Assembly: GCA_037447655.1 (NCBI GenBank)
Contig: JBBHKE010003059.1
Span: forward strand, 184,001-248,000
Length of the DNA: 64,000 nucleotides
Direction of reading: 5' to 3'
From: Zygnema cylindricum
Taxonomy: Eukaryota; Streptophyta; Zygnematophyceae; Zygnematales; Zygnemataceae
Under the pieces are notes generated by a model, which had not been told where the DNA came from, searched no databases, and was given only the letters and a program-made list of their open reading frames with translations. A program made the position numbers and the translations under genes. Of this stretch, positions 1-64,000 are shown in pieces (the first letter of the stretch is position 1; every line of letters begins with the position of its first letter).

Positions 1-139
1 TCATTTGCATTTGAGATACTCCTGTAGAAACTACCATTGAACTGATTTGTAGCCATCGACCAACTGCATGAGAGATTTACATGGAAAGTTTATATGGAAA
101 GCTCCATGAAACTGAACGGAACTGAGAGTTTTTTCGCAG

Positions 140-3100
140 GCCGGACCGTTATGTCCCTTTGTTTGGACAAACAGTTTATAATCCAAAGCAAGAACGTTCC
201 TCCTCTGTTCCCATCAAGGAGACAGTGGCAGCCATGGGAGAATTGATCAAAGGTTGGTAGATTTCTTAAGCTAGGGTTTGGCGACATTTGTCGTGTCTCT
301 GCCTCTCCCTCTCCCTTTATCACTCTTGCTTTCCCTCTCCCTCTCCCTCTCCCTCTATGACTCTTGCTTTCCCTCTCCCTGGCTCTCTCCCTCTCCCTCT
401 TCCTCTCTCTCTCCCTCTCCCTCTCCCTCTCCCTCTCCCTCTCCCTCTCCCTCTCCCTCGCCCTCGCCCTCCTCCCTCTCCCCTCTCCCTCTCCCTCTCC
501 CTCTCCCCCTCCCTCTCCCCCCCTCCCTCTCCCCCCTCCCTCTCCCCTCTCCCTCTCCCCTTCCCTCTCCCTCCTCCCCTTCCCTCTCCCTCTCCCTCTC
601 CCTCTCCCTCCCTCTCCCTCTCCCTCTCCCTCTCCCTCTCCCTCTCCCTCTCCCTTTCCCTCTCCCTCTCCTTTCCCTCTCCTCTCCCTCTCTCCCCTCT
701 CCCTCTCCCTCTCCCTCTCCCTCTCCCTCTCCCTTCCCTCTCCCTCTCCCTCTCCTCTCCCTCTCCCTCCCTCTCCTCTCCCTCTCCCTCTCCCTCTCCC
801 TCTCCCCCCTCCCCCTCCCCCTCTTCTGCCTCTCTCTCTCCCTCTCTCCTTCCCCCTCTGTCCCCTCTCCCTCCCACTACCTGTCCCCCTCTCCCTCTCT
901 CTCTCTCTCTCCCCCTCTGGCGGAAGGAAAAATCAAGGCCTACAGTCTCCTCCAATGAGACGACTTTTGAAGTGTGATTTTTTCCGATGCCTGACCTTTC
1001 TCCCTCTCTCCCTCTCTCTTCCCCCCCCCCTCTCCCCCCTCTCTCCCTCTCCCTCTGCCTCCTATTAGAGGGCAAAATCAAGGCCTACGGTCTTTCCAAT
1101 GAGACGACATTTGGAGTATGTGAGTTTTGCCGGGTGGGCTGACGAGCTTGGAGTCTCTCGCCCCAGTCAGCATTCAGAACAGTTTCAGTCTTCGTCACCG
1201 ATCTTTTGAAACGGAACTGGCGGAAGCATGTGCTCCGTCAAACTACAATATCGGACTTCTCCCATGGAGTCCTTTGGGAGGAGGTGAGAGAAGACCAAAA
1301 AAAATGTTTATAAAGAAAAATAGAAAGAAAAAAATGTTATGAAGAACAGTAGAAAGAATAAAAATGTTATGAGAAAGATAGAAAGAAAAACATGCGGAAA
1401 AATGTGCATTGTCAAACTATAATGTCGGAAGAAGAAAAAAAAATTATAGAGGGAGGAGGGAGGAGGGAGGAGGGAGGAGGGAGGAGGGAGGAGGGAGGAG
1501 GGAGGAGGGAGAAGGGAGGAGGGAGGAGGGAGGGAGGAGGGAGGAGGGAGGAGGGAGGAGGGAGGAGGGAGGAGGGAGGAGGAGGAGGGGAGGAGGGAGG
1601 AGGGAGGACGGAGGAGGGAGGAGGGAGGAAATTAGCTTGTCTATTTTCTGTTTTGGTTTTTTTTGGCCGAGTCAATGAAGATAGAGGGGATTTTTTTTAG
1701 CACCGATGGAATATGGTTTTCTGGTTTATTTTTGAAAAAAAAAAAATTTTAAACATTGTTTATTTTTTTTCTTGTTACAGGTGCATTATCTGGAAAATAT
1801 TTGGGTGGGAAAAAGCCAGAAAAGTCTCGATTCACAATGTTTAAGGATTATCAAGTTCGATATATAACTCCTGCAAGTTTTGAGGCTATTGGAAAATATG
1901 TTAAGATTGCAGAAAAAGCAGGTGAGGTACAGCTTTTTGTTCATGCTATGGGTAAGGTATGTGTTTTTTTTTCAATTGATTTTCTATCCAGTTCAGTTTG
2001 ATGGTTCGGTTTGGGAGTTTTGGATCAGTTCAGTTCCCTTCCGTTCAGATCATTTGATTTTGGTCCAGTTTATGTCAGTTCAGTTCAGTTCTGTGTAGTT
2101 CAGTTTAGTTTGGTTTATGTCAGGCCGGTTCGGTTCTGTTTGGTTCAGTTCAGTTCAGTTTAGTACAGGCCAATCTCGTTTAATTCGGTTTAATTTAGTT
2201 TAGTTAAGTTTTGTTCAGTACGTTTGGTTCAGTTCAGTTCATCTCATTTTAGTTCAGCTCAGTACGGCTCAGTTCAGTTCAGTTTCATTCAATGTCTTTA
2301 TGTTTACTTCAGTTATCTGTCAGTTTGTTTCAGTTCAGCTCCGTTTAATTCAGTTCAATTCGGTTATTAATTCAGTTTAGTTCAGTTTATGTCGGCTCAG
2401 TTCCGTTCAGTTCTGTTCAGGGTCGAAGTTAAAACCAAAAGGTTATCTTTTTTAATCATAAGTTTGGGAATCACCCAAATGGTGCAATCAACTTTTTTTC
2501 TTCTTGCCTTCCTAAGAAAAGGTGTGTTTTTGAATTCTAAATTTACTCATGACATCACTTTTAATTCTCCTAACTTAAAACATCAAATTTATAAAACGCC
2601 TTTGCAGCCCTTTTGCAATCCCTTTTAATTGGGGAATGAGAAAATACTCTCCAACACTCGAAAGCCACAAATGTATGCATAAACTCATATGAAATCCCAT
2701 TGAAGTGAGAAGAAAAGGACAAAAAAAACAACTTTATATAACTCAGAAACCTCAAAATCGTAAAATGTCTTTGAAGCTGCGATGAAATAACATGGAATTG
2801 GGAAAAAAAAACACATAATTATTGAACACTTGAAAGCCTCTAGATTGAAAAATGTCTTTGAAACTCGTTTGAAACTCACATGAAATCCCATTAAATTGTA
2901 AATGCGAAATCCCATCTATTTGAGTTTTTGAAATCTCCTCAAATTGAGAGTAAAAAAAACTTCTTTGGGAGGATTTTTTGGGGTACAATACAGGGATTAC
3001 TCCTTCCCAATTAGCTTTGGCCTGGTGTAAATCTCGGTGGTATGTGCCCTCCACTATTATTGGAGCCACTACTATGGAGCAACTCAAGGAAAACATAGGT

Positions 3101-4023
3101 CAGTATGTATGGTTTTCTAAGGGTTTTTGTTTATGGGGATTAAGGGTTTTTGTTTACGGGGATTAAGGGTTTTTGTTTACGGGGATTAAGGGTTTTAAAT
3201 GATTTTAAACAGTGAGAGAGTTGAAGGTATAGGTGAGTTTGGGTTGGGAAAATTTGGATTGAGAAAGGTAAAAGTTGTGAGGTAGTGAGTCGGTGAGTTT
3301 GGGTTGGGTCGGTGAGTTTTGGTTGGGAAATAGGGAAAAATCGAACATAAAGGGGAGTTTGGATTGGGAAAAGTTGAGAAAGTTGAAATATACAAAGGCT
3401 GAGAAAGTTGGGATTGATGAGTTTGGTTGGGAATAGTTGAGAGAGTTGGAAATTGAGATAGTTTGGAATATAGGCGTGATTACGTTGGGAAATTTGGTTT
3501 GGGAAAGGTTGAAAAAGATGAAAATATAAGTGAAGTTTGAGTTGGGAAAAGTTGAGAAAGTCGTTCAGGGAGACAGAAAGTAGTTGGCAGGGGGAGAGGG
3601 GAAGGAGAGAAAGGAATTTGGAATTTTTAAATGAAAACAGGCTTTGCTTTGTAATTTTGTTGTTTGGTTTCTTTTGGGTTCGGTTTATGTTTGGTTTAGT
3701 TTCGTTTGATTTGATTTGATTTGATTTGATTTGATTTGATTTGATTTGATTTGATTGGTGTCGAGTCGAGGTTGTATGGTTTAGTTTGGTTTGATTTACT
3801 ATTGTTTTTTTTTGTTATATTTTTTTATGTTTTATGATTCTCTTTTTTTGTTTGTTTTGTTTGGATTCGGTTTTTTTTCCTTTTCTTTTTGCAATCTGAC
3901 CCTTGTCGAAGAATTGTCGTTTTGCATATCTCAGATGCCTTTGAGATTGAACTTTCCGAAGAAATTTTGGAAGAAATCGATGCCGTCCATTTGGAGCGAA
4001 AAGATCCCCCTATGATTCTTTGA
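140..4023 (+). CDS. Aldo/keto reductase (Tas/plant AKR type), 5'-truncated by window edge
   Basis: Predicted NADPH-dependent aldo/keto reductase, a TIM-barrel oxidoreductase acting on carbonyl substrates. Six exons are supported: 140-252, 1069-1283, 1781-1921, 2994-3098 and 3935-4023 inside the window, plus upstream exon(s) beyond its left edge. Every junction is GT-AG and every codon phase closes. Visible family signatures in order are PDRYVPLFGQTVYNP, EGKIKAYGLSNETTFGV, SIQNSFSL, FETELAEACAP, GLLPWSPLGGGALSGKY, ITPSQLALAWCKSRWYVPS, IIGATTMEQLKENI and the terminal LSEEILEEIDAVH. These match the order in E. coli Tas and plant homologues. The stop is TGA at 4021. Oddity: exon 1069-1283 reads in three frames, with apparent one-base gains in the G run at 1136-1138 and the C run at 1161-1164. 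The gene is therefore either decaying or carries homopolymer assembly errors. The catalytic Asp/Tyr exons lie outside the window. Confidence 0.85.
298..920 (+). repeat. CT-rich microsatellite (CCCTCT)n in AKR intron
   Basis: About 620 bp of almost pure pyrimidine on the + strand, mainly CCCTCT/CTCCCT units with length variants. It fills the intron between exon 140-252 and the duplicated exon copies, so it doubles as an oversized polypyrimidine tract. The long S/P/L or R/E/G open frames through it on both strands are low-complexity artefacts. Confidence 0.95.
924..995 (+). pseudogene. Decayed tandem duplicate of an AKR exon
   Basis: This 72 bp block repeats the start of the real exon at 1069. 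It encodes GKIKAY followed, after a one-base shift, by SNETTFEV, and shares the string aatcaaggcctac with the intact copy. It lacks an AG acceptor where one is needed (the bases before aagg are gcgg), has at least one frame-breaking extra base (ctcctcc versus ctttcc) and runs into a stop. A second CT-rich tract (996-1060) separates it from the functional copy, so exon and polypyrimidine tract were probably duplicated together and this copy then decayed. Confidence 0.7.
996..1060 (+). repeat. Second CT-rich tract before AKR exon
   Basis: Pyrimidine-only stretch ending in the acceptor ctattag at 1062-1068. It serves as the polypyrimidine tract of the functional exon at 1069. Confidence 0.8.
1451..1629 (+). 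repeat. GGAGGGA purine microsatellite in AKR intron
   Basis: About 25 copies of a 7 bp GGAGGGA unit (with GGAGGAGG variants), all purine on the + strand, inside the intron 1284-1780. The G-tract spacing is compatible with G-quadruplex or triplex formation in the pre-mRNA sense strand. Confidence 0.95.
1983..2420 (+). repeat. Degenerate CAGTT/GGTTCAGTT array in AKR intron
   Basis: Intron 1922-2993 carries about 430 bp of degenerate 5 bp repeats (cagtt, ggttt, tcagt). The rest of the intron (2420-2990) is AT-rich, with scattered gaaatccca and cctcaaa repeats and no coding signal. Confidence 0.85.
3120..3757 (+). repeat. Three short tandem arrays in last AKR intron
   Basis: Intron 3099-3934 holds about three copies of a 24 bp unit (ttaagggtttttgtttacgg, 3120-3192), a degenerate GAGTTTGGGTTGGGAAA array (3228-3560) and about ten copies of TTTGA (3708-3757). 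No coding sequence is seen until the terminal exon at 3935. Confidence 0.85.
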
Positions 4024-4296
4024 TGTTTTCTTAAAGGAAAACGATCACAAAAAAAATTGAAATTTGAAAAAGGTATGACATTTTTTCTCAGTTTTCATTT
4101 TTTGGGTACGTTGCACTGTGAATCATTGTTAGAGTAAAGAAAGTATTAGGGTGTGATTTATATAAGTTCGAATAGCCTGGCTGCTTTTAAAACGTTTGAA
4201 GAATTAACGTTAAGAAAAAAACAAGTAGTGTCTTTGATAGTATTTTAGGTTCAAGGGGTAAAATTTAGGGGCACCTGTGTGGGGTCATTGACGCTA

Positions 4297-4475
4297 CACC
4301 GTGTATCGCTATTAGTGTTAATAATTTTTTCGCCACTAAAAACATATTTTCTCCGTACACACCTGTCCGATTTTCAAATGGAGACCTCCAATCGGAAGCT
4401 GAGAACCTTTACCTTTCAATCGCCACCGTTAGATCCATGATCCGACAAGTGTGTACGTAATAACGATTCACGGTG
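4297..4475. mobile_element. Family A MITE (TA-flanked, TIR CACCG..)
   Basis: A 179 bp element bounded by TA at 4295-4296 and 4476-4477. The ends are inverted: caccgtgtatcgctatta on the left, and the complement of taacgattcacggtg on the right. The interior holds the family hallmarks tttttcgccacta and ctccgtacacacctgtccga. Terminal inverted repeats with TA duplication fit the Tc1/mariner superfamily. No coding capacity. A second end-like piece follows at about 4478-4530. Confidence 0.75.
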
Positions 4476-5822
4476 TAGTAACGATGCACGGTAGTTACTG
4501 CCCGTGGCTATTAGAGTTAATCACTCTAATTCAAGTGACTGTTTTTTTAACTCAACATCACTAATTGGTCAATAACGCTTTATAATTTTTTTAGTAGTGT
4601 TGCCGATCGTGCCAAAATGTCAATTGCCTTAGTCGATACGGTATCCGTACAAAAATCGAAAATCGAGAGAGACCGATATCCGCGATTTTGTGGTACGCAA
4701 TATTGCAAGTTTCGGTATTCGATATTTGTTCTTTTAAAAAGGCTAGAAATACGTTACACCTTTTTTTTTTTTTTCACACGGCTTACATGTGAAACGTGTT
4801 CTTAACACACAATATTTTCTATGGCCTCTGTTTTGGACTTTTTTAGGATTATTCCAGGGCGTTAATGGGTTTCAGGGGATTTAAAGAGATTTTCGGATTT
4901 CTTAGGGTTTTTAGGGTATAATAAGATTTTTGTCGAGTTTTAAGTTTTCTAGTGCAAATTTATATCGTTTCCATTATTTTTCAAAGGTCGACATTTTGTC
5001 TTTTTGTGTCATTCCAAACCACCCTAAATAAGAAGGGATTCTATGAACCTTAACTGACCCAAAAAAAAAAAAAGAGCAATATGTATGCCGCCCAGGCCAA
5101 AAACACAGCGAACTACGAGGTGCGTAGCACTGAAACACCAGCAGCTACGGGGGGGGGGAGAAGGGGGGGGGGGGAGGTGCGTAGCACTGTCTACTCTAAA
5201 TATCGGCGAAAGAACAATTAAAACTGGGACTCCTCCGGTTCCAAAAACAAAAAACCGGCAGTTTCGATTGGGTACCCAAACGCTAGTTTTTAGGGTTTTT
5301 AAGTTAAGTGGTCTATAATGACCCATAATTATGGCAAAACATAATCTAGTGTGGTTGGTTCTAATAAAAAACATTAACGCTAATATTTCACTGAACTCTA
5401 ATAGTGATTGCCTGTGTACTATTTGAATTTCCTCCAAATTTGTATGACATATATTTTTGTTTCTTGATACGTTTTCCAGAATCGTTGATCGTTAGTTTGA
5501 CTTATTCACTCGTTTTTGGACGTCACAAAAAAAATAAAATAAAAATTCCGTGAGCATTTTTCTCACTGCTACTTCATTTAAAAAAGCAGTATTGGGAAGT
5601 TTTTTCAAACGAAAACGGTTTTTTATGCTTAATGTAAAAAAAAACGTGTGGAAATATGAACGTCCAGACAAACGATCTGATTCTTTTTTGTTTTTGCTGT
5701 ATTTTTTTTTTCTTTTTTTTTCCATTCTAGGGTTTGCAAAACAGATTCACATTCGACGGGCAGAAACATTTTTTTTTGGCAAACTTTAGTTTCTGGTATT
5801 TATGTGACTGGTCATCCCGATT

Positions 5823-6115
5823 CTCCTTCACCCCTCTCTCTCCCTCTCTCCCTTCTCTCTCTCTCTCCGTCTCTCTCTCCCTCTCTACCCCTCTCATTGT
5901 CTCTCTCCCTCTCTCCTCTTTCCCGTCTCTCTCCCACTCTTTCCCCCTCTCCTCGTCTCTCTCCCTCTCTCCTCTTTCCCCGTCTTTCTCCCACTCTCTC
6001 TTCCTCTCCGCCCCTTTCTTTCCCTCTTTCTGCCCCCCTCTCCCCCTTTCTCTCCCTCCCTCCCCTCTCTCTCTCCGTCTCTCTATCCTCCTCTCTCACC
6101 TCCTCTCTCCCATTT
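5823..6115 (+). repeat. CT-rich low-complexity tract
   Basis: About 290 bp of CTCTCCCTCT-type pyrimidine sequence with occasional GT interruptions. Open frames through it are serine/leucine/proline artefacts. No flanking exon was identified. Confidence 0.85.
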
Positions 6116-6927
6116 TACCATCCGTTATATTTTTTGGTACTTCCGATAGTTCTTATTCTTTTGGACTAGGTTTAAAATTTTTGAAGGTGATTGAAATGAG
6201 ACAAAATCTTTATTTTTTTTTCAAAATATTTTTTGACTACTAATTAAATCTTACGATGACCGAAGTTAAGGATAAGATAAAAGACGAACAATAGGGTGTA
6301 TGTATTAATATTGCAGGGTCTCTTTGGCGATGGAATGGCGAGGAGAGGGAGAGGCATTGGATTGGTTGCCGGACTTTTTTGCCATTTGCCATTCTTATTT
6401 TATTTTTGGTTTTTTGAGATTTGAAAAATTGTTATTTTGACAATATGTATTCAAAAATAAGACATGCAACAACATGCTCTTGCTTTAAGGATATGTTGTT
6501 TTAACATTTTCCGGATTTTTGTTCTAATTATCGAAAAGGTTGTAATTTCTTTTGTATTTGGTCAATTTGAAACATTCCTCTCTTTTAGTTAATTTGTAAA
6601 AATATCATTTTTTTATCCTTTTTGCCAATTCCAATTCCTATATATATATATATCCTTTTCTTAACTCAGTTAACAAGTTCAAGAGGCATGAATCAGAAGA
6701 GAACAACAGAGTTGTAATAGGATAGGACGAAAAGCTCAAAATATTCTAAACATATCACATCGATACTGTAAGTAGTAACTATACATGGAAGTGGGTGCAT
6801 ACTCCGTAATTATTAATACGAAAGCAAAATTAGTGTGTATACGTTAGTCTTTTGATGTTTTATACTTCTTTCTCGAAGATAAAAAGTTTTGGTTTTAGCA
6901 CTTCTAATGAACATTTTGGACTCACTA

Positions 6928-7128
6928 CACAGCTCATCGTTATTAGCGTTAAAAATTTATTGGTGTTAATGTGAAATTAGTAATAATAATACTAATTAGG
7001 TGGAAGGAGATGTGGCAGATTGTAGTCCACGTCCTTAAATAATGTTGTTTTAACTCTATTTTATGATTTTTGGCCAAAAAAAGTCGCGACCGAATTAGTG
7101 GTATTAACTCTAATAATGACGAGCGGTG
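6928..7128. mobile_element. Family A MITE, long-spacer subtype
   Basis: A 201 bp element between TA dinucleotides at 6926-6927 and 7129-7130. The left end contains atcgttattagcgtta and the right end is the inverted taataatgacgagcggtg. The interior shares the block with ctgccac/gtggcag and the ccacgtccttaaat motif with the copies at 58580 and 61261, defining a subtype. Confidence 0.7.
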
Positions 7129-9270
7129 TAATTTTCCATTTCTTAGACAAATAGGAAAATTGTCGCCTACTGTTAACAATCACAATATTTAATGTCAACT
7201 AGTTATTTATTGGTTTCTTTAATAAATGTCGTCTGTAAAGCCCTCAAAAGTACTTTACTCCTAAGGATCGTATCATTACCCTCCCATTTCCCTTCCTTTA
7301 CCTCCTCTCCTATTTTTATCTTACTTTTACTCTCCCCTCTTGCCTTAATACTGATTTTTTCTCCTTCATACAAACTCCTATCTTGGTTATTTGTACTACG
7401 TTTCCTCGACTTATTTTGTCTTTATCTTAATACTGTGCCTCGAAAACAAGTCTTTGTGTTCAAAAGGGTATACATTAAAGTTCGAATGTGCGAAAATATT
7501 TGGTGATGCTATATGCGGTTATTTTTTGACATAGATATTAATACACAAGTATGTGCATACTTGTTTAAAAAAATGCAAATATTGTGGGTTTGTCGTACCG
7601 TAACATCCACCTTGTTTAACTCGAAGAAAGCAAAAATATTTTATTGCGAAGAAATAATTAACATGATGGATAAACCAACAAAGTACAAAACATGATTGAA
7701 AATGGAAAATTGTTGATGATTATTAAAGTTAAGAGATGAAAAACCCAAAAGGATAAAAAACAGTACAAAATCTAGGGAGAAAGAAATAAAAGCCTGAAAT
7801 TTTAAGCTATAAAAACGAAGGAGAAAGAAATACCAAACTATAAGAGCATTAAAAACTACTATATAGGCTGATTCGAAATGAGAAAACTAAATAATTCCAC
7901 ACTGAAGGGCGTAATAACTATTATTTTACGTTAAAAATATCAAACATTTGAGGACGTGTATACAAAATATTTGGACTTTGTGGTATGCTTGTTCACAAAA
8001 GTACAGTTTAGAAGTTTTATATTGGAGGAGAGCACATTGTCATTGTTAGGTGTGCTTTTCAATGTTTGGACTATTGAATTAAAATACCCTAAAAAACCCT
8101 AAAAAACGGTCAAAGGACAATAATCATAAAGGTACAACGCGAGTGTACCCGAATATTTGGAGTTAAATGGGGACGGCTGTTATAGTGCTTGATTTAATTA
8201 CTTCCCACGCTTTAACTATGATTCTAATTAGGAGAAAGCAATCTCTTCCTGCGTCATGTGCTGCAATCGATGATGTATTAAATACAGTGCGCACTAAATG
8301 TCAAAAGTTATCAATAAGCCTATCATGTGGACGAATTATTTTCGGAGAGAAAAGTACGATTTTGCTAGGGAAATCGGAAAAAGTACGCACTTTAGCGGGA
8401 GTTGCCCGTCGATCCCTTTGATTTACGGTTCAAAGATAAATCCTCTTTATCGGTTATTACTTATTACAGTGCGCTTCTTTTTCGGACGAAGGAATACAAA
8501 AAAAATAAAAAAATCAGCTATTCCTAATTTTGCACCGTACGTTACTGCAATTTGACTATTCCTTCTCTTTAAAAAGGATACAGATCGGTGTACGGATATT
8601 TAATTTCTGATACCCTGTCGGATTAATACCGGTCACATGTTATCTTGTTTACGGAACAAAACGACAAAGCGTTTCAGCTTTGCTTGACAGTTGACACCCT
8701 AATATTGGTTTTGTCGCTATTCGGTATTTACCATTGCGACCAAAAGAAAGTTTGGTGCAATTGGTGCAATTGGTGCAATCGGATTGCTCGATTTTTGTTC
8801 AGTTTGTCGTTATGTGAGGTTTATGTGTACTATATTTTGTCTGAAGGATGTGGAAAAGACTCTGATGGATTCTGCTAACTGCCAAGAAACCGTACCACCG
8901 ACAAGTAGTCAGTTTTACACTTGTTTAAGGAAGAGGCAGATTTTCCAATAGTCAAAAATGTAAGAAACCAAAATTATTTGTTTGGACACGTGGCAGACCG
9001 TCAAAGTTCCATCCATTCATTTGAGTTCTTTCCTACTTTTTTTGTCTTTTTAACGGGCCTGCAATGTCCGCATATGTTTTCTTTGTCGTTTTGCGATAAA
9101 GCTTTCACGGCTGCATTCGTTGGTTTTAAATTGACAAACATTGTTATATCGACCCACTGATATCTTCGAAATCGACCTCGTGATGGTAAGCCTATTTAAT
9201 ATGGAGAATTTACAAAAGTCGTTAAATACGTACTTTAGGTTTGCACGTGTCAGATAATCTCGACCTATTA

Positions 9271-9490
9271 CCACCGTGAATTGTTATTAACGTTAATGTA
9301 TTTTTCGTCTCTTTAAACATCTTTTATCCGTACACAGATGTCAGTTTTTAGATCTCACGGTTGCGATTGAAAAGAAAGATTCTCAGCTTCCGATTGACGG
9401 TCTTAAATTAAGAATCGGACAAGAGTGTACGGATAAAAGATGTTTTAAGTGGCGAAAAAATGATTAACCCTAATAGCGATTTACGGTGTG
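9271..9490. mobile_element. Family A MITE
   Basis: Ends are ccaccgtgaattgttatta and the inverted taatagcgatttacggtgt. The interior is itself an imperfect palindrome (aacatcttttatccgtacac against gtgtacggataaaagatgtt), so the whole element can fold into a hairpin. Non-coding. Confidence 0.75.
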
Positions 9491-10564
9491 TGTAGCTTAA
9501 CTTCCTGTTTTTCCCTCCTGCGACAGCTCACAAAAGTTAAAATGTATTTTGGACACATAAGCATCTTTGAACATACCGTACAAGAGATCTTTGGTATATT
9601 TTCTGGACAAAACTGTGCTAACAGGGTGACTGTTTCATGCTTCTATTTTATTTTGAATTGTTAAATAACTGCGCGCCAGCTCACAGCCCCAACGTAGATA
9701 CGGACAAAAAAGGGAATCTTAATTGAATCTCGAATAGATTTTATCAAAGATTATTGCTGATGCTTACAGTCATTCAGTGGTACAATTCGTGGAAAAAGTA
9801 CTGTACCGTTTCTATGTTGACTCAGTACTGTACTGTACTGTACTATGGATAAAAAAATTTATATATATTGTACAAAAAAAATCCGCTTGATTCTGTTTCT
9901 ACACACTTGCGAACGTGGATCGTACGGTCATCGGCAAAACCTTTCAAAAGGAATTTAAAGACCATGGAAATTAAAATTTCGAAGATTGAACTGAAGTCGT
10001 GACAAATGTACGGTGATTTTTAAAATACAATTACACGATAAAGAATGTACACATTTCGTACACTTTGCTCAACGGATGGGACGTACTTGCAATTTCTTAT
10101 TTTCTGCCACGTGGCACCGTCAGAAAGTCCATATTATACAGCGTGGACACATCGATTACAACATTACAGATATTTTCGCGTCTAGTTTTTGCAAATAGCA
10201 CCCACACGTGTGGTTGTGAAACGTACTTTTAGTGTTTTGCGGTCTTTAGATAAACTTTTCTGTACGGATAATTAGTTTTTTCTCTGTTCCGTACCGTCTC
10301 CGAGACCGTCACATTCAAGAATCTGCAAGAAAATTGTACAGCTAGAATCCTCTACGGTGGGACGTACAAAATTGTAATTTATGATGATTTTTTTACGACT
10401 TCTTAACGTTTTTTAATCAACTTTTTTGTCCTGTCAAAATTCAAACGAATTTTCCGTACAGTAAATCAACAACTGACAAAATACCTAAAAAAAAGAAAAA
10501 GGGCACTATTGAAAATGTCGGTGTCACACATAATGCAAAATCGATTCGAAAAGACGTCCGATTT

Positions 10565-10932
10565 GTGAGCGAATCAGGAAACAGTAAATTAACTACAGAA
10601 TTCAGTTCGACGACTCTGATTGGTCGCCGCTCCGGGTATTGCGCCGTGCGGCGGGGCACTTTCAAGCGGCGGGACACGCACGTGCGAAGCTTCGGTTTCG
10701 CGCGGGCAGAATTCCCAGTCTCGAAGCCCGCCCGGTCTCCCTCTCCCTCTCCCTCTCCCTCTCCCTCTCCCTCTCCCTCTCGCTCCCTTGTCACTTGCAC
10801 CTCTTCCTCTCTCTCTTCTTCCCTTCCCTTCTTTCTCCTCTCTCTCTCCCTTCGCTTCATTTAAAATATGTAGGTTTAAAATATCTGGGCGGTAGGGAGA
10901 TCCATTGGAGGAGAAGAGAGGTAGAGAGTGTC

Positions 10933-10978
<46 letters not shown>

Positions 10979-10983
10979 AAGAG
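10565..10983 (+). promoter_or_regulatory. GC-rich putative promoter and 5' untranslated exon of TRAF-like gene
   Basis: A CpG-rich patch (10618-10735) stands out from the AT-rich surroundings. It is followed by a TCTCCC array (10738-10785), more CT-rich sequence and a (GA)n run at 10938-10976 that ends in gaaagag|gtatgt, a good splice donor at 10984. CT- and GA-rich leaders are common in plant 5' UTRs. The matching acceptor is the AG at 11671-11672. The transcription start is not determinable from the sequence. Confidence 0.45.
10938..10976 (+). repeat. (GA)n microsatellite
   Basis: About 19 GA dinucleotides just upstream of a putative splice donor at 10984. Confidence 0.95.
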
Positions 10984-11672
10984 GTATGTCTTTTTTTTTT
11001 TTCTTATGCTTAACATTTTTATTTCAGCTAAAAAAAATATTTTCTAAAGATTTCCCAAAAAAAAAAATCCATTTTATAAGATTATAATTATATTTTACTC
11101 AAGAAAAAATAAAAGTTACCTAAAAGAATGGAAATTTGAACTAGAATATAGTAAAATATTATTATAAATATTAATATTTTCAATAAAATATTATTATATA
11201 TATTAATATTTTATTATCTTTTTTAAAATATTTTTTTAATAAAAACCCAAAAAGAGATTTCCCAAAGAAAATCAAAGATTAAAGAAATAGAGAGAAAAAA
11301 AAAAAAGAGAGAGAAGAAAAAAGCAAAATTTGAGAAGAGGGAATGTCATTTAAAAAAAAAAAAAAACGGAGATGTCAACCATTAATTTTCTTTTCGCTAT
11401 ATTTTTTTTCTAGATATTTACCAAAGAAAGTAATTTTGTTATAAAGTCATTTTATTTTTCCTTCGATTTCAATCATTATCCCATCTGATTTTATAATTCA
11501 AAAAAAAAAAAAAAACTTAGTTTGATTCGACCCCAAAAAAAAAAATAGAAAAAGAAAAAACCCACAATGTTGTTAATTTTGAAACTCAATTGTAAGGATT
11601 CGCACATTCTGCTGCCTCTACCTCTCCCTCCCCCTCCCCTCCCCCTCCCCCTCCTTCTCACTGGCCTTGTAG

Positions 11673-14600
11673 TCTTCGATCCTTCTGGGCGGCTGTGGAG
11701 GAGGGCATGCGGAGGCGTCTGGCGAGAGAGAGGAGTGATGTCATCCTTCGAGCCCTTGTAAAACGTTTTTTTAACGACCGAGAGGTAACCTCGACTCTCG
11801 TCATGGACGCCCTTTACAGCGGTTGTCGGGAGCTTTTTTTGCAGTCGAAATTGAAAAAGAATGAGAAAAATGGAGTCGTGGGAGTGGGAGGAGGAGGGGT
11901 TTTGGCTTTGGGGAGCTCGAGTTGCGGAAACGGGAACGCTTCGGCAAAGAATTCGTCGCTGGGAAATAGTAGCAAGAGGAAAGGAGTTCAAATGGGAGGT
12001 AGTGAGGGAGTGAATGGAGTAAGTCAGGGAGTGGGAGCTTTCCCTTCTTCTTCTTCTACTTCTCCTCCTCCTCCTTCCCCCGTGGTTTGGATGGAGAAAG
12101 GTAATTTTGTATTGGCGGGAGATGTTTTGGTGCTTCTGGAGAGGGCGGTGGGAGAGACAATTCCGTCGTATAAGGAGGAGAAAGGCCCTCAAAGTCGTTC
12201 GAAGGTAAGTTTTTTTTTTTCCCCCCTTTTTGTTTTTTCTAAAAAGGTAGAAAGATTCCTTCAGATGCAGGTGTTCTTGAGGTTTTCTTGTCATGGTTTT
12301 TAAAGCTTAAACACCGAGAGAAAAAAAGCTTGAAATGTCATCTGAGACAGAAGAACGTCATTTGTTTATGATAAAAAACATTCTATGATGTGAATGTGAA
12401 GTTTATCGATGAAGAAAGAATTTGAAATTCGCTTAGGCGTATTTCTAGTCCTTTTTCTTTATTTCAAAAGGGTGTAATAATCTTTTTGTGGTACAGGCAA
12501 TTCTTTGACAGTGTATTTTGAGTGTTGTGGATACAGGAAATAGCAGTGGGTGTTATTGAAAAGAGATTTTCTGTTTTTTGTGGTACAGGAGATGGGAATG
12601 GACGAGGTGGGAAAGGAGGTGGTCGAGAGAGATGAGAGGAGACTGACAGAACTTGGGAGGAGGACAGTGGAAATGTTTGTTCTCACCCATCTTTTCAGGT
12701 AAACTCTTACTAGAAAACGGAACAAAATTCCCATTTTTATTTTCTTCAAGTTTTACTGGTGTATTGGTATTCTTTGTCATGATTTTAGTCGTGAACTCAA
12801 AAGGTCGTGTGGTAATCCATCACCATCTGTAGAAAAAGAACAATTGAAAACTGGGTAGAATACAAAAATTCAAAAACTTCATAAGGTTTAAAAAAAGTCT
12901 GAAAAGTCTCAGACATCCTTTTGAAAAGCTTCTAGAAACCGTAAAACAAATTAAACGAAGAGAAAACAAAACAAACACAAACAAACAAACAAAAAGGCTC
13001 TACGAATGCTAAAAGAGAGAAGCACACACACACAAAAAAAAAGATACGCACAAAAAATACATACGAAAAAGAAAAGAACTATGTTGTTTTTTTTCTTTTG
13101 TGGGCAGCAATCGAGTGGAGGTAGCATACAGAGAGGCAGTGGCTTTGAAGAGACAAGAGGAGCTGATAAGGGAGGAGGAGGCGGCTGAGGCAGCGGAGAG
13201 GGAATCCATGGCCAGGAGGGAACAGGCCGAACTGGAGAGGAGAAGCAAAAAGAAACAGGTGGAAAGGCTGGGATTTTATTAGGGCTTTCTCACCCTTTTT
13301 TTGGCCTTTTTAGGTTTTTTTTTGGTTCTTTTTGGGATTTCCTTCTTTTTTCATGTTTTTCACCTGAATTTTTGTAGATCCTTCCCGGAGGTTTTTCTGA
13401 GTTGTTTTTATGGTTTTGTAGGCTTTGTGAGATGAAGCCAGGAGAGTTTTTTTTTTTTTTTTTTTAGCTTTTTATGAATTGAGCCAAAGGCGGTGGCAGG
13501 TTTTATTTGAGATACTTTTGAGGGTGTTGTTACAGAACTTTTGAATACTACATGCTTGTATTCAAACTTTTCGAGGATGTTTTCTTTTTTAACTCCAAAA
13601 GACTGAATATTCTTTTTCGAATTTCCAGGCTAAACAACGGAAAAAAGACAGGAAGGAGAAGAAGGCAGCTGGAAGAACTGCTGTTGAGGAAGTAGATGTA
13701 GAGGGAGATGGAGAGGGAGAGGGAGAAAGTGAGAGGGTGCAACACGTGAATGGGAATCACATGGTAGGAGAGATAGCAACAGCAAATGAATGGGAGACTG
13801 TGAATGGAACATTAGAACAGAATGGACATAATGGGGGGGAGGAGGAGGAGGAGGAGGCAGATGAGTCAGAAGCCACAGTGGAGGAAGCTTCCAGAGAAGT
13901 TTCCGATAATGAGGTCAGTATAAGAGATAGTGAGGTTAGCACTACTCCCACCGAAGTCAGTTTGAGTCAGTCAATGGTACCTCAAATAGCAACTGGTGGA
14001 GGGAGAAGAGAGGAGGAAGGAAGAGAGGAGCGCTTGGCCACTAGTGTGGATGTGGGCGATGACGTAGGAGAGATTGGAGAGGTAGGAGACGGAGGAGAGG
14101 AAGGAGAAGCAGGAGTAAGAGGAGAGGGAGGAGAAGTACCTGTTTCGGTTGAAGAATTGGAGGTAGATTTACCGGAAAACTGTGGGGAAAGTCAAGAACT
14201 TTGTTCTCGCGAACTAAACGGACAATTGAACAGATTGCAACATGGGATAGACGGAGAGGCAGATGGAGAGGGAGAGACGATTTCTCGTAGGGGACTTCAT
14301 CATGATGAAGCTTCCTCCACTTGTTCGTCGGATTCTCTCCCTTCAATCCACATTAATGGGGGTTTAGGGGACCCATCTTTAAATCCCGGCACAAACGGAT
14401 TGGCTACGGAATTGAGGAGGAGTCGTCTTGTGGGAATGTAAGTGGCTATTAGAGTTTTTTGGCGGGTGGGGATGTATGTTTTGAAGGGTTTTTTAGAGTC
14501 TTTTATTACGCAGAAGTACATTCTATTGCTGGTGTTGTTCAGGATTGCTGAGTCTGTTGAAGGCTGAAATTGAGGAAGATTTTATAGGGACAGCTTTTTG

Positions 14601-17600
14601 TAGAAACCATATTCACCTTCTTTTTGTTTTTGTTTTGTGATAAAGCAAGAAAAGGTTATCCCTCTTTGAATCTTAATTTTGAATTGCAAATTTTTAATCA
14701 CATTTTTTAGCTGTAAGGACTTTGGGAAACGTTAAAGTCGATAATTGTAGGACCCAAAAAAACTGATTCCCCTAAGATTCTCCATAAATTTTCATGATTG
14801 TAAATTAAATCTTTAAACAAAAGCTCTATGGCACATTGATATTTTCACTATACTTATCATATGTGATTTTAACAAGAGCGTTTTCTGTTTGGTTAACAAA
14901 CCGAATTTTATCTGGTACAAGGCGCTTATACAGCTCCAATTCTTTGTAGAGTTTTTTGGGGTTTTTTTTTTTTTTCTTCTAAAGTTAGAAGTGCATTTTA
15001 TGGATACTCGTAAAACGTAATACCTAATAAATTTTGGATTTTCAGGGCGGAAAATTCTGATATTGACGAAGCTGGACCCAGTGGAACAAGTGTGAACGAT
15101 TCTCGTGGAGGAAACATAAATATGAATATAAATATGAATATGAATATCAGACACGAAGGAAACAATGACAATCCGAGTACGAGTTGCAATGGATTGGATG
15201 CCGATACAATTATTTTGTCGCTCAAGGAACGAGTTCAGTGGTTGGAACAAAGACTTCAGGAGAAGGTGGGCAACTTGAGTGCCTTTTTCTGGTTTTCTTT
15301 AAGTCTTTTGTTTCGAATTTTAAGGTTTTTATTAAGGCTAGATGTTTTGGTTTGGGATTGGAGGTTTAGCGTCTGTTACGTTGGAGTTTTCTGGCTTTTT
15401 TTTTCTTTTCAGAATTGCAGTATGTTTTTAGGTTTGAGTTTCTAGAGAAGGTAAGGAATGTTCTGTCTATTGGAATTTTTAACATTTTTTTGTTCTTACA
15501 TGGGGTTAGTTTTCATGAGAAAATGATATAATTGAAGGTAGTTGTGATTTCAGATGCTGGACAGGAATTGCCGTTTTTATGCTGGATTTGGGAGAGGACT
15601 TTTTGGAAAAAGTTTCTATTATCTATTAGCACCACAATTAAGTTACGTGTTTTAGGTTTTTCTGAGTATTTAGTTCGTCTGTGCTTGAATGGTTTTCTGA
15701 ATGGTGACTTTGGTCGATAGGACATCTGGAAACAAATGAATGGTGATTTTTGTCAGTAAGTTTAGTTTTTGTTTCCACGTTTTGAATCTTCGTCTTTTCC
15801 GATTTAGAAAGTTAAAAGGCTTTTTGATTTGAGTGAGGGTTATGTAACAGCCACCCCCAGTATGTATAATTGAGTTGAATTTTAAATATTGTTTGGTGAC
15901 AAAAGTTTAAAAATTCAAAAAATACACATCATTCTGCCATACGATGATAATATACTGTCCGCCAGTAGAAAGCTTTGAACCCTTACCCTTTCTAAACAAT
16001 AAGTCGCACAGTTCAAATCTCTTAAACATTCGTCGCCAAAAGTTGGAACGCAAACTAATAAATTAAAAAAAAAAAAAATCGATCAAATTTGTCTGCTGAA
16101 ATAGGCAACTTTGCTGAACCTGTCTTGTCTTTCCGCTTTTACAGTGGTGAATTTAATTTAGTATTGCGTAAATTTATAATCTGACAACCATGAATCTTAA
16201 CTGTAGTTCCTTCAGTTGTTAAAATCCTCCTCTAAAACTTTTTAAAGCCTGTTATATATTGAGCTCATTTGTCCCTCTTTTAATCTGTTTCTAAAATTTC
16301 AGGAAGAGGAAGTTCTTTTTTTGCAAGAGCAACTTAGACTGCAACACACAATAGATGGGCGAACTCTTCCAGGGAAAAAAATAAGTTTACGGTCAGAAGG
16401 ACAAGGGAATTCCCCAAATTTTGAACCTGGGTTTTCCCAAATGAGTACATCTCAAAATAGAGGAGATAATACTGATTTTATTCAGGCAGATAAAGGAAAC
16501 AGGAGTCCTTCTCATGGGCAAGTTCTCCCTGGAAGAGGAGGTGGAGGTGGAGGTGGAGGTGGAGGAGGAAGACAACTGACAAAGGGGATAATTAACCCAA
16601 TTCTTATGGGAAATGGAGCAAGGACAGGAAATGGGATAAATCCATCTTTACAAATGGGTAGAACACGAGAGGGAGAGTCTAACGGAGAGGGCTCCGCACA
16701 GACAAGAGGAGGTGGAGGGTGGAATAAAAGAGGAGAGATGAACAATGTTGGCGGAGTTGTCCGACCTCCGAGGCCTACCTTAAATGGTATGGATTTTGGA
16801 GCTTCCGGGTTAGGAAATGGGATGGGTCCACGATCGCTTAGTATGTCTGTGGGAGTAGGGAGAGAAGCCGAGGTCATGGGAGGACAGGGGAGAGCTCATA
16901 TGGGAAGTTCCTCGTCTTCGCATTCTTCTTCAGGAGTCAATCTAGTAAGATCCCTTAGTTTTGGAGGTCATATGGGTAATGAAATCCACGCTAATTCAGT
17001 GGGTCAGTCTCCGATTTCTTATCGTAGTGTGATTGTGGGACCTCCCAGAGGAGGAGGAGGAGGAGGAGGTGGAGGAGGAGGAGCAGGAGGAGGAATTGTA
17101 CGGACAGGGGGAATTGGGGTTCAGGGAATTTCTCAAATGGACATGGTAGGAAGGCACGGAGGAGGAAAGAATTCATCAATGTTAACTTCTCCTCCAAGAA
17201 CTCCTCTACAAAGGATGTTACCGAGGGAAGGCGGAGAACAACCTTGTAGCCCAGAGACCAATATGTCATTTGGACTGAGATCTGAGATGAATAGGGAGAG
17301 AGAGGCAACAATGGCTTCTCCTCCTCCTACTTCATCGTCTTCCTCTATGCCTCTACCGCCCTCCTCTTCTCCACTTAATAACGCCATCAAAGGACAGAGA
17401 AGTGTAAGTGATGAGAGTGGAGGAGGGAGAAAGGGAGGACTGGAAGATGTATTGACTGGAAATACTGGCATTACTTTTGGAACGGTAGGTTCTGAGGGAC
17501 TCGGTTCTCTCAGTTCCGCAAAAGAGGGAGAGGAAATACGGAAGTTCGGAAACTCAGAGGAAATGCATACAACATTCGGAAATTCAGAGGAGATTCGGTC

Positions 17601-18156
17601 GGTGGTGGGAGTTTTAGGTGAATCTGGTTCGTCCACTTGGCGAGAATCTTCAAATTCTCGAGAGAGTGACAACTCGTTGATACAAAACGGTATGGAATCG
17701 AACTTACCCGAAGATTTTCCCCATTTAGCTCTTATAAATGATTTACTGGACGAAGATTTGCAGGCAGGGACAAGATCGGGAGTTTTTTCCTCAGAGGTTC
17801 CTTTTTATAGAACTCACTCTAGAAGCAATAGTATTCATGGGAGAGGAGGAGAGAACGGTCACGGGAAGGGAATGGGAGAATCGGGAGGAGGAGAGAGTGA
17901 GATTCTTATGTGGGGAAATTCGGAGGAGGAAATCGGTCGAGTGATGACTAATCCTCAAGGATTTGGAAGGGAGAGAGGAGAGGATGGGAGAGGAGGAGGG
18001 GTAGGAGGGATAGGAGCGATAGGAGGGATAGGAGGGATGGGAGGGAGGGGAGGGAGAGGAGGGAGAGAATTGGACGAGTCCGATGGGAATTTAGGAAAGG
18101 TTTGTGGAAATAGTAGGTCTTCTCACAATGTAGGTCAACCAATGTTCGGCTATTAA
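11673..18156 (+). CDS. TRAF/MUSE13-14-like protein, C-terminal coiled-coil part
   Basis: Six exons: 11673-12204, 12589-12698, 13108-13258, 13629-14437, 15046-15265 and 16303-18156. All junctions are GT-AG and in phase, with stop TAA at 18154. From the first ATG (11707) the protein has about 1213 residues. Conserved blocks match plant MATH/TRAF proteins that act in immune-receptor turnover and autophagy: RRRLARERSDVIL, FFNDREVTSTLVMDALYSG, EKGPQSRSK, ERDERRLTELGRRTVEMFV, NRVEVAYREAVALKRQEELI and a lysine-rich coiled coil. A long glycine/serine-rich, probably disordered tail follows, with a short coiled-coil segment (LSLKERVQWLEQRLQEKEEE) at the exon 5/6 join. No MATH domain was found upstream. 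Family-like residues (FWAAVEEGM) precede the first ATG, so either an upstream exon is missing from view or the N terminus was lost. Poly-Gly runs encoded by GGA repeats are present. Confidence 0.85.
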
Positions 18157-20123
18157 AATCCTATCTCCTGCACAAAAGGTTTTTTTTTTTCCTTCGATGG
18201 GAATGCATCGATAGTAGAAAGTTCCCATTTAAAAAAAAATAAAAAAATTGAGAAGTAAGAATGTTCGATTCACCTGGGTTTTATAGGTGTGTTTTTTGTC
18301 GCCACAAAGCCTGTGGGAAAATGGACGATGTTTTTTTTTCTTTCAAAAAATGGTTTTTATTTGTTTCTACTGTCTCCATGTGAAAGGCTGTCGTGTTATT
18401 TACGGAGTGAAATGGAGCCTTTCCATTAGCTCCCATTTTCTATATCACTTTTTCTTTTTCTTCTCCTTTTCCTTTTCCCTTTTTTCTTTTCCTTTTCCTT
18501 TTTCTTTTTTCTTTTTTCAATTTCATCTGTAACATTCCAAGATATCTTGGAGTGCGTTTTGGTATCTTTTTTTCTTCAATCTTTTTTAGCTTTTTATTTC
18601 TTAGTTCAAATGTGCAAAAACAATTGGAAACATTATAGGTGGTTGGGTCATACTATACGGGTGATATGCGATACAATATGGGGTAACTGCATATAGTGTT
18701 TCCAACTGTTATCGCACATCTGAATTACTGTTTTTTTGGAGTGTGAACTCAATGCTATACTTTTAGTCAATAATAAATTGTTATATTTTCGAAACAATCT
18801 AACCGAATTAATATGATTGATGCGATTAATATTATTATTATGATCGATACGGCTTATAATACGGTTAATATGATTAATATCGCCACAGTTAGAGTTCGTA
18901 CTAAATCTGTTAAAATAAGGATTTTGTTAAAATCATTAATGTGCATCGAAATTGTGTGTCGGTATTTTAAAGTTCCTCGATCTTCTCTAAATGGTGTCGA
19001 GGTTTACCGTTTGTGGAACCAAGGATCAATGAAGAGATTTTAGTCAAATCAGATCAAAGATTTGTAAGATACTTATTTTTCTTTTTCTAAAACTGACAAC
19101 TGGAAAATCACACAAGGATTTATGTGAATATGACTGTTTTTTTAGAATGTTTAATATATATTGATCTTCGTTAAAGCTGGCTTATGTGTTTTTTTTTTTT
19201 TTTTTTTTAATTATATTCCCAGTAATGACGAAACCAGCCGAGCATCTGACGAAGTGGATAAGGTAATAATTTAAAACAGTGTTTAATTTAGATATCATTA
19301 AATTTTGCGACTTAAAACTTATTATGTTATATTACTAGATACACTCAGATATTAATTAAGATAATAACCTGAAAACAGCCCAGTTGAGTAAATGGATACA
19401 AAAGAAAAAGAAAGGAAAAGCTGAAACGAAACCAAAAGAATTCATTAAAAAAAAAAAACAATCTACTTAAATACATATAAACAAATGCACAAAAAATTTT
19501 ACCAACAAAAGATGACAAACTAATGAAGGATGCGGAAAAGGACAACTGACACAAAAGACAAAAATGAATACCAAAAACTTAAAAACCAAACAAGACCCTA
19601 AACAAAAATATAAAGCCCCTATAGCAATTTTTGTAATAGAAACAACTTTTTTTTTCGATAAAACATAGACACAAGTGTTACCAGTGTCACACAATGGACA
19701 AGAGAAATGTGAAGATGTAAACAACGATGGTCACATTTTGCTAGGCCTTCTAGGGGGGGAGGGAGGGAGAGAGAGAGAGAAAAAGATTTTGGAATTATTA
19801 AGTGATACAAAACTTGTAGGACTCCACAATGTATCTTTTTAGAGGAGATTAACTATTCGAATTAGACTTAGTTAAAAAAAGAAAAAAAAAAGCGTGACAG
19901 TAAACTATTTGAGTACATCGAAACAAACAAAGGATAGGCAAAAAAGAAACATGCATAGAAACAATAAAAAAGAAAAGCGGGTAAAAAAGAAACTAAAACG
20001 ACAGCAAAAGAGACATGGAAACGGATAAAAAGTTTTAAACATATCCAAAAAAAAGACTACCGAACCGACCTTCAAAATAGAAAAAAAAAAAAAAAAAAAA
20101 AAAACATATATGCTAATTAATCA
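18157..20123. other. 3' UTR and intergenic sequence
   Basis: Immediately after the TAA is a T-rich region with aataaaaaaa-like stretches (18230-18250) that could carry the poly(A) signal, then TTTTCC repeats (18450-18530). Beyond about 18600 the DNA is AT-rich with A/T homopolymers (19188-19208, 20080-20104). Nothing else was recognised, including the missing 3' exons of the GT61-like gene that one would expect on the minus strand here. Confidence 0.5.
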
Positions 20124-20831
20124 CTAAGGGTGAACTTCCATTAAAGGAAAAGTGGGGTTGTTTACTGGACGTCGTACTATTTCGTACAGATTCGTACCAT
20201 TTATTTAATTTTGTTAGACGAAACATGTTAACTTCATGGCTCCAATATTATAGGCGTAAGTATCGACCGTTGGATGTTTCACTTTTTTAGATTCGCGAAG
20301 CAATCGCGCACATCGTCCAGTGTGAAGTGACTCTCCTAGGCGAGCAGAGTTTCTTCACACTGGTCGTGTACCATTGGTACACATGAAAAAAAAATATATA
20401 TATATATATATCCACCACCAACACGCGAAGAGAAACGAACTTGTCGCACATGCAATGTGCCTTCGGTGTATGCAGGTCGACCGAAACATCCTCGCACGCT
20501 CCTTTTGACATCCGTTGACCATCAAAGTTTGCGGGGCCTTTTTGCCATTCCGTTTCGAATTTTTTATTTTCAATTTCAAAATTAAAATTTGGTTGCAAAA
20601 TTTTCGTACGAAGCATTAACTACCTCCTCTCGTACAAATTTTATATACAAATTTTCAATTTGAAGAACATTTTTAGATTTTAAGAATCTGAATACTAGCC
20701 TACGTGGCCGTCAATCATAATTGAGAAACGATGTTTACAGGCACGACATAATGGAACGTCGTGCCATTAAACACTAGAAATAGACGACTCCGCATGTTTA
20801 CTGGGACCGCCTAATGGAGAACAATCCTAAG
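20124..20831. mobile_element. Family B TIR element, copy 1
   Basis: About 708 bp. It begins ctaagggtgaacttccatta and ends with a degenerate inverted copy (cctaatgg..ctaag). Interior blocks match copy 2 at 61551-62260 in the same order: agtggggtt, tttcgtac, ggcgtaa, atcaaagtttg, cctacgtg, ttacag/tttacagg. A (TA)n tract and a fresh left-end-like motif at 20827-20850 interrupt or follow it. No transposase is visible, so it is non-autonomous. Confidence 0.65.
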
Positions 20832-22090
20832 GGTGAATTTCCATTAAGACGTTCTGTAATTATACGACCAACATTACAACATGCCACAATTTGAACGAAG
20901 TTCCATTGCGGAGAGTCTGTAATCCACGTGTTGATAATTTACTGTTACCTTGTGAGTTAAGATCGAATATTGAAAATCGTCAATGATTTTCACACCGACC
21001 AAGAATCTTCATTTGCGTACCATGTACGTCCGTACTAGGTCATCGTTTAACATAACTTTTATACTCTATGAAGACGCCTTGTCAAATACCACCTCATTTT
21101 TAGGGTTACTGTTTTTTCGCGTGAAAAATGAGCGTTGCTAGAAATAGCATGACGAATGTGCGTTACGACATTTCGTTTGTATTTTATGTTGGATTTTTGA
21201 ATGCGTATATCGTGTGTGATTTTATTTTATTTCTGTTGGTTGCCATCTTGACACTAATGCTCATTATCCAACGTGTTGCGACTCAAATTTTTATGTAACT
21301 AGTAAATCAATGCCCGTTACACGGGCAAAGTTCGTGTTGTGTGTGTTAAAGGTTGTATAGAGTTTTTGTACTCTATATATTTGGGAACAACTAGACCGCC
21401 AATCGTTATTAGTGTAGTGTTTTTTTTCTATTCTCAAATAGCGTAGCTTATTATATTTTTTCCTTTACGCCATTTAGGGTTATTTTCCAAGTAACGTACA
21501 AAATGAAAGGACGTTGTCGTTTAAATAGTGTGGTGTACGGTACGTGTCAGACTGTACAAATTTGTACCTTTTTAAGTGAAAAGGTATAATTAATGAGTTT
21601 TAGTAACCGCGAACGCACGAGAATGTGCGCTATAAAAAAGGGATAAAATTGGGTTGTCAAATATCACGTTCATGAAACTGTGAGACCTCCATAAGTCCTC
21701 AGAGTGGACAGCTTCCAAGAAGCCTCTAGGATAACCCTGACCCCTTTGTGTTTCAGCAAAAATATTTAATTTGATTCGATATAATGCTATTTACATCTTT
21801 TAGAGTATCCGGATAAAATTTGCAATCTCCGTAATAAATGTCTGAATATCTACACATCAACAAAAGTTCCAGAAACCGATAATCGCTACTTTCTAATTCA
21901 ATACATTATTGAATCTTATTCAAGTGAAAAGAATCTCTCTCTCTCTCTCTCTTCTTTTTTTCTGTTGATCAGGGAAAATGTTTACAATTTAGTTTTCTTT
22001 CCACTGTTGGAAATCTTCTTTCCAATGTCAATTGTTTCAATGATATAAAGAACCATTTTCAAAAACTTTCTCAAAAATAAAAAAAATTAC
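20832..22090. other. Intergenic, with half of a foldback element
   Basis: Positions about 21398-21660 carry one arm of the family seen complete at 46181-47109: cgccaatcgttatta, tttttcctttacgcc, the agtgtggtgtacgg motif and gtgcgctataaaaaaggg. The opposite arm is absent. A (CT)n run lies at 21934-21952. No gene was recognised; the expected continuation of the GT61-like gene is not visible here. Confidence 0.45.
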
Positions 22091-23624
22091 CTGCCAATAT
22101 CCAGCAGTTCCCAACTTATGTTTCATTTCTGTAACCATTTTATCCTCGCGCCATTGTCCGGATTCATCGGTCAAATAATTTCTTGTGAATATTTTCTCTT
22201 TTTTAGAACTTTCCACCATTATTTTAGAAACCATCACCGAAAGATCCAGAATCAGTCGATTTCTCCCTCGATTCTTTGACTGTTTCTATGTTACTTGAAA
22301 TTGAAAATTCCGTTCTATCGGAGGACAACGACGACTCCTTTTTTCGTAAATTTTCCGATTCTCTTTCACTTGTTTCCTTCAAATTTGAAATCTCGGAAGA
22401 ATTTACACTTCTGAGAATGAACTGCCAGAGACTTCCCATGGCCAAATGATCCCCTTTTCTCGGATAAGGTTTAATTTTTTCCAGTTTTCTCGAAGTATTT
22501 AATGTATCCGATACCAAAATTAAAAAATTTAATCGTTGATGTAAACGGATATCTCCTTCCATAACACAAAAATCTGTACGGCCATTTGACCGATTGCAAA
22601 AAAAGGTGTCCTTCGGTGGTTCAAAACCTGCGATTTTTTTTTTTCAATGACAAAAAAAAATCATTTTAGAAAAAAATTATGTTTGAAAAACAGATGCATT
22701 TGAAAAACAACACAAAGCATATTTCTAAGAAGGAAATTAGACTGCAACAAAAAAAAAAACGTTTGATAAATTGATATCTTTTCACAAGAAAATTAGGAAT
22801 TGGTGTCAAAAGGGCAAAATGCCCAAATGTCAAAGTTGTTAAAAAAATCCATTATGTTGTTTCTTATATAACAAAAAATAGAGAAATGAAACAACAGTTT
22901 CCCAAATGAAAAAAAGAATCAATAAATGAACTGATTTCAAAGGCCAGCCCTACAAATATTTGATAACATAATTGATGATAAAAATGGATGTAAACGTATA
23001 ATAAGTTCAATTCAACAAAAATAAACACTAAATAAAATTTCGATCCAACTCTTTACCCCTAAAAAAAGCAAAAAGTGTGGCTAATCCTCCTACGTCCGAA
23101 AAAAAGAAAAGAAAAGGACACCGAGTACCGCAACTAGCGTTACTTTTTTTTTTTTGCCACTTAAAAAAAAGAATTTTCTCCGTCAACACCTGTGTCCAAT
23201 TTATATTCATTTTTTGGGAGAGATTCAATAATTGAAATGTAAAAATTGTACCTTTCCATCGCAACCGTCGGATTAATAATCTGACAAGTGTGCACGGAGA
23301 AAAAATGGCTTTAAAGGACAAAGAAGCCGTATCAACGCTATAAGTGATACAAGGTGTACAAGGGGAGGGGAGGAGAAGTACTCAGGGAAGAAGAGGGTGA
23401 GGGTCAGGCGTTGATGTTTTCCCAAAAATAAAATTGTTCAGAGGCTAAGAAATTCTGAAAACCTCTAAAACTCTAAAACCCCGAAGGAAAACCCGGAAAA
23501 ACCCCCCAAAACACCTCCAAAAAAGCACTAGAAATTCCTAAAGGAAACCTAAAAAAAAGAACCAGTGGATGTAATTTAGGTTTACAATATGCCAGGAAGT
23601 TTCAGCCCATTGAATATGAAAAAT

Positions 23625-23695
<71 letters not shown>

Positions 23696-24752
23696 TTCAA
23701 TTGAAAGAAATTCTTGTTTGTGTGCAGGTGCTAATTGTTATTGACCTCATTTGTACGGAAAAAATGCAAATGTTATTGGCCTAGATTGTACGGAAATGTT
23801 TGAATGTCTTTGACCATGTTTGTACGGAAATGTTGAAATGTTATTTTCCTTAATGAACGCAATTTCTAAAATGTATTTTACCTTTTTTCTGCGAAATGTT
23901 TAAATGTGTTTGACTTTATTTGTAAGGAAGTATCCACATGTACAGAAATATTTCTATGTTACGGAAATGTTGAAATGTAATTGACCTTTTCGTACGGAAA
24001 TGTTTAAAATTTGTTGATCTTTGTGTACGGAAATTTTTTCTATGATACTGACCTTTTTCGGGTGATGCTGTTCCCATTTGTAAATAGGAATTATCCTTGA
24101 TTTCTGCCTTCTCATTGGACGAGAGATTTAGCTCCTTTTTTTCGTCCAGAGTACCATCGGTTTTTTTTTGTGGGGCAGCACTTTGAAACTTTTCCGACCT
24201 GCCCGAATAAAAATCCTTCCGTATAATTTGGACACGTTCCACATTTTTGTGGATCTTATGTCTGAAAAACCACCAACCTGTAGAGAAAAAAAAAAAAAAA
24301 ATGAGAAAAATATCATTTAGGATTTACTTAATTAACAATAGTTAGGATTTATTAATTCAGGAAGACCACGAATACATTTAAATCATTTATTATTATTATT
24401 TTTTTATATTTTAGGTGATAAATTTAACATGTCATGCTATAAATTCAATCTCAAAATAATCCACAAAAGAGTAAGAAAACGAAAAAAACCAACCAAAAGA
24501 ACAAAAAAAAAATTCTAAAAATTATTATAAAAAATAAAATTTTAGGTTTAGGGAATTAGATTTCACAAATTTACCCAATGTGTATGCGAGAAAACCGAGT
24601 AGTGATCCTAACATTAACGTATATATTATTCGAGATACGAATTTTTTGGAATAGCTATTAATTCGTGTCCATTTTCTCTGCCGAATAATATCTGCCGCAA
24701 TTTCTATTTTTTTTGTGGCTTGAAGCACATTTTTGGAAATTATAACTGCCAT
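22091..24752 (-). CDS. GT61-like glycosyltransferase, 5' part only
   Basis: Three minus-strand exons: 24752-24575, 24277-24053 and 22627-22091. Both introns are GT-AG and phase 1. ATG at 24752 opens a type II membrane topology: about 45 cytosolic residues rich in K/R, a transmembrane helix (IIYTLMLGSLLGFLAYTLG) and a charged stem. Exon 3 then encodes the hallmark N-terminal block of plant GT61 enzymes, TFFCNRSNGRTDFCVMEGDI followed by RLH, and the IKPYPRKGDHLAM motif. GT61 enzymes are Golgi beta-xylosyl/arabinosyl/GlcNAc transferases of N-glycans and xylans. Oddities: a one-base frame change near 22230 separates DSGSFGDG from the terminal stretch ending HKLGTAGYWQ, which runs into a donor at 22089-22090. 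The downstream catalytic exons were not found before the next gene. The gene is truncated, or those exons lie beyond long introns I cannot resolve. Confidence 0.65.
23125..23359. mobile_element. Family A MITE inside GT61-like intron
   Basis: Left end gcaactagcgtta, interior tgccactt and ttctccgtcaacacctgtg, mirrored by tgtgcacggagaaaaa and the right end gataca-aggtgta. Diverged copy, about 235 bp, in the second intron. Confidence 0.6.
23626..23692. repeat. (AT)n microsatellite
   Basis: About 33 AT dinucleotides in the second intron of the GT61-like gene. Confidence 0.97.
23735..24045 (+). repeat. Degenerate tandem repeat with TTTGTACGGAAATGTT core
   Basis: Seven or so copies of a 36-45 bp unit built around ttgacc..tttgtacggaaatgttgaaatgtta, diverged from each other, filling the 5' end of intron 2 of the GT61-like gene. 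Confidence 0.7.
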
Positions 24753-25565
24753 TTTTCCATCCAAAATTTACAAAATATATTCTAAAATTTGATTTTGTAT
24801 TTGTAATTTGTATTGTGATTTAAAAAAATGTATTTTTTGTAGAAAAATTAACCACACAAAAAATGATTTCTTTGGATTGTTCCCGACAAAAAAACTGGAG
24901 GAGTTTTTAGGGTTTCTTAGATGATAGTTTACTAGGGTTTGAGAGGATTTCAGTTGCGAAAAACGACAAAAATATGAAGGAAAGAAAAAATAAATAACGT
25001 CGGGAAGCTTCAAAAGCCAAAAAATAGAAAACGGAGACACGTGTAAAAATGTGACAAAACGTTCACATTCTAGTCATACTGAAGGCAAAGAGATTTAGAA
25101 CGAGTACGTAACTAAACTCAAATAACTGCAATTCCTGAACCCCAGTGAATAAGATTTTATTTATCAACCCTACTTCCTGAACCCTAGGTCTGACAAAAGG
25201 AGCGGCGGCAATCTGTAGTAGTAAGGTGATTACCAGAAATTGAATCACCTCTCACAACTCTCTCCGACTATGAACGATCGCAGTGACGTCGCCAAAGTCG
25301 GCGGCCAATCCGACGGTCGCACTCCATTTCTTGCAGGCGGGATTTTGTATAGTCGTCGGTATTCTCGTTGACGGCCGTCGGAGGTTTCACGGACGCCCGC
25401 CAAAATTTTCTCTTTCGAATTTTTAGTAGCCGGCAATTTCGGCTGACGACTATTTTGAAACGTCAGGATTTTGTCTGTCGTTATTGTAAAATTTTACGGC
25501 AGACGGTCACGTCCGACGGTGGCGGGCTACGACTGACGGCCGGTGACTCGTAAAATCTTTTGACT
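24753..25565 (-). promoter_or_regulatory. Upstream region of GT61-like gene with GC-rich patch
   Basis: The stretch 24753-25060 is AT-rich. The stretch 25256-25550 is unusually CpG-rich for this window (cggcggccaatccgacgg, gacggccgtcggagg, cgtccgacggtggcgggc) with repeated CCGTCGG/CCGACGG words in both orientations. It sits about 0.5 kb upstream of the minus-strand start, so a promoter is possible; a small GC-rich TIR element is the alternative. Confidence 0.3.
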
Positions 25566-26698
25566 CGAGAACCGGTGTTTGCGAAAGGGGGCTTTACTGT
25601 ACTGTAGTTTGTCGTTTATGTAAATTGTAATTTTCTGTCCCTGGTACAGGGAGTGTTCCTTACATGTTTCCTCAGTGTGGTGAACCCTGTGAACCCTCGT
25701 TTCACCGTGCGAAATGCGCCGTAAGTTTCACCACTACAAAATACCTACCGATGTATATAACGTAAACCTTCAGTCGTACTTTAATTATTAACCGTGCGCC
25801 TGCCTATAGTTGTTACAGTAGTTTCAATAACACTTCGACCCGAAATGTTGAACTACGGTTAGCAACTCTATTAAAGGAGTAAACGACAATCTGTCGATCA
25901 TCCGAATCTGACGGTGTAAATAAATAATTTGGTCCGAATGTTTTAATTGGTTCAACTTTTGGTCCGAATGTTTTAATTGGTCTGAATAGATCCGAATACA
26001 ATATGGGTATTAAGGTCATATTGTATGTTTTGCATAAAATAGGCATATTGTATGGGCCTACTTTCACCTACTTTTGAACTATATTTTGAAATTTTCGTAA
26101 ATTTCGTAAAAAAAATGTTAGGAACAATGGTTATTTTTTTCAATTGTGAATTTGTGATTGTTAGGGTACTTTCACATGTAACCGAAACGTAGTCTTGTTA
26201 CTTTGCTTTTTAGCGAAGATTCTCCTTACAACTTCGAGCACCATGTAAGCCGATAACTCGCCAAAAAAGTGACTTACGACGGTCTGAAACAATGTGATAT
26301 ATGAAGTGTTACAAAATGAGGCGAAACTTCCACTCGGCTTCAATTTGAGGCGTCTCTCCGCACGCTGTACAAATTTTATGACTTTGTAATGTCCGCACGC
26401 CACATTGTCGACGTGTCGAAACCCTAAAATGCCATCCGCTGTCGCACAAAAATGCGGTTTCGTTTTTCGTCTTCCCACTTGTCGACAGGTGGCCAATTTT
26501 TTTCATACGCCGTATGTGTGAAGACACGTGTGTTTGAGAGAGACGGCCCCTATACAGGAATCAGTGCACGGAAAATAGTACGTACAGGCTGTAAACGTGC
26601 AATGTGTTTTTTTTTGGTACTCCACGCACACAAATTGTAAAAAACTTCAAACCCGTGCGACGACGTCTGCCTATTCACTCACCTTATTGGACTTTATT

Positions 26699-26724
26699 TC
26701 AAATCACCTCGCGAGGTGATTTGA
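26699..26724. other. Perfect 26 bp palindrome
   Basis: The 13-mer tcaaatcacctcg is followed immediately by its exact reverse complement, with no spacer, centred on CGCG. It is the kind of site bound by a dimeric protein or left by a self-complementary insertion. No gene is adjacent. Confidence 0.9.
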
Positions 26725-26910
26725 TGTAAAGTTTGAACTTGTGTTGAAAGGACGCAAAAGTGGGTCGAAATGTGTTAGGCGACAAATTGTATCGCGCTAG
26801 ACGACAAACTACTGTACATATAAAGTTTCAAGGTAACGCAACTTGTACGGGGGTAATTTCCACAGTTCAAAAGTAGGCGTTTTTATTGTAGGTCTTTTGT
26901 TGGCTTCTTC

Positions 26911-27096
26911 ATCGTAAGTTGTGTTATGGGCTTTTAATGTGATCGTCTTAAGTCGCTATTTTGATCAGCGACTGTCCGATCGTCCAAATCTGACGATAGT
27001 ACTATCGTAAGTTGTGTTATATACTTATCATGTGATCTTCTTAGATCGCTACTTTGATGAGCGAGCGTCCGATCGTCTGAATCTGACGGTTTAAAT
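26911..27096 (+). repeat. 93 bp tandem duplication
   Basis: Two adjacent diverged copies starting atcgtaagttgtgttat at 26911 and 27004, each ending in gcga/gcg..cgtccgatcgtc..aatctgacg. Confidence 0.8.
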
Positions 27097-27319
27097 AAAA
27101 AGTCGCTAAAAACTCACAGAAAAATATTTTTTTGTCCGTTTTTTTTTTAATTTAGACATGACGTTTAATTCTCTATCAATCCATGTGCAACTCAACCCTG
27201 CTACTAATTTATTTCATTTTGCAGCCAATACAATATGGGTCTTAAGGGTATATTGTATTTTTTGCGTACAAGGCATATTGTATGGGTGTACTTTCACTTA
27301 CTTTTAAACTATGGTAATT

Positions 27320-28255
27320 TCTATTTTTTGGTACGGCTGCGGATTTTCTCGTTTTTTTCTAAGTTATGGAGGAAAACGACAGAAAATACTTGTACTTTAG
27401 CACATGCGAAAGTACCCTTATTTTTGACATGTTTTCGATTATTTTTTTGTGTAAAATCAAAGTAGGTCAATGCATTTTTAAAACATTTCATTTGTTCCAT
27501 GCATATAATCATTATTTTTCAGGCATTTCATGCGGGCGATTTATGTGAAAGGCCCCCCTTACTATTTGTCAACTGACAAGTGTCCCTGCCTCTTTTTCGT
27601 TTAACAAGTGTCTATACGTTTGGCAGGTGTCCATACATTTTATCGACTGACAGGTGTCCGTAAGATGCCCCCGTCAATCACCCACTTGATAGCAGTGAAG
27701 TGACGCAAACAAATCCAGATTCCCGCAAACAAATCGTGACCTAATTGAGGGTATGCGCCTGGGTAACCGTTACTTTGAAGGGGTACTTTAGATTTTAGTG
27801 AGAATCCTCCGTACTACTTTTCAGAGAGTTCCAATGTGCGAACATGAAATCGTAACTTTGAAATAACGGTTGTAGACACGGGGACAACTTGTGATGACTG
27901 AAGACGACTAGGAATCTTAAGACAATTGGTGATGTTTACAAAACGAAAAAAATAAGGTAAAACAAAAACGACGGTAGAAGACGACTAATTTTTTGTGACA
28001 TTGTAGATGTCTAAGGTTTTGTGTCGTGCATGGCAGTACAACCGTGATTGGCATGCATCACATCCAGTGTGGGTCGCTGATAAACACCAGAAAATGAATG
28101 ACCATTACATATGTACAGTATTTGTGACCACAATAGGAGTACAAAGCATACATGACGCAAGAAACAAAAAATAAATCTGCCCGGAAAAACAAATTATTCC
28201 AACACATGGACATGGCAAGGAAACAAAAAGACAAAGCAAGATCAGGTGAGTAATT
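27320..28255. other. Intergenic, no gene seen
   Basis: AT-rich. It contains a short degenerate series of ACAGGTGTCC(AT)A words at 27570-27662. Nothing else was recognised on either strand. Confidence 0.5.
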
Positions 28256-28614
28256 TGCGACAGTAGCCACTAGGCCCTGAAGTCATCAATATTCCCTACA
28301 AGAGTCCAATTAGTTGGTAAGAACCATTCCTCAACCGGGTGAAAGAGCCGAGATAACCGGTATTCCACCAAGGCCAGACGAGGTAAGTGTCAGCCCGTAC
28401 GGTCAGCGTCCGGACAGCAAGAAAACACCAAGTCCAAAGACACAATCCACAAATCACAACAAGTAGAAGACTGTCTGGAGGGAAACCTTGCAGGCTGGCT
28501 TGCGCCGGTAGATTAGGTAAGGTCTTAGTACAAAGAGAAGAAAAAGCTCAGAGACAATTATTAGCACAAGCTATAGGTTTGGAAAGAAATCCTAATTCAA
28601 AAACTAGCTTGTCA
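28256..28614 (-). repeat. 359 bp direct repeat, left copy (candidate 3' LTR)
   Basis: On the minus strand it begins TGACAAGC and ends TGTCGCA (5'-TG..CA-3'). It is nearly identical in sequence and equal in length to 36047-36405. It abuts the integrase core of the minus-strand gypsy element directly, without a polypurine tract. That fits a 3' LTR joined by internal deletion, or an unrelated element that cut the retroelement. Identity extends a few bases beyond both ends (atttgcgac..actaaat). Confidence 0.5.
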
Positions 28615-28620
28615 CTAAAT

Positions 28621-29159
28621 TGCTATTTGAAAGCTGCAGTGGTGAGTTTGGCTGTTTTCTGCGAGAGGCCCACAACTTCCACAAATTTGCTGAAATTTTC
28701 GATCATAATCATAATGTATTGCTTGCCCCTTCGCGAGATTGGAAAGGGACCGGCCAAGTCACACGACCACCTGTAAAAAAAACCCCGAATAGGTAAGGGC
28801 TGAAGGGAGGTCTGTCAGTTAAAAAATTAAGTTCGTAGCCGGTCACATGTGCTGCATTCCTGCAACACAACCGCCACATCAGCCTGCATGCCGTACCACC
28901 AATACCGTGCCTGTACCAAACTCAAAGTTCGTTTGGTGCCATAGTGTCCGAGGTCAGTATGAATTTGGTTGATAAGTGATAGTCGTTCCGTCGGCCAGGG
29001 AACATGCCGGTGACTTCCATCTGAGAGGAGACGAGTAAGTAAGCCCCCCATCCATAGGTAACTTTGGGCTCTCTTAGAACACGCTCCTCTTCCATTTGTA
29101 GGGTGCCCGCCCGGAAAGACTGTGTCGATAAGAAAAGAATTAAAGCACTGTCTCGCCAT
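28621..29159 (-). pseudogene. Gypsy integrase, zinc finger and truncated core
   Basis: Minus-strand frame 29159-28827 contains the integrase H2C2 zinc-binding module: H and H in HTDLGH, a YWWYGMQADV helix and CSTCDR. The following frame encodes WSCDLAGPFPISREG with the first catalytic Asp, then KQYIMIMIENFSKFVEVVG, typical of the integrase core. The reading changes frame between the two parts. Sequence stops matching at about 28621, where the 359 bp repeat begins, so the second Asp and the Glu of the DDE triad are missing. Integration function is lost in this copy. Confidence 0.8.
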
Positions 29160-29279
29160 AGATCGTGTTCGGTTTTGTGGCTTGTAGGTGCTGCAAAACT
29201 GTAAATCAGATGTGCTCCAGCTGATAAGGAGGCAACTGATCCGTCATCAAAATCCTGTCGCACACCATTATTATTGGAG

Positions 29280-30729
29280 TGGGGCAAAGGGTTCCTGGAG
29301 AGGCCGTCGACATTCAAACTGAGGAGCCCGGGTCGATGGATTATTTCCATGTCATATTCTTGTAAAATAAGAGCCCAACGGGCTAATTTGCCGGATAACT
29401 TGTCATTGGTCATGAGCCAATGCAATTGTTGATGGTCAGTAAGAAGGGTAAAAGGCTTGCCATAGAGATAATGTCGGAAATGCACAATACCCCAAACTGC
29501 AGCAAGACATTCTCCCTCGTAACTACTGTAATTTGATTCCGCTTGATTGTTGCTTTTACTGGCGTAAGCCACCACATATTCCTCACCTGTGAGTTCACGT
29601 TGAGTTAGGATAGCGGCAATACCGGGCTTACCAAAGTCAATCTGTAGACAATACGGTAATTTATGATTTGGGGGACGGAGGATGGGAGCGGTAGACAGTG
29701 CGTCCTTTAATCCCCGAAACGCCCCGATCTGAGAGGGTCCCTCACGTGAACGGGACTGACTTCTTCAAGAGTTCATTCAATGGAGATGCAAGTGTGCTGA
29801 AACTAGGAACAAACCGCCGGTAATAATTGGCTAACCTTAGAAATGCACGCAGGCTAGTCAAATCAGTTGGTGCTGGTAGTTTACTAATTGCTTCCACTTT
29901 GACTTCTAGCGGAGAAATTCCCTCAGATGAGATAAAAATGCCCAAAGTATGGAACCCCTTCGGCCCCAAAGGTACATTTGGCAGGATGACATTTAAGTCC
30001 TACCTTTTTTAATTCCTTCAACACCCACTCTATATGCACTGCATGTTCCTCTATAGAGGCTGAAGCGATGATTAGATCGTCAATATAGCAACGGGCAAAC
30101 TTACATCCCCCCAAGACTGAGTCCATGACTTTCTGGAATACTGCCGGTGCATTTTTCAGTCCAAAAGGCATAACTGCCCATTCCCAACATCCGTCACTAC
30201 CCCAAAATGCAGTTTTGTGTCGATCTTTTTCCTCTATTTCAATCTGATTAAATCCCTGTCGCAGATCTAGGATGCTAAAATATTTAGCTCCTCCAACGTG
30301 ATCAAAAATGTCCTCGGCCAACGACATTAGATGTCGGTCCTGGATTGTACGTGAATTAAGTTCTCGATAGTCCCCACACATGCGACGTTCTGTAAAATTC
30401 CCCTCCGCGTCTTTCTTACGAGGCATGATGGTGGGAGCCGCAAAGGTGGAATCGGACCTATAAATCAGACCTGCATCTATTAACTCTGCGCATCGTTTGT
30501 CCACGGATTCCCATTCAGTTTCTGATAGACGATGCTTGGGCTTAAATATAGGTCTGTCATCTTCCAGGTCAATAGACATTTTGTAAGTAGTGTGTCGACC
30601 TAAGTCTTTCATGGAGAAAGCAAATGCGTCTACGTTTTGGTTTATGACTTTATCTAACAGTTCGTATTCAGTTCCTGTTAGTCCAGTTCCGAATTTCCAT
30701 GTCGATTTTTCAGGCGTGTTAATGGTCAT
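29280..30729 (-). pseudogene. Gypsy reverse transcriptase and RNase H
   Basis: The open frame 30729-29923 carries the RT palm and fingers: CGDYRELNSRT (about residue 118), FSILDLRQGFNQIEI (151), FGLKNAPAVFQKVMD and the catalytic YIDD at residues 215-218. One base in the T run at 29935-29939 breaks the frame. The next frame supplies ISSEGISPLEVKVEAI and the connection domain, and a further small shift near 29745 leads to RNase H (LQIDFGKPGIAAILTQ, SNYSSYEGECLAAVWGI, LLTDHQQLHWLM). Its ATG lies four bases after the TAA that ends the methyltransferase frame and is in the same frame. In an intact relative, DNMT and RT could thus be one polyprotein. Confidence 0.85.
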
Positions 30730-30732
30730 GGC

Positions 30733-32097
30733 TTACATGGCTTGTGCAAATGCTAGCTGTTCATCTGCTATCAAGGAGTGACCCAACTCATACTCGACAG
30801 GAAGCTGATGCAAACAATTTACTGCGTGATGCCAACTTCTAGACGGAAATGCAGCTGTCCAGTGTGGTGATGCCCGTACCGGTACTTGAGATCTAGCGGC
30901 CGTGTATGCTGGGAGAGACCAACTCATGTGACTAGGTTCCAAAAAATCATAAATAGTGTGATCTATGTCAGACTTAGCGGGAAAAGGAAAAAAAGCAAGC
31001 TGAAAAATTGTACCCCGAAGAGAAGGTGAGGACTTGGAAGGTGTGTGTCTGAATGGTGTATGCCCCCCTTCAGCTGATTGAGACGGATGGTTCTCTGCGT
31101 ATCGACCAGCGGCGAACCCCATGCCTAAGACAAATGACAGTGATTGGGGATCCATGACACGACCAAGTAAGGTGCAGCGCTGCCTCTCGGTGAGTCCCGG
31201 AGCAGCAGTGGTGCCTGAGATGAAATGTAAAAGATGTTCTCGTTCTGCGGCAGTAGGTTCTTCTAAGCTGCCTGTATGAGTATTCTGAAGCATGCCCGGT
31301 CCATTGTTGGAGTATGAGTGAGAATGTGGATATGCAACCAGTGTAGGCAATGCACGTAGTGGTTGGCCCAGGATGTTAAGACCAAATGCAGGAGGATAGT
31401 TTGTCTGTATATATGTTTGGACCTTATGAAATGGAAGAAGTGCATCCTGAATGGAAAGGTTAGGTGGACGGACTGCGAGGTTAGCTTCTCGAAGCCGACC
31501 CATGTCCACCAGGTTAGTCCACTTGGAACGAACCCGGTGGGCTAGTGAACCGTGGCGTGCGGCATCAATGATCAGTGGTGGTCCAATTAACGATTCAATG
31601 CGTTTATAATCTGCAAGGACCGTAGGTCCGGGGTCATTGAAAGCTGCTACGTTCTCTAAGATGTATCCAAAAGGAGGATCCAATTTTTGGAAGAAATGGA
31701 TCAGACGAACCACCTCGAAAAACAGCTTAGTGTGCGGATCTGCAAGACCTAAACCTTTCTCGGCCCTAGACATACCCTGACATTCCCATCCGGCAGAGAG
31801 GAGATCAAATGGTTCCAATTCCATTAAATGATGATTCCCTATTAGCCGGATATCCTGTGGCAACGCTGAATGCATATCGTGGAACGCAGACTAGGGTAAA
31901 AGATGAGGATACTGTTCATGCAAGACTTGACAGTGGTGCAACTTAGCGCAACTGGCTAAAGGATCAATATCTACGGAATAGCAATGCTTTATCAGAAGAC
32001 CGTTCGGAAGGCAAGAGAGAAGTGAAGTCCCTATTCCCGCAAAAGGTCTAAGATAACGAGACCGTTTTGGTGAGGTTGTAAGTTGACCGGTGTCCAC
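30733..32097 (-). pseudogene. DNMT3-like C5-cytosine DNA methyltransferase within retroelement pol
   Basis: Predicted SAM-dependent DNA cytosine-5 methyltransferase. Motif I is RPFAGIGTSLLS (32049-32014), with the acidic motif II in YSVDIDPLASCAKL. After a single in-frame TAG (31891-31893) come motif IV with catalytic Cys in SAGWECQGMSRAEKG (Cys codon 31782-31780), TKLFFEVVRLIHFF resembling DNMT3/DRM, motif VI LENV (Glu codon 31656-31654), and motif VIII AARHGSLAHRVRSKWTNL. Later blocks are ALPTLVAYPHSHSY, EREHLLHF and LTERQRCTLLGRVM (motifs IX/X region). The Cys environment is ECQ rather than the usual PCQ/PCN. The domain lies between protease and RT and reads in frame with RT apart from one TAA. 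Such captures are known from charophyte gypsy elements and dinoflagellate retroelements, and are thought to methylate newly made element DNA. This copy is interrupted by the TAG and an upstream frame change. Confidence 0.85.
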
Positions 32098-32950
32098 TTA
32101 AATGGCAAGAACTTGGAACGATCTATTGCACCGAAGGGTGGATCTGGAATACTAAATAAAGGAATTGGTATAGTAAATTTATATAGCCGGTCAAAATCTG
32201 AAGAGTCAATGGTAAATCCGGGTGTAGTAAATAATTCTGGTAAACGCGGGGAATCTGGTGAGATTTCGTCCGCTGTTAGTGCTTCTAGGATGTCAACACC
32301 TATGCCAACTGCGGCATAGGCAGGCAAGATCACCGCCGAATGGCCGTAGTAGGCATGGGTTGTCGGGCCAAGATAAGGGGTAAGCATATTTTGCGTTCTA
32401 GAAAATTGTTAGGTATGTACGAAAATGTTTGATCATGCATATCAACCCCCCCCCCAACTCGGAAGATAACGTCTTGACCAACCAAGCATTCATATTCACT
32501 ACACTTGGTGACCAAGGCGTGAGCATAAATTTCTGCGAATTCTGTCGCTGACTGACTTTGAAACTGAATACAGATTGGGTCTATCGTAATACCCAGGACT
32601 GGCTCTGTGGTACCTGCGGAAGTCAATAACGTGTGGTAATGGGTTGTAGCTTATCCGCTGTAAGACCTATTTTGATGGCAAAATCAGAACTGAGGATAAT
32701 TGGCTTTACACCAGTATCCATGAGAGGAAGTGCTGGAGCAAACCCATTAACTGTGAACACGCTTTATTTGTTATCTAGAAAACTGATGTGAGGAGTGAGG
32801 CTAGACCGCTTTTCAAGAGTAATAGCTTGAAGGGAGAGAGCATTACGATGGTTTTGTAATGCTTGTAACGCAACTGCTGAAGGAGTTAGATCTATAGTTT
32901 TTTCGTTGTTATCCAACTCGGGAAGCATGGTGGACAGGATGGACAATCGT
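32031..32950 (-). pseudogene. Retroelement aspartic protease and linker
   Basis: The minus-strand reading gives VFTVNGFAPALPLMDTGVKP with the catalytic DTG, then IILSSDFAIKIGL. A shifted frame follows (32626-32330) with PVLGITIDPICIQF and CLVGQDVIFRVGGG, which resembles retropepsin flap/core strands. A second frame (32387-32031) of about 118 residues has FSIPDPPFGAIDRSKFLPF and leads up to the methyltransferase. The linker matches no domain I recognise; it may be the original methyltransferase N terminus or an element-specific spacer. Confidence 0.65.
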
Positions 32951-33150
32951 TCTTTGACCTTATATGTGTCTTGTATGCTCCTCTCTAAAACAGTTAATGC
33001 TTCAGCGGTGATGCTTCAAGCCGTTTCTCGAATAGGGGAGCAAATGATAGTGGGATACGCGTGTTAATGGATTTTGACTCACGATTATGATCGGGAGTCC
33101 CTTTAAACTGAGTTGCCCGCTGTTGAACATGGGACTCCCGAAGAGATCGC

Positions 33151-34316
33151 CTAGCAAAAGAGGGCATGTGGACCACAGTTTGAGCCATTCCGGTTAATTG
33201 CGGTTTGACCTGCGCCATAAGCGCGACAAACTGCTCCTTCATCATAGCCGCTACGGTGGCCTGTATCTTGACTTTCTCTCGGTCCCTTCTGCTGATTTTT
33301 TAACGGTTGTCTTTCTCCACTCCTTTGGGTGGAGTGACCAATTTTGCCGAGCGAGCGGTATACCGCCGTTTTTGATTTGGTTTTGATAACTGAAATCGGG
33401 ATTTTTAATGTGACATCGATGTACATAATGACCCGTTTGATTACAATGAGTACAGGTGGCGGTCTTATCCGAAAAGCTGCGTGCGTCGTGACCAGTGTTA
33501 CCACATCGAAAACATATACGAACACCAGGGTTTGTTGGTTAATGTTCCCATGGCTGGAGCCCTTGGAGGTCTCAGATTAGGCCATGGGGTGCGTGGATTA
33601 GGATTAGGATTTGGGTTTGCATTGGGAGAAGACTTAGGTCGCTCGTGAGCGTCCCACCAGCTGGTTTGCATTTCTCACCGTAGGGCGTATTCTGCAGCCT
33701 GCTCAAAAGTAAATTTGAGGCCATATGCCTCACTCAAATGGCTTTGAATGAAACGTCGAGATTGGGTGGGAAATCGCCCCACAAATTTCTGAACTGCCTT
33801 TGCGTCTGACATGAGATCTGGCAATGCTTCACGTAATGTTTCCATACGTGCTCGCAATGCCGGAGCGGTTTCGCCTGGGAGATGTTCAGAATTCATTAGT
33901 TCTTTAACCTGATCGGGATTCTGCATTCGGTACTCTCCCTGTAATAAATTGAAGACAAATGATATCGGATCCTTTAGAGGAACCACCATTGCAGGGCGAA
34001 CTGGAATTGCCGCCCGAGCCGCAACGGCGAACTGATGAGGGACCTCAAGTATTTCCGGTGAAATTTCTTTACCTGCAGAGTCATAAACTACGGGTACTGC
34101 TGCTTGGAAAAGAATTTCTGGACTGCCTGTTATGGCTAAAGATCCAGAATATGCGGGTGCCATTTCTGTCATAGCACAAATTGCCGCGTATTTGTGTGTA
34201 TATAGAGATAGGGCAGATCCTTTAAGGTATCGCCCAGGTAACGAAAAAGCAACACGTAAATCATAACGGTCTTGATACCGGAATGCGAGATCGCGCATCT
34301 CGGTATCAAAAAGCAT
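33151..34316 (-). pseudogene. Retroelement Gag with CCHC zinc knuckles
   Basis: The open frame 34316-33675 (213 residues) is helical and Gag-like, with QFAVAARAA, LLQGEYRMQNPDQVKELMN and FVGRFPTQSRRFIQSHLSEA. One in-frame TGA is followed by a proline/asparagine linker with repeated NP. After a frame change come two knuckles at about 33505-33425: CFRCGNTGHDARSF, where the last Cys is Phe, and an intact CTHCNQTGHYVHRC. A Gag relic with the same spacing and the following IKxPxF..GGIP block occurs at 57409-57600. Gag packages element RNA. Confidence 0.75.
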
Positions 34317-34775
34317 TCAAAAATGTGACAAAGACATAGTGTCCTTGAGACCGGAAAAAAAAAACTGATTTTTACCTCCTCCGGGTGTCTATGGGCGAGG
34401 CCATATCCCCAAAATAGGAATCAGAGTTTGTGTGTATATTTTCGCTCAAAAGCAAAAGCGAAGGTGGTAGATTTAGATCCCGGATATCAAGGGAGTCTAT
34501 ATCCGAATCTTCCCCCCAGCTATGGGAAGAGGATGAGGAGACAGATGATGTAGATCTATTTGTAGTGGCAATACCAGATCTAGAGTCGGGTGAACCCGTA
34601 AGCTGAGAGTGAGCGGCATGACCAGTATGACCTAGAAACAGGACAGGAGGTGAGCGGGCGGGAATCAGATCCCGGTCTGGTCCACGGTAAAGACCGGAGC
34701 TTCTAGTGGTACTCGCTGGAAACGGTAAATTGTGTCAATCCGTTGGCATGTAAACAGACAGTCGTCCTATCCGGA

Positions 34776-35145
34776 TGCAACTAGATGCTGAACCCTACTC
34801 AGGGTCAGTGTGCAAATGCCCACCGCCAGATCTAATAATCAAACACACAGGAAGTCTTCAAATTCACGCAAACAAACACCCACGCAAACAATTACCCCCA
34901 TAAACGATTCGATCTATTGTGTATCACCGGTGTTAGTCTAATCGTGGACACCCCTAACAGCCTGAACTAGATGCCGGACCCTACCCAGGGTCAGTGTGCA
35001 AATGCCCACCGCCAGATCTAATAATTAAATCACACAGGAAGTCTTCAATTCACGCAAATAAGCACCCACGCAAACAATTACCCCCGTAAACGATTTGATC
35101 TATTGTGTATCACCGGGGTTAGTCTAATCGTGGACACCCCTAACA
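34776..35145 (-). repeat. Two tandem copies of a 184 bp unit in element leader
   Basis: Units at about 34776-34961 and 34969-35145 share gggtcagtgtgcaaatgccc, cgccagatctaataat and end in ggacacccctaaca. On the minus strand each starts TGTTAGGGGTGTCC, an LTR-like 5' terminus. They may be a duplicated LTR fragment or leader repeats. The stretch 35146-35690 to the right is GC-balanced with ccagatgta/aggccacaag short repeats, and 35690-36025 is strongly AT-rich; neither has a gene. Confidence 0.7.
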
Positions 35146-36025
35146 AGGCTGTTCACAGCCAAATCTAAGCAATCCCACAATAAGTCACTTCAAGCCACTC
35201 CAAAAAGAAACATGTCACCTATGTAAGGCCACTTGTGGCCTGATTTCATAAAACAGGAAACTATTCAAGGCCCACAAGGCCAGATGTAGAAAACATGAAA
35301 TTATCCTGGCCCAACAAGACCAGATGTAATAGGCAAGAATTCGCTATCCAAGACCAATCACGGTCAGATCTAAAGAAAATGCAACCACAATGCCTATGCG
35401 GAAAAGAAGGCACAGCCTTTGGTCGGATCTTAACCCCTCTAGGTTATCGCGCTTAACAACCTATCACGCGCCTGCAACCACAAAGACCCGATTACTCACC
35501 TGGAGCGATCGGTAAGGTCTTCCAGCGATGCTCCAACCTCCCTCCAATTCCGAATTGTCGAAAACAGATCACAGCTTAAAATACCAACGAAGTTAGTAGC
35601 CTGTTAGGGCACGCGTATCAGCACTATGCCATGCTCTGCCCGTCTATAAAGCAATGATAATTTTCGTGATAATTCGTGCAACCTAATATTTATATATATT
35701 TTTTTCTTAGGTTTTTTTTTTTTTTATGAGTTTTTAAGTTTTCTAGGTTTTCTGAGTGAGTTAATCCTGTAGGAAGAAAGAAGAGAAAACGATACCGGAC
35801 AGTTCAACAATCTGAAATTCAGCAACTTAAAAACAAAGTAGGCAACAAATAAAATAGAATCATTAAAGAAAAAAAAAATTATACTTTTTTTTTTCTTTAA
35901 TTTCAACAAATTCAAAACAAACTAGACCGAGGACACCAGGAAAAAAAGAAAATTGGAAATGAAACGAATGAAAATAAACTAGACAGAAAGAAAACAATTG
36001 ACGAATAAAAAAAAATAGAAAGAAA

Positions 36026-36509
36026 CAAATTAAGTACGGGAATATTTGCGACTGTAGCCACTAGGCCCTGAAGTCATCAATATTCCCTACAAGAGTCCAA
36101 TTAGTTGGTAAGAACCCTTCTTCAGCCGAGTGAAAGAGCCGAGATAACCGGTATTCCCCCAAGGCCAGACGAGGTTAGTGTCAGCCCGTACGGTTAGCGT
36201 TCGGACAGCAAGAAAACACCAAGTCCAAAGACACAATCCACAAATCACAGCAAGTAGAAGACTGTCTGGAGGGAAACCTTGCAGGCTGGCTTGCGTCGGT
36301 AGATTAGGTAAGGTCTTAGTACAAAGAGAAGGAAAAGCTCAGAGACAATTACTAGCATAAGCTATGGGTTTGGAAAGAAACCCTAATTCAAAAACTAGCC
36401 TGTCACTAAATATTTAGGTGGAAACCCTAAGATAGAGTTCGACAAATCCCGAGAAAAAGCTTGTCAGAAAACGACAACCTTCCAATGTTGGATTCCCGTA
36501 CTTAATTTG
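36026..36509. other. 18 bp inverted repeats flanking the right 359 bp repeat
   Basis: CAAATTAAGTACGGGAAT at 36026-36043 is exactly inverted at 36492-36509. The left arm abuts the first base of the repeated unit (36044). The right arm lies 80 bp past its end. This suggests a TIR-bounded unit of about 484 bp, of which the left copy at 28253 lacks both arms. Confidence 0.7.
36047..36405 (-). repeat. 359 bp direct repeat, right copy (candidate 5' LTR)
   Basis: Same length and near-identical sequence to 28256-28614, with minus-strand ends TGACAGGC and CAGTCGCA. No primer-binding site follows it: the next bases on the minus strand are AT-rich. Its LTR status is therefore unproven. A 60-codon frame on the + strand is open in both copies but has no recognisable product. 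Confidence 0.5.
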
Positions 36510-39500
36510 CGAAAGTTACTATCTTGCCAAATGGCATTTATCCTATGCTTTCACTAATCCGTACGGTTACACTAATTCCTACATGTCTCTGAGCAGGCAT
36601 GCTTCTATGTTAAAACGCTGCCAGTTTCAAGAGACGACCGCTGCGTGGCCGCCTCAGACTGCCTTACATCTACACCTCGAGGATAAAAACCCTCCTAAGC
36701 TAAGCAAAAATGATGCATGAACCTCCAAGGGTTCATGACTTCAGACACCTGTCAGGTTTGTAGCCGTTTGAATTCTTGACGTTTTATGCGGGTACCCGCG
36801 GTCCAGTTCCACGCTGATTTCACATCGTGTTCCAGTGGCGCCGTACAAGAGTGTATTCTAACCTTTGTCCCGTACGAATCTCTATTTGTACTCTCGGATA
36901 TGAACCTGTAACGTCACCGAAACATGAATTAGTACATAATTATATCATAATACCCGCCGACGTCTTACGGCATGACATTTGTGACACGGTGACGTCATGC
37001 TCACTTGTGACAACATCGACGTCATTGATTCAAGAAATTTCCGCTATGGCTTCTCGATTTCGTCTCTTCGACTTTTCTCACTCGATTTTCCATCAAAATA
37101 TGTTCAAAGGTACAGTATTTTTCAAAGCTTTTTCATTTCATACCCCAATTGTTGTGTTTCACTCCAAAAAATGTGAGATAAAGGTGATAGTGCGAGCCGG
37201 AGTGGGAGAGATGACGATGGCGTAAACTTTTGCTGAGGACACATAAATATGTGATGGTTTGAGACCCCTGTAAATTTTTTTTTGGTATATGCGCATGTAA
37301 ATTTTTTTTTGGTATATGCGCATGACAGGCAAAAAAAAATAGCAAGTGTCCTCCCTCATGCTAAAAATTCCCCACTTGTGTGGCGCGTGCGTGCATATTT
37401 TTTTGTTTGTTGTTCACGTGATACTTTAACTAAAATGAACTCGCGCGGCGATTTTTGATACATATTTTTGATAAGGTGGATTCGCGTGCCAGTGGGTTGA
37501 AAATAGGTGAACGCCAAAATGAGTACAAGAATGGAATACATATAAAGTAAGAAGATGGCGTTCCTTGTCCCATGGTAGAATCAATTTTTTGTACAGCAAA
37601 AGATTTTGTAGATGGGGTTTGAATTGTGGAGGAAAATGATAGAGAAAACACAATACTTTGACACACAGGCACATACCCTCAAATCTTTACTTCATCGTGC
37701 GTTCTTCATTACATGTAAAGAGTTGTTTTCCCAAATAATCGAGCATATTCGTACATAAATTAAGAATATAATGTAATATAAAATACAAATAAAATGTATG
37801 CAAATTTTAAAATTTCCAAAGACGAGAGAAGCCAGTTTGAAGTGTGAAGGTTGTTTGAAACCCTAAAAGTTGTTGGCTACAGTGTAGCTACTGATACGTC
37901 AGTATTTCGTAGATTATCTTTATAAACAATACTTATACTAGAATATACAAGTAGTGGCATGATAAAAAGATTCGATAGTCAACCAAATTTGTTTTCGTGG
38001 AAAATTTCTTATAAAGGTAAAATGTGCGGGATTTTACCTACATATATAAAATCCATATTTAACCAATCACGTGTAATACTTTTACACATAATGCACATCA
38101 CATAGCCGGGGTCAAATTTGCTTCACGGGGACAAAAGCAAACGTCAAGTAAGTTGTTGTCACTATTCGCATCAAAGTACTACAAAAAGATACTTATAGCT
38201 CCAGGGTATAAAGGACGTTAACTAGATCTTTGGCGAACCAACCAAATTCTCCTTTCCCATAGTAGAAGTTGTGAGTGTTAATAGTGTAGTTGTCGATCAA
38301 AATCATCGTCGACATGTTGTGATGTCGGTTTGGCGTATTATTGGGAAGATGGCAAGTTACAAAATAGTTATTTATCAGCTTTGTCATTAAATATTAATAT
38401 CGTTGTAGCCACTGATAGTCAACGATATAACAAAAGATATACATGCATTTTACACGAAAAAAAAAAACCGAATTTGTAAAAAATGCATGGCATGCTCTCC
38501 GTTCGTACCGTACATACTGTATATCAACGTTTTTAGCCATCTCAATAGTGATACCGACCCTTGGCCATTACCAATCGTCGAATAGACTTGATCGATATTT
38601 GGTCTTTTGTGACCAGAAAAAATAGTACATATCAATTATTGACAAAACCAATGCCACATGTAACCATAAAGTTGAAGCTTCTTAATGTTTAGAGACATAA
38701 AAACATCTTCATTTTTTATTATTCTTCAATCAACGAACTTAGATTGCGCTTAACAAGAGTACCAACATGGATAGCGTAGAAATGAGCTTTGTGATGACGA
38801 GGAGGAAATACAATATATTATTTGTTATGTCAAATTATAATGTTTTTTGTTTTACTAGAAAGAGGCAATGTGAAGGAAAGACCAAAAAAGAAGAAAGAGA
38901 AAGAATAATGGAAGAGAGAAGCAAAACCGAAGAAGGGAAAAATGAGAGTGGAAAAGAGGTATAAAAACGAATTGAATACCACAACTCACACAACTTACTA
39001 GGGGTAAAAGTTTGTGAATTCGAATTAATTAGTGAGCACAAATAAATCTCGATAGTAAGTGATAACCAATTAGTTCGAAATTAATAATAAATATTTTGGA
39101 ACATTGCTCCTTCTCTCTTCCCTTCTCCCCCCAACCATTTCTTAAGTAAATTTGAAATAACCAAAATCTTGACTTGCAATGTATTTGCTTCAGCATGCTT
39201 ACTTAAGACACAACAGATTTTCATACAAAATAATTTTCAATTTTATAATATTTTATATTGTGAGATACAATCGATTTATACACACCATAAAATACAACTC
39301 ATACAAAATTGGAAAATGTAATGCGTCTACTTTTAAGTAGTTCACCAAATAATGATCCATTATTTACATTATTATCCACAACTTGCCGAAGCACCACTAA
39401 ATTGCGTTAACTTCAACATTTTATAAAATTGTTGTTCTTTATATAATAATTAGTGCATCATTTTCTATCTGTTTACATTTCACATCTGGTAATTTCAACC

Positions 39501-39843
39501 AAAGAAGAAAAAAATATTGCCAAAAAAACGATGGTAAACATACTTGAGAAATACTACGTTCCCTTATTCTCGTGTTGTCAATTCCTTCTCGATTTACTTA
39601 AACAAAAAAAAACATTATTGTACACCATATCCACAAACATTGATATCTACATTTACTTGAAAGTCTATAAGAAGTCAAAAAAGAAAATCATTTTGAAATG
39701 TATGAAAATGAAAATTTCTGAAAATTTCTCCAAACTTTTTTAAGCTTGGGATAAACTATAGAAAAAAAATCAATTTTTGGATCTTACATTTGGAGAGTGT
39801 GGAAAAACCCAATTGGATAAAATATATGAGACAAAAATACACC
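36510..39843. other. Intergenic, no confirmed gene
   Basis: Contains a 27 bp tandem pair (gtaaatttttttttggtata..., about 37270-37325), AT-rich DNA, and a purine-rich stretch near 38865-38960. Nothing else was recognised on either strand. Confidence 0.45.
37046..37109 (+). CDS. Candidate first exon of an unknown gene
   Basis: ATG at 37046 begins MASRFRLFDFSHSIFHQNMF and reaches a donor (tcaaag|gtacag) at 37110. Just upstream are two CGTCA-type words, including a full TGACGTCA palindrome near 36990. The frame is open from 36827. I could not find a second exon. This could equally be a chance frame. Confidence 0.15.
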
Positions 39844-39851
39844 ATATTTTT

Positions 39852-40443
39852 TAGTGTTGTGTATCGGCAAGGATTTGTCGATAACCGATATGGGCCTTTT
39901 TTCGCGTAGCCAATAATCGATACATGGGTATGGAGATATATATACGGACCGTACATATAAATGTACGGCAAATGTACGGCAAGTTCACTCAACTATACGT
40001 GTTATTCCCTCGACGCGCCCTACTCACAACCCCTATCTACTGAGGTGCCTACCAATCAGTTCATTTATACAAGCAAAAAGTACTGTAGCCGACAGAGCCG
40101 ACATTAGGTATGTACGGCTTTAGTACGGCTCCAGTTAAAACGATGTACCTTTCACATCCGACGCCATGACTTTGTCCCTCTCTTCGTTGGGATCCACTAG
40201 AAACCTGCAACGTGATTAGGTATGTACGGCTTTAGTACGGCTCCAGTTAAAACGATGTACCTTTCACATCCGACGCCATGACTTTGTCCCTCTCTTCGTT
40301 GGGATCCACTAGAAACCAGCCACGTGTACTTCGGACAGAAAGTACAGAAAGTACAAATATATCGGTAACTCTGACCGTTCGATAACTGATAACTATCGGT
40401 ATCGGTGTTATCGCGATAATTTTTTTACCGATACACAACACTA
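39852..40443. mobile_element. hAT-like non-autonomous element with perfect TSD
   Basis: 592 bp with perfect 16 bp terminal inverted repeats (TAGTGTTGTGTATCGG and its complement) flanked by an exact 8 bp duplication ATATTTTT at 39844-39851 and 40444-40451. TIRs starting TAGTGTTG plus 8 bp TSDs are diagnostic of the hAT superfamily. There is no transposase. The interior contains a 103 bp perfect duplication. Confidence 0.92.
40103..40317 (+). repeat. 103 bp perfect tandem duplication inside hAT-like element
   Basis: Copies at 40103-40205 and 40215-40317, starting attaggtatgtacggc and ending gatccactagaaacc, separated by 9 bp. The identity indicates a recent event. Confidence 0.95.
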
Positions 40444-40451
40444 ATATTTTT

Positions 40452-42590
<2,139 letters not shown>

Positions 42591-42605
42591 CAATAATTGG
42601 TAATT

Positions 42606-43390
42606 TAATGATTATGTCTTTGCAGATGAATAACAAAAACCACACAAATAATTTCACAACCTATATGAGAACCAATGAGATACAATCAATAAAATAGCAT
42701 ACAAAAAGTATTACAAAATATAAATGTCTTTTCACATGAATAACAAAAACCATACAATAATTTCACAACCTATATGAGAAACAATGAGATATAATCAATT
42801 AAAAAACATACAAAAAGTATTACAAAATATAAATATAAAAAAAAACCCAGTAGATGATATTTGCAAATAAAACTTCAGCGTGGTATTAGCCTCTTCCACC
42901 CGAGACGTAGATTCATTACCAAAGTGTGAACAACGCCTCTTCCACCCGAGACGTAGATTCATTACCAAAGTGTGAACAACGGTCCGCCAATGCGTTCAGA
43001 AAATGATATTTCTAAAGAAACCATCTATTTTCCAAATATAAAAATATTTACTGATTTACATAAAATTTGGTGTCAAATTTATTTAATGATTATGACTTCG
43101 CACATGAATAACAAAAATCACACAAATAATTTCACAACCTATATGAAAAACAATGAGATAGAATCAATTAAACGAACAAATAAACATACAAAAAGTATTA
43201 CAAAATAAAAATACCCAAATAAAAACTCATCAGTGGATATTCGCAAATAAAATTCAGCATGGCATGAGCCCCCTCAACCCGCGACGTAGATTCTTCACCT
43301 AAGTGTGAACGGCGGTCCGCGTATGCGTTCAAAAAACGCTCATTCCAAAGAAATCATATTTTTTCATGATTAGCATAAAATAAGGTGTCA
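42606..43390 (+). repeat. Three-copy tandem repeat, unit up to about 360 bp
   Basis: Copies begin at about 42606 (truncated, about 119 bp), 42725 and 43086. They share gaataacaaaaacca, aataatttcacaacctatat, cacaacctatatgag, caaaaagtattacaaaata and, in the longer two, cgacgtagattc and ggtccgc..atgcgttca. A 46 bp sub-duplication (cctcttccacccgagacg..., 42890-42981) lies in the middle copy. Confidence 0.85.
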
Positions 43391-44147
43391 GACTTTCCCA
43401 CAACACCTCAAATTATTCTAGAGAATTTGACTGTACAACTTTATTCCATGTTCAATATAAAGCCTCTGGTTTTGTGTCCGACCCATTAAAACAGGTTTAA
43501 ATTTAGCCACGACATTTTCATCAATGTGCCATTGACAAATGAGTTTTTTTGGCATTAAAACAATGATTCAAGCTAATTCACGATATGCTACACACAATTT
43601 TAGAAGAGTGTTTTTTAGGAATAATTTAACTAATTGCTTCAAAACGCATTTGTGATCATGAGGGTTTTTTAAACCCAAAAAAATAAAACGTATCTAGAAG
43701 TGTTGTTATTCAAAGACCACCCAACCCTATGAAATATTTGCATCTTAAATCAATTCGTTTTATATGTACAATCGAACAAAATACATGTATAGTTCGTTTT
43801 TAGCATATTAACCGGTGTTTTAAGCGATAAGAAAAGATGAGTGATGCAAGGTTTGTTATCTTTTTCATACTTACTTTCGAACATTATGAAGTACAATAGA
43901 TGATTTACCGTTTCCCATTCTCATATTGCCGCCGTATACTGTAAATAGCCCAAACTGTTACATAACATGGTTTTTCTTGTAATTGTTAAGAGCTCACAAC
44001 CTTTGTTATGCCAATAATCGTAAAGAGCTCGCAACATGTTTCGGTTTTGATCCAATTCTAAAAATGTGTAGCTTTCTCAACGTCACTGTTATCCAATCCA
44101 CGCATAAGGTGCAATTATGTGTCCTCCATTAGACTACAGAATTCAGA
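43391..44147. other. Intergenic, nothing recognised
   Basis: AT-rich DNA without coding signal; a short repeat gtaaagagctcgcaac/gttaagagctcacaac occurs near 43985-44037. Confidence 0.45.
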
Positions 44148-44241
44148 GAGCCTCTATATAGTTTTTAACTAACCCACTTTCAGCCACAACCATTGAGCCT
44201 CTATATAGTTTTTAACTAACCCACTTTCAGCCACAACCATT
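44148..44241 (+). repeat. 47 bp perfect tandem duplication
   Basis: Two identical copies beginning gagcctctatatagttttta at 44148 and 44195. Confidence 0.95.
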
Positions 44242-44451
44242 GTTGCCCAAGAGGACAAATTGACACTCTGACTGCACCCATGTGCAGCGTGGACTCCCCT
44301 AAGTCCGTAACAAAAAGAATCACTGAAAACGGCCAACCAGACGATAAATTATGAGGTGGCAAAGGTGCCAATTTATACAAACTCTCAAAGAGAGAGGTGA
44401 CTGTCTACTGAAAAATTACTAAGTCGTAAACCCATCTCACAACCCCTATCT

Positions 44452-44900
44452 ACTATAGTACGATCCAATCAATCACTGTGTAGTACACAAAGGTACTACG
44501 ACCGATGTACTTTCTGTACGGCTTGTGTACGAAAAGGCCATTGAGTAGACGAGTGTCCACGTTTTACTCGTCCTTATGTTCCGCGGAATTTCCGCGACCA
44601 GATGTTTTCTCTCCTCGTGGCGTCAGGTCATGCCACATCCGAAAACCGCCAAAGTGACCATTCCGGTATCTCGGCGCCGACTATAGTACGATCTAATCAA
44701 ATCACTGTGTAGTACAGAAAGGTACTACGGTTGATGTACTTTCTGTACGGCTTGTGTACGACAAGGATATTAAGTAGACGAGTGTCCAGGTTTTACTCGT
44801 CCTTATGTTCCTCGGAATTTTTGCGACCAAATGTTATCTCTGGCGTCAGGTCATGCCACGAACGAAAACCGCCAAAGTGACCATTCCGGGATCTCGGCGC
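44452..44900 (+). repeat. 228 bp tandem duplication
   Basis: Copies start actatagtacgatc at 44452 and 44680 and end tctcggcgccg. Divergence is modest, with small indels. The preceding cacaacccctatctac phrase also occurs inside the hAT-like element at 40024, suggesting a common source element. Confidence 0.85.
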
Positions 44901-45102
44901 CGGTATGTGCCGCTGGATCAAAATCCAACATTAAATGTGAACCGTCGAAACAAATGTCCAATTCATTTGTTTCGTGCGGATTTCATGTTCGCACTATATT
45001 TTCAACTGGTTTTATGTTCCCTCATTTATAATTTCGTTAATTGGATTAACAATGATATTATAGTTTATATATTTATCACACCTTATGCATACTAGCGAAC
45101 TT

Positions 45103-45345
45103 CTACGACATACCGGTTAGAGCTGACAGCTACGCCTCGCTGTGCCAGTCGGAGGTTCGAGTCTTGCCGGACTCAACCTTTTGTTGAGAGTGACTTATGT
45201 CACTATTTAGCCTTGCTTATGGAGCTGAGGCAGACATGGCTCCATCACTCTCTCTCTCTCTCAAGGACTATAACAAGTATGAGGGCTAGAGAGAAGGGGT
45301 GGAGGCAGGCTACTTGTGCTTGTCTTGCCTTTTTCATTAAACTAA
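45103..45345 (+). mobile_element. tRNA-derived SINE candidate
   Basis: The head contains an A-box-like ggttagagctgacagc (45115-45130) and a perfect pol III B box GGTTCGAGTCT (45154-45164) at tRNA-like spacing. The anticodon-arm equivalent (acagc..gctgt) has an 8-base loop and the acceptor stem does not close, so it is not a functional tRNA. A body of about 150 bp follows, with a CT run (45250-45261). Confidence 0.55.
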
Positions 45346-46179
45346 TTAGACCTAGAAAATACACTATAAATCTAGCTATTCCAACATAAGGTGCGCTATG
45401 ATATGTGGAGATCTTTCATGATTATGTAGTGGTATTTTTGCGGATAATTCCCATCTGCCATCCTTATCGCACCGACAAACACGAAATGGACATATTATTC
45501 GTTGATACTTATTGAGAAATATGAGGGTTTAACCATTGTCCTATTTTTCTCCCTTTCGCAACTCTATAAATACCCCATCTATCACATTGGAGAAAAAGTG
45601 GTTTTTCTCTTTAATAAGCCATTGATATATCATAACATTAATCCATGGTAAATTTTGTGTAGTACGTAGAATCTCATCCCTTCAATCGAATTTCCCAATC
45701 CGGTATAGGCAACATCTTTTGAGGAAAGAGAAAAATAATCAATAATAAATACGAATTAAAACACACATAAGGTTTTTTACCTTAAACCTACCCTAACTTT
45801 AAAACATACCTAAAGCTCTAACTCTAATTGTGAAATTATATGTAAAACTTCTTTAATTCAAATAACATTCATATTAAAAAAATATAGCAAAATACATTAT
45901 TATCTATAACCTAGACCTTAGCAAACCATATGAAGCCCACTTGTTGTTAAAATGTTAAAGCATTTAAAACTATATAGCTTATACCAAGGTGCTTCTCAAA
46001 AAAATTGTGAAAAAACATAAGAAAACCAAAAATAACAAATGTTGCCTTACATTAACACCAAATTTTATTGATGTAAAATTTCGACCAAATGTTTGCCTTA
46101 TGAAAAGGAAAAGTGCTTCCATGCGTCTAACTTCATAGATAGGACTTGCGCGAATGAATGTCAATTTCGTTATCAAGGT
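45346..46179. other. Intergenic, nothing recognised
   Basis: AT-rich, no coding signal. A short repeat acctaccctaac/acctaaagctctaac occurs near 45785-45820. Confidence 0.45.
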
Positions 46180-46180
46180 A

Positions 46181-47109
46181 CATCACCAATCGCTATAAGA
46201 GTAAAGGAAAGAATAGCGTAAAAAAAAATAGTGTTATAAACGCTAATTGGGAAAAAGAAAATATATATATATATATATATACTAATTAATCACTAACTCT
46301 AATTTGGGATTTTTCGAATAATATATACCCGCCGTATGGATTTTTGCATCAATATATGTTTTCGTACAAATTCTGACAATTCTTACGCCAAATCTGAATA
46401 TTCGAGTTTGCGTCTCTTTTTCCCAGTGCGCATTCACATGCGTGCGCAATTACATTAAATGACTTTTTGTACATTATTATTGGTACGGACAAACCCTGTC
46501 CGTAACCACACTACACTATAAACATCACAGTTTACTTCCGTCATTAACGCTAATACAAAAAAGAACCTTAAAAGGCATAAAGGAAATTATAGAATTATGG
46601 ATTGTGTTTCAAGTTTTTATTTTTTTTTGTTAAAGGACACCAAATTAGCATTATTTACTCTAATAGCGATTGGCGGTGTTGTAGAAACTTGAAATACAAT
46701 CCATAATTATATTTTTTCCTTTACGCCTTTTAGGGTTCTTTTTTTAATTAGCGTTAATAAGGGAAGTACACTGCGATGTTTATAGTGTGGTGTACAGACA
46801 GGGTTTTTCCGTACCAAAATGTACTTTTTGAAATAAAAATGTACACGCACGTATGTGAATGTGCACTGGAAAAAGAGACAAAAACTCGAATATTCAGATT
46901 TTGGCGTACGAATTGTCAGATTTTGTACGGGCACATATTGTGACGTAGACATCGACACGGCGGGTGTTTATTATTCGACAAAACCCAAATTAGAGTTAGT
47001 GATTAATTAGTATATATGTTTTTTTTTATTCTTTTTTTCCTAATTAACGTTAATAACACTAAATTTTTTTACGCTATTTATTCCTTTACTCTAATAGCGA
47101 TTGGCGGTG
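46181..47109. mobile_element. 929 bp foldback element of family A
   Basis: Flanked by TA (46179-46180, 47110-47111). The left arm runs from catcaccaatcgctataaga through ggaaagaatagcgtaaa, taattaatcactaactctaat, attcgagttt, acaaaccctgtccgta and ctataaacatc to gcgttaat/aacgctaat near 46550. The right arm repeats these inverted and in reverse order to ctaatagcgattggcggtg. The arms are roughly 400 bp, with the centre near 46640 holding a small family A end. The transcript would be a near full-length hairpin. Confidence 0.85.
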
Positions 47110-47111
47110 TA

Positions 47112-48173
47112 CCGTCCATGGCAAACCTAACTCCTGAGGCATGTACTTCGGAATAAAGAGGAACTATTGGAGAAACAGGAAGTCTTTTTATGCAAGTTCA
47201 ACAACTTAGATTTAAGTGAATCTAGCTTATCGTCTGAGCCATTAAGAGTTGAGCCAATTTGTCTTGTGCCGTAATGGACTGTACTGTACTGAATCTTGCG
47301 TTTTTAGGAGTGAAGGTCGTGTGTGAAAGGGTCCACGTCGCCTTTCACTCCTTTCACTCCAATTTCGCTTTACGACGCCTCGCGCCGCACGGCGCGTCGC
47401 AGGTATAAATATGTTTAGGGTTTTTTTCTCATTCGTGTTTTTTTTATATAAAAAAAAACACAACCAACAACCCTATGACCCTATTAATCTGCGGTACCCG
47501 GGCGGTATTTTGCAGAGTGTGAAAGGCAAGGGGCATTTCGTAATGTGAAAGAGGGTTTCACACCTTTCACACCACGGGCGAGAAAAATAACGAACCTTAC
47601 TTATACTAGTTCCCGCGAACCCAAACATTCACTGGACCTCGTAGTATAGTAAAGAAAGTCCTCGTAGAAAACCCGGTTATTTCGCTTGAAGACGCCACGT
47701 GTAGAATGCAAGTTTCACCAGTCGTACTTTTTGACAAACATATTGACAATTTTGGCTCAATTTTGAGAAATAAGTAATGATAACAACCTAAAAAGTTAAA
47801 GAAATGAAAGAGACCAAGCAGCCAGATACAATTAAACAAGTACATTACTCGAAAATTCACATGCTGACTCTCTAAAAACGTTTTTTCAAATGTTACAACG
47901 TTGCATATATGACTCGACGGTTATGCTTTTAGGGGTATCTTTTTAAACCCACCACTGGTGTAACGTGTGGTGTTCTTTGCATTGCATTTCAATTTACCTG
48001 GTATTTTTTGTCCCAAATCTCATCACATTCTTTATTTTTCTTTAATTTTCACTTTTTGGGTGGCTTGTTTGTCGCAGACAGCCGCTTGGGAAATAATGCC
48101 GAATATTGGAAATTGACATTTTGTACCTTAGTGCCGACAAAATGTGCCGGGGAGCTAATAATTACGGTACAAT
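47112..48173. other. Intergenic, nothing recognised
   Basis: A GC-rich patch at 47370-47402 (gacgcctcgcgccgcacggc) and ctttcactc repeats are the only notable features. Confidence 0.45.
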
Positions 48174-48175
48174 AC

Positions 48176-48656
48176 ACCGCGAATCGTTATTAGCCTTATG
48201 TACTGCTCTCCGTACCTAAATTTTGACATTGATACCGAAATTGATTAACAAACATAATTTTTCCTTGACGTTAATTACGGTTCTTGTAAATTAGCGTTAA
48301 CGGTCATAGCGTACTTATTTCATGAATAGTGTGATGTACGGAAGGTTTTTGTTCGTACAACACTGTACTTCACTAGCGAAAATCGTACAGAAATGGTAGT
48401 TAACTATGTCGGTTGCACACAGAACTGCGCTTAGAATAAACCTGGAGTCGAATTTGCGACAAACTCTTTCGCAAACCCAAATTATAATTATGGATTAATT
48501 ATAGTAAATGGACGCGACATTGTCAGATTTTGTACTCCTACCAATTTTACTGTTTTTTTAATGACGGCAGATCTAGATCCGTTTTTAACCTAAATCAGAG
48601 TTATGGAGAAAATACAATTAAACATTTTTTTAAAAAAAATGCAATATCCAAATTAG
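48176..48656. mobile_element. Family A-type element, partial
   Basis: After TA at 48174-48175 comes the canonical end caccgcgaatcgttattag, then gttaatta, ttagcgttaa, the tagtgtgatgtacgg phrase and gatttgcgaca-like sequence shared with the foldback arms. The right end was not located. The family C element at 48657 may have replaced it. Confidence 0.55.
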
Positions 48657-49250
48657 TAGTGTTGGGTATCGGGTAAATTCATATCGCGATAATCTCGATA
48701 TTCGATATATCGAATATCGATCGAGGAGGATCCTCGATATATCGTACCGAGACCAACATAAATCATCGCAATATATATCGCGATATATATAATTTTTTAA
48801 ATATATATATACATATATTTTTTATACAATATATTTGTTTAGCGGAAAAGTGAAATTGTCTAATACGCCACGTAAGCTGTGATTTTCGTTCCGTGACTTA
48901 AAGGTAGACGCCGCAAAATGTAACCGACAAAAAAACACTAATTTTGAAATTCTAATGATTAATTATTTGGGGTATGGTTACACGAGGAGGTCTCAATAAT
49001 AGTACGGACAGCAAAATTTATGTATTACAGAGGCCTCGGGTACATTGCGTATCTTTTGTAAATAAGTTTTACATACGTGTTTTGATATGAGTGGTTCCAC
49101 ACAAGGTGACAGCCAAATCTCAAAAATCATTGAGTATCTGGAAACCGACCTTTTTCGTCTAGAAAATCGTACTTGCGTATGACCTGCGTGTACTTCACAA
49201 GTGTACCTCGTTAATGTACCTCAGAGATCTCTTCACTCCGCTGACTTTCT
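48657..49250. mobile_element. Family C hAT-like element, right end not found
   Basis: Begins TAGTGTTGGGTATCGGGTAA and continues through the gatattcgatatatcgaata palindrome, gccacgtaagctgtgatttt, acgccgcaaaatgtaac, aatagtacggacagcaaaat and gtacctcagagatctc. This is the order found in the complete copy at 60412-61260. The terminal cgatacccaacacta is not present here. Confidence 0.7.
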
Positions 49251-49364
49251 TTTTTTTTACAAAAGATGAAACTAGAAATTCGTCAAGATTCTCCAGAATT
49301 TTTGGCGAAAACTTCCACCGTCCGATTCCGAATTTTCGACACAACGCCCCTTCTATCCAGTTTC

Positions 49365-49540
49365 TGGCTAGTCTCCTCTGACTGTCCTCATGAGGACACT
49401 TTGCGATTACTCGATGCATGTTTTGGTCCACTTGTAAAATGCAGAGTCGTGGATGGCTAGTCTCCTCTGACTGTCCTCAGAATGACACTTTGCGGTTACT
49501 TGACGCGTGTTTTGGTCGACTTGTAAAATCCAGAGTCGAT
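49365..49540 (+). repeat. 89 bp tandem duplication
   Basis: Copies start tggctagtctcctctgactg at 49365 and 49454 and end aaaat.cagagtcg. A separate 28 bp pair, caaagccacc.tgttcgacga, lies at 49600-49655. Confidence 0.9.
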
Positions 49541-49838
49541 CCACGACGGACGTGAAGTTATAAACTTACATGTGGCAAATGGCGTGTACCTTCTGACATC
49601 AAAGCCACCATGTTCGACGACAAAATCTCAAAGCCACCCTGTTCGACGACAAAATCTTGGTTGTAGGACATATTGTCACTCCTCCGCTGGTATAACGATA
49701 ATACATGAACGTACAAATGGTACATTCATGGACATTTGTACAAGTTTTCATTTTGCAACGGTTTTCGTGACCTTTTGTACAACGACAAATACAAGGACGT
49801 ACAGATTGTACATTGGCGTGATGCTACTAGATATTTTT

Positions 49839-50319
49839 TGTTGCGTCAAAATGGTAATCGGTCGTCGCGGCCTGTCGCGCGACCGAATAGTTTCAGTTTG
49901 TCTTTTGTTGTCAAGCGTGTGGTCTTCTCTTTTGTCCTATTATGTTTCGTAGGTTGTTTGAAGATTCCCGGTCTCGCGTAGATTCGGTTTCGCGACGACC
50001 AGGTACAAATATTGTTTGGTGTGTTAGGTTTGTCGTTATATGGTTTTGTGTGTACCTTTCGGTAGTACGTTAGTACTACGTGGTTTTGTGTTGATTTGTT
50101 TGTTTGGTTTTATTTCGTGCGCACTATAAGTTTGTTTTAGTTTATTGTTTGAAGTTGTGACGTGACGCTTGATGTATACTATTTACTGCAGAGTAGTGGG
50201 AAGAACATATACTGTATAGGGGAAAAACGTTCATGAAATATATTGGCTTTTATGGACTGTTCTCTCTTGTGTAAAAATATTTTTATTAATGCTTCCGCTG
50301 ATTTGTTAAGATCCTTTCA
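49839..50319 (+). repeat. Copia 5' LTR
   Basis: About 481 bp starting tgttgcgtc and ending atcctttca. It shares with the 3' LTR the order aatcggtcgtcgcg, cgtagattcggtttcgcgac, gttgtgacgtgac, gatgtatact and aaatatattggcttttatgg, with scattered substitutions. The extent of divergence suggests an old insertion. Confidence 0.88.
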
Positions 50320-50321
50320 AG

Positions 50322-50333
50322 TGGTATCGGAGC
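50322..50333 (+). promoter_or_regulatory. Primer-binding site (initiator tRNA-Met type)
   Basis: TGGTATCGGAGC lies two bases after the 5' LTR. It differs by one base from TGGTATCAGAGC, the usual plant copia PBS complementary to the 3' end of initiator tRNA-Met. Confidence 0.88.
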
Positions 50334-50378
50334 TTGTGTGCTCCATTGAGGTGTAGAAGGGTGGCTAGTTTGGCCGCC

Positions 50379-51915
50379 ATGGGGAGAAAGAAGAAAAATA
50401 CCCCTTCTCCCATGATGCCTTCTTCCTCTACGATGATTCCTCGACCTCTGGATCCAACTAAATCCGAATCATCGTCGGATCCGGAAGTAGAAACTCCATT
50501 TACTTTCACCGGCAAAACTTTTGAGGAAGGCGTTCCGGTCGATCCGGTTGGACAAAAGAAGGAGAATGAGGGGAAAAAGAAGGAGGAAGACGGCGCGATG
50601 GAAGATCGTCTTCAAAATATGATGGATGGTCTTTTCTGCTATGTTGATCAACGAATCTCCGATGCAAACCGTGTTACAAGACCTCCATTTTTCGGAGGTC
50701 CCATTCCGACACAAAGCGTCGTTGATACTGAAGGAGATGAAGTAGATGAAGAGGAGAGGAGGGAATTAATTCGAAAGGGGAAACTCCCCATCGATGATGA
50801 TTCCGATCTTGATGATTGGAGTGAAGGAGACGAACAAGTTGAATCTATGTCCGGAAAGATCGTCATCTTCAATGGAACGAATTATCATTCTTGGAAGAAA
50901 TATATCAAAGGTCAATTTAAATTGAAGCGACTTTGGAAGGTGGTGAAAGAGGTGGACAAGATGCCTACGTCGGATCGGAGAGCTTATCGCGTATGGACGA
51001 AGAAAAATCTCTCCGCCGTCGGTGGTTTATTTCAATCATGTAGCACTTGGATTCACGATTTATTTCTTACCCGAAGATTCGCCCATGATTGTTGGGTAGC
51101 CCTTGAAAATCATTTTGAGAAGAGTCTTCAAAATAAGGGGCAACACATTTATACCGACTATACATCCTTCAAGGTGAAATCAAACGAATCTATCGATGAG
51201 GCCGCAAAAGATTTAACATTATTATCGAGCAACTCGCAAATATGGGAAAATTTATTGAGGAGGATGATAAGGCATCGATCTTCACACATGCCCTACCGGA
51301 GAAAATGATACATTTAAGGGATATTCTCTTATCGAGGGATTCAAATACCTTAGATTCAATTATAACATTCCTCAAATCTACCGAGGCGAATCGTCCTAGC
51401 TCATCAAGGGGAACTCAGCCGACCGGTTCCCTCAATGCGACGACACCGGAAACGCCCGATCTAAATTATTTTCGGGGAAGAGGAGGTAAGAGATGAGGAA
51501 ATCCGAGAGGAAGAGGTGGAAGAGGAGACGAAAGGGCCGGGAGATCGCCCTCCCAGCCCGGATATTCAGATCTGACCAATATTGCCTGCTTTCAGTGCGG
51601 AAACTTGGTCATATGGGGGCTTCTTCCCCGGACAAGGAGCGTCACTGCCATTTTTGCGGGAAATGGGGCCATATAAGCCCCCAATGTTATTCGAAGCCTA
51701 AAAATGGAAGCGTCGGCAGTAGAGGCGGTGACGGCTGTAGAGAAGACGGCGGCGGCCGATTCACTAGTCGCGGCGGCGGTCGCCTCAGCGGCCGCGGTGG
51801 TCGCGGAGGCCGCCATGGAAGGGGAGGAGGATATTTTTTTGGTGACGAGTATTTTGAAGAGGAAGGGAAGGACCGCAGATATTTTCGGTCCTTAACATGT
51901 CGTTTGACTTGTTGA
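50379..51915 (+). pseudogene. Copia Gag with zinc knuckles
   Basis: ATG at 50379 opens a frame to 51308 that contains the UBN2-type Gag core (FNGTNYHSWKKYIKGQFKL, RRFAHDCWVALENHFEKS). A frame change near 51222 moves to ANMGKFIEEDDKASIFTHAL, and a TGA at 51494 follows RGRGGKR. A later frame encodes two knuckles, CFQCGN..GHMG and CHFCGKWGHISPQC, followed by an RG/GGR-rich tail. Gag assembles the element's virus-like particle in the cytoplasm. At least two shifts and one stop make this copy defective. Confidence 0.85.
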
Positions 51916-52200
51916 CAGGTGCTACGGTACACGAAAAGGAGTGGATCATCGATTCTGGCGCGTCACACCGCGTTTGTACGGAGGCGTCACTTTTCTATGA
52001 CCTACGGCAACTCACGGTACCAAAGAAAATTACAGTCGCAAGTGGACAAATAATTTCAATCGGTACCTGTACTGTTAGATTTACCTATTTTGGACTCAAA
52101 CGACGTAGAAAAACTGACGCAAGTTGAACTGACAAATGTTTTATATTCACTTGAAGGTTCAGTGAACCTTCTCAGCGTTCCTCAAATTCAACAACAGGTT
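51897..52200 (+). pseudogene. Copia aspartic protease
   Basis: Frame 51897-52127 has EWIIDSGASHRVC, containing the catalytic DSG, followed by LTVPKKITVASGQIISI. A shifted frame then gives SVNLLSVPQIQQQV, the usual end of the domain. It would cleave the Gag-Pol precursor. Confidence 0.85.
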
Positions 52201-52286
52201 GCAGCGTACTTTCGTACGGAGATTCCACAATAAAAATTGTACGACCGGATGGTGTACAAATCGGCGAAGGGGGGGTCACGGAATTT

Positions 52287-53060
52287 ATGCACAACCGGTT
52301 AATTTGGCGTCGGCCTAAATCCTCCCCAAATTCCGCTGGTATTATTTCGCAAATATGTGATTTAAAAGGCGATTTGACATTGTGGCACCAATGGATGTGT
52401 CGCACATCCGAGGCGAGTTTACGACGAATGATAAAAAATGGGAGCGTAAGGGGATTAGACTTGGCGTCGGGAGAGAAAATTAACGGGTGCGAGGGATGTA
52501 GTAAGGGGAGACAAATCCGATAGCCACATCCGGCTAAGGATCCGATACATCGATCTAAGCATCCGCTTGATCTTGTCCACATTGATTTATGTGGGGATGT
52601 GAAACCGGAGACGATTGGTGGAAACAAATATATTATGGTGGTGGTGGACGACTTCTCTCGGTTCACATGGGTAATATTGCTTAAACACAAATCCGAAGCA
52701 TTTTTACACTTTCAAGAGTGGCATGTGATGGCCGAAAGGCAATGTGAGAGAAAATTAAAATCTATTAGATCGGACAATGGAGGGGAATTTCTTGCTTTTG
52801 ATCCTTGGTGTAAAGAGTGGGGAATTCTCATCAATATACCGCATCTTACTCACCGGAATCTAATGGCGTTGCCGAGAGGAAAAATCGTATGCTTCAAGAA
52901 ATGGTAAGATCCATGGTACACGGATCCGGGAGGAGTATTCATTTGTGGGGCGATGCAATTTTAACAGCGAATCATACTTGCAATCGGAGGATTACATCGG
53001 TTTCGGGTGATAAAACTCCGTATGAGTTGTGGTATGGGTGAAAGCCTACTCTACACCACA
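52287..53060 (+). pseudogene. Copia integrase
   Basis: A degenerate pre-integrase zinc finger (LWHQWMCRTSEASLRRM..CEGCSKGRQ, where the second His is lost) is followed by an in-frame TAG at 52521. The core then has the first Asp in VHIDLCGDV, VVVDDFSRFTW and the second Asp in IRSDNGGEFLAF. After a frame change near 52845, the Glu lies in SPESNGVAERKNRML. PYELWYG, then a TGA, precedes the GKR/GYFVGY-type C-terminal region (WSGYFVGYSEKRSLYRVY, 53128-53180). The DDE triad is recognisable although the frame is broken. Confidence 0.85.
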
Positions 53061-53559
53061 TTCGGATTTGGGGATGCCGTGCGTCGGTTTATATTCAATC
53101 GCAAAAGAGAAAGGGTAAGTTTGCATCGAGGAGTTGGAGTGGTTATTTCGTTGGATATAGCGAGAAACGAAGCCTTTATCGAGTTTATGATCCGATTCAA
53201 CATATTGTTGAGGAATCAAGGAATGTGGATTTTCACGAGGATTTATTATCCACAATTTCTCGATCGGCTAAGCGACATTCTAATCTTGACTTTCATGAGG
53301 AATTTGATATTGGTGACCTTAATGACATTGAGGGTTCGGATTTGGAAATTGATCCGGATTCCACATCCAATGTTAAGAGGGGGAAAGATAAAATTGTGGA
53401 AAATGCAAATTTTGGTAACATTGGTGGGGATTCGCGAAGCGAAAATTTCCAAATATCTTCGGACACGAGGAAATCCGCGTCTTCTAAATCGAGTGAACCA
53501 AATTTTATTGAGGAAGAACCGGCGAGGGAGGAGAAAGAATTTGGTTTCGAGGAGCATGC

Positions 53560-54762
53560 GAAAAATAAAGTGGAAACCGGCTCGTCTTTCTTTTGATGGT
53601 AAGGGGAATGTGGAGAATTCATATTATGTTATTTCGAGGGAGAGGGAGGATGATTTCCTTTTATACCAATCATTATGCGATAATATGTCGGGCGATCCGC
53701 AATCGTACATGGAAGCACGTAAATCATGCGATTGGGAGACGCATTGGAAACCGGCGTGGGAAAGAGAACTTCAATCTATTATCGACAACCGAACTTTTGA
53801 GGAGGTAGGTTTACCAGAGGGTAAAAAGGCTATTGATACAAAGTGGATTTTTAAAATAGAAATTGATGCATCGGGGGAAGTAGTAAAACATAAGGCTGGG
53901 CTAGTTTGCAAGGGATTTTAAGAAAGGGAGGGGATAGATTATACGGAGACATACGCACCGGTTGTTAAGTTTGATTCATTGAGGATGATTATTGTTATTG
54001 CCGCTGCCGGAAAGAAGCACATTCACCAAATGGACTTAGAGACGGCGTTCTTAAATGGTGATTTAGAGGAGGAGGTTTATATGAAGGTTCCAGAAGGAGT
54101 AGTGTCGAAGGAGGGGAAGGTATGGCGGCTGCGAAAGTCCTTGTACGGACTAAAGAAAGCACCAAGGACTTGGTATTTACAATTACACAAGGTCCATACC
54201 GAACTTGGATTCGTACAAACAGTTTCATATTCTGGAGTTTACGTAAAAGGTGAGGGGGAGGATCAAATCATATTTTCTGTGTATGTGGATGATTTTTTGA
54301 TGATATGTGACAAGTTGACGCGAATCGCGGAATTGAAGGAGTACCTGCGACTACATTTTAAAGTCACAGATTTGGGGGAAGTACGATATATTCTTGGAGT
54401 GGAAGTTTTAAGGTACGATAATGGGGATATTAAATTATCGCAAGCGCAATATTGTAAAGAAGTACTGACAAAATTTGCTATGTTGGATTCTAAGCCGGTC
54501 TTGACACCACTAGATTCCAAACTACAATATCGCAAATTTGAGGAGGAGGAAACTGTCCACGTGCCCTATCATGAGGCCGTTAAAGGTTTGATGTATTTAA
54601 GTGTGGCCACGCGACTGGATATTTCAGCCGCAGTATCTGTCGTGAGCGGTTTTTGTCAAGCTCTTAAGAAGATTCATTGGGAAGTCGTGAAAAGAATCTT
54701 TCGTTACCTTGCAGGTACAACTGAGATTGGATTATTATTTCAATGTGGAGAGGTGTCTTTGG
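53560..54762 (+). pseudogene. Copia reverse transcriptase and start of RNase H
   Basis: Frame to 53921 gives WERELQSIIDNRTFEEV and KKAIDTKWIFKIEID. A TAA (53919-53921) interrupts GF-EREGIDYTETYAPV. From 53922 the palm follows with HQMDLETAFLNGDLEEEVYM, SLYGLKKAPRTWY and the catalytic YVDD (residues 102-105 counted from 53979), then LGVEVLRYDNGDIKLSQAQY and GLMYLSVATRLDISAAVSVV. RNase H starts with FRYLAGTTEIGLLF and breaks off at GEVSL where the family C composite begins at 54763. Confidence 0.9.
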
Positions 54763-54942
54763 TAGTGTTGGGTATCGGGTAAATTCGCATCGCGATAATT
54801 TCGATATTCGATATATCGAATATCGATCGAGCGGAATCCTCGATATATCGTACCGAGACCAACATAAATCATCGCGATATATATCGCGATATATAGTATT
54901 TTTTAAATTTAATATTTTATATTTTAACATAATATGTTATTT

Positions 54943-56037
54943 TAGCGAAAAAACAAATTGTCTGATACGCCACGTACAACGTGATTTTCGTTCCGTGGCT
55001 TAAAGGTATACGCCGCAAAATGTAACAGGCAAAAAAATACAAATTCTTTAATTCATATAATTACTTATTTGGGGTATGGTTACATGAGGACGTCTATGTA
55101 ATAGTACGAACAACACAATTTTTGTATTACAGAGGCCTCGGTTAACATCGCGTATCTTTGTAAACAAGTTTTACATGTATGTTTTGATTTGAGTGGTCAT
55201 ACGTGTTTTGATTTGAGTGGTTCCTTGTAAGTCTCTCCCTCTCTCCTCGTGTCTCCCCCTCTTCCTCTCTTCCCCTCACTCTCTCTCCCTCTCTCCCCCC
55301 CCCATCTCTTTTCCTTTTTACTGTTTTTTTCATGAGATTTTGTGAGTCATCATGACTCTTTTTTTTTTTAAGAAATAAATTTGTGATCAGAGTCAAATGT
55401 TTGTCCTTTTTAAACAAAAAAACCTAAAAAAAAAAAACCTTCTTTTTTGTTTGTTAGTGACAAAGGAATTGAGGTTGTGGACTTGACAAATGGTAAAAAA
55501 AAAAAAGTTATCATGAAATAAAGTGTAGAAATTTATGATCTCTCAATTTTTTTTGAATGTTAAAATATTTCAAAAAACCTCTACAAACTACCGGAAATCC
55601 TTTTAAAAAATTCAAATGAACCTTAAAAAGAAAAAATAGAAAAGAGTAGTTTTTTTCGATTATGTCGATATCTTGTCCGTACCACTTTACAGCTATTATT
55701 TGATTTCTTCAAAACTGATTTTTAAGGGAAAAAAAAATAAAGGAAAAAGAAAATAAAGATCAACAAATAAGGAGACAGTGAAAGTGAAACGGCTTAATAT
55801 CGTGCATACTAAAATAAGAACTTTGTTTTCTTTTTTCTGGCACGAGTAAACTGTTGTTTTTAGTTATTTGTTAAAGTCACTTGACAAGAAAAAAGTATTT
55901 TGTATGTCATTTTATGATTTGGTTACTGTTTTAATGTTATGCTTTCATTGATTCCCTAAAAATCCCCAAAAAAATATTGAAAAACCCTTAAAAAGTATTT
56001 TGAAAACTATTATTCTATAGCTCAAAGAGAATTAAAA
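54943..56037 (+). repeat. Direct repeat D1, about 1.1 kb
   Basis: Near identical to 59312-60408, with a few substitutions and homopolymer length differences. It comprises the middle of a family C element up to ggttccttgtaag, then a CT-rich tract and about 780 bp of AT-rich non-coding sequence ending gagaattaaaa. Confidence 0.92.
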
Positions 56038-57408
56038 GACCATAAACACAAGTTTTTTTAAACAAAATTTGCAATGAGAAACCATTTGGGGAAAAAAAAA
56101 GTGGGGGGATGAAAACAAATTAAAGGTGAAAATGAAATCACGAAACCAGACGAAAAAAAAACAAAATGAACAAAAAAGATTGCAAAAGACAACTGTGGGT
56201 AGAATGAACAATGCAGAAACCGCAAATATAACCAAAGAAACAGGATCACATAAATAAAATATAAATAAATAACCGATCAAGATTGGTTAAAGCTTACCGT
56301 AAAGACATTAATTTTCTCGAAACAAAAAGTGGTCCACAACATATGACAGTATTACACTTCTGAAACCGGGGATGTGATTTTGTAATCCTTATGGTCGATT
56401 TAGACGTTGGGAGCAATTTAATGTTCGATTTCCTTCATGATGATTTAACTTTCTATGTGTTTATAGTTTTTACTCTACTTTCAGTGTTGAATGAATTATT
56501 TGAATAGTAACCAAGGTGGCATCGATGAAACCTAATTTAGAAAAAGTGGCGACTTTTCGTCCTCTCCTTTAAAGTTTTAAATGTTGTCATTAACATTGAT
56601 TTCCAATATTTGGTGAAAATAAGTAAACACTGCAAAAAGTACATCGTGTACCGCTATTCGTGTTAATGGTTTTTCTCCACCCAAAACATTTTTTTTCCGT
56701 GCACACTTATCGGACTGTTCATCCAACGGTTCGATTGGAAAGTAAGATTCTCGCCTCCCAATTGGCGCTCTCCAATTGACAATCAGGTATGTTTACAAAG
56801 GATAAAAGATGTTTTGAGTGGCAAAAAAAACATTAACTAATTGCGATGTATTGTTTAATGCAAACTCCTGTGATGCACTGATAGCAGTATGCCTTCCGAT
56901 AGCAACCATCGGATTAACAAGTGTGCGCGGAAAAAATAACTTTCCAGTGGCGAAAAGAACATAAACATTAATAGCGATACACGGTGAACTATTGTACGGT
57001 ACCTGAGTCTCCGATGAGAGTTTCCCCCAATTTGCTTAATAAGACATATGGAAATATGTCGTCCAAAATCGTATACTTCCAAGACACCCACCGTATCCTA
57101 ACTCACGAGAAGTGTCCACTAGGGTCGTTCAACAATGGCCCTTAAAATGATACCTAATATGTGGGTTCTTTGGGCCTACCAATAATCTCTATATTTGTTT
57201 GTATATCGGACATTGTACATACCAACAATATGTACAAATAAAATATATGTATTATTTCGGTTGGTGTGAAACTCATGAAAAACCTACAACACTTCCAAAC
57301 GAGCCAGTCACAACACTTTCCCCAAATCTAGCAACCCCTAGCCAAAATAATTGAAGACCTAAGGTTATAACCATTCGAACGCCACCCACAATGTCAGGTA
57401 ACTGAATT
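56038..57408. other. Spacer with family A elements
   Basis: One family A copy at 56642-56848 (catcgtgtaccgctattcg .. inverted ttgcgatg) and one half copy at about 56870-56990 ending gatacacggtg. The rest is AT-rich and non-coding. Confidence 0.6.
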
Positions 57409-58145
57409 TCTTTCCGTTGTGGTAAGAACGGACAAGATTTGAGGTTGTGTCCACATAAGGTAGCTGCGTGTACACATTGTAAGGAGACCGACTGTTTTCT
57501 CCACCATTGTCCAATAAAAATCCCTAATTTTCATTGTCGAAATCGGATTCATAAAGGTGGTATTCCGGCTCGTGCTGCTATAATGGTTTCCTCTCCGGAA
57601 GAGATAGAAATTGATGGTGTATTGTAGGTGTCAAAGGCGAAAGAGCGTTTAGAGATGTAGGCCCAATTGGACGGAAAAGGAACGATTCACGTTCTTCATG
57701 TACCAGATTTCCCCTCTTATAAAATCCCATTGCGAAAAACATTCTCATCCACTCATTCCACCAATTGGAAAAACACACATTCATGTGGAAAACACTCACA
57801 TTCAAAGATCAAATTTTATTTTTACGCAACTTTTAGTCCACACAACATTAGCTTGGTCCTCATGTGCGTAGTGAAATCTAAACTTACTAGGATAAACTAG
57901 TAAATTGAACGCAAAGCTCGCACTGTTTTCCACATTCCCACGTTGGCTAATCGACTACTCCGATATTCGAAATTCCAAAAGTGTTTTGCAACATTTGACA
58001 AGGGTTTCGTCTATCATAATTATGACGAGAAGGCGTCTAATCCGTGAATTATTGTTTTTCGCAAGGATTGTTCCTTTGTTGCTGAAAATTGCCTGTTCAG
58101 ACCAGAGCACTCGATTCAAAACCATACAATTCAATATAATGTGGT
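57409..58145 (+). pseudogene. Gag/protease relic related to the DNMT-bearing element
   Basis: CFRCGKNGQDLRLCP and CTHCKETDCFLHHC are paired CCHC-type knuckles (the first His is Gln), followed by IKIPNFHCRNRIHKGGIPAR. The same arrangement and wording (CFRCG..GHDAR, CTHCNQTGH, IKNPDF.. GGIP) occur in the minus-strand gypsy Gag at 33425-33505. Further downstream GKGTIHVLHVPDF and ARTVFHIPTLANRLLR resemble retroelement protease-region sequence, with stops between. This is a + strand fragment only. Confidence 0.6.
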
Positions 58146-59311
58146 AATTATATCCACCTTAAATAGCGTATATTTCATTTTGTGATTGTGAAAAAAGTTG
58201 TGAAGGAATTATGTTTTCATGTAAAATTGTTATAATCGAAGCCCATTACAGATAACCGATATCTACCATTTTGGCCTATCATAATATATATCGCTGATAT
58301 AACGGTAGGAAACTAGCGACATTTTCTGATGCATCCGTCCATGCAATAAAAACTATAACAATAATTCCCTTAAGTCCGTAATAGTTCCTTTTTTATTCTT
58401 ACCGGTACTGAATGGATTGTGAAACCCCTCACACCTCTTTCCGCCTTTAATATTTCGGCATAAATAAATTGTTATTCCAAGTGATATACCGGATCTACTC
58501 GCCGTAGATCATATCGATATTGAATTATCGCACAAATAAAGACCGATAAGAGGCTTCACTGGCCACAACACTGCCAGCACACCACTAATCGCCATTAGTG
58601 CTAATAACACTAATTCGGTGCCACTTTTCCTGACCAAAATCACAAAATAGAGTTAAAAATATTTACGAAGCGGACTTAAATCTGCCACGTCCTCGCACCA
58701 AATTACTATTATAAATTGTAATTTTAATAACACTAATAGTCTTTCAACACCAATAACGATTAGCGGTACAAGAACTAACGATGGGCGGTGCAGTGTCCAA
58801 GCTTTCCGGCCAACCCCGTCAGAATTTCCGTATCCGTACAGACGGCCGCTTAATCCTACGGCCGCTAACCGGTGGGCCTGGGAAGAGTAGATTACGCCTT
58901 AAATGTGTTGCCACGTGGCGTCGTGTGCCACGTCATATTGCGCTGCTGATTATATCTTGGAAGGATCCTAGACCGGCAAAGTACACCGTGCGTCGGTAAT
59001 ACTGTTTAATAAGTGTTTATGTTTGCATTCCTTCTCCGTACATCTTGTCGGATTCTTAAGCCTACGGTTGCGATTAAAAGGTAGGATTCCTTTCTGCTGA
59101 TTGGCGGGTCTCCACTTAAAAATCGGACGTGTGTGCACGGAAAATGATGTTTTAAGCGGCAAGAAAATCATCCACACTAGTAGCGGTACGTGGTGTACTG
59201 GCGAGAGCCGAACCGACAGTTTCGGTTCCAAGTGGTCATCTGATGTGTGAAAATAGCAGCACGTGTGAAAATATCAAAAAATTTGAACGCGTGAAAATAG
59301 ATCCCTAATGG
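58146..59311. other. Spacer with two family A elements
   Basis: About 58580-58768 is a long-spacer-subtype family A element (right end ataacgattagcgg). The stretch 58984-59195 is a full copy between TA dinucleotides with the hairpin-like interior ccttctccgtaca/tgtgcacggaaaatg. The rest is non-coding. Confidence 0.65.
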
Positions 59312-60408
59312 TAGCGAAAAAACAAATTGTCTGATACGCCACGTACAACGTGATTTTCGTTCCGTGGCTTAAAGGTAGACGCCGCAAAATGTAACAGACA
59401 AAAAAATACAAATTCTTTAATTCATATAATTACTTATTTGGGGTATGGTTACATGAGGACGTCTATGTAATAGTACGAACAACAAATTTTTTGTATTACA
59501 GAGGCCTCGGTTAACATCGCGTATCTCTGTAAACAAGTTTTACATGTATGTTTTGATTTGAGTGGTCATACGTGTTTTGATTTGAGTGGTTCCTTGTAAG
59601 TCTCTCCCTCTCTCCTCGTGTCTCCCCCTCTTCCTCTCTTCCCCTCACTCTCTCTCCCTCTCTCCCCCCCCCCATCTCTTTTCCTTTTTACTGTTTTTTT
59701 CATGAGATTTTGTGAGTCATCATGACTCTTTTTTTTTAAGAAATAAATTTGTGATCAGAGTCAAATGTTTGTCCCATTTTAAACAAAAAAACCTAAAAAA
59801 AAAAAAAACCTTCTTTTTTGTTTGTTTGTGACAAAGGAATTGAGGTTGTGGACTTGACAAATGGTAAAAAAAAAAAAGTTATCATGAAATAAAGTGTAGA
59901 AATTTATGATCTCTCAATTTTTTTTGAATGTTAAAATATTTCAAAAAACCTCTACAAACTACCGGAAATCCTTTTAAAAAATTCAAATGAACCTTAAAAA
60001 GAAAAAATAGAAAAGAGTAGTTTTTTTCGATTATGTCGATATCTTGTCCGTACCACTTTACAACTATTATTTGATTTCTTCAAAACTGATTTTTAAGGGA
60101 AAAAAAAATAAAGGAAAAAGAAAATAAATATCAACAAATAAGGAGACAGTGAAAGTGAAACGACTTAATATCGTGCATACTAAAATAAGAACTTTGTTTT
60201 CTTTTTTCTGGCACGAGTAAACTGTTGTTTTTAGTTATTTGTTAAAGTCACTTGACAAGAAAAAAGTATTTTGTATGTCATTTTATGATTTGGTTACTGT
60301 TTTAATGTTATGATTTCATTGATTCCCTAAAAATCCCCAAAAAAATATTGAAAAACCCTTAAAAAGTATTTTGAAAATTATTATTCTATAGCTCAAAGAG
60401 AATTAAAA
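59312..60408 (+). repeat. Direct repeat D2, about 1.1 kb
   Basis: Second copy of D1, offset by about 4.37 kb. It starts abruptly at tagcgaaaaaac without the family C terminus and is followed three bases later by a complete family C element. Confidence 0.92.
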
Positions 60409-60411
60409 TAC

Positions 60412-61260
60412 TAGTGTTTGGTATCGGGTAAATTCATATCGCGATAATTCGATATATCGAATATCGATCGAGCAAAATCCTCGATATATCGTACCGAGCC
60501 AACATAAATTATCGCGATATATATCGCGATATATAGTATTTTTTTAATATTTTATATTTCTATATAATATGTAATTTTAGCGAAAAAGACAAATTGTCTG
60601 ATAAGCCACGTACGACGTGATTTTCGTTCCGTGACTTAAAGGTAGACGCCGCAAAATGTAACCGACATAAAGGTACTAATTCTGTAATTCATATAATTAC
60701 TTATTTGGGGTATGGATACATCAGGAGGTCTTTGTAATAGTACGGACAGCAAAATTTCCGTATTACAAAGGCCTCGGTTACATCGCGTATCTCTGTAAAC
60801 AAGTTTTACATGTATGTTTTGATTTGAGTGGTCATACGTGTTTTGATTTGAGTGGTTCCTTGTAAGTTGACGATCAAATCTCTAAAATCGTCAAAGATTT
60901 GGAACCGACAATTTTCGTATGGAAATCTGTACTTTCGTACTATGTACATGTACTTCGCAAGTGTACCGCGTCAATGTACCTCAGAGATCTCCTTCACCCT
61001 GCTGACTTTCAGGAAAAAACCGTATTTCTTTTCGGCAAAAATTTTACAGTCACCTTGTCCGAAGGCACGTGACTTTGGAGACCAGTGAAAATTTCATTTT
61101 TTTTTAATGCCTCGATATTTTGGCGATACGATATATCGCCGATATATCGGCAATCGCGATGTTTTGATTCTCGATATATCGAAGCGATATATCGATTATC
61201 GGGTACCTGAAATTCGATATATATCGAATATTGGCAAAAGGTCCTCGATACCCAACACTA
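60412..61260. mobile_element. Complete family C element
   Basis: 849 bp, starting tagtgtttggtatcggg and ending with the inverted gatacccaacacta. It includes the long palindromic cgatatatcgaatatcgat block near both ends, so the termini can form extended hairpins. No coding capacity. Confidence 0.75.
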
Positions 61261-61458
61261 CACCTTGAATCGTTATTAGACTTATGTACTCTATATCGGC
61301 GCCCCAAAATTTTGACATTGATACCTTAAATAAAATAAATTATACTATTTAAGGACGTGGACCATAATCTGCCACGTTTCTGGCACTAAATTAGCATCAA
61401 TGACACTAATTAATTTTTGACACTAATAATTTCTTTAGTCTAATAACGATTCACGGTG
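61261..61458. mobile_element. Family A element inserted at terminal TA of family C
   Basis: 198 bp between TA dinucleotides at 61259-61260 and 61459-61460. The ends are caccttgaatcgttattag and the inverted ctaataacgattcacggtg. The left TA is also the last two bases of the family C terminus. Confidence 0.88.
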
Positions 61459-61460
61459 TA

Positions 61461-62588
61461 CTCTTTGGATTGCGTGGGATATTGTGATGCGGATTGGGGC
61501 GGCGACTTTGATACAGGAAAGTCAACTTCAGGTTATGCATGATTGTCGCACTAAGGGTGGACATCCATTAGCGAAAAAGTGGGGTTTTTTACTGAACGCC
61601 GTACCGTTTCGTACAAATTAGTACAGAAAAAAAAAATTCAACGAAAACAACGTTACAGAAAATTGTCCAGGGTTGTAGGCGTAAATTAGGACCGTCGGAT
61701 TCAATTATACTTTTTATCCGTGACGCCACGTCAGCAACCCTACAGTTTTCTAAGGCCGTGCACAGTGAGGACAGTTCTCGAATACAGAACGTGTAAAAAT
61801 AGGCCGCGTGGAAAAGGTAAAAAAAATCCACGATGAGCGCGCGCGTATGTGCGTACACGTCGCAAGGGCCATGTGCCTTCCACCAGGGTGGCTGCGAATC
61901 CGCCGAAATTATCCCGTCACGCTCCCATCATCAAAGTTTGCCGCTGCCTTTTTGTCGTTGCGTTTTGAAATTTTGGGTAGTACATTTAATGCCCTCTGTA
62001 CGAGTCATTAATTATTTAATTACCTCCGTTGGTACAGGTATTATCGCCGCTGGTACAGATATTACCTCCGTTCGTACATATATTGTGTTCTGACATTGCA
62101 TTCGAAGATTCTTTCAAGATTTTAAGCATCGAATATTAACCTACGTGTTACCAACCAGAATGAGCCACGCAGGTTTACAGACGCGACCTAATGGAAGGCA
62201 CGCCCTTCAGTACAATTTTTCGTACAATTACTGGGACGCCTAATGGAAGTCCACCCTAAGTTCAACCGAAGCAGAGTATATGGCCGCGTGTCATGCTTCT
62301 AAGGCGTCGATTTGGATCGAGGAGTTACTTGGAGAATTGAAGATTTCTATTGGCTGTATGAAAATTTACTCTGACAGTATGAGTTCGATGGCGTTGGTCA
62401 AGAATCCTGTATTTCAAAAAAGGACAAAGCATATTAGGATTCAGTGGCACTTCGTACGCGATTTGGTTGCTGCGAAGGAGATTGAATTTTTATACGTGTC
62501 GACGTTGGAGGAAGCCGCGGATATGCTGACGAAAGCTGCGGCTCATGAAGTACTTTTGAGAGGAAGACCTAAATTAAGTTTGGTGTAA
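61461..62588 (+). pseudogene. Copia RNase H, remaining pieces
   Basis: After the insertions the domain resumes at 61461 with SLDCVGYCDADWGGDFDTGK and STSGYA (catalytic Asp in CDADW), breaks at the family B element (61551-62260), and continues at 62261 with STEAEYMAACHASKASIWIE, YSDSMSSMALVKNP, TKHIRIQWHFVRD and DMLTKA to TAA at 62586-62588. About 20 codons around the family B insertion are missing compared with copia relatives. Confidence 0.85.
61551..62260. mobile_element. Family B TIR element, copy 2
   Basis: 710 bp with about 21 bp inverted ends (ctaagggtggacatccatta and the complement of taatggaagtccaccctaag). It is homologous throughout to 20124-20831. It sits inside copia RNase H. No clear target duplication is seen, and some RNase H codons were lost at the site. 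Confidence 0.85.
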
Positions 62589-62601
62589 TGATTACAGTTT
62601 T

Positions 62602-62611
62602 GAGAGGCGGA
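62602..62611 (+). promoter_or_regulatory. Polypurine tract of copia element
   Basis: gagaggcgga lies directly before the 3' LTR start tgttagaaac. It is purine-rich with one C, and would prime plus-strand DNA synthesis. Confidence 0.7.
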
Positions 62612-62612
62612 T

Positions 62613-63095
62613 TGTTAGAAACAAAAATGTAATCGGTCGTCGCGATCTGTCGCTTGACCGAGTAGTTTGTCTTTTCTTCACAGGTGTGGTCATGATTCTG
62701 TCTTATTGTTTCGCATAGTATTTCGCAGATTCCTGGTCTCACGTAGATTCGGTTTCGCGACGACCAGGTACAGATATTGTTTAATATGTTAGGATTTGTC
62801 GTTATTTGGTTTTGGGTGTACTTTCGGTAGTACATTAGTACTACGTGTTTTCTGTTGATTTGTTTTGTTTGGTAGGAGTTTCGTGCGCATTATATTTTTT
62901 GGTCTTGGTTTATAGTTGTGACGTGACGTCTGATGTATACTAAATACTGCAGATTAGTGGGAGGGAAACATATACTGATTATGGGGGAAAAATGTTAATG
63001 AAATATATTGGCTTTTATGGACTGTCCTCTCTTGTGTGATTTTTTTTTTTTTATGCTTCTGCTGTTTGGCACTTTGATTTGTTAAGATCCTATCA
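62613..63095 (+). repeat. Copia 3' LTR
   Basis: About 483 bp from tgttagaaac to atcctatca, collinear with the 5' LTR. The probable R/U5 region includes the conserved aaatatattggcttttatgg. Confidence 0.9.
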
Positions 63096-63466
63096 TAGAA
63101 AGCTCTCAGTTGGAAACATATACACACCTTCATAGCACTGGGTCAAGGAACCCATAATTTGCTTCTAATAAAGCGTCAACGCCATAATTCACTACCTCTA
63201 ATAGCGACAGGCGGTATATTCAACAAGCTTAGGTGGGGGTGCTTCCCAGTCAAGCCTATGAGAAGAGATGTCTTATGAACATTTGATTCGAGGCAGCACA
63301 ATGGCATTTCCGCCTCAGCCTATTCCCACAGCTGACGTCAATGCTAGAGAAAAGAGAAAAGAAGGCCGAACAACAGACATTGGAAAAATTTCTCCTCTTA
63401 AAAAACTAAAATCGACCTTTCTTAAAAACTAGCGACGACAAACGTTAGACGACTTCACTTGAATAG
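63096..63466. other. Repeat debris
   Basis: Positions 63160-63222 contain a family A end (cctctaatagcgacaggcggta). No gene was recognised. Confidence 0.4.
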
Positions 63467-63716
63467 TTGTGCCAGGATTCGCAGAATGCGTATGCGATTC
63501 GCATAATGCCTATGGGATTCGCAGAATGCCTATGCGATTCGCATAATGCCTATGCGATTCGCATAATGCCTATGCGATTCGCAGAATGCCTATGCGATTC
63601 GCAGAATGCCTATGCGATTCGCAGAATGCCTATGCGATTCGCAGAATGCCTATGTGATTCGCAGAATGCCTATGTGATTCGCAGAATGCCTATGTGATTC
63701 GCAGAATGCCTATGCG
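63467..63716 (+). repeat. 20 bp minisatellite, about 12 copies
   Basis: Unit atgcgattcgcagaatgcct with variants (gcataatg, atgtgattc, atgggattc). Since 20 is not divisible by 3, the peptide it spells cycles through frames over 60 bp; it is not a gene. Variants are clustered: cataatg units lie on the left and tgtgattc units on the right. Confidence 0.97.
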
Positions 63717-64000
63717 TCGCGCTTCTGCGCAAGGCACGCGGGAATAGCCACCCGCAAGAAGGGCGCAAACTGTTGATAGCCTATTCCCACCGGAAAAAAA
63801 AACACTTCCGCAACAGACGGACGTTCGAATAATGTACGGCTTTACGAGCACTGACTTTGTAGATTTCGGAAGTTCTCGGAAAGCCGTACAAATGACCTTG
63901 CTCAAAATATTGCGCGATGTAGAAGTAGGGTAAAAGTATCATATTTCTGTGAATCAGACCAACGGTAACCTGAAAAGCTGACTAAGCAAACACAGCATTC
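63717..64000. other. Terminal stretch, nothing recognised
   Basis: Contains gcgggaatagccacccgc and a second gcctattccca phrase also seen at 63318, but no coding signal. Confidence 0.4.

Follow-up and report, generated by a model that had tools for sequence, protein, structure and literature searches.

Layout of the locus

The window analysed here is a stretch of 64,000 nucleotides from the streptophyte alga Zygnema cylindricum (contig JBBHKE010003059.1 of assembly GCA_037447655.1, positions 184,001 to 248,000). Its minus strand carries a retroelement that spans 28022-36977, is flanked by CAAA on both sides, and has a DNMT3-like cytosine methyltransferase (DNMT) domain between the protease and the reverse transcriptase (RT). 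The parts of this element, several of which were delimited by comparison with an intact relative (C1344), are listed in Table 1.

Table 1. Features of the element, in its own 5' to 3' direction
Feature	Position in the window	Strand	Basis or remark
Target site duplication CAAA, 4 bp, 5' side	36978..36981	minus	matched by 28018-28021
Terminal repeat A1, 935 bp, starts TGTCATGCC	36043..36977	minus	86.8% identity to C1344 A1
Two tandem ~186-bp repeats, 5' untranslated region	34779..35145	minus	
gag region, frame broken	33039..34791	minus	tblastn of C1344 frame, residues 27-608
CCHC zinc knuckle in gag	about 33476-33521	minus	Pfam CCHC in relative, E 0.0026, below cut-off
Aspartyl protease region, several frame breaks	32342..33039	minus	tblastn of C1344 frame
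DNMT3-like C5-methyltransferase domain, catalytic Cys in WECQG	31090..32070	minus	motifs, Pfam, PDB sequence matches, AlphaFold2 model
DNMT-RT linker, ends in stop 30733-30735	30733..31089	minus	collinear with P0023
Ty3-type reverse transcriptase	29935..30732	minus	Pfam RVT_1 6.3e-29
RNase H domain, other frame	29252..29764	minus	Pfam RT_RNaseH 1e-26
Integrase H2C2 zinc finger and beginning of rve core, cut by deletion	28626..29120	minus	tblastn
Terminal repeat A2 remnant (A positions 556-930)	28253..28620	minus	half of apparent LTR pair
Terminal repeat B2, ends GCACGACA	28022..28252	minus	84.5% identity to C1344 B; at least 41 genome matches
Target site duplication CAAA, 4 bp, 3' side	28018..28021	minus	matches 36978..36981

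The window copy is a dead relic. Measured against the 2395-aa open frame of C1344 it has undergone at least eight frame changes, which lie in gag, in the protease, in DNMT motif I (just before FAGIG), after the RT, in RNase H, and before the integrase. Two in-frame stops add to the damage: a TAG at 31891-31893 cuts the DNMT domain in two, and 30733-30735 parts the DNMT stretch from the RT. A deletion has removed the end of the integrase, repeat B1, and the first 555 bp of A2, and the copy lacks everything beyond residue 2084 of the C1344 frame, that is, the remainder of the integrase and a PHD finger. When the C1344 frame and seven public proteins (P0009, P0010, P0012, P0014, P0015, P0017, and P0028) were aligned by tblastn, the matches ended at 28626-28629; a displaced integrase remainder further downstream in the window was searched for and rejected.

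Two 368-bp stretches, 28253-28620 and 36044-36411, resemble a pair of long terminal repeats (LTRs) with 95.4% identity, and 13 of their 17 differences are transitions. A simple LTR element at 28253-36411 with 368-bp LTRs was discarded because the comparison with C1344 shows both stretches to be parts of repeat A, and independent solo LTR insertions on the two sides were considered from the flanks and rejected. The CpG observed/expected ratio is 0.78 in the element and 1.25 and 1.10 in its flanks; as it is also low (0.67) in a gene-like stretch at 11000-20000, the element bears no clean methylation footprint.

Other features were noted elsewhere in the window. On the plus strand, 57199-58179 holds a related gag remnant with a CCHC knuckle; it shares 31-41% identity with the frames of C1344 and C449 and is an older and more diverged member of this element type. 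A copia-type element (gag 50334-51308, RVT_2 53007-54782) occupies 48650-63095, where mutually similar repeats at 48650, 49847, 54763-56040, 59306-61010, and 62622 form a nested repeat cluster. Pfam searches with 10 other open reading frames of the window matched three, all with copia-type reverse-transcriptase-element domains and one with a weak RVT_1 match. A 636-codon open stretch on the plus strand (16246-18156) has no Pfam match and contains a DFPHLALINDLLDED stretch that we take to resemble a plant TRAF-like protein, and 278-1081 consists of low-complexity purine/pyrimidine sequence in which several frames of the two strands are open. Rfam and tRNA scans gave no matches.

The methyltransferase domain

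The initial annotation placed a full set of C5-methyltransferase motifs at 32097-30733, in frame with the RT of a gypsy-type pol. All of the named motifs (FAGIG, WECQG, LENV, HRVRSKW, and RQRCTLLGR) were recovered on the minus strand. The interval does contain the DNMT, but its first 18 codons (32097-32044) are read in another frame in intact relatives. Both DNMT stretches are indeed in the RT frame, although the two stops described above interrupt the domain and separate it from the RT. The Pfam search that the annotation proposed gave a significant DNA_methylase (PF00145) match of 1.7e-8 on the 385-codon open stretch 31890-30733.

This match is far beyond chance. Compared with PDB sequences, the open reading frame alone matched DNMT3A at 2.5e-10 and M.HhaI at 0.04. 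With a profile of eight sequences (the reading frame and seven relatives), DNMT3A was again best (4.2e-21), followed by lesser matches to 4onj ("DNA methyltransferase", 1.5e-9), DRM2 (4e-9), and HhaI (3.5e-8). For the 328 residues of the read-through domain, AlphaFold2 with 28 sequences gave a model with a mean pLDDT of 92.8 and a pTM of 0.91, and the 50 best PDB folds listed for this model are all DNMT3A/3B/3C structure chains with TMq values up to 0.72. The predicted fold is that of a complete DNMT3 domain, and the best sequence match is likewise to DNMT3. The PCN motif IV of the DNMT3 family is absent; the window copy reads ECQ and most relatives read PCQ.

Intact relatives and element type

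The relative C1344 contains an uninterrupted 2395-aa frame in the order gag-protease-DNMT-RT-RNase H-integrase-PHD, with DNMT and RT within one open frame. Pfam recognizes DNA_methylase (7.6e-12), RVT_1 (6e-30), RNase H (1.1e-34), Integrase_H2C2 (1.9e-15), rve (7.6e-12), and PHD (2.7e-10) in it; the CCHC and aspartyl protease matches are both below cut-off, and Asp_protease_2 is above cut-off in the public protein P0006 and below it in loci L029 and L032. The integrase of C1344 retains its D, D, and E residues with 34 residues between the last two, and no tyrosine recombinase or phage integrase was found by Pfam in residues 2-2395 of the frame (searched in two pieces). In PDB comparisons, the window RT is closest to a reverse transcriptase/RNase H chain (4ol8, 1.2e-37) and next to the Ty3-G polyprotein (7.8e-37). 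A Ty3-type RT, RNase H, and then an H2C2 plus rve integrase follow one another in the order of Ty3/gypsy elements, as in L029. The genome also holds a second family (C1374), whose DNMT is about 40% identical to that of the window family. Its order is DNMT-RT-RNase H-H2C2-rve, and its PHD match is weak (0.0044) and lies below cut-off. The element type is best explained as an autonomous Ty3/gypsy-type retrotransposon with a DNMT3-derived domain and an integrase ending in a PHD finger, and the window holds a decayed copy of it.

The host assembly comprises 352.8 Mb in 2689 contigs. At least 109 stretches related to the window DNMT were found in it (108 of 1897 candidates scored), with identities of 58-100% and some of them uninterrupted, and PF00145 has at least 123 matches (123 of 782 candidates scored). 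Of 20 PF00145 loci that were fetched, 19 hold this DNMT type, and in 15 of these it is accompanied by an RT; the remaining locus, L015, is an exon of a host gene. The arrangement protease-DNMT-RT recurs in other genome copies and in public proteins, and the RT lies downstream of the DNMT at all eight loci of the window's own family that were compared (L001-L008, window included). That a fragment of a host DNMT gene was caught by chance beside a retroelement at a single locus, the possibility against which the initial annotation had guarded, is thus refuted by the number of stretches, the same order at eight loci, the 2395-aa polyprotein, and the independent public relatives, and its probability is close to nil.

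The L015 exon (G000:C514:126680-126928) matches the PDB chains 9mvy, 7ubu, and 4fsx (with 4ft2 and 4ft4) at 3.5-3.7e-28 and other chains named DNMT1 at 6e-12 and weaker. All are labelled DNMT1 in the match table; we take 4fsx to be maize chromomethylase and the others to be animal DNMT1, a reading on which the exon points to a streptophyte as the probable host. The exon is closest to the chromomethylase chain, which is evidence, at the level of sequence similarity, of a plant-type CMT in the host.

Selection on the methyltransferase

Ratios of nonsynonymous to synonymous change (dN/dS) were calculated by the Nei-Gojobori method for 16 pairs of copies. In seven of these, dS was saturated and no ratio could be obtained; L002/L003, a near-identical pair whose two differences gave 0.32, was left out. 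In the eight measurable pairs, which are related copies and not independent tests, dN/dS of the DNMT was 0.10-0.25: 0.15, 0.15, 0.18, 0.25, and 0.11 for L002 with L001, L005, L007, L008, and L012, and 0.12, 0.10, and 0.10 for L031 of the second family with L010, L027, and L028. The RT gave 0.02-0.21 in the same pairs, save for 0.48 with the decayed L008. The DNMT is under purifying selection.

One reading of this selection is a truce between host and element, in which the DNMT would methylate the element's own copies and throttle transposition, with selection acting via survival of the host. It was raised as a possibility in PMC5890265, according to the available text of which KnitGypsy-Dnmt3 copies in Klebsormidium bear CHH and CHG methylation, and the selection seen in the Zygnema copies speaks for it too. 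We nevertheless think it quite unlikely, since copies that are 99.87% identical over 7 kb, one of them with A1 identical to A2, point to very recent transposition and thus to incomplete throttling, and since selection within an element would usually reflect its own transposition cycle.

Alternatively, the DNMT could be a passenger that is catalytically dead and is kept only as an RNA- or DNA-binding or structural part of Pol. The change from Pro to Glu in motif IV of the window subfamily would agree with this, and, as described in the available text of PMC5890265, the KnitGypsy DNMT domain did not methylate in yeast in an assay that was itself inconclusive. The catalytic Cys, the EN of ENV, and the Arg of motif VIII, however, show little or no variation across the family alignments, and the model predicts a complete DNMT3 fold, which makes a dead passenger improbable.

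Active site and public relatives

The initial annotation called for a comparison of the ECQ active site, which turned out to be a subfamily trait: WECQG or a remnant of it is present at 12 of 12 loci of the window's own family (10 distinct copies, window included), the W being changed in two decayed ones, and it recurs in the public proteins P0001, P0002, P0006, and P0031. WPCQG is found at the remaining 15 host loci with this type of DNMT. The Glu in place of the usual Pro before the catalytic Cys could lower activity. P0014 and P0021, which belong to a second public group, read ECQD; if the tree described below is right, Glu arose more than once.

A first protein search returned seven matches and a profile search 149, the best 120 of which were listed; among the matches listed, P0031 from Closterium sp. 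NIES-53, also a zygnematophyte, is a close DNMT relative. Thirty-seven proteins (P0001-P0037) scored 85-421 bits on the core profile, against at most 63 for the pieces of DNMT3A and for the highest-scoring of the other proteins compared. P0023 is collinear with window positions 32097-30052 over 655 residues (36% identity, E 8e-128), and P0006 combines a protease with the DNMT. Two domain orders occur among the public proteins: protease-DNMT-RT, as in the window family and in part in P0006 and P0023, versus RT-RNase H-DNMT-integrase. The latter is found in the second public group, which comprises the polyproteins P0007-P0017, P0021, and P0027-P0029. A G-patch domain lies next to the DNMT in P0013 and P0014 of this group.

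Four of the seven second-group proteins with an rve domain carry a PHD finger (P0010, P0014, P0015, and P0028); no PHD match was obtained by Pfam in the rve-bearing P0009, P0012, and P0017, of which P0009 runs past its integrase. The presence of a PHD finger after the integrase in both groups, L029 included, suggests that this association may be older than the difference in DNMT position.

A first tree contained 33 family sequences (our own and 32 of the 37), the DNMT3A pieces, and 26 others including a Prorocentrum protein, the 26 being what was left of 86 after near-duplicates and short sequences had been dropped. Support was 96.1/97 for the family, 85.4/98 for the protease-DNMT-RT group, and 92.8/92 for the RT-RNase H-DNMT-integrase group; in a second tree, which included nine host loci, the two groups received 62.1/86 and 95.1/94, respectively. 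P0033 speaks against a clean correlation of order and clade, as it has the DNMT before the RT yet falls, weakly and on a long branch, into the second group. The family, the DNMT3A pieces, and the Prorocentrum protein grouped together at 90.3/99 (25 others) and 92.9/99 (9 others), in trees that held one DNMT3 (as two joined pieces), other methyltransferases most of which were bacterial or carried no name, and neither DRM nor DNMT1.

A bacterial or viral origin of the DNMT is disfavoured. Five scans of viral contigs, including one with the RT, yielded no confirmed relative, none of 25 pattern hits in GTDB prokaryote contigs was confirmed, and fold and tree favour DNMT3, on a comparison with few references.

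Split repeats, ends, and joints

The ends of the element depart from those of a conventional LTR retrotransposon. In C1344, repeat A1 (85514-86444) is followed by the open frame (87534-94718), a purine run, B1 (94737-94978), the dinucleotide GC, A2 (94981-95911), and B2 (95912-96154). A1 is identical to A2 over its full 931 bases, and B1 and B2 are 99.6% identical. The 5' end thus consists of A only and the 3' end of B-A-B, instead of the identical LTRs expected at both ends of a Ty3/gypsy element. The same DIRS-like A-coding-B-A-B order is complete in a second element, C449, whose DNMT is 72% identical and whose B measures 186 bp.

Repeat B was surveyed by reading 30 loci among at least 41 genome matches (40 of 197 candidates scored). 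Immediately before B1 there is usually a purine run that closes with many G, and before B2 the end of A; at the remaining loci one of the two sides is missing or B lies beside unrelated sequence. The joint from B1 to A2 has a two-base spacer in 12 of 12 distinct places, where the letters between GACA and TGTC are GC, AC, or GT, and also in C1344, C449, and C1407, a near-identical copy of C1344 (99.87% over 7 kb). Letters beside the spacer are changed at L050 (start TATC) and L065 (end GATA).

The A2/B2 joint is far more variable. It is readable in 17 elements (one joint per element) and is near exact, that is, A930-931 to B1-3 with at most two added bases, in nine of them (C1344, L040, L041, L045, L047/L048, L055/L064, L061, L065, and C449). 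Among the eight inexact joints, B starts at position 14 in the window copy and A ends at position 333 in L043/L046, L044/L058 and L050 carry extra polypurine-side bases, and C1407 lacks about 226 bp of A together with 17 of B. In the others, material has been added: a 164-base piece in L053/L057 that derives from the region before the polypurine tract and matches C1344 at 91% identity, 116 bases beginning with the primer-side sequence that follows A1 in L039/L042, and 34 bases resembling a stretch inside A in L066.

The outer ends have TG..CA termini and a short target duplication, as do those of Ty3/gypsy elements, whose duplications measure 4-6 bp. Perfect 4-bp duplications flank four of seven two-ended insertions (window CAAA, C1344 TTGG, L045 GAGG, L066 ATAG), a perfect match being expected by chance at about 0.005 if the base composition is taken to be near that of the window. 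L041 and C449 match at three of four bases and the other-family C1374, whose 3' end may be misassigned, at none; C1407, which is cut at its 5' side, was left out of the count. L045 and L066 are A-B copies without B1 and are probably products of recombination between A1 and A2.

Joints of this kind are known from the two-LTR circles of retroviruses. Variable A2/B2 joints with primer-side or polypurine-side sequence are what would be expected if two-LTR-type circles precede integration, and the unusual ends suggest insertion from a circular DNA copy. Some of the inexact joints could be later deletions, an origin that would hardly account for the inserted polypurine-side and primer-side pieces. 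The nine near-exact joints weigh against the joining of cDNA ends, as an orderly template switch would also give them.

Such a switch, at a DIRS-type internal complementary region, would itself make the split repeats and leave the integrase to act on a circle. The order of the repeats is that of DIRS elements, and a relative is described in these terms in the available text of PMC5890265. However, the joints that have gained polypurine-side or primer-side sequence, or in which much of A is trimmed, resemble end joining, the polymerase and integrase are Ty3-like, and the C1344 frame, as noted above, gave no tyrosine recombinase match in Pfam. We therefore regard a template switch as unlikely and prefer integration through an end-joined circle.

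A model for replication and integration

The domain order, the purifying selection on the DNMT, the A-coding-B-A-B repeats, the 4-bp duplications, and the variable A2/B2 joints are, as a whole, best explained by an autonomous element, decayed in the window, that would integrate by a circular route, methylate its cDNA, its circle, or its insertion site, and be tethered by its PHD finger; we hold this overall account to be somewhat better than an even bet. From the footprints at the joints we infer that reverse transcription would have two priming sites, one beside the end of A1 and the other at the polypurine tract before B1, giving a linear cDNA with an LTR of the form B-NN-A at both ends. Joining of these ends, often imprecise, would produce a two-LTR-type circle. 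The DDE integrase would then open this circle at the palindrome GACA-NN-TGTC inside an LTR, not at the ends, and insertion of the opened circle with a 4-bp duplication would regenerate A-coding-B-A-B.

The roles of the two chromatin-related domains are suggested by domain identity and selection. The Pol-bound DNMT would most likely methylate the cDNA or circle or else the insertion site, so that the new copy might be tolerated by, or hidden in, the methylated chromatin of the host, and the PHD finger would tether the integrase to H3 tails. The two-LTR circle as an integrase precursor was once proposed, and then rejected, for retroviruses. The full combination of a DDE integrase with such a precursor, a cut at GACA-NN-TGTC, a self-methylated circle, and a PHD finger reading H3 is offered as a tentative proposal, possible but doubtful. 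If it is true, a chromatin writer and a chromatin reader travel in one polyprotein, as in host DNMT3, which combines an ADD with the catalytic domain.

It has been a puzzle since 2018 what makes a transposon retain, under selection, an enzyme of the type with which hosts silence such elements. With at least 109 copies, at least one of which has identical terminal repeats, the Zygnema genome makes the methylation of new insertions and circular cDNA measurable. The joint footprints provide a testable claim about split direct repeats served by a DDE integrase, which bears on the origin of DIRS-like ends, and the Glu-for-Pro replacement beside the catalytic Cys, which the members of a purifying-selected subfamily have in common, offers a natural experiment on the extent to which motif IV is required.

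Comparison with known systems

ADD and PWWP are features of animal DNMT3. The element has neither, and it reads WECQG instead of the SPCND of DNMT3A/3B/3C, with a TMq of about 0.71 and 22% identity; it shares with these enzymes the best fold and PDB sequence match, motif VIII (AHR-R--W-NL), and the LLGR of motif X. The second public group has the same DNMT family, gypsy pol domains, and in part the PHD finger, and differs by the DNMT position between RNase H and integrase, a mostly PCQ active site, and the G-patch domain in two proteins.

The initial annotation held that the class is known from charophyte and dinoflagellate retroelements, and PMC5890265 bears this out. There, de Mendoza and colleagues (2018) describe Dnmt3 domains in gypsy elements of Klebsormidium with DIRS-like repeats. 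A 2025 paper (PMC12344493), as far as its available text goes, states that streptophytes and dinoflagellates have LTR elements and DIRS elements with DNMT3 members, and the available parts of PMC9998398 and PMC11096116 yielded nothing on such elements. SymbioDIRS-Dnmt3 of Symbiodinium, as described in the available text of PMC5890265, likewise has Dnmt3 in Pol, the order A-coding-B-A-B, and two coexisting domain orders; it uses a tyrosine recombinase, whereas the Zygnema element has a Ty3-type RT, a DDE (rve) integrase, and target duplications.

The closest counterpart, by published description and not by sequence, is KnitGypsy-Dnmt3 of Klebsormidium nitens, for which a literature search found only the 2018 paper. 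In the available text, it too has a Dnmt3-type domain in the frame of a gypsy Pol, the DIRS repeat order, a streptophyte algal host, and a Ka/Ks below 0.2, close to the dN/dS range of the Zygnema DNMT. The Zygnema element resides in another genome in at least 109 copies, and the present analysis adds a description of its PHD finger, 4-bp duplications, circle-like joints, and ECQ site; no mention of a PHD finger, a circular form, a target site, or a polypurine tract was found in the available main text of PMC5890265. With the novelty of the PHD finger and circle-like joints judged against a limited literature search, the Zygnema element is not a new class but a new member with new variant features.
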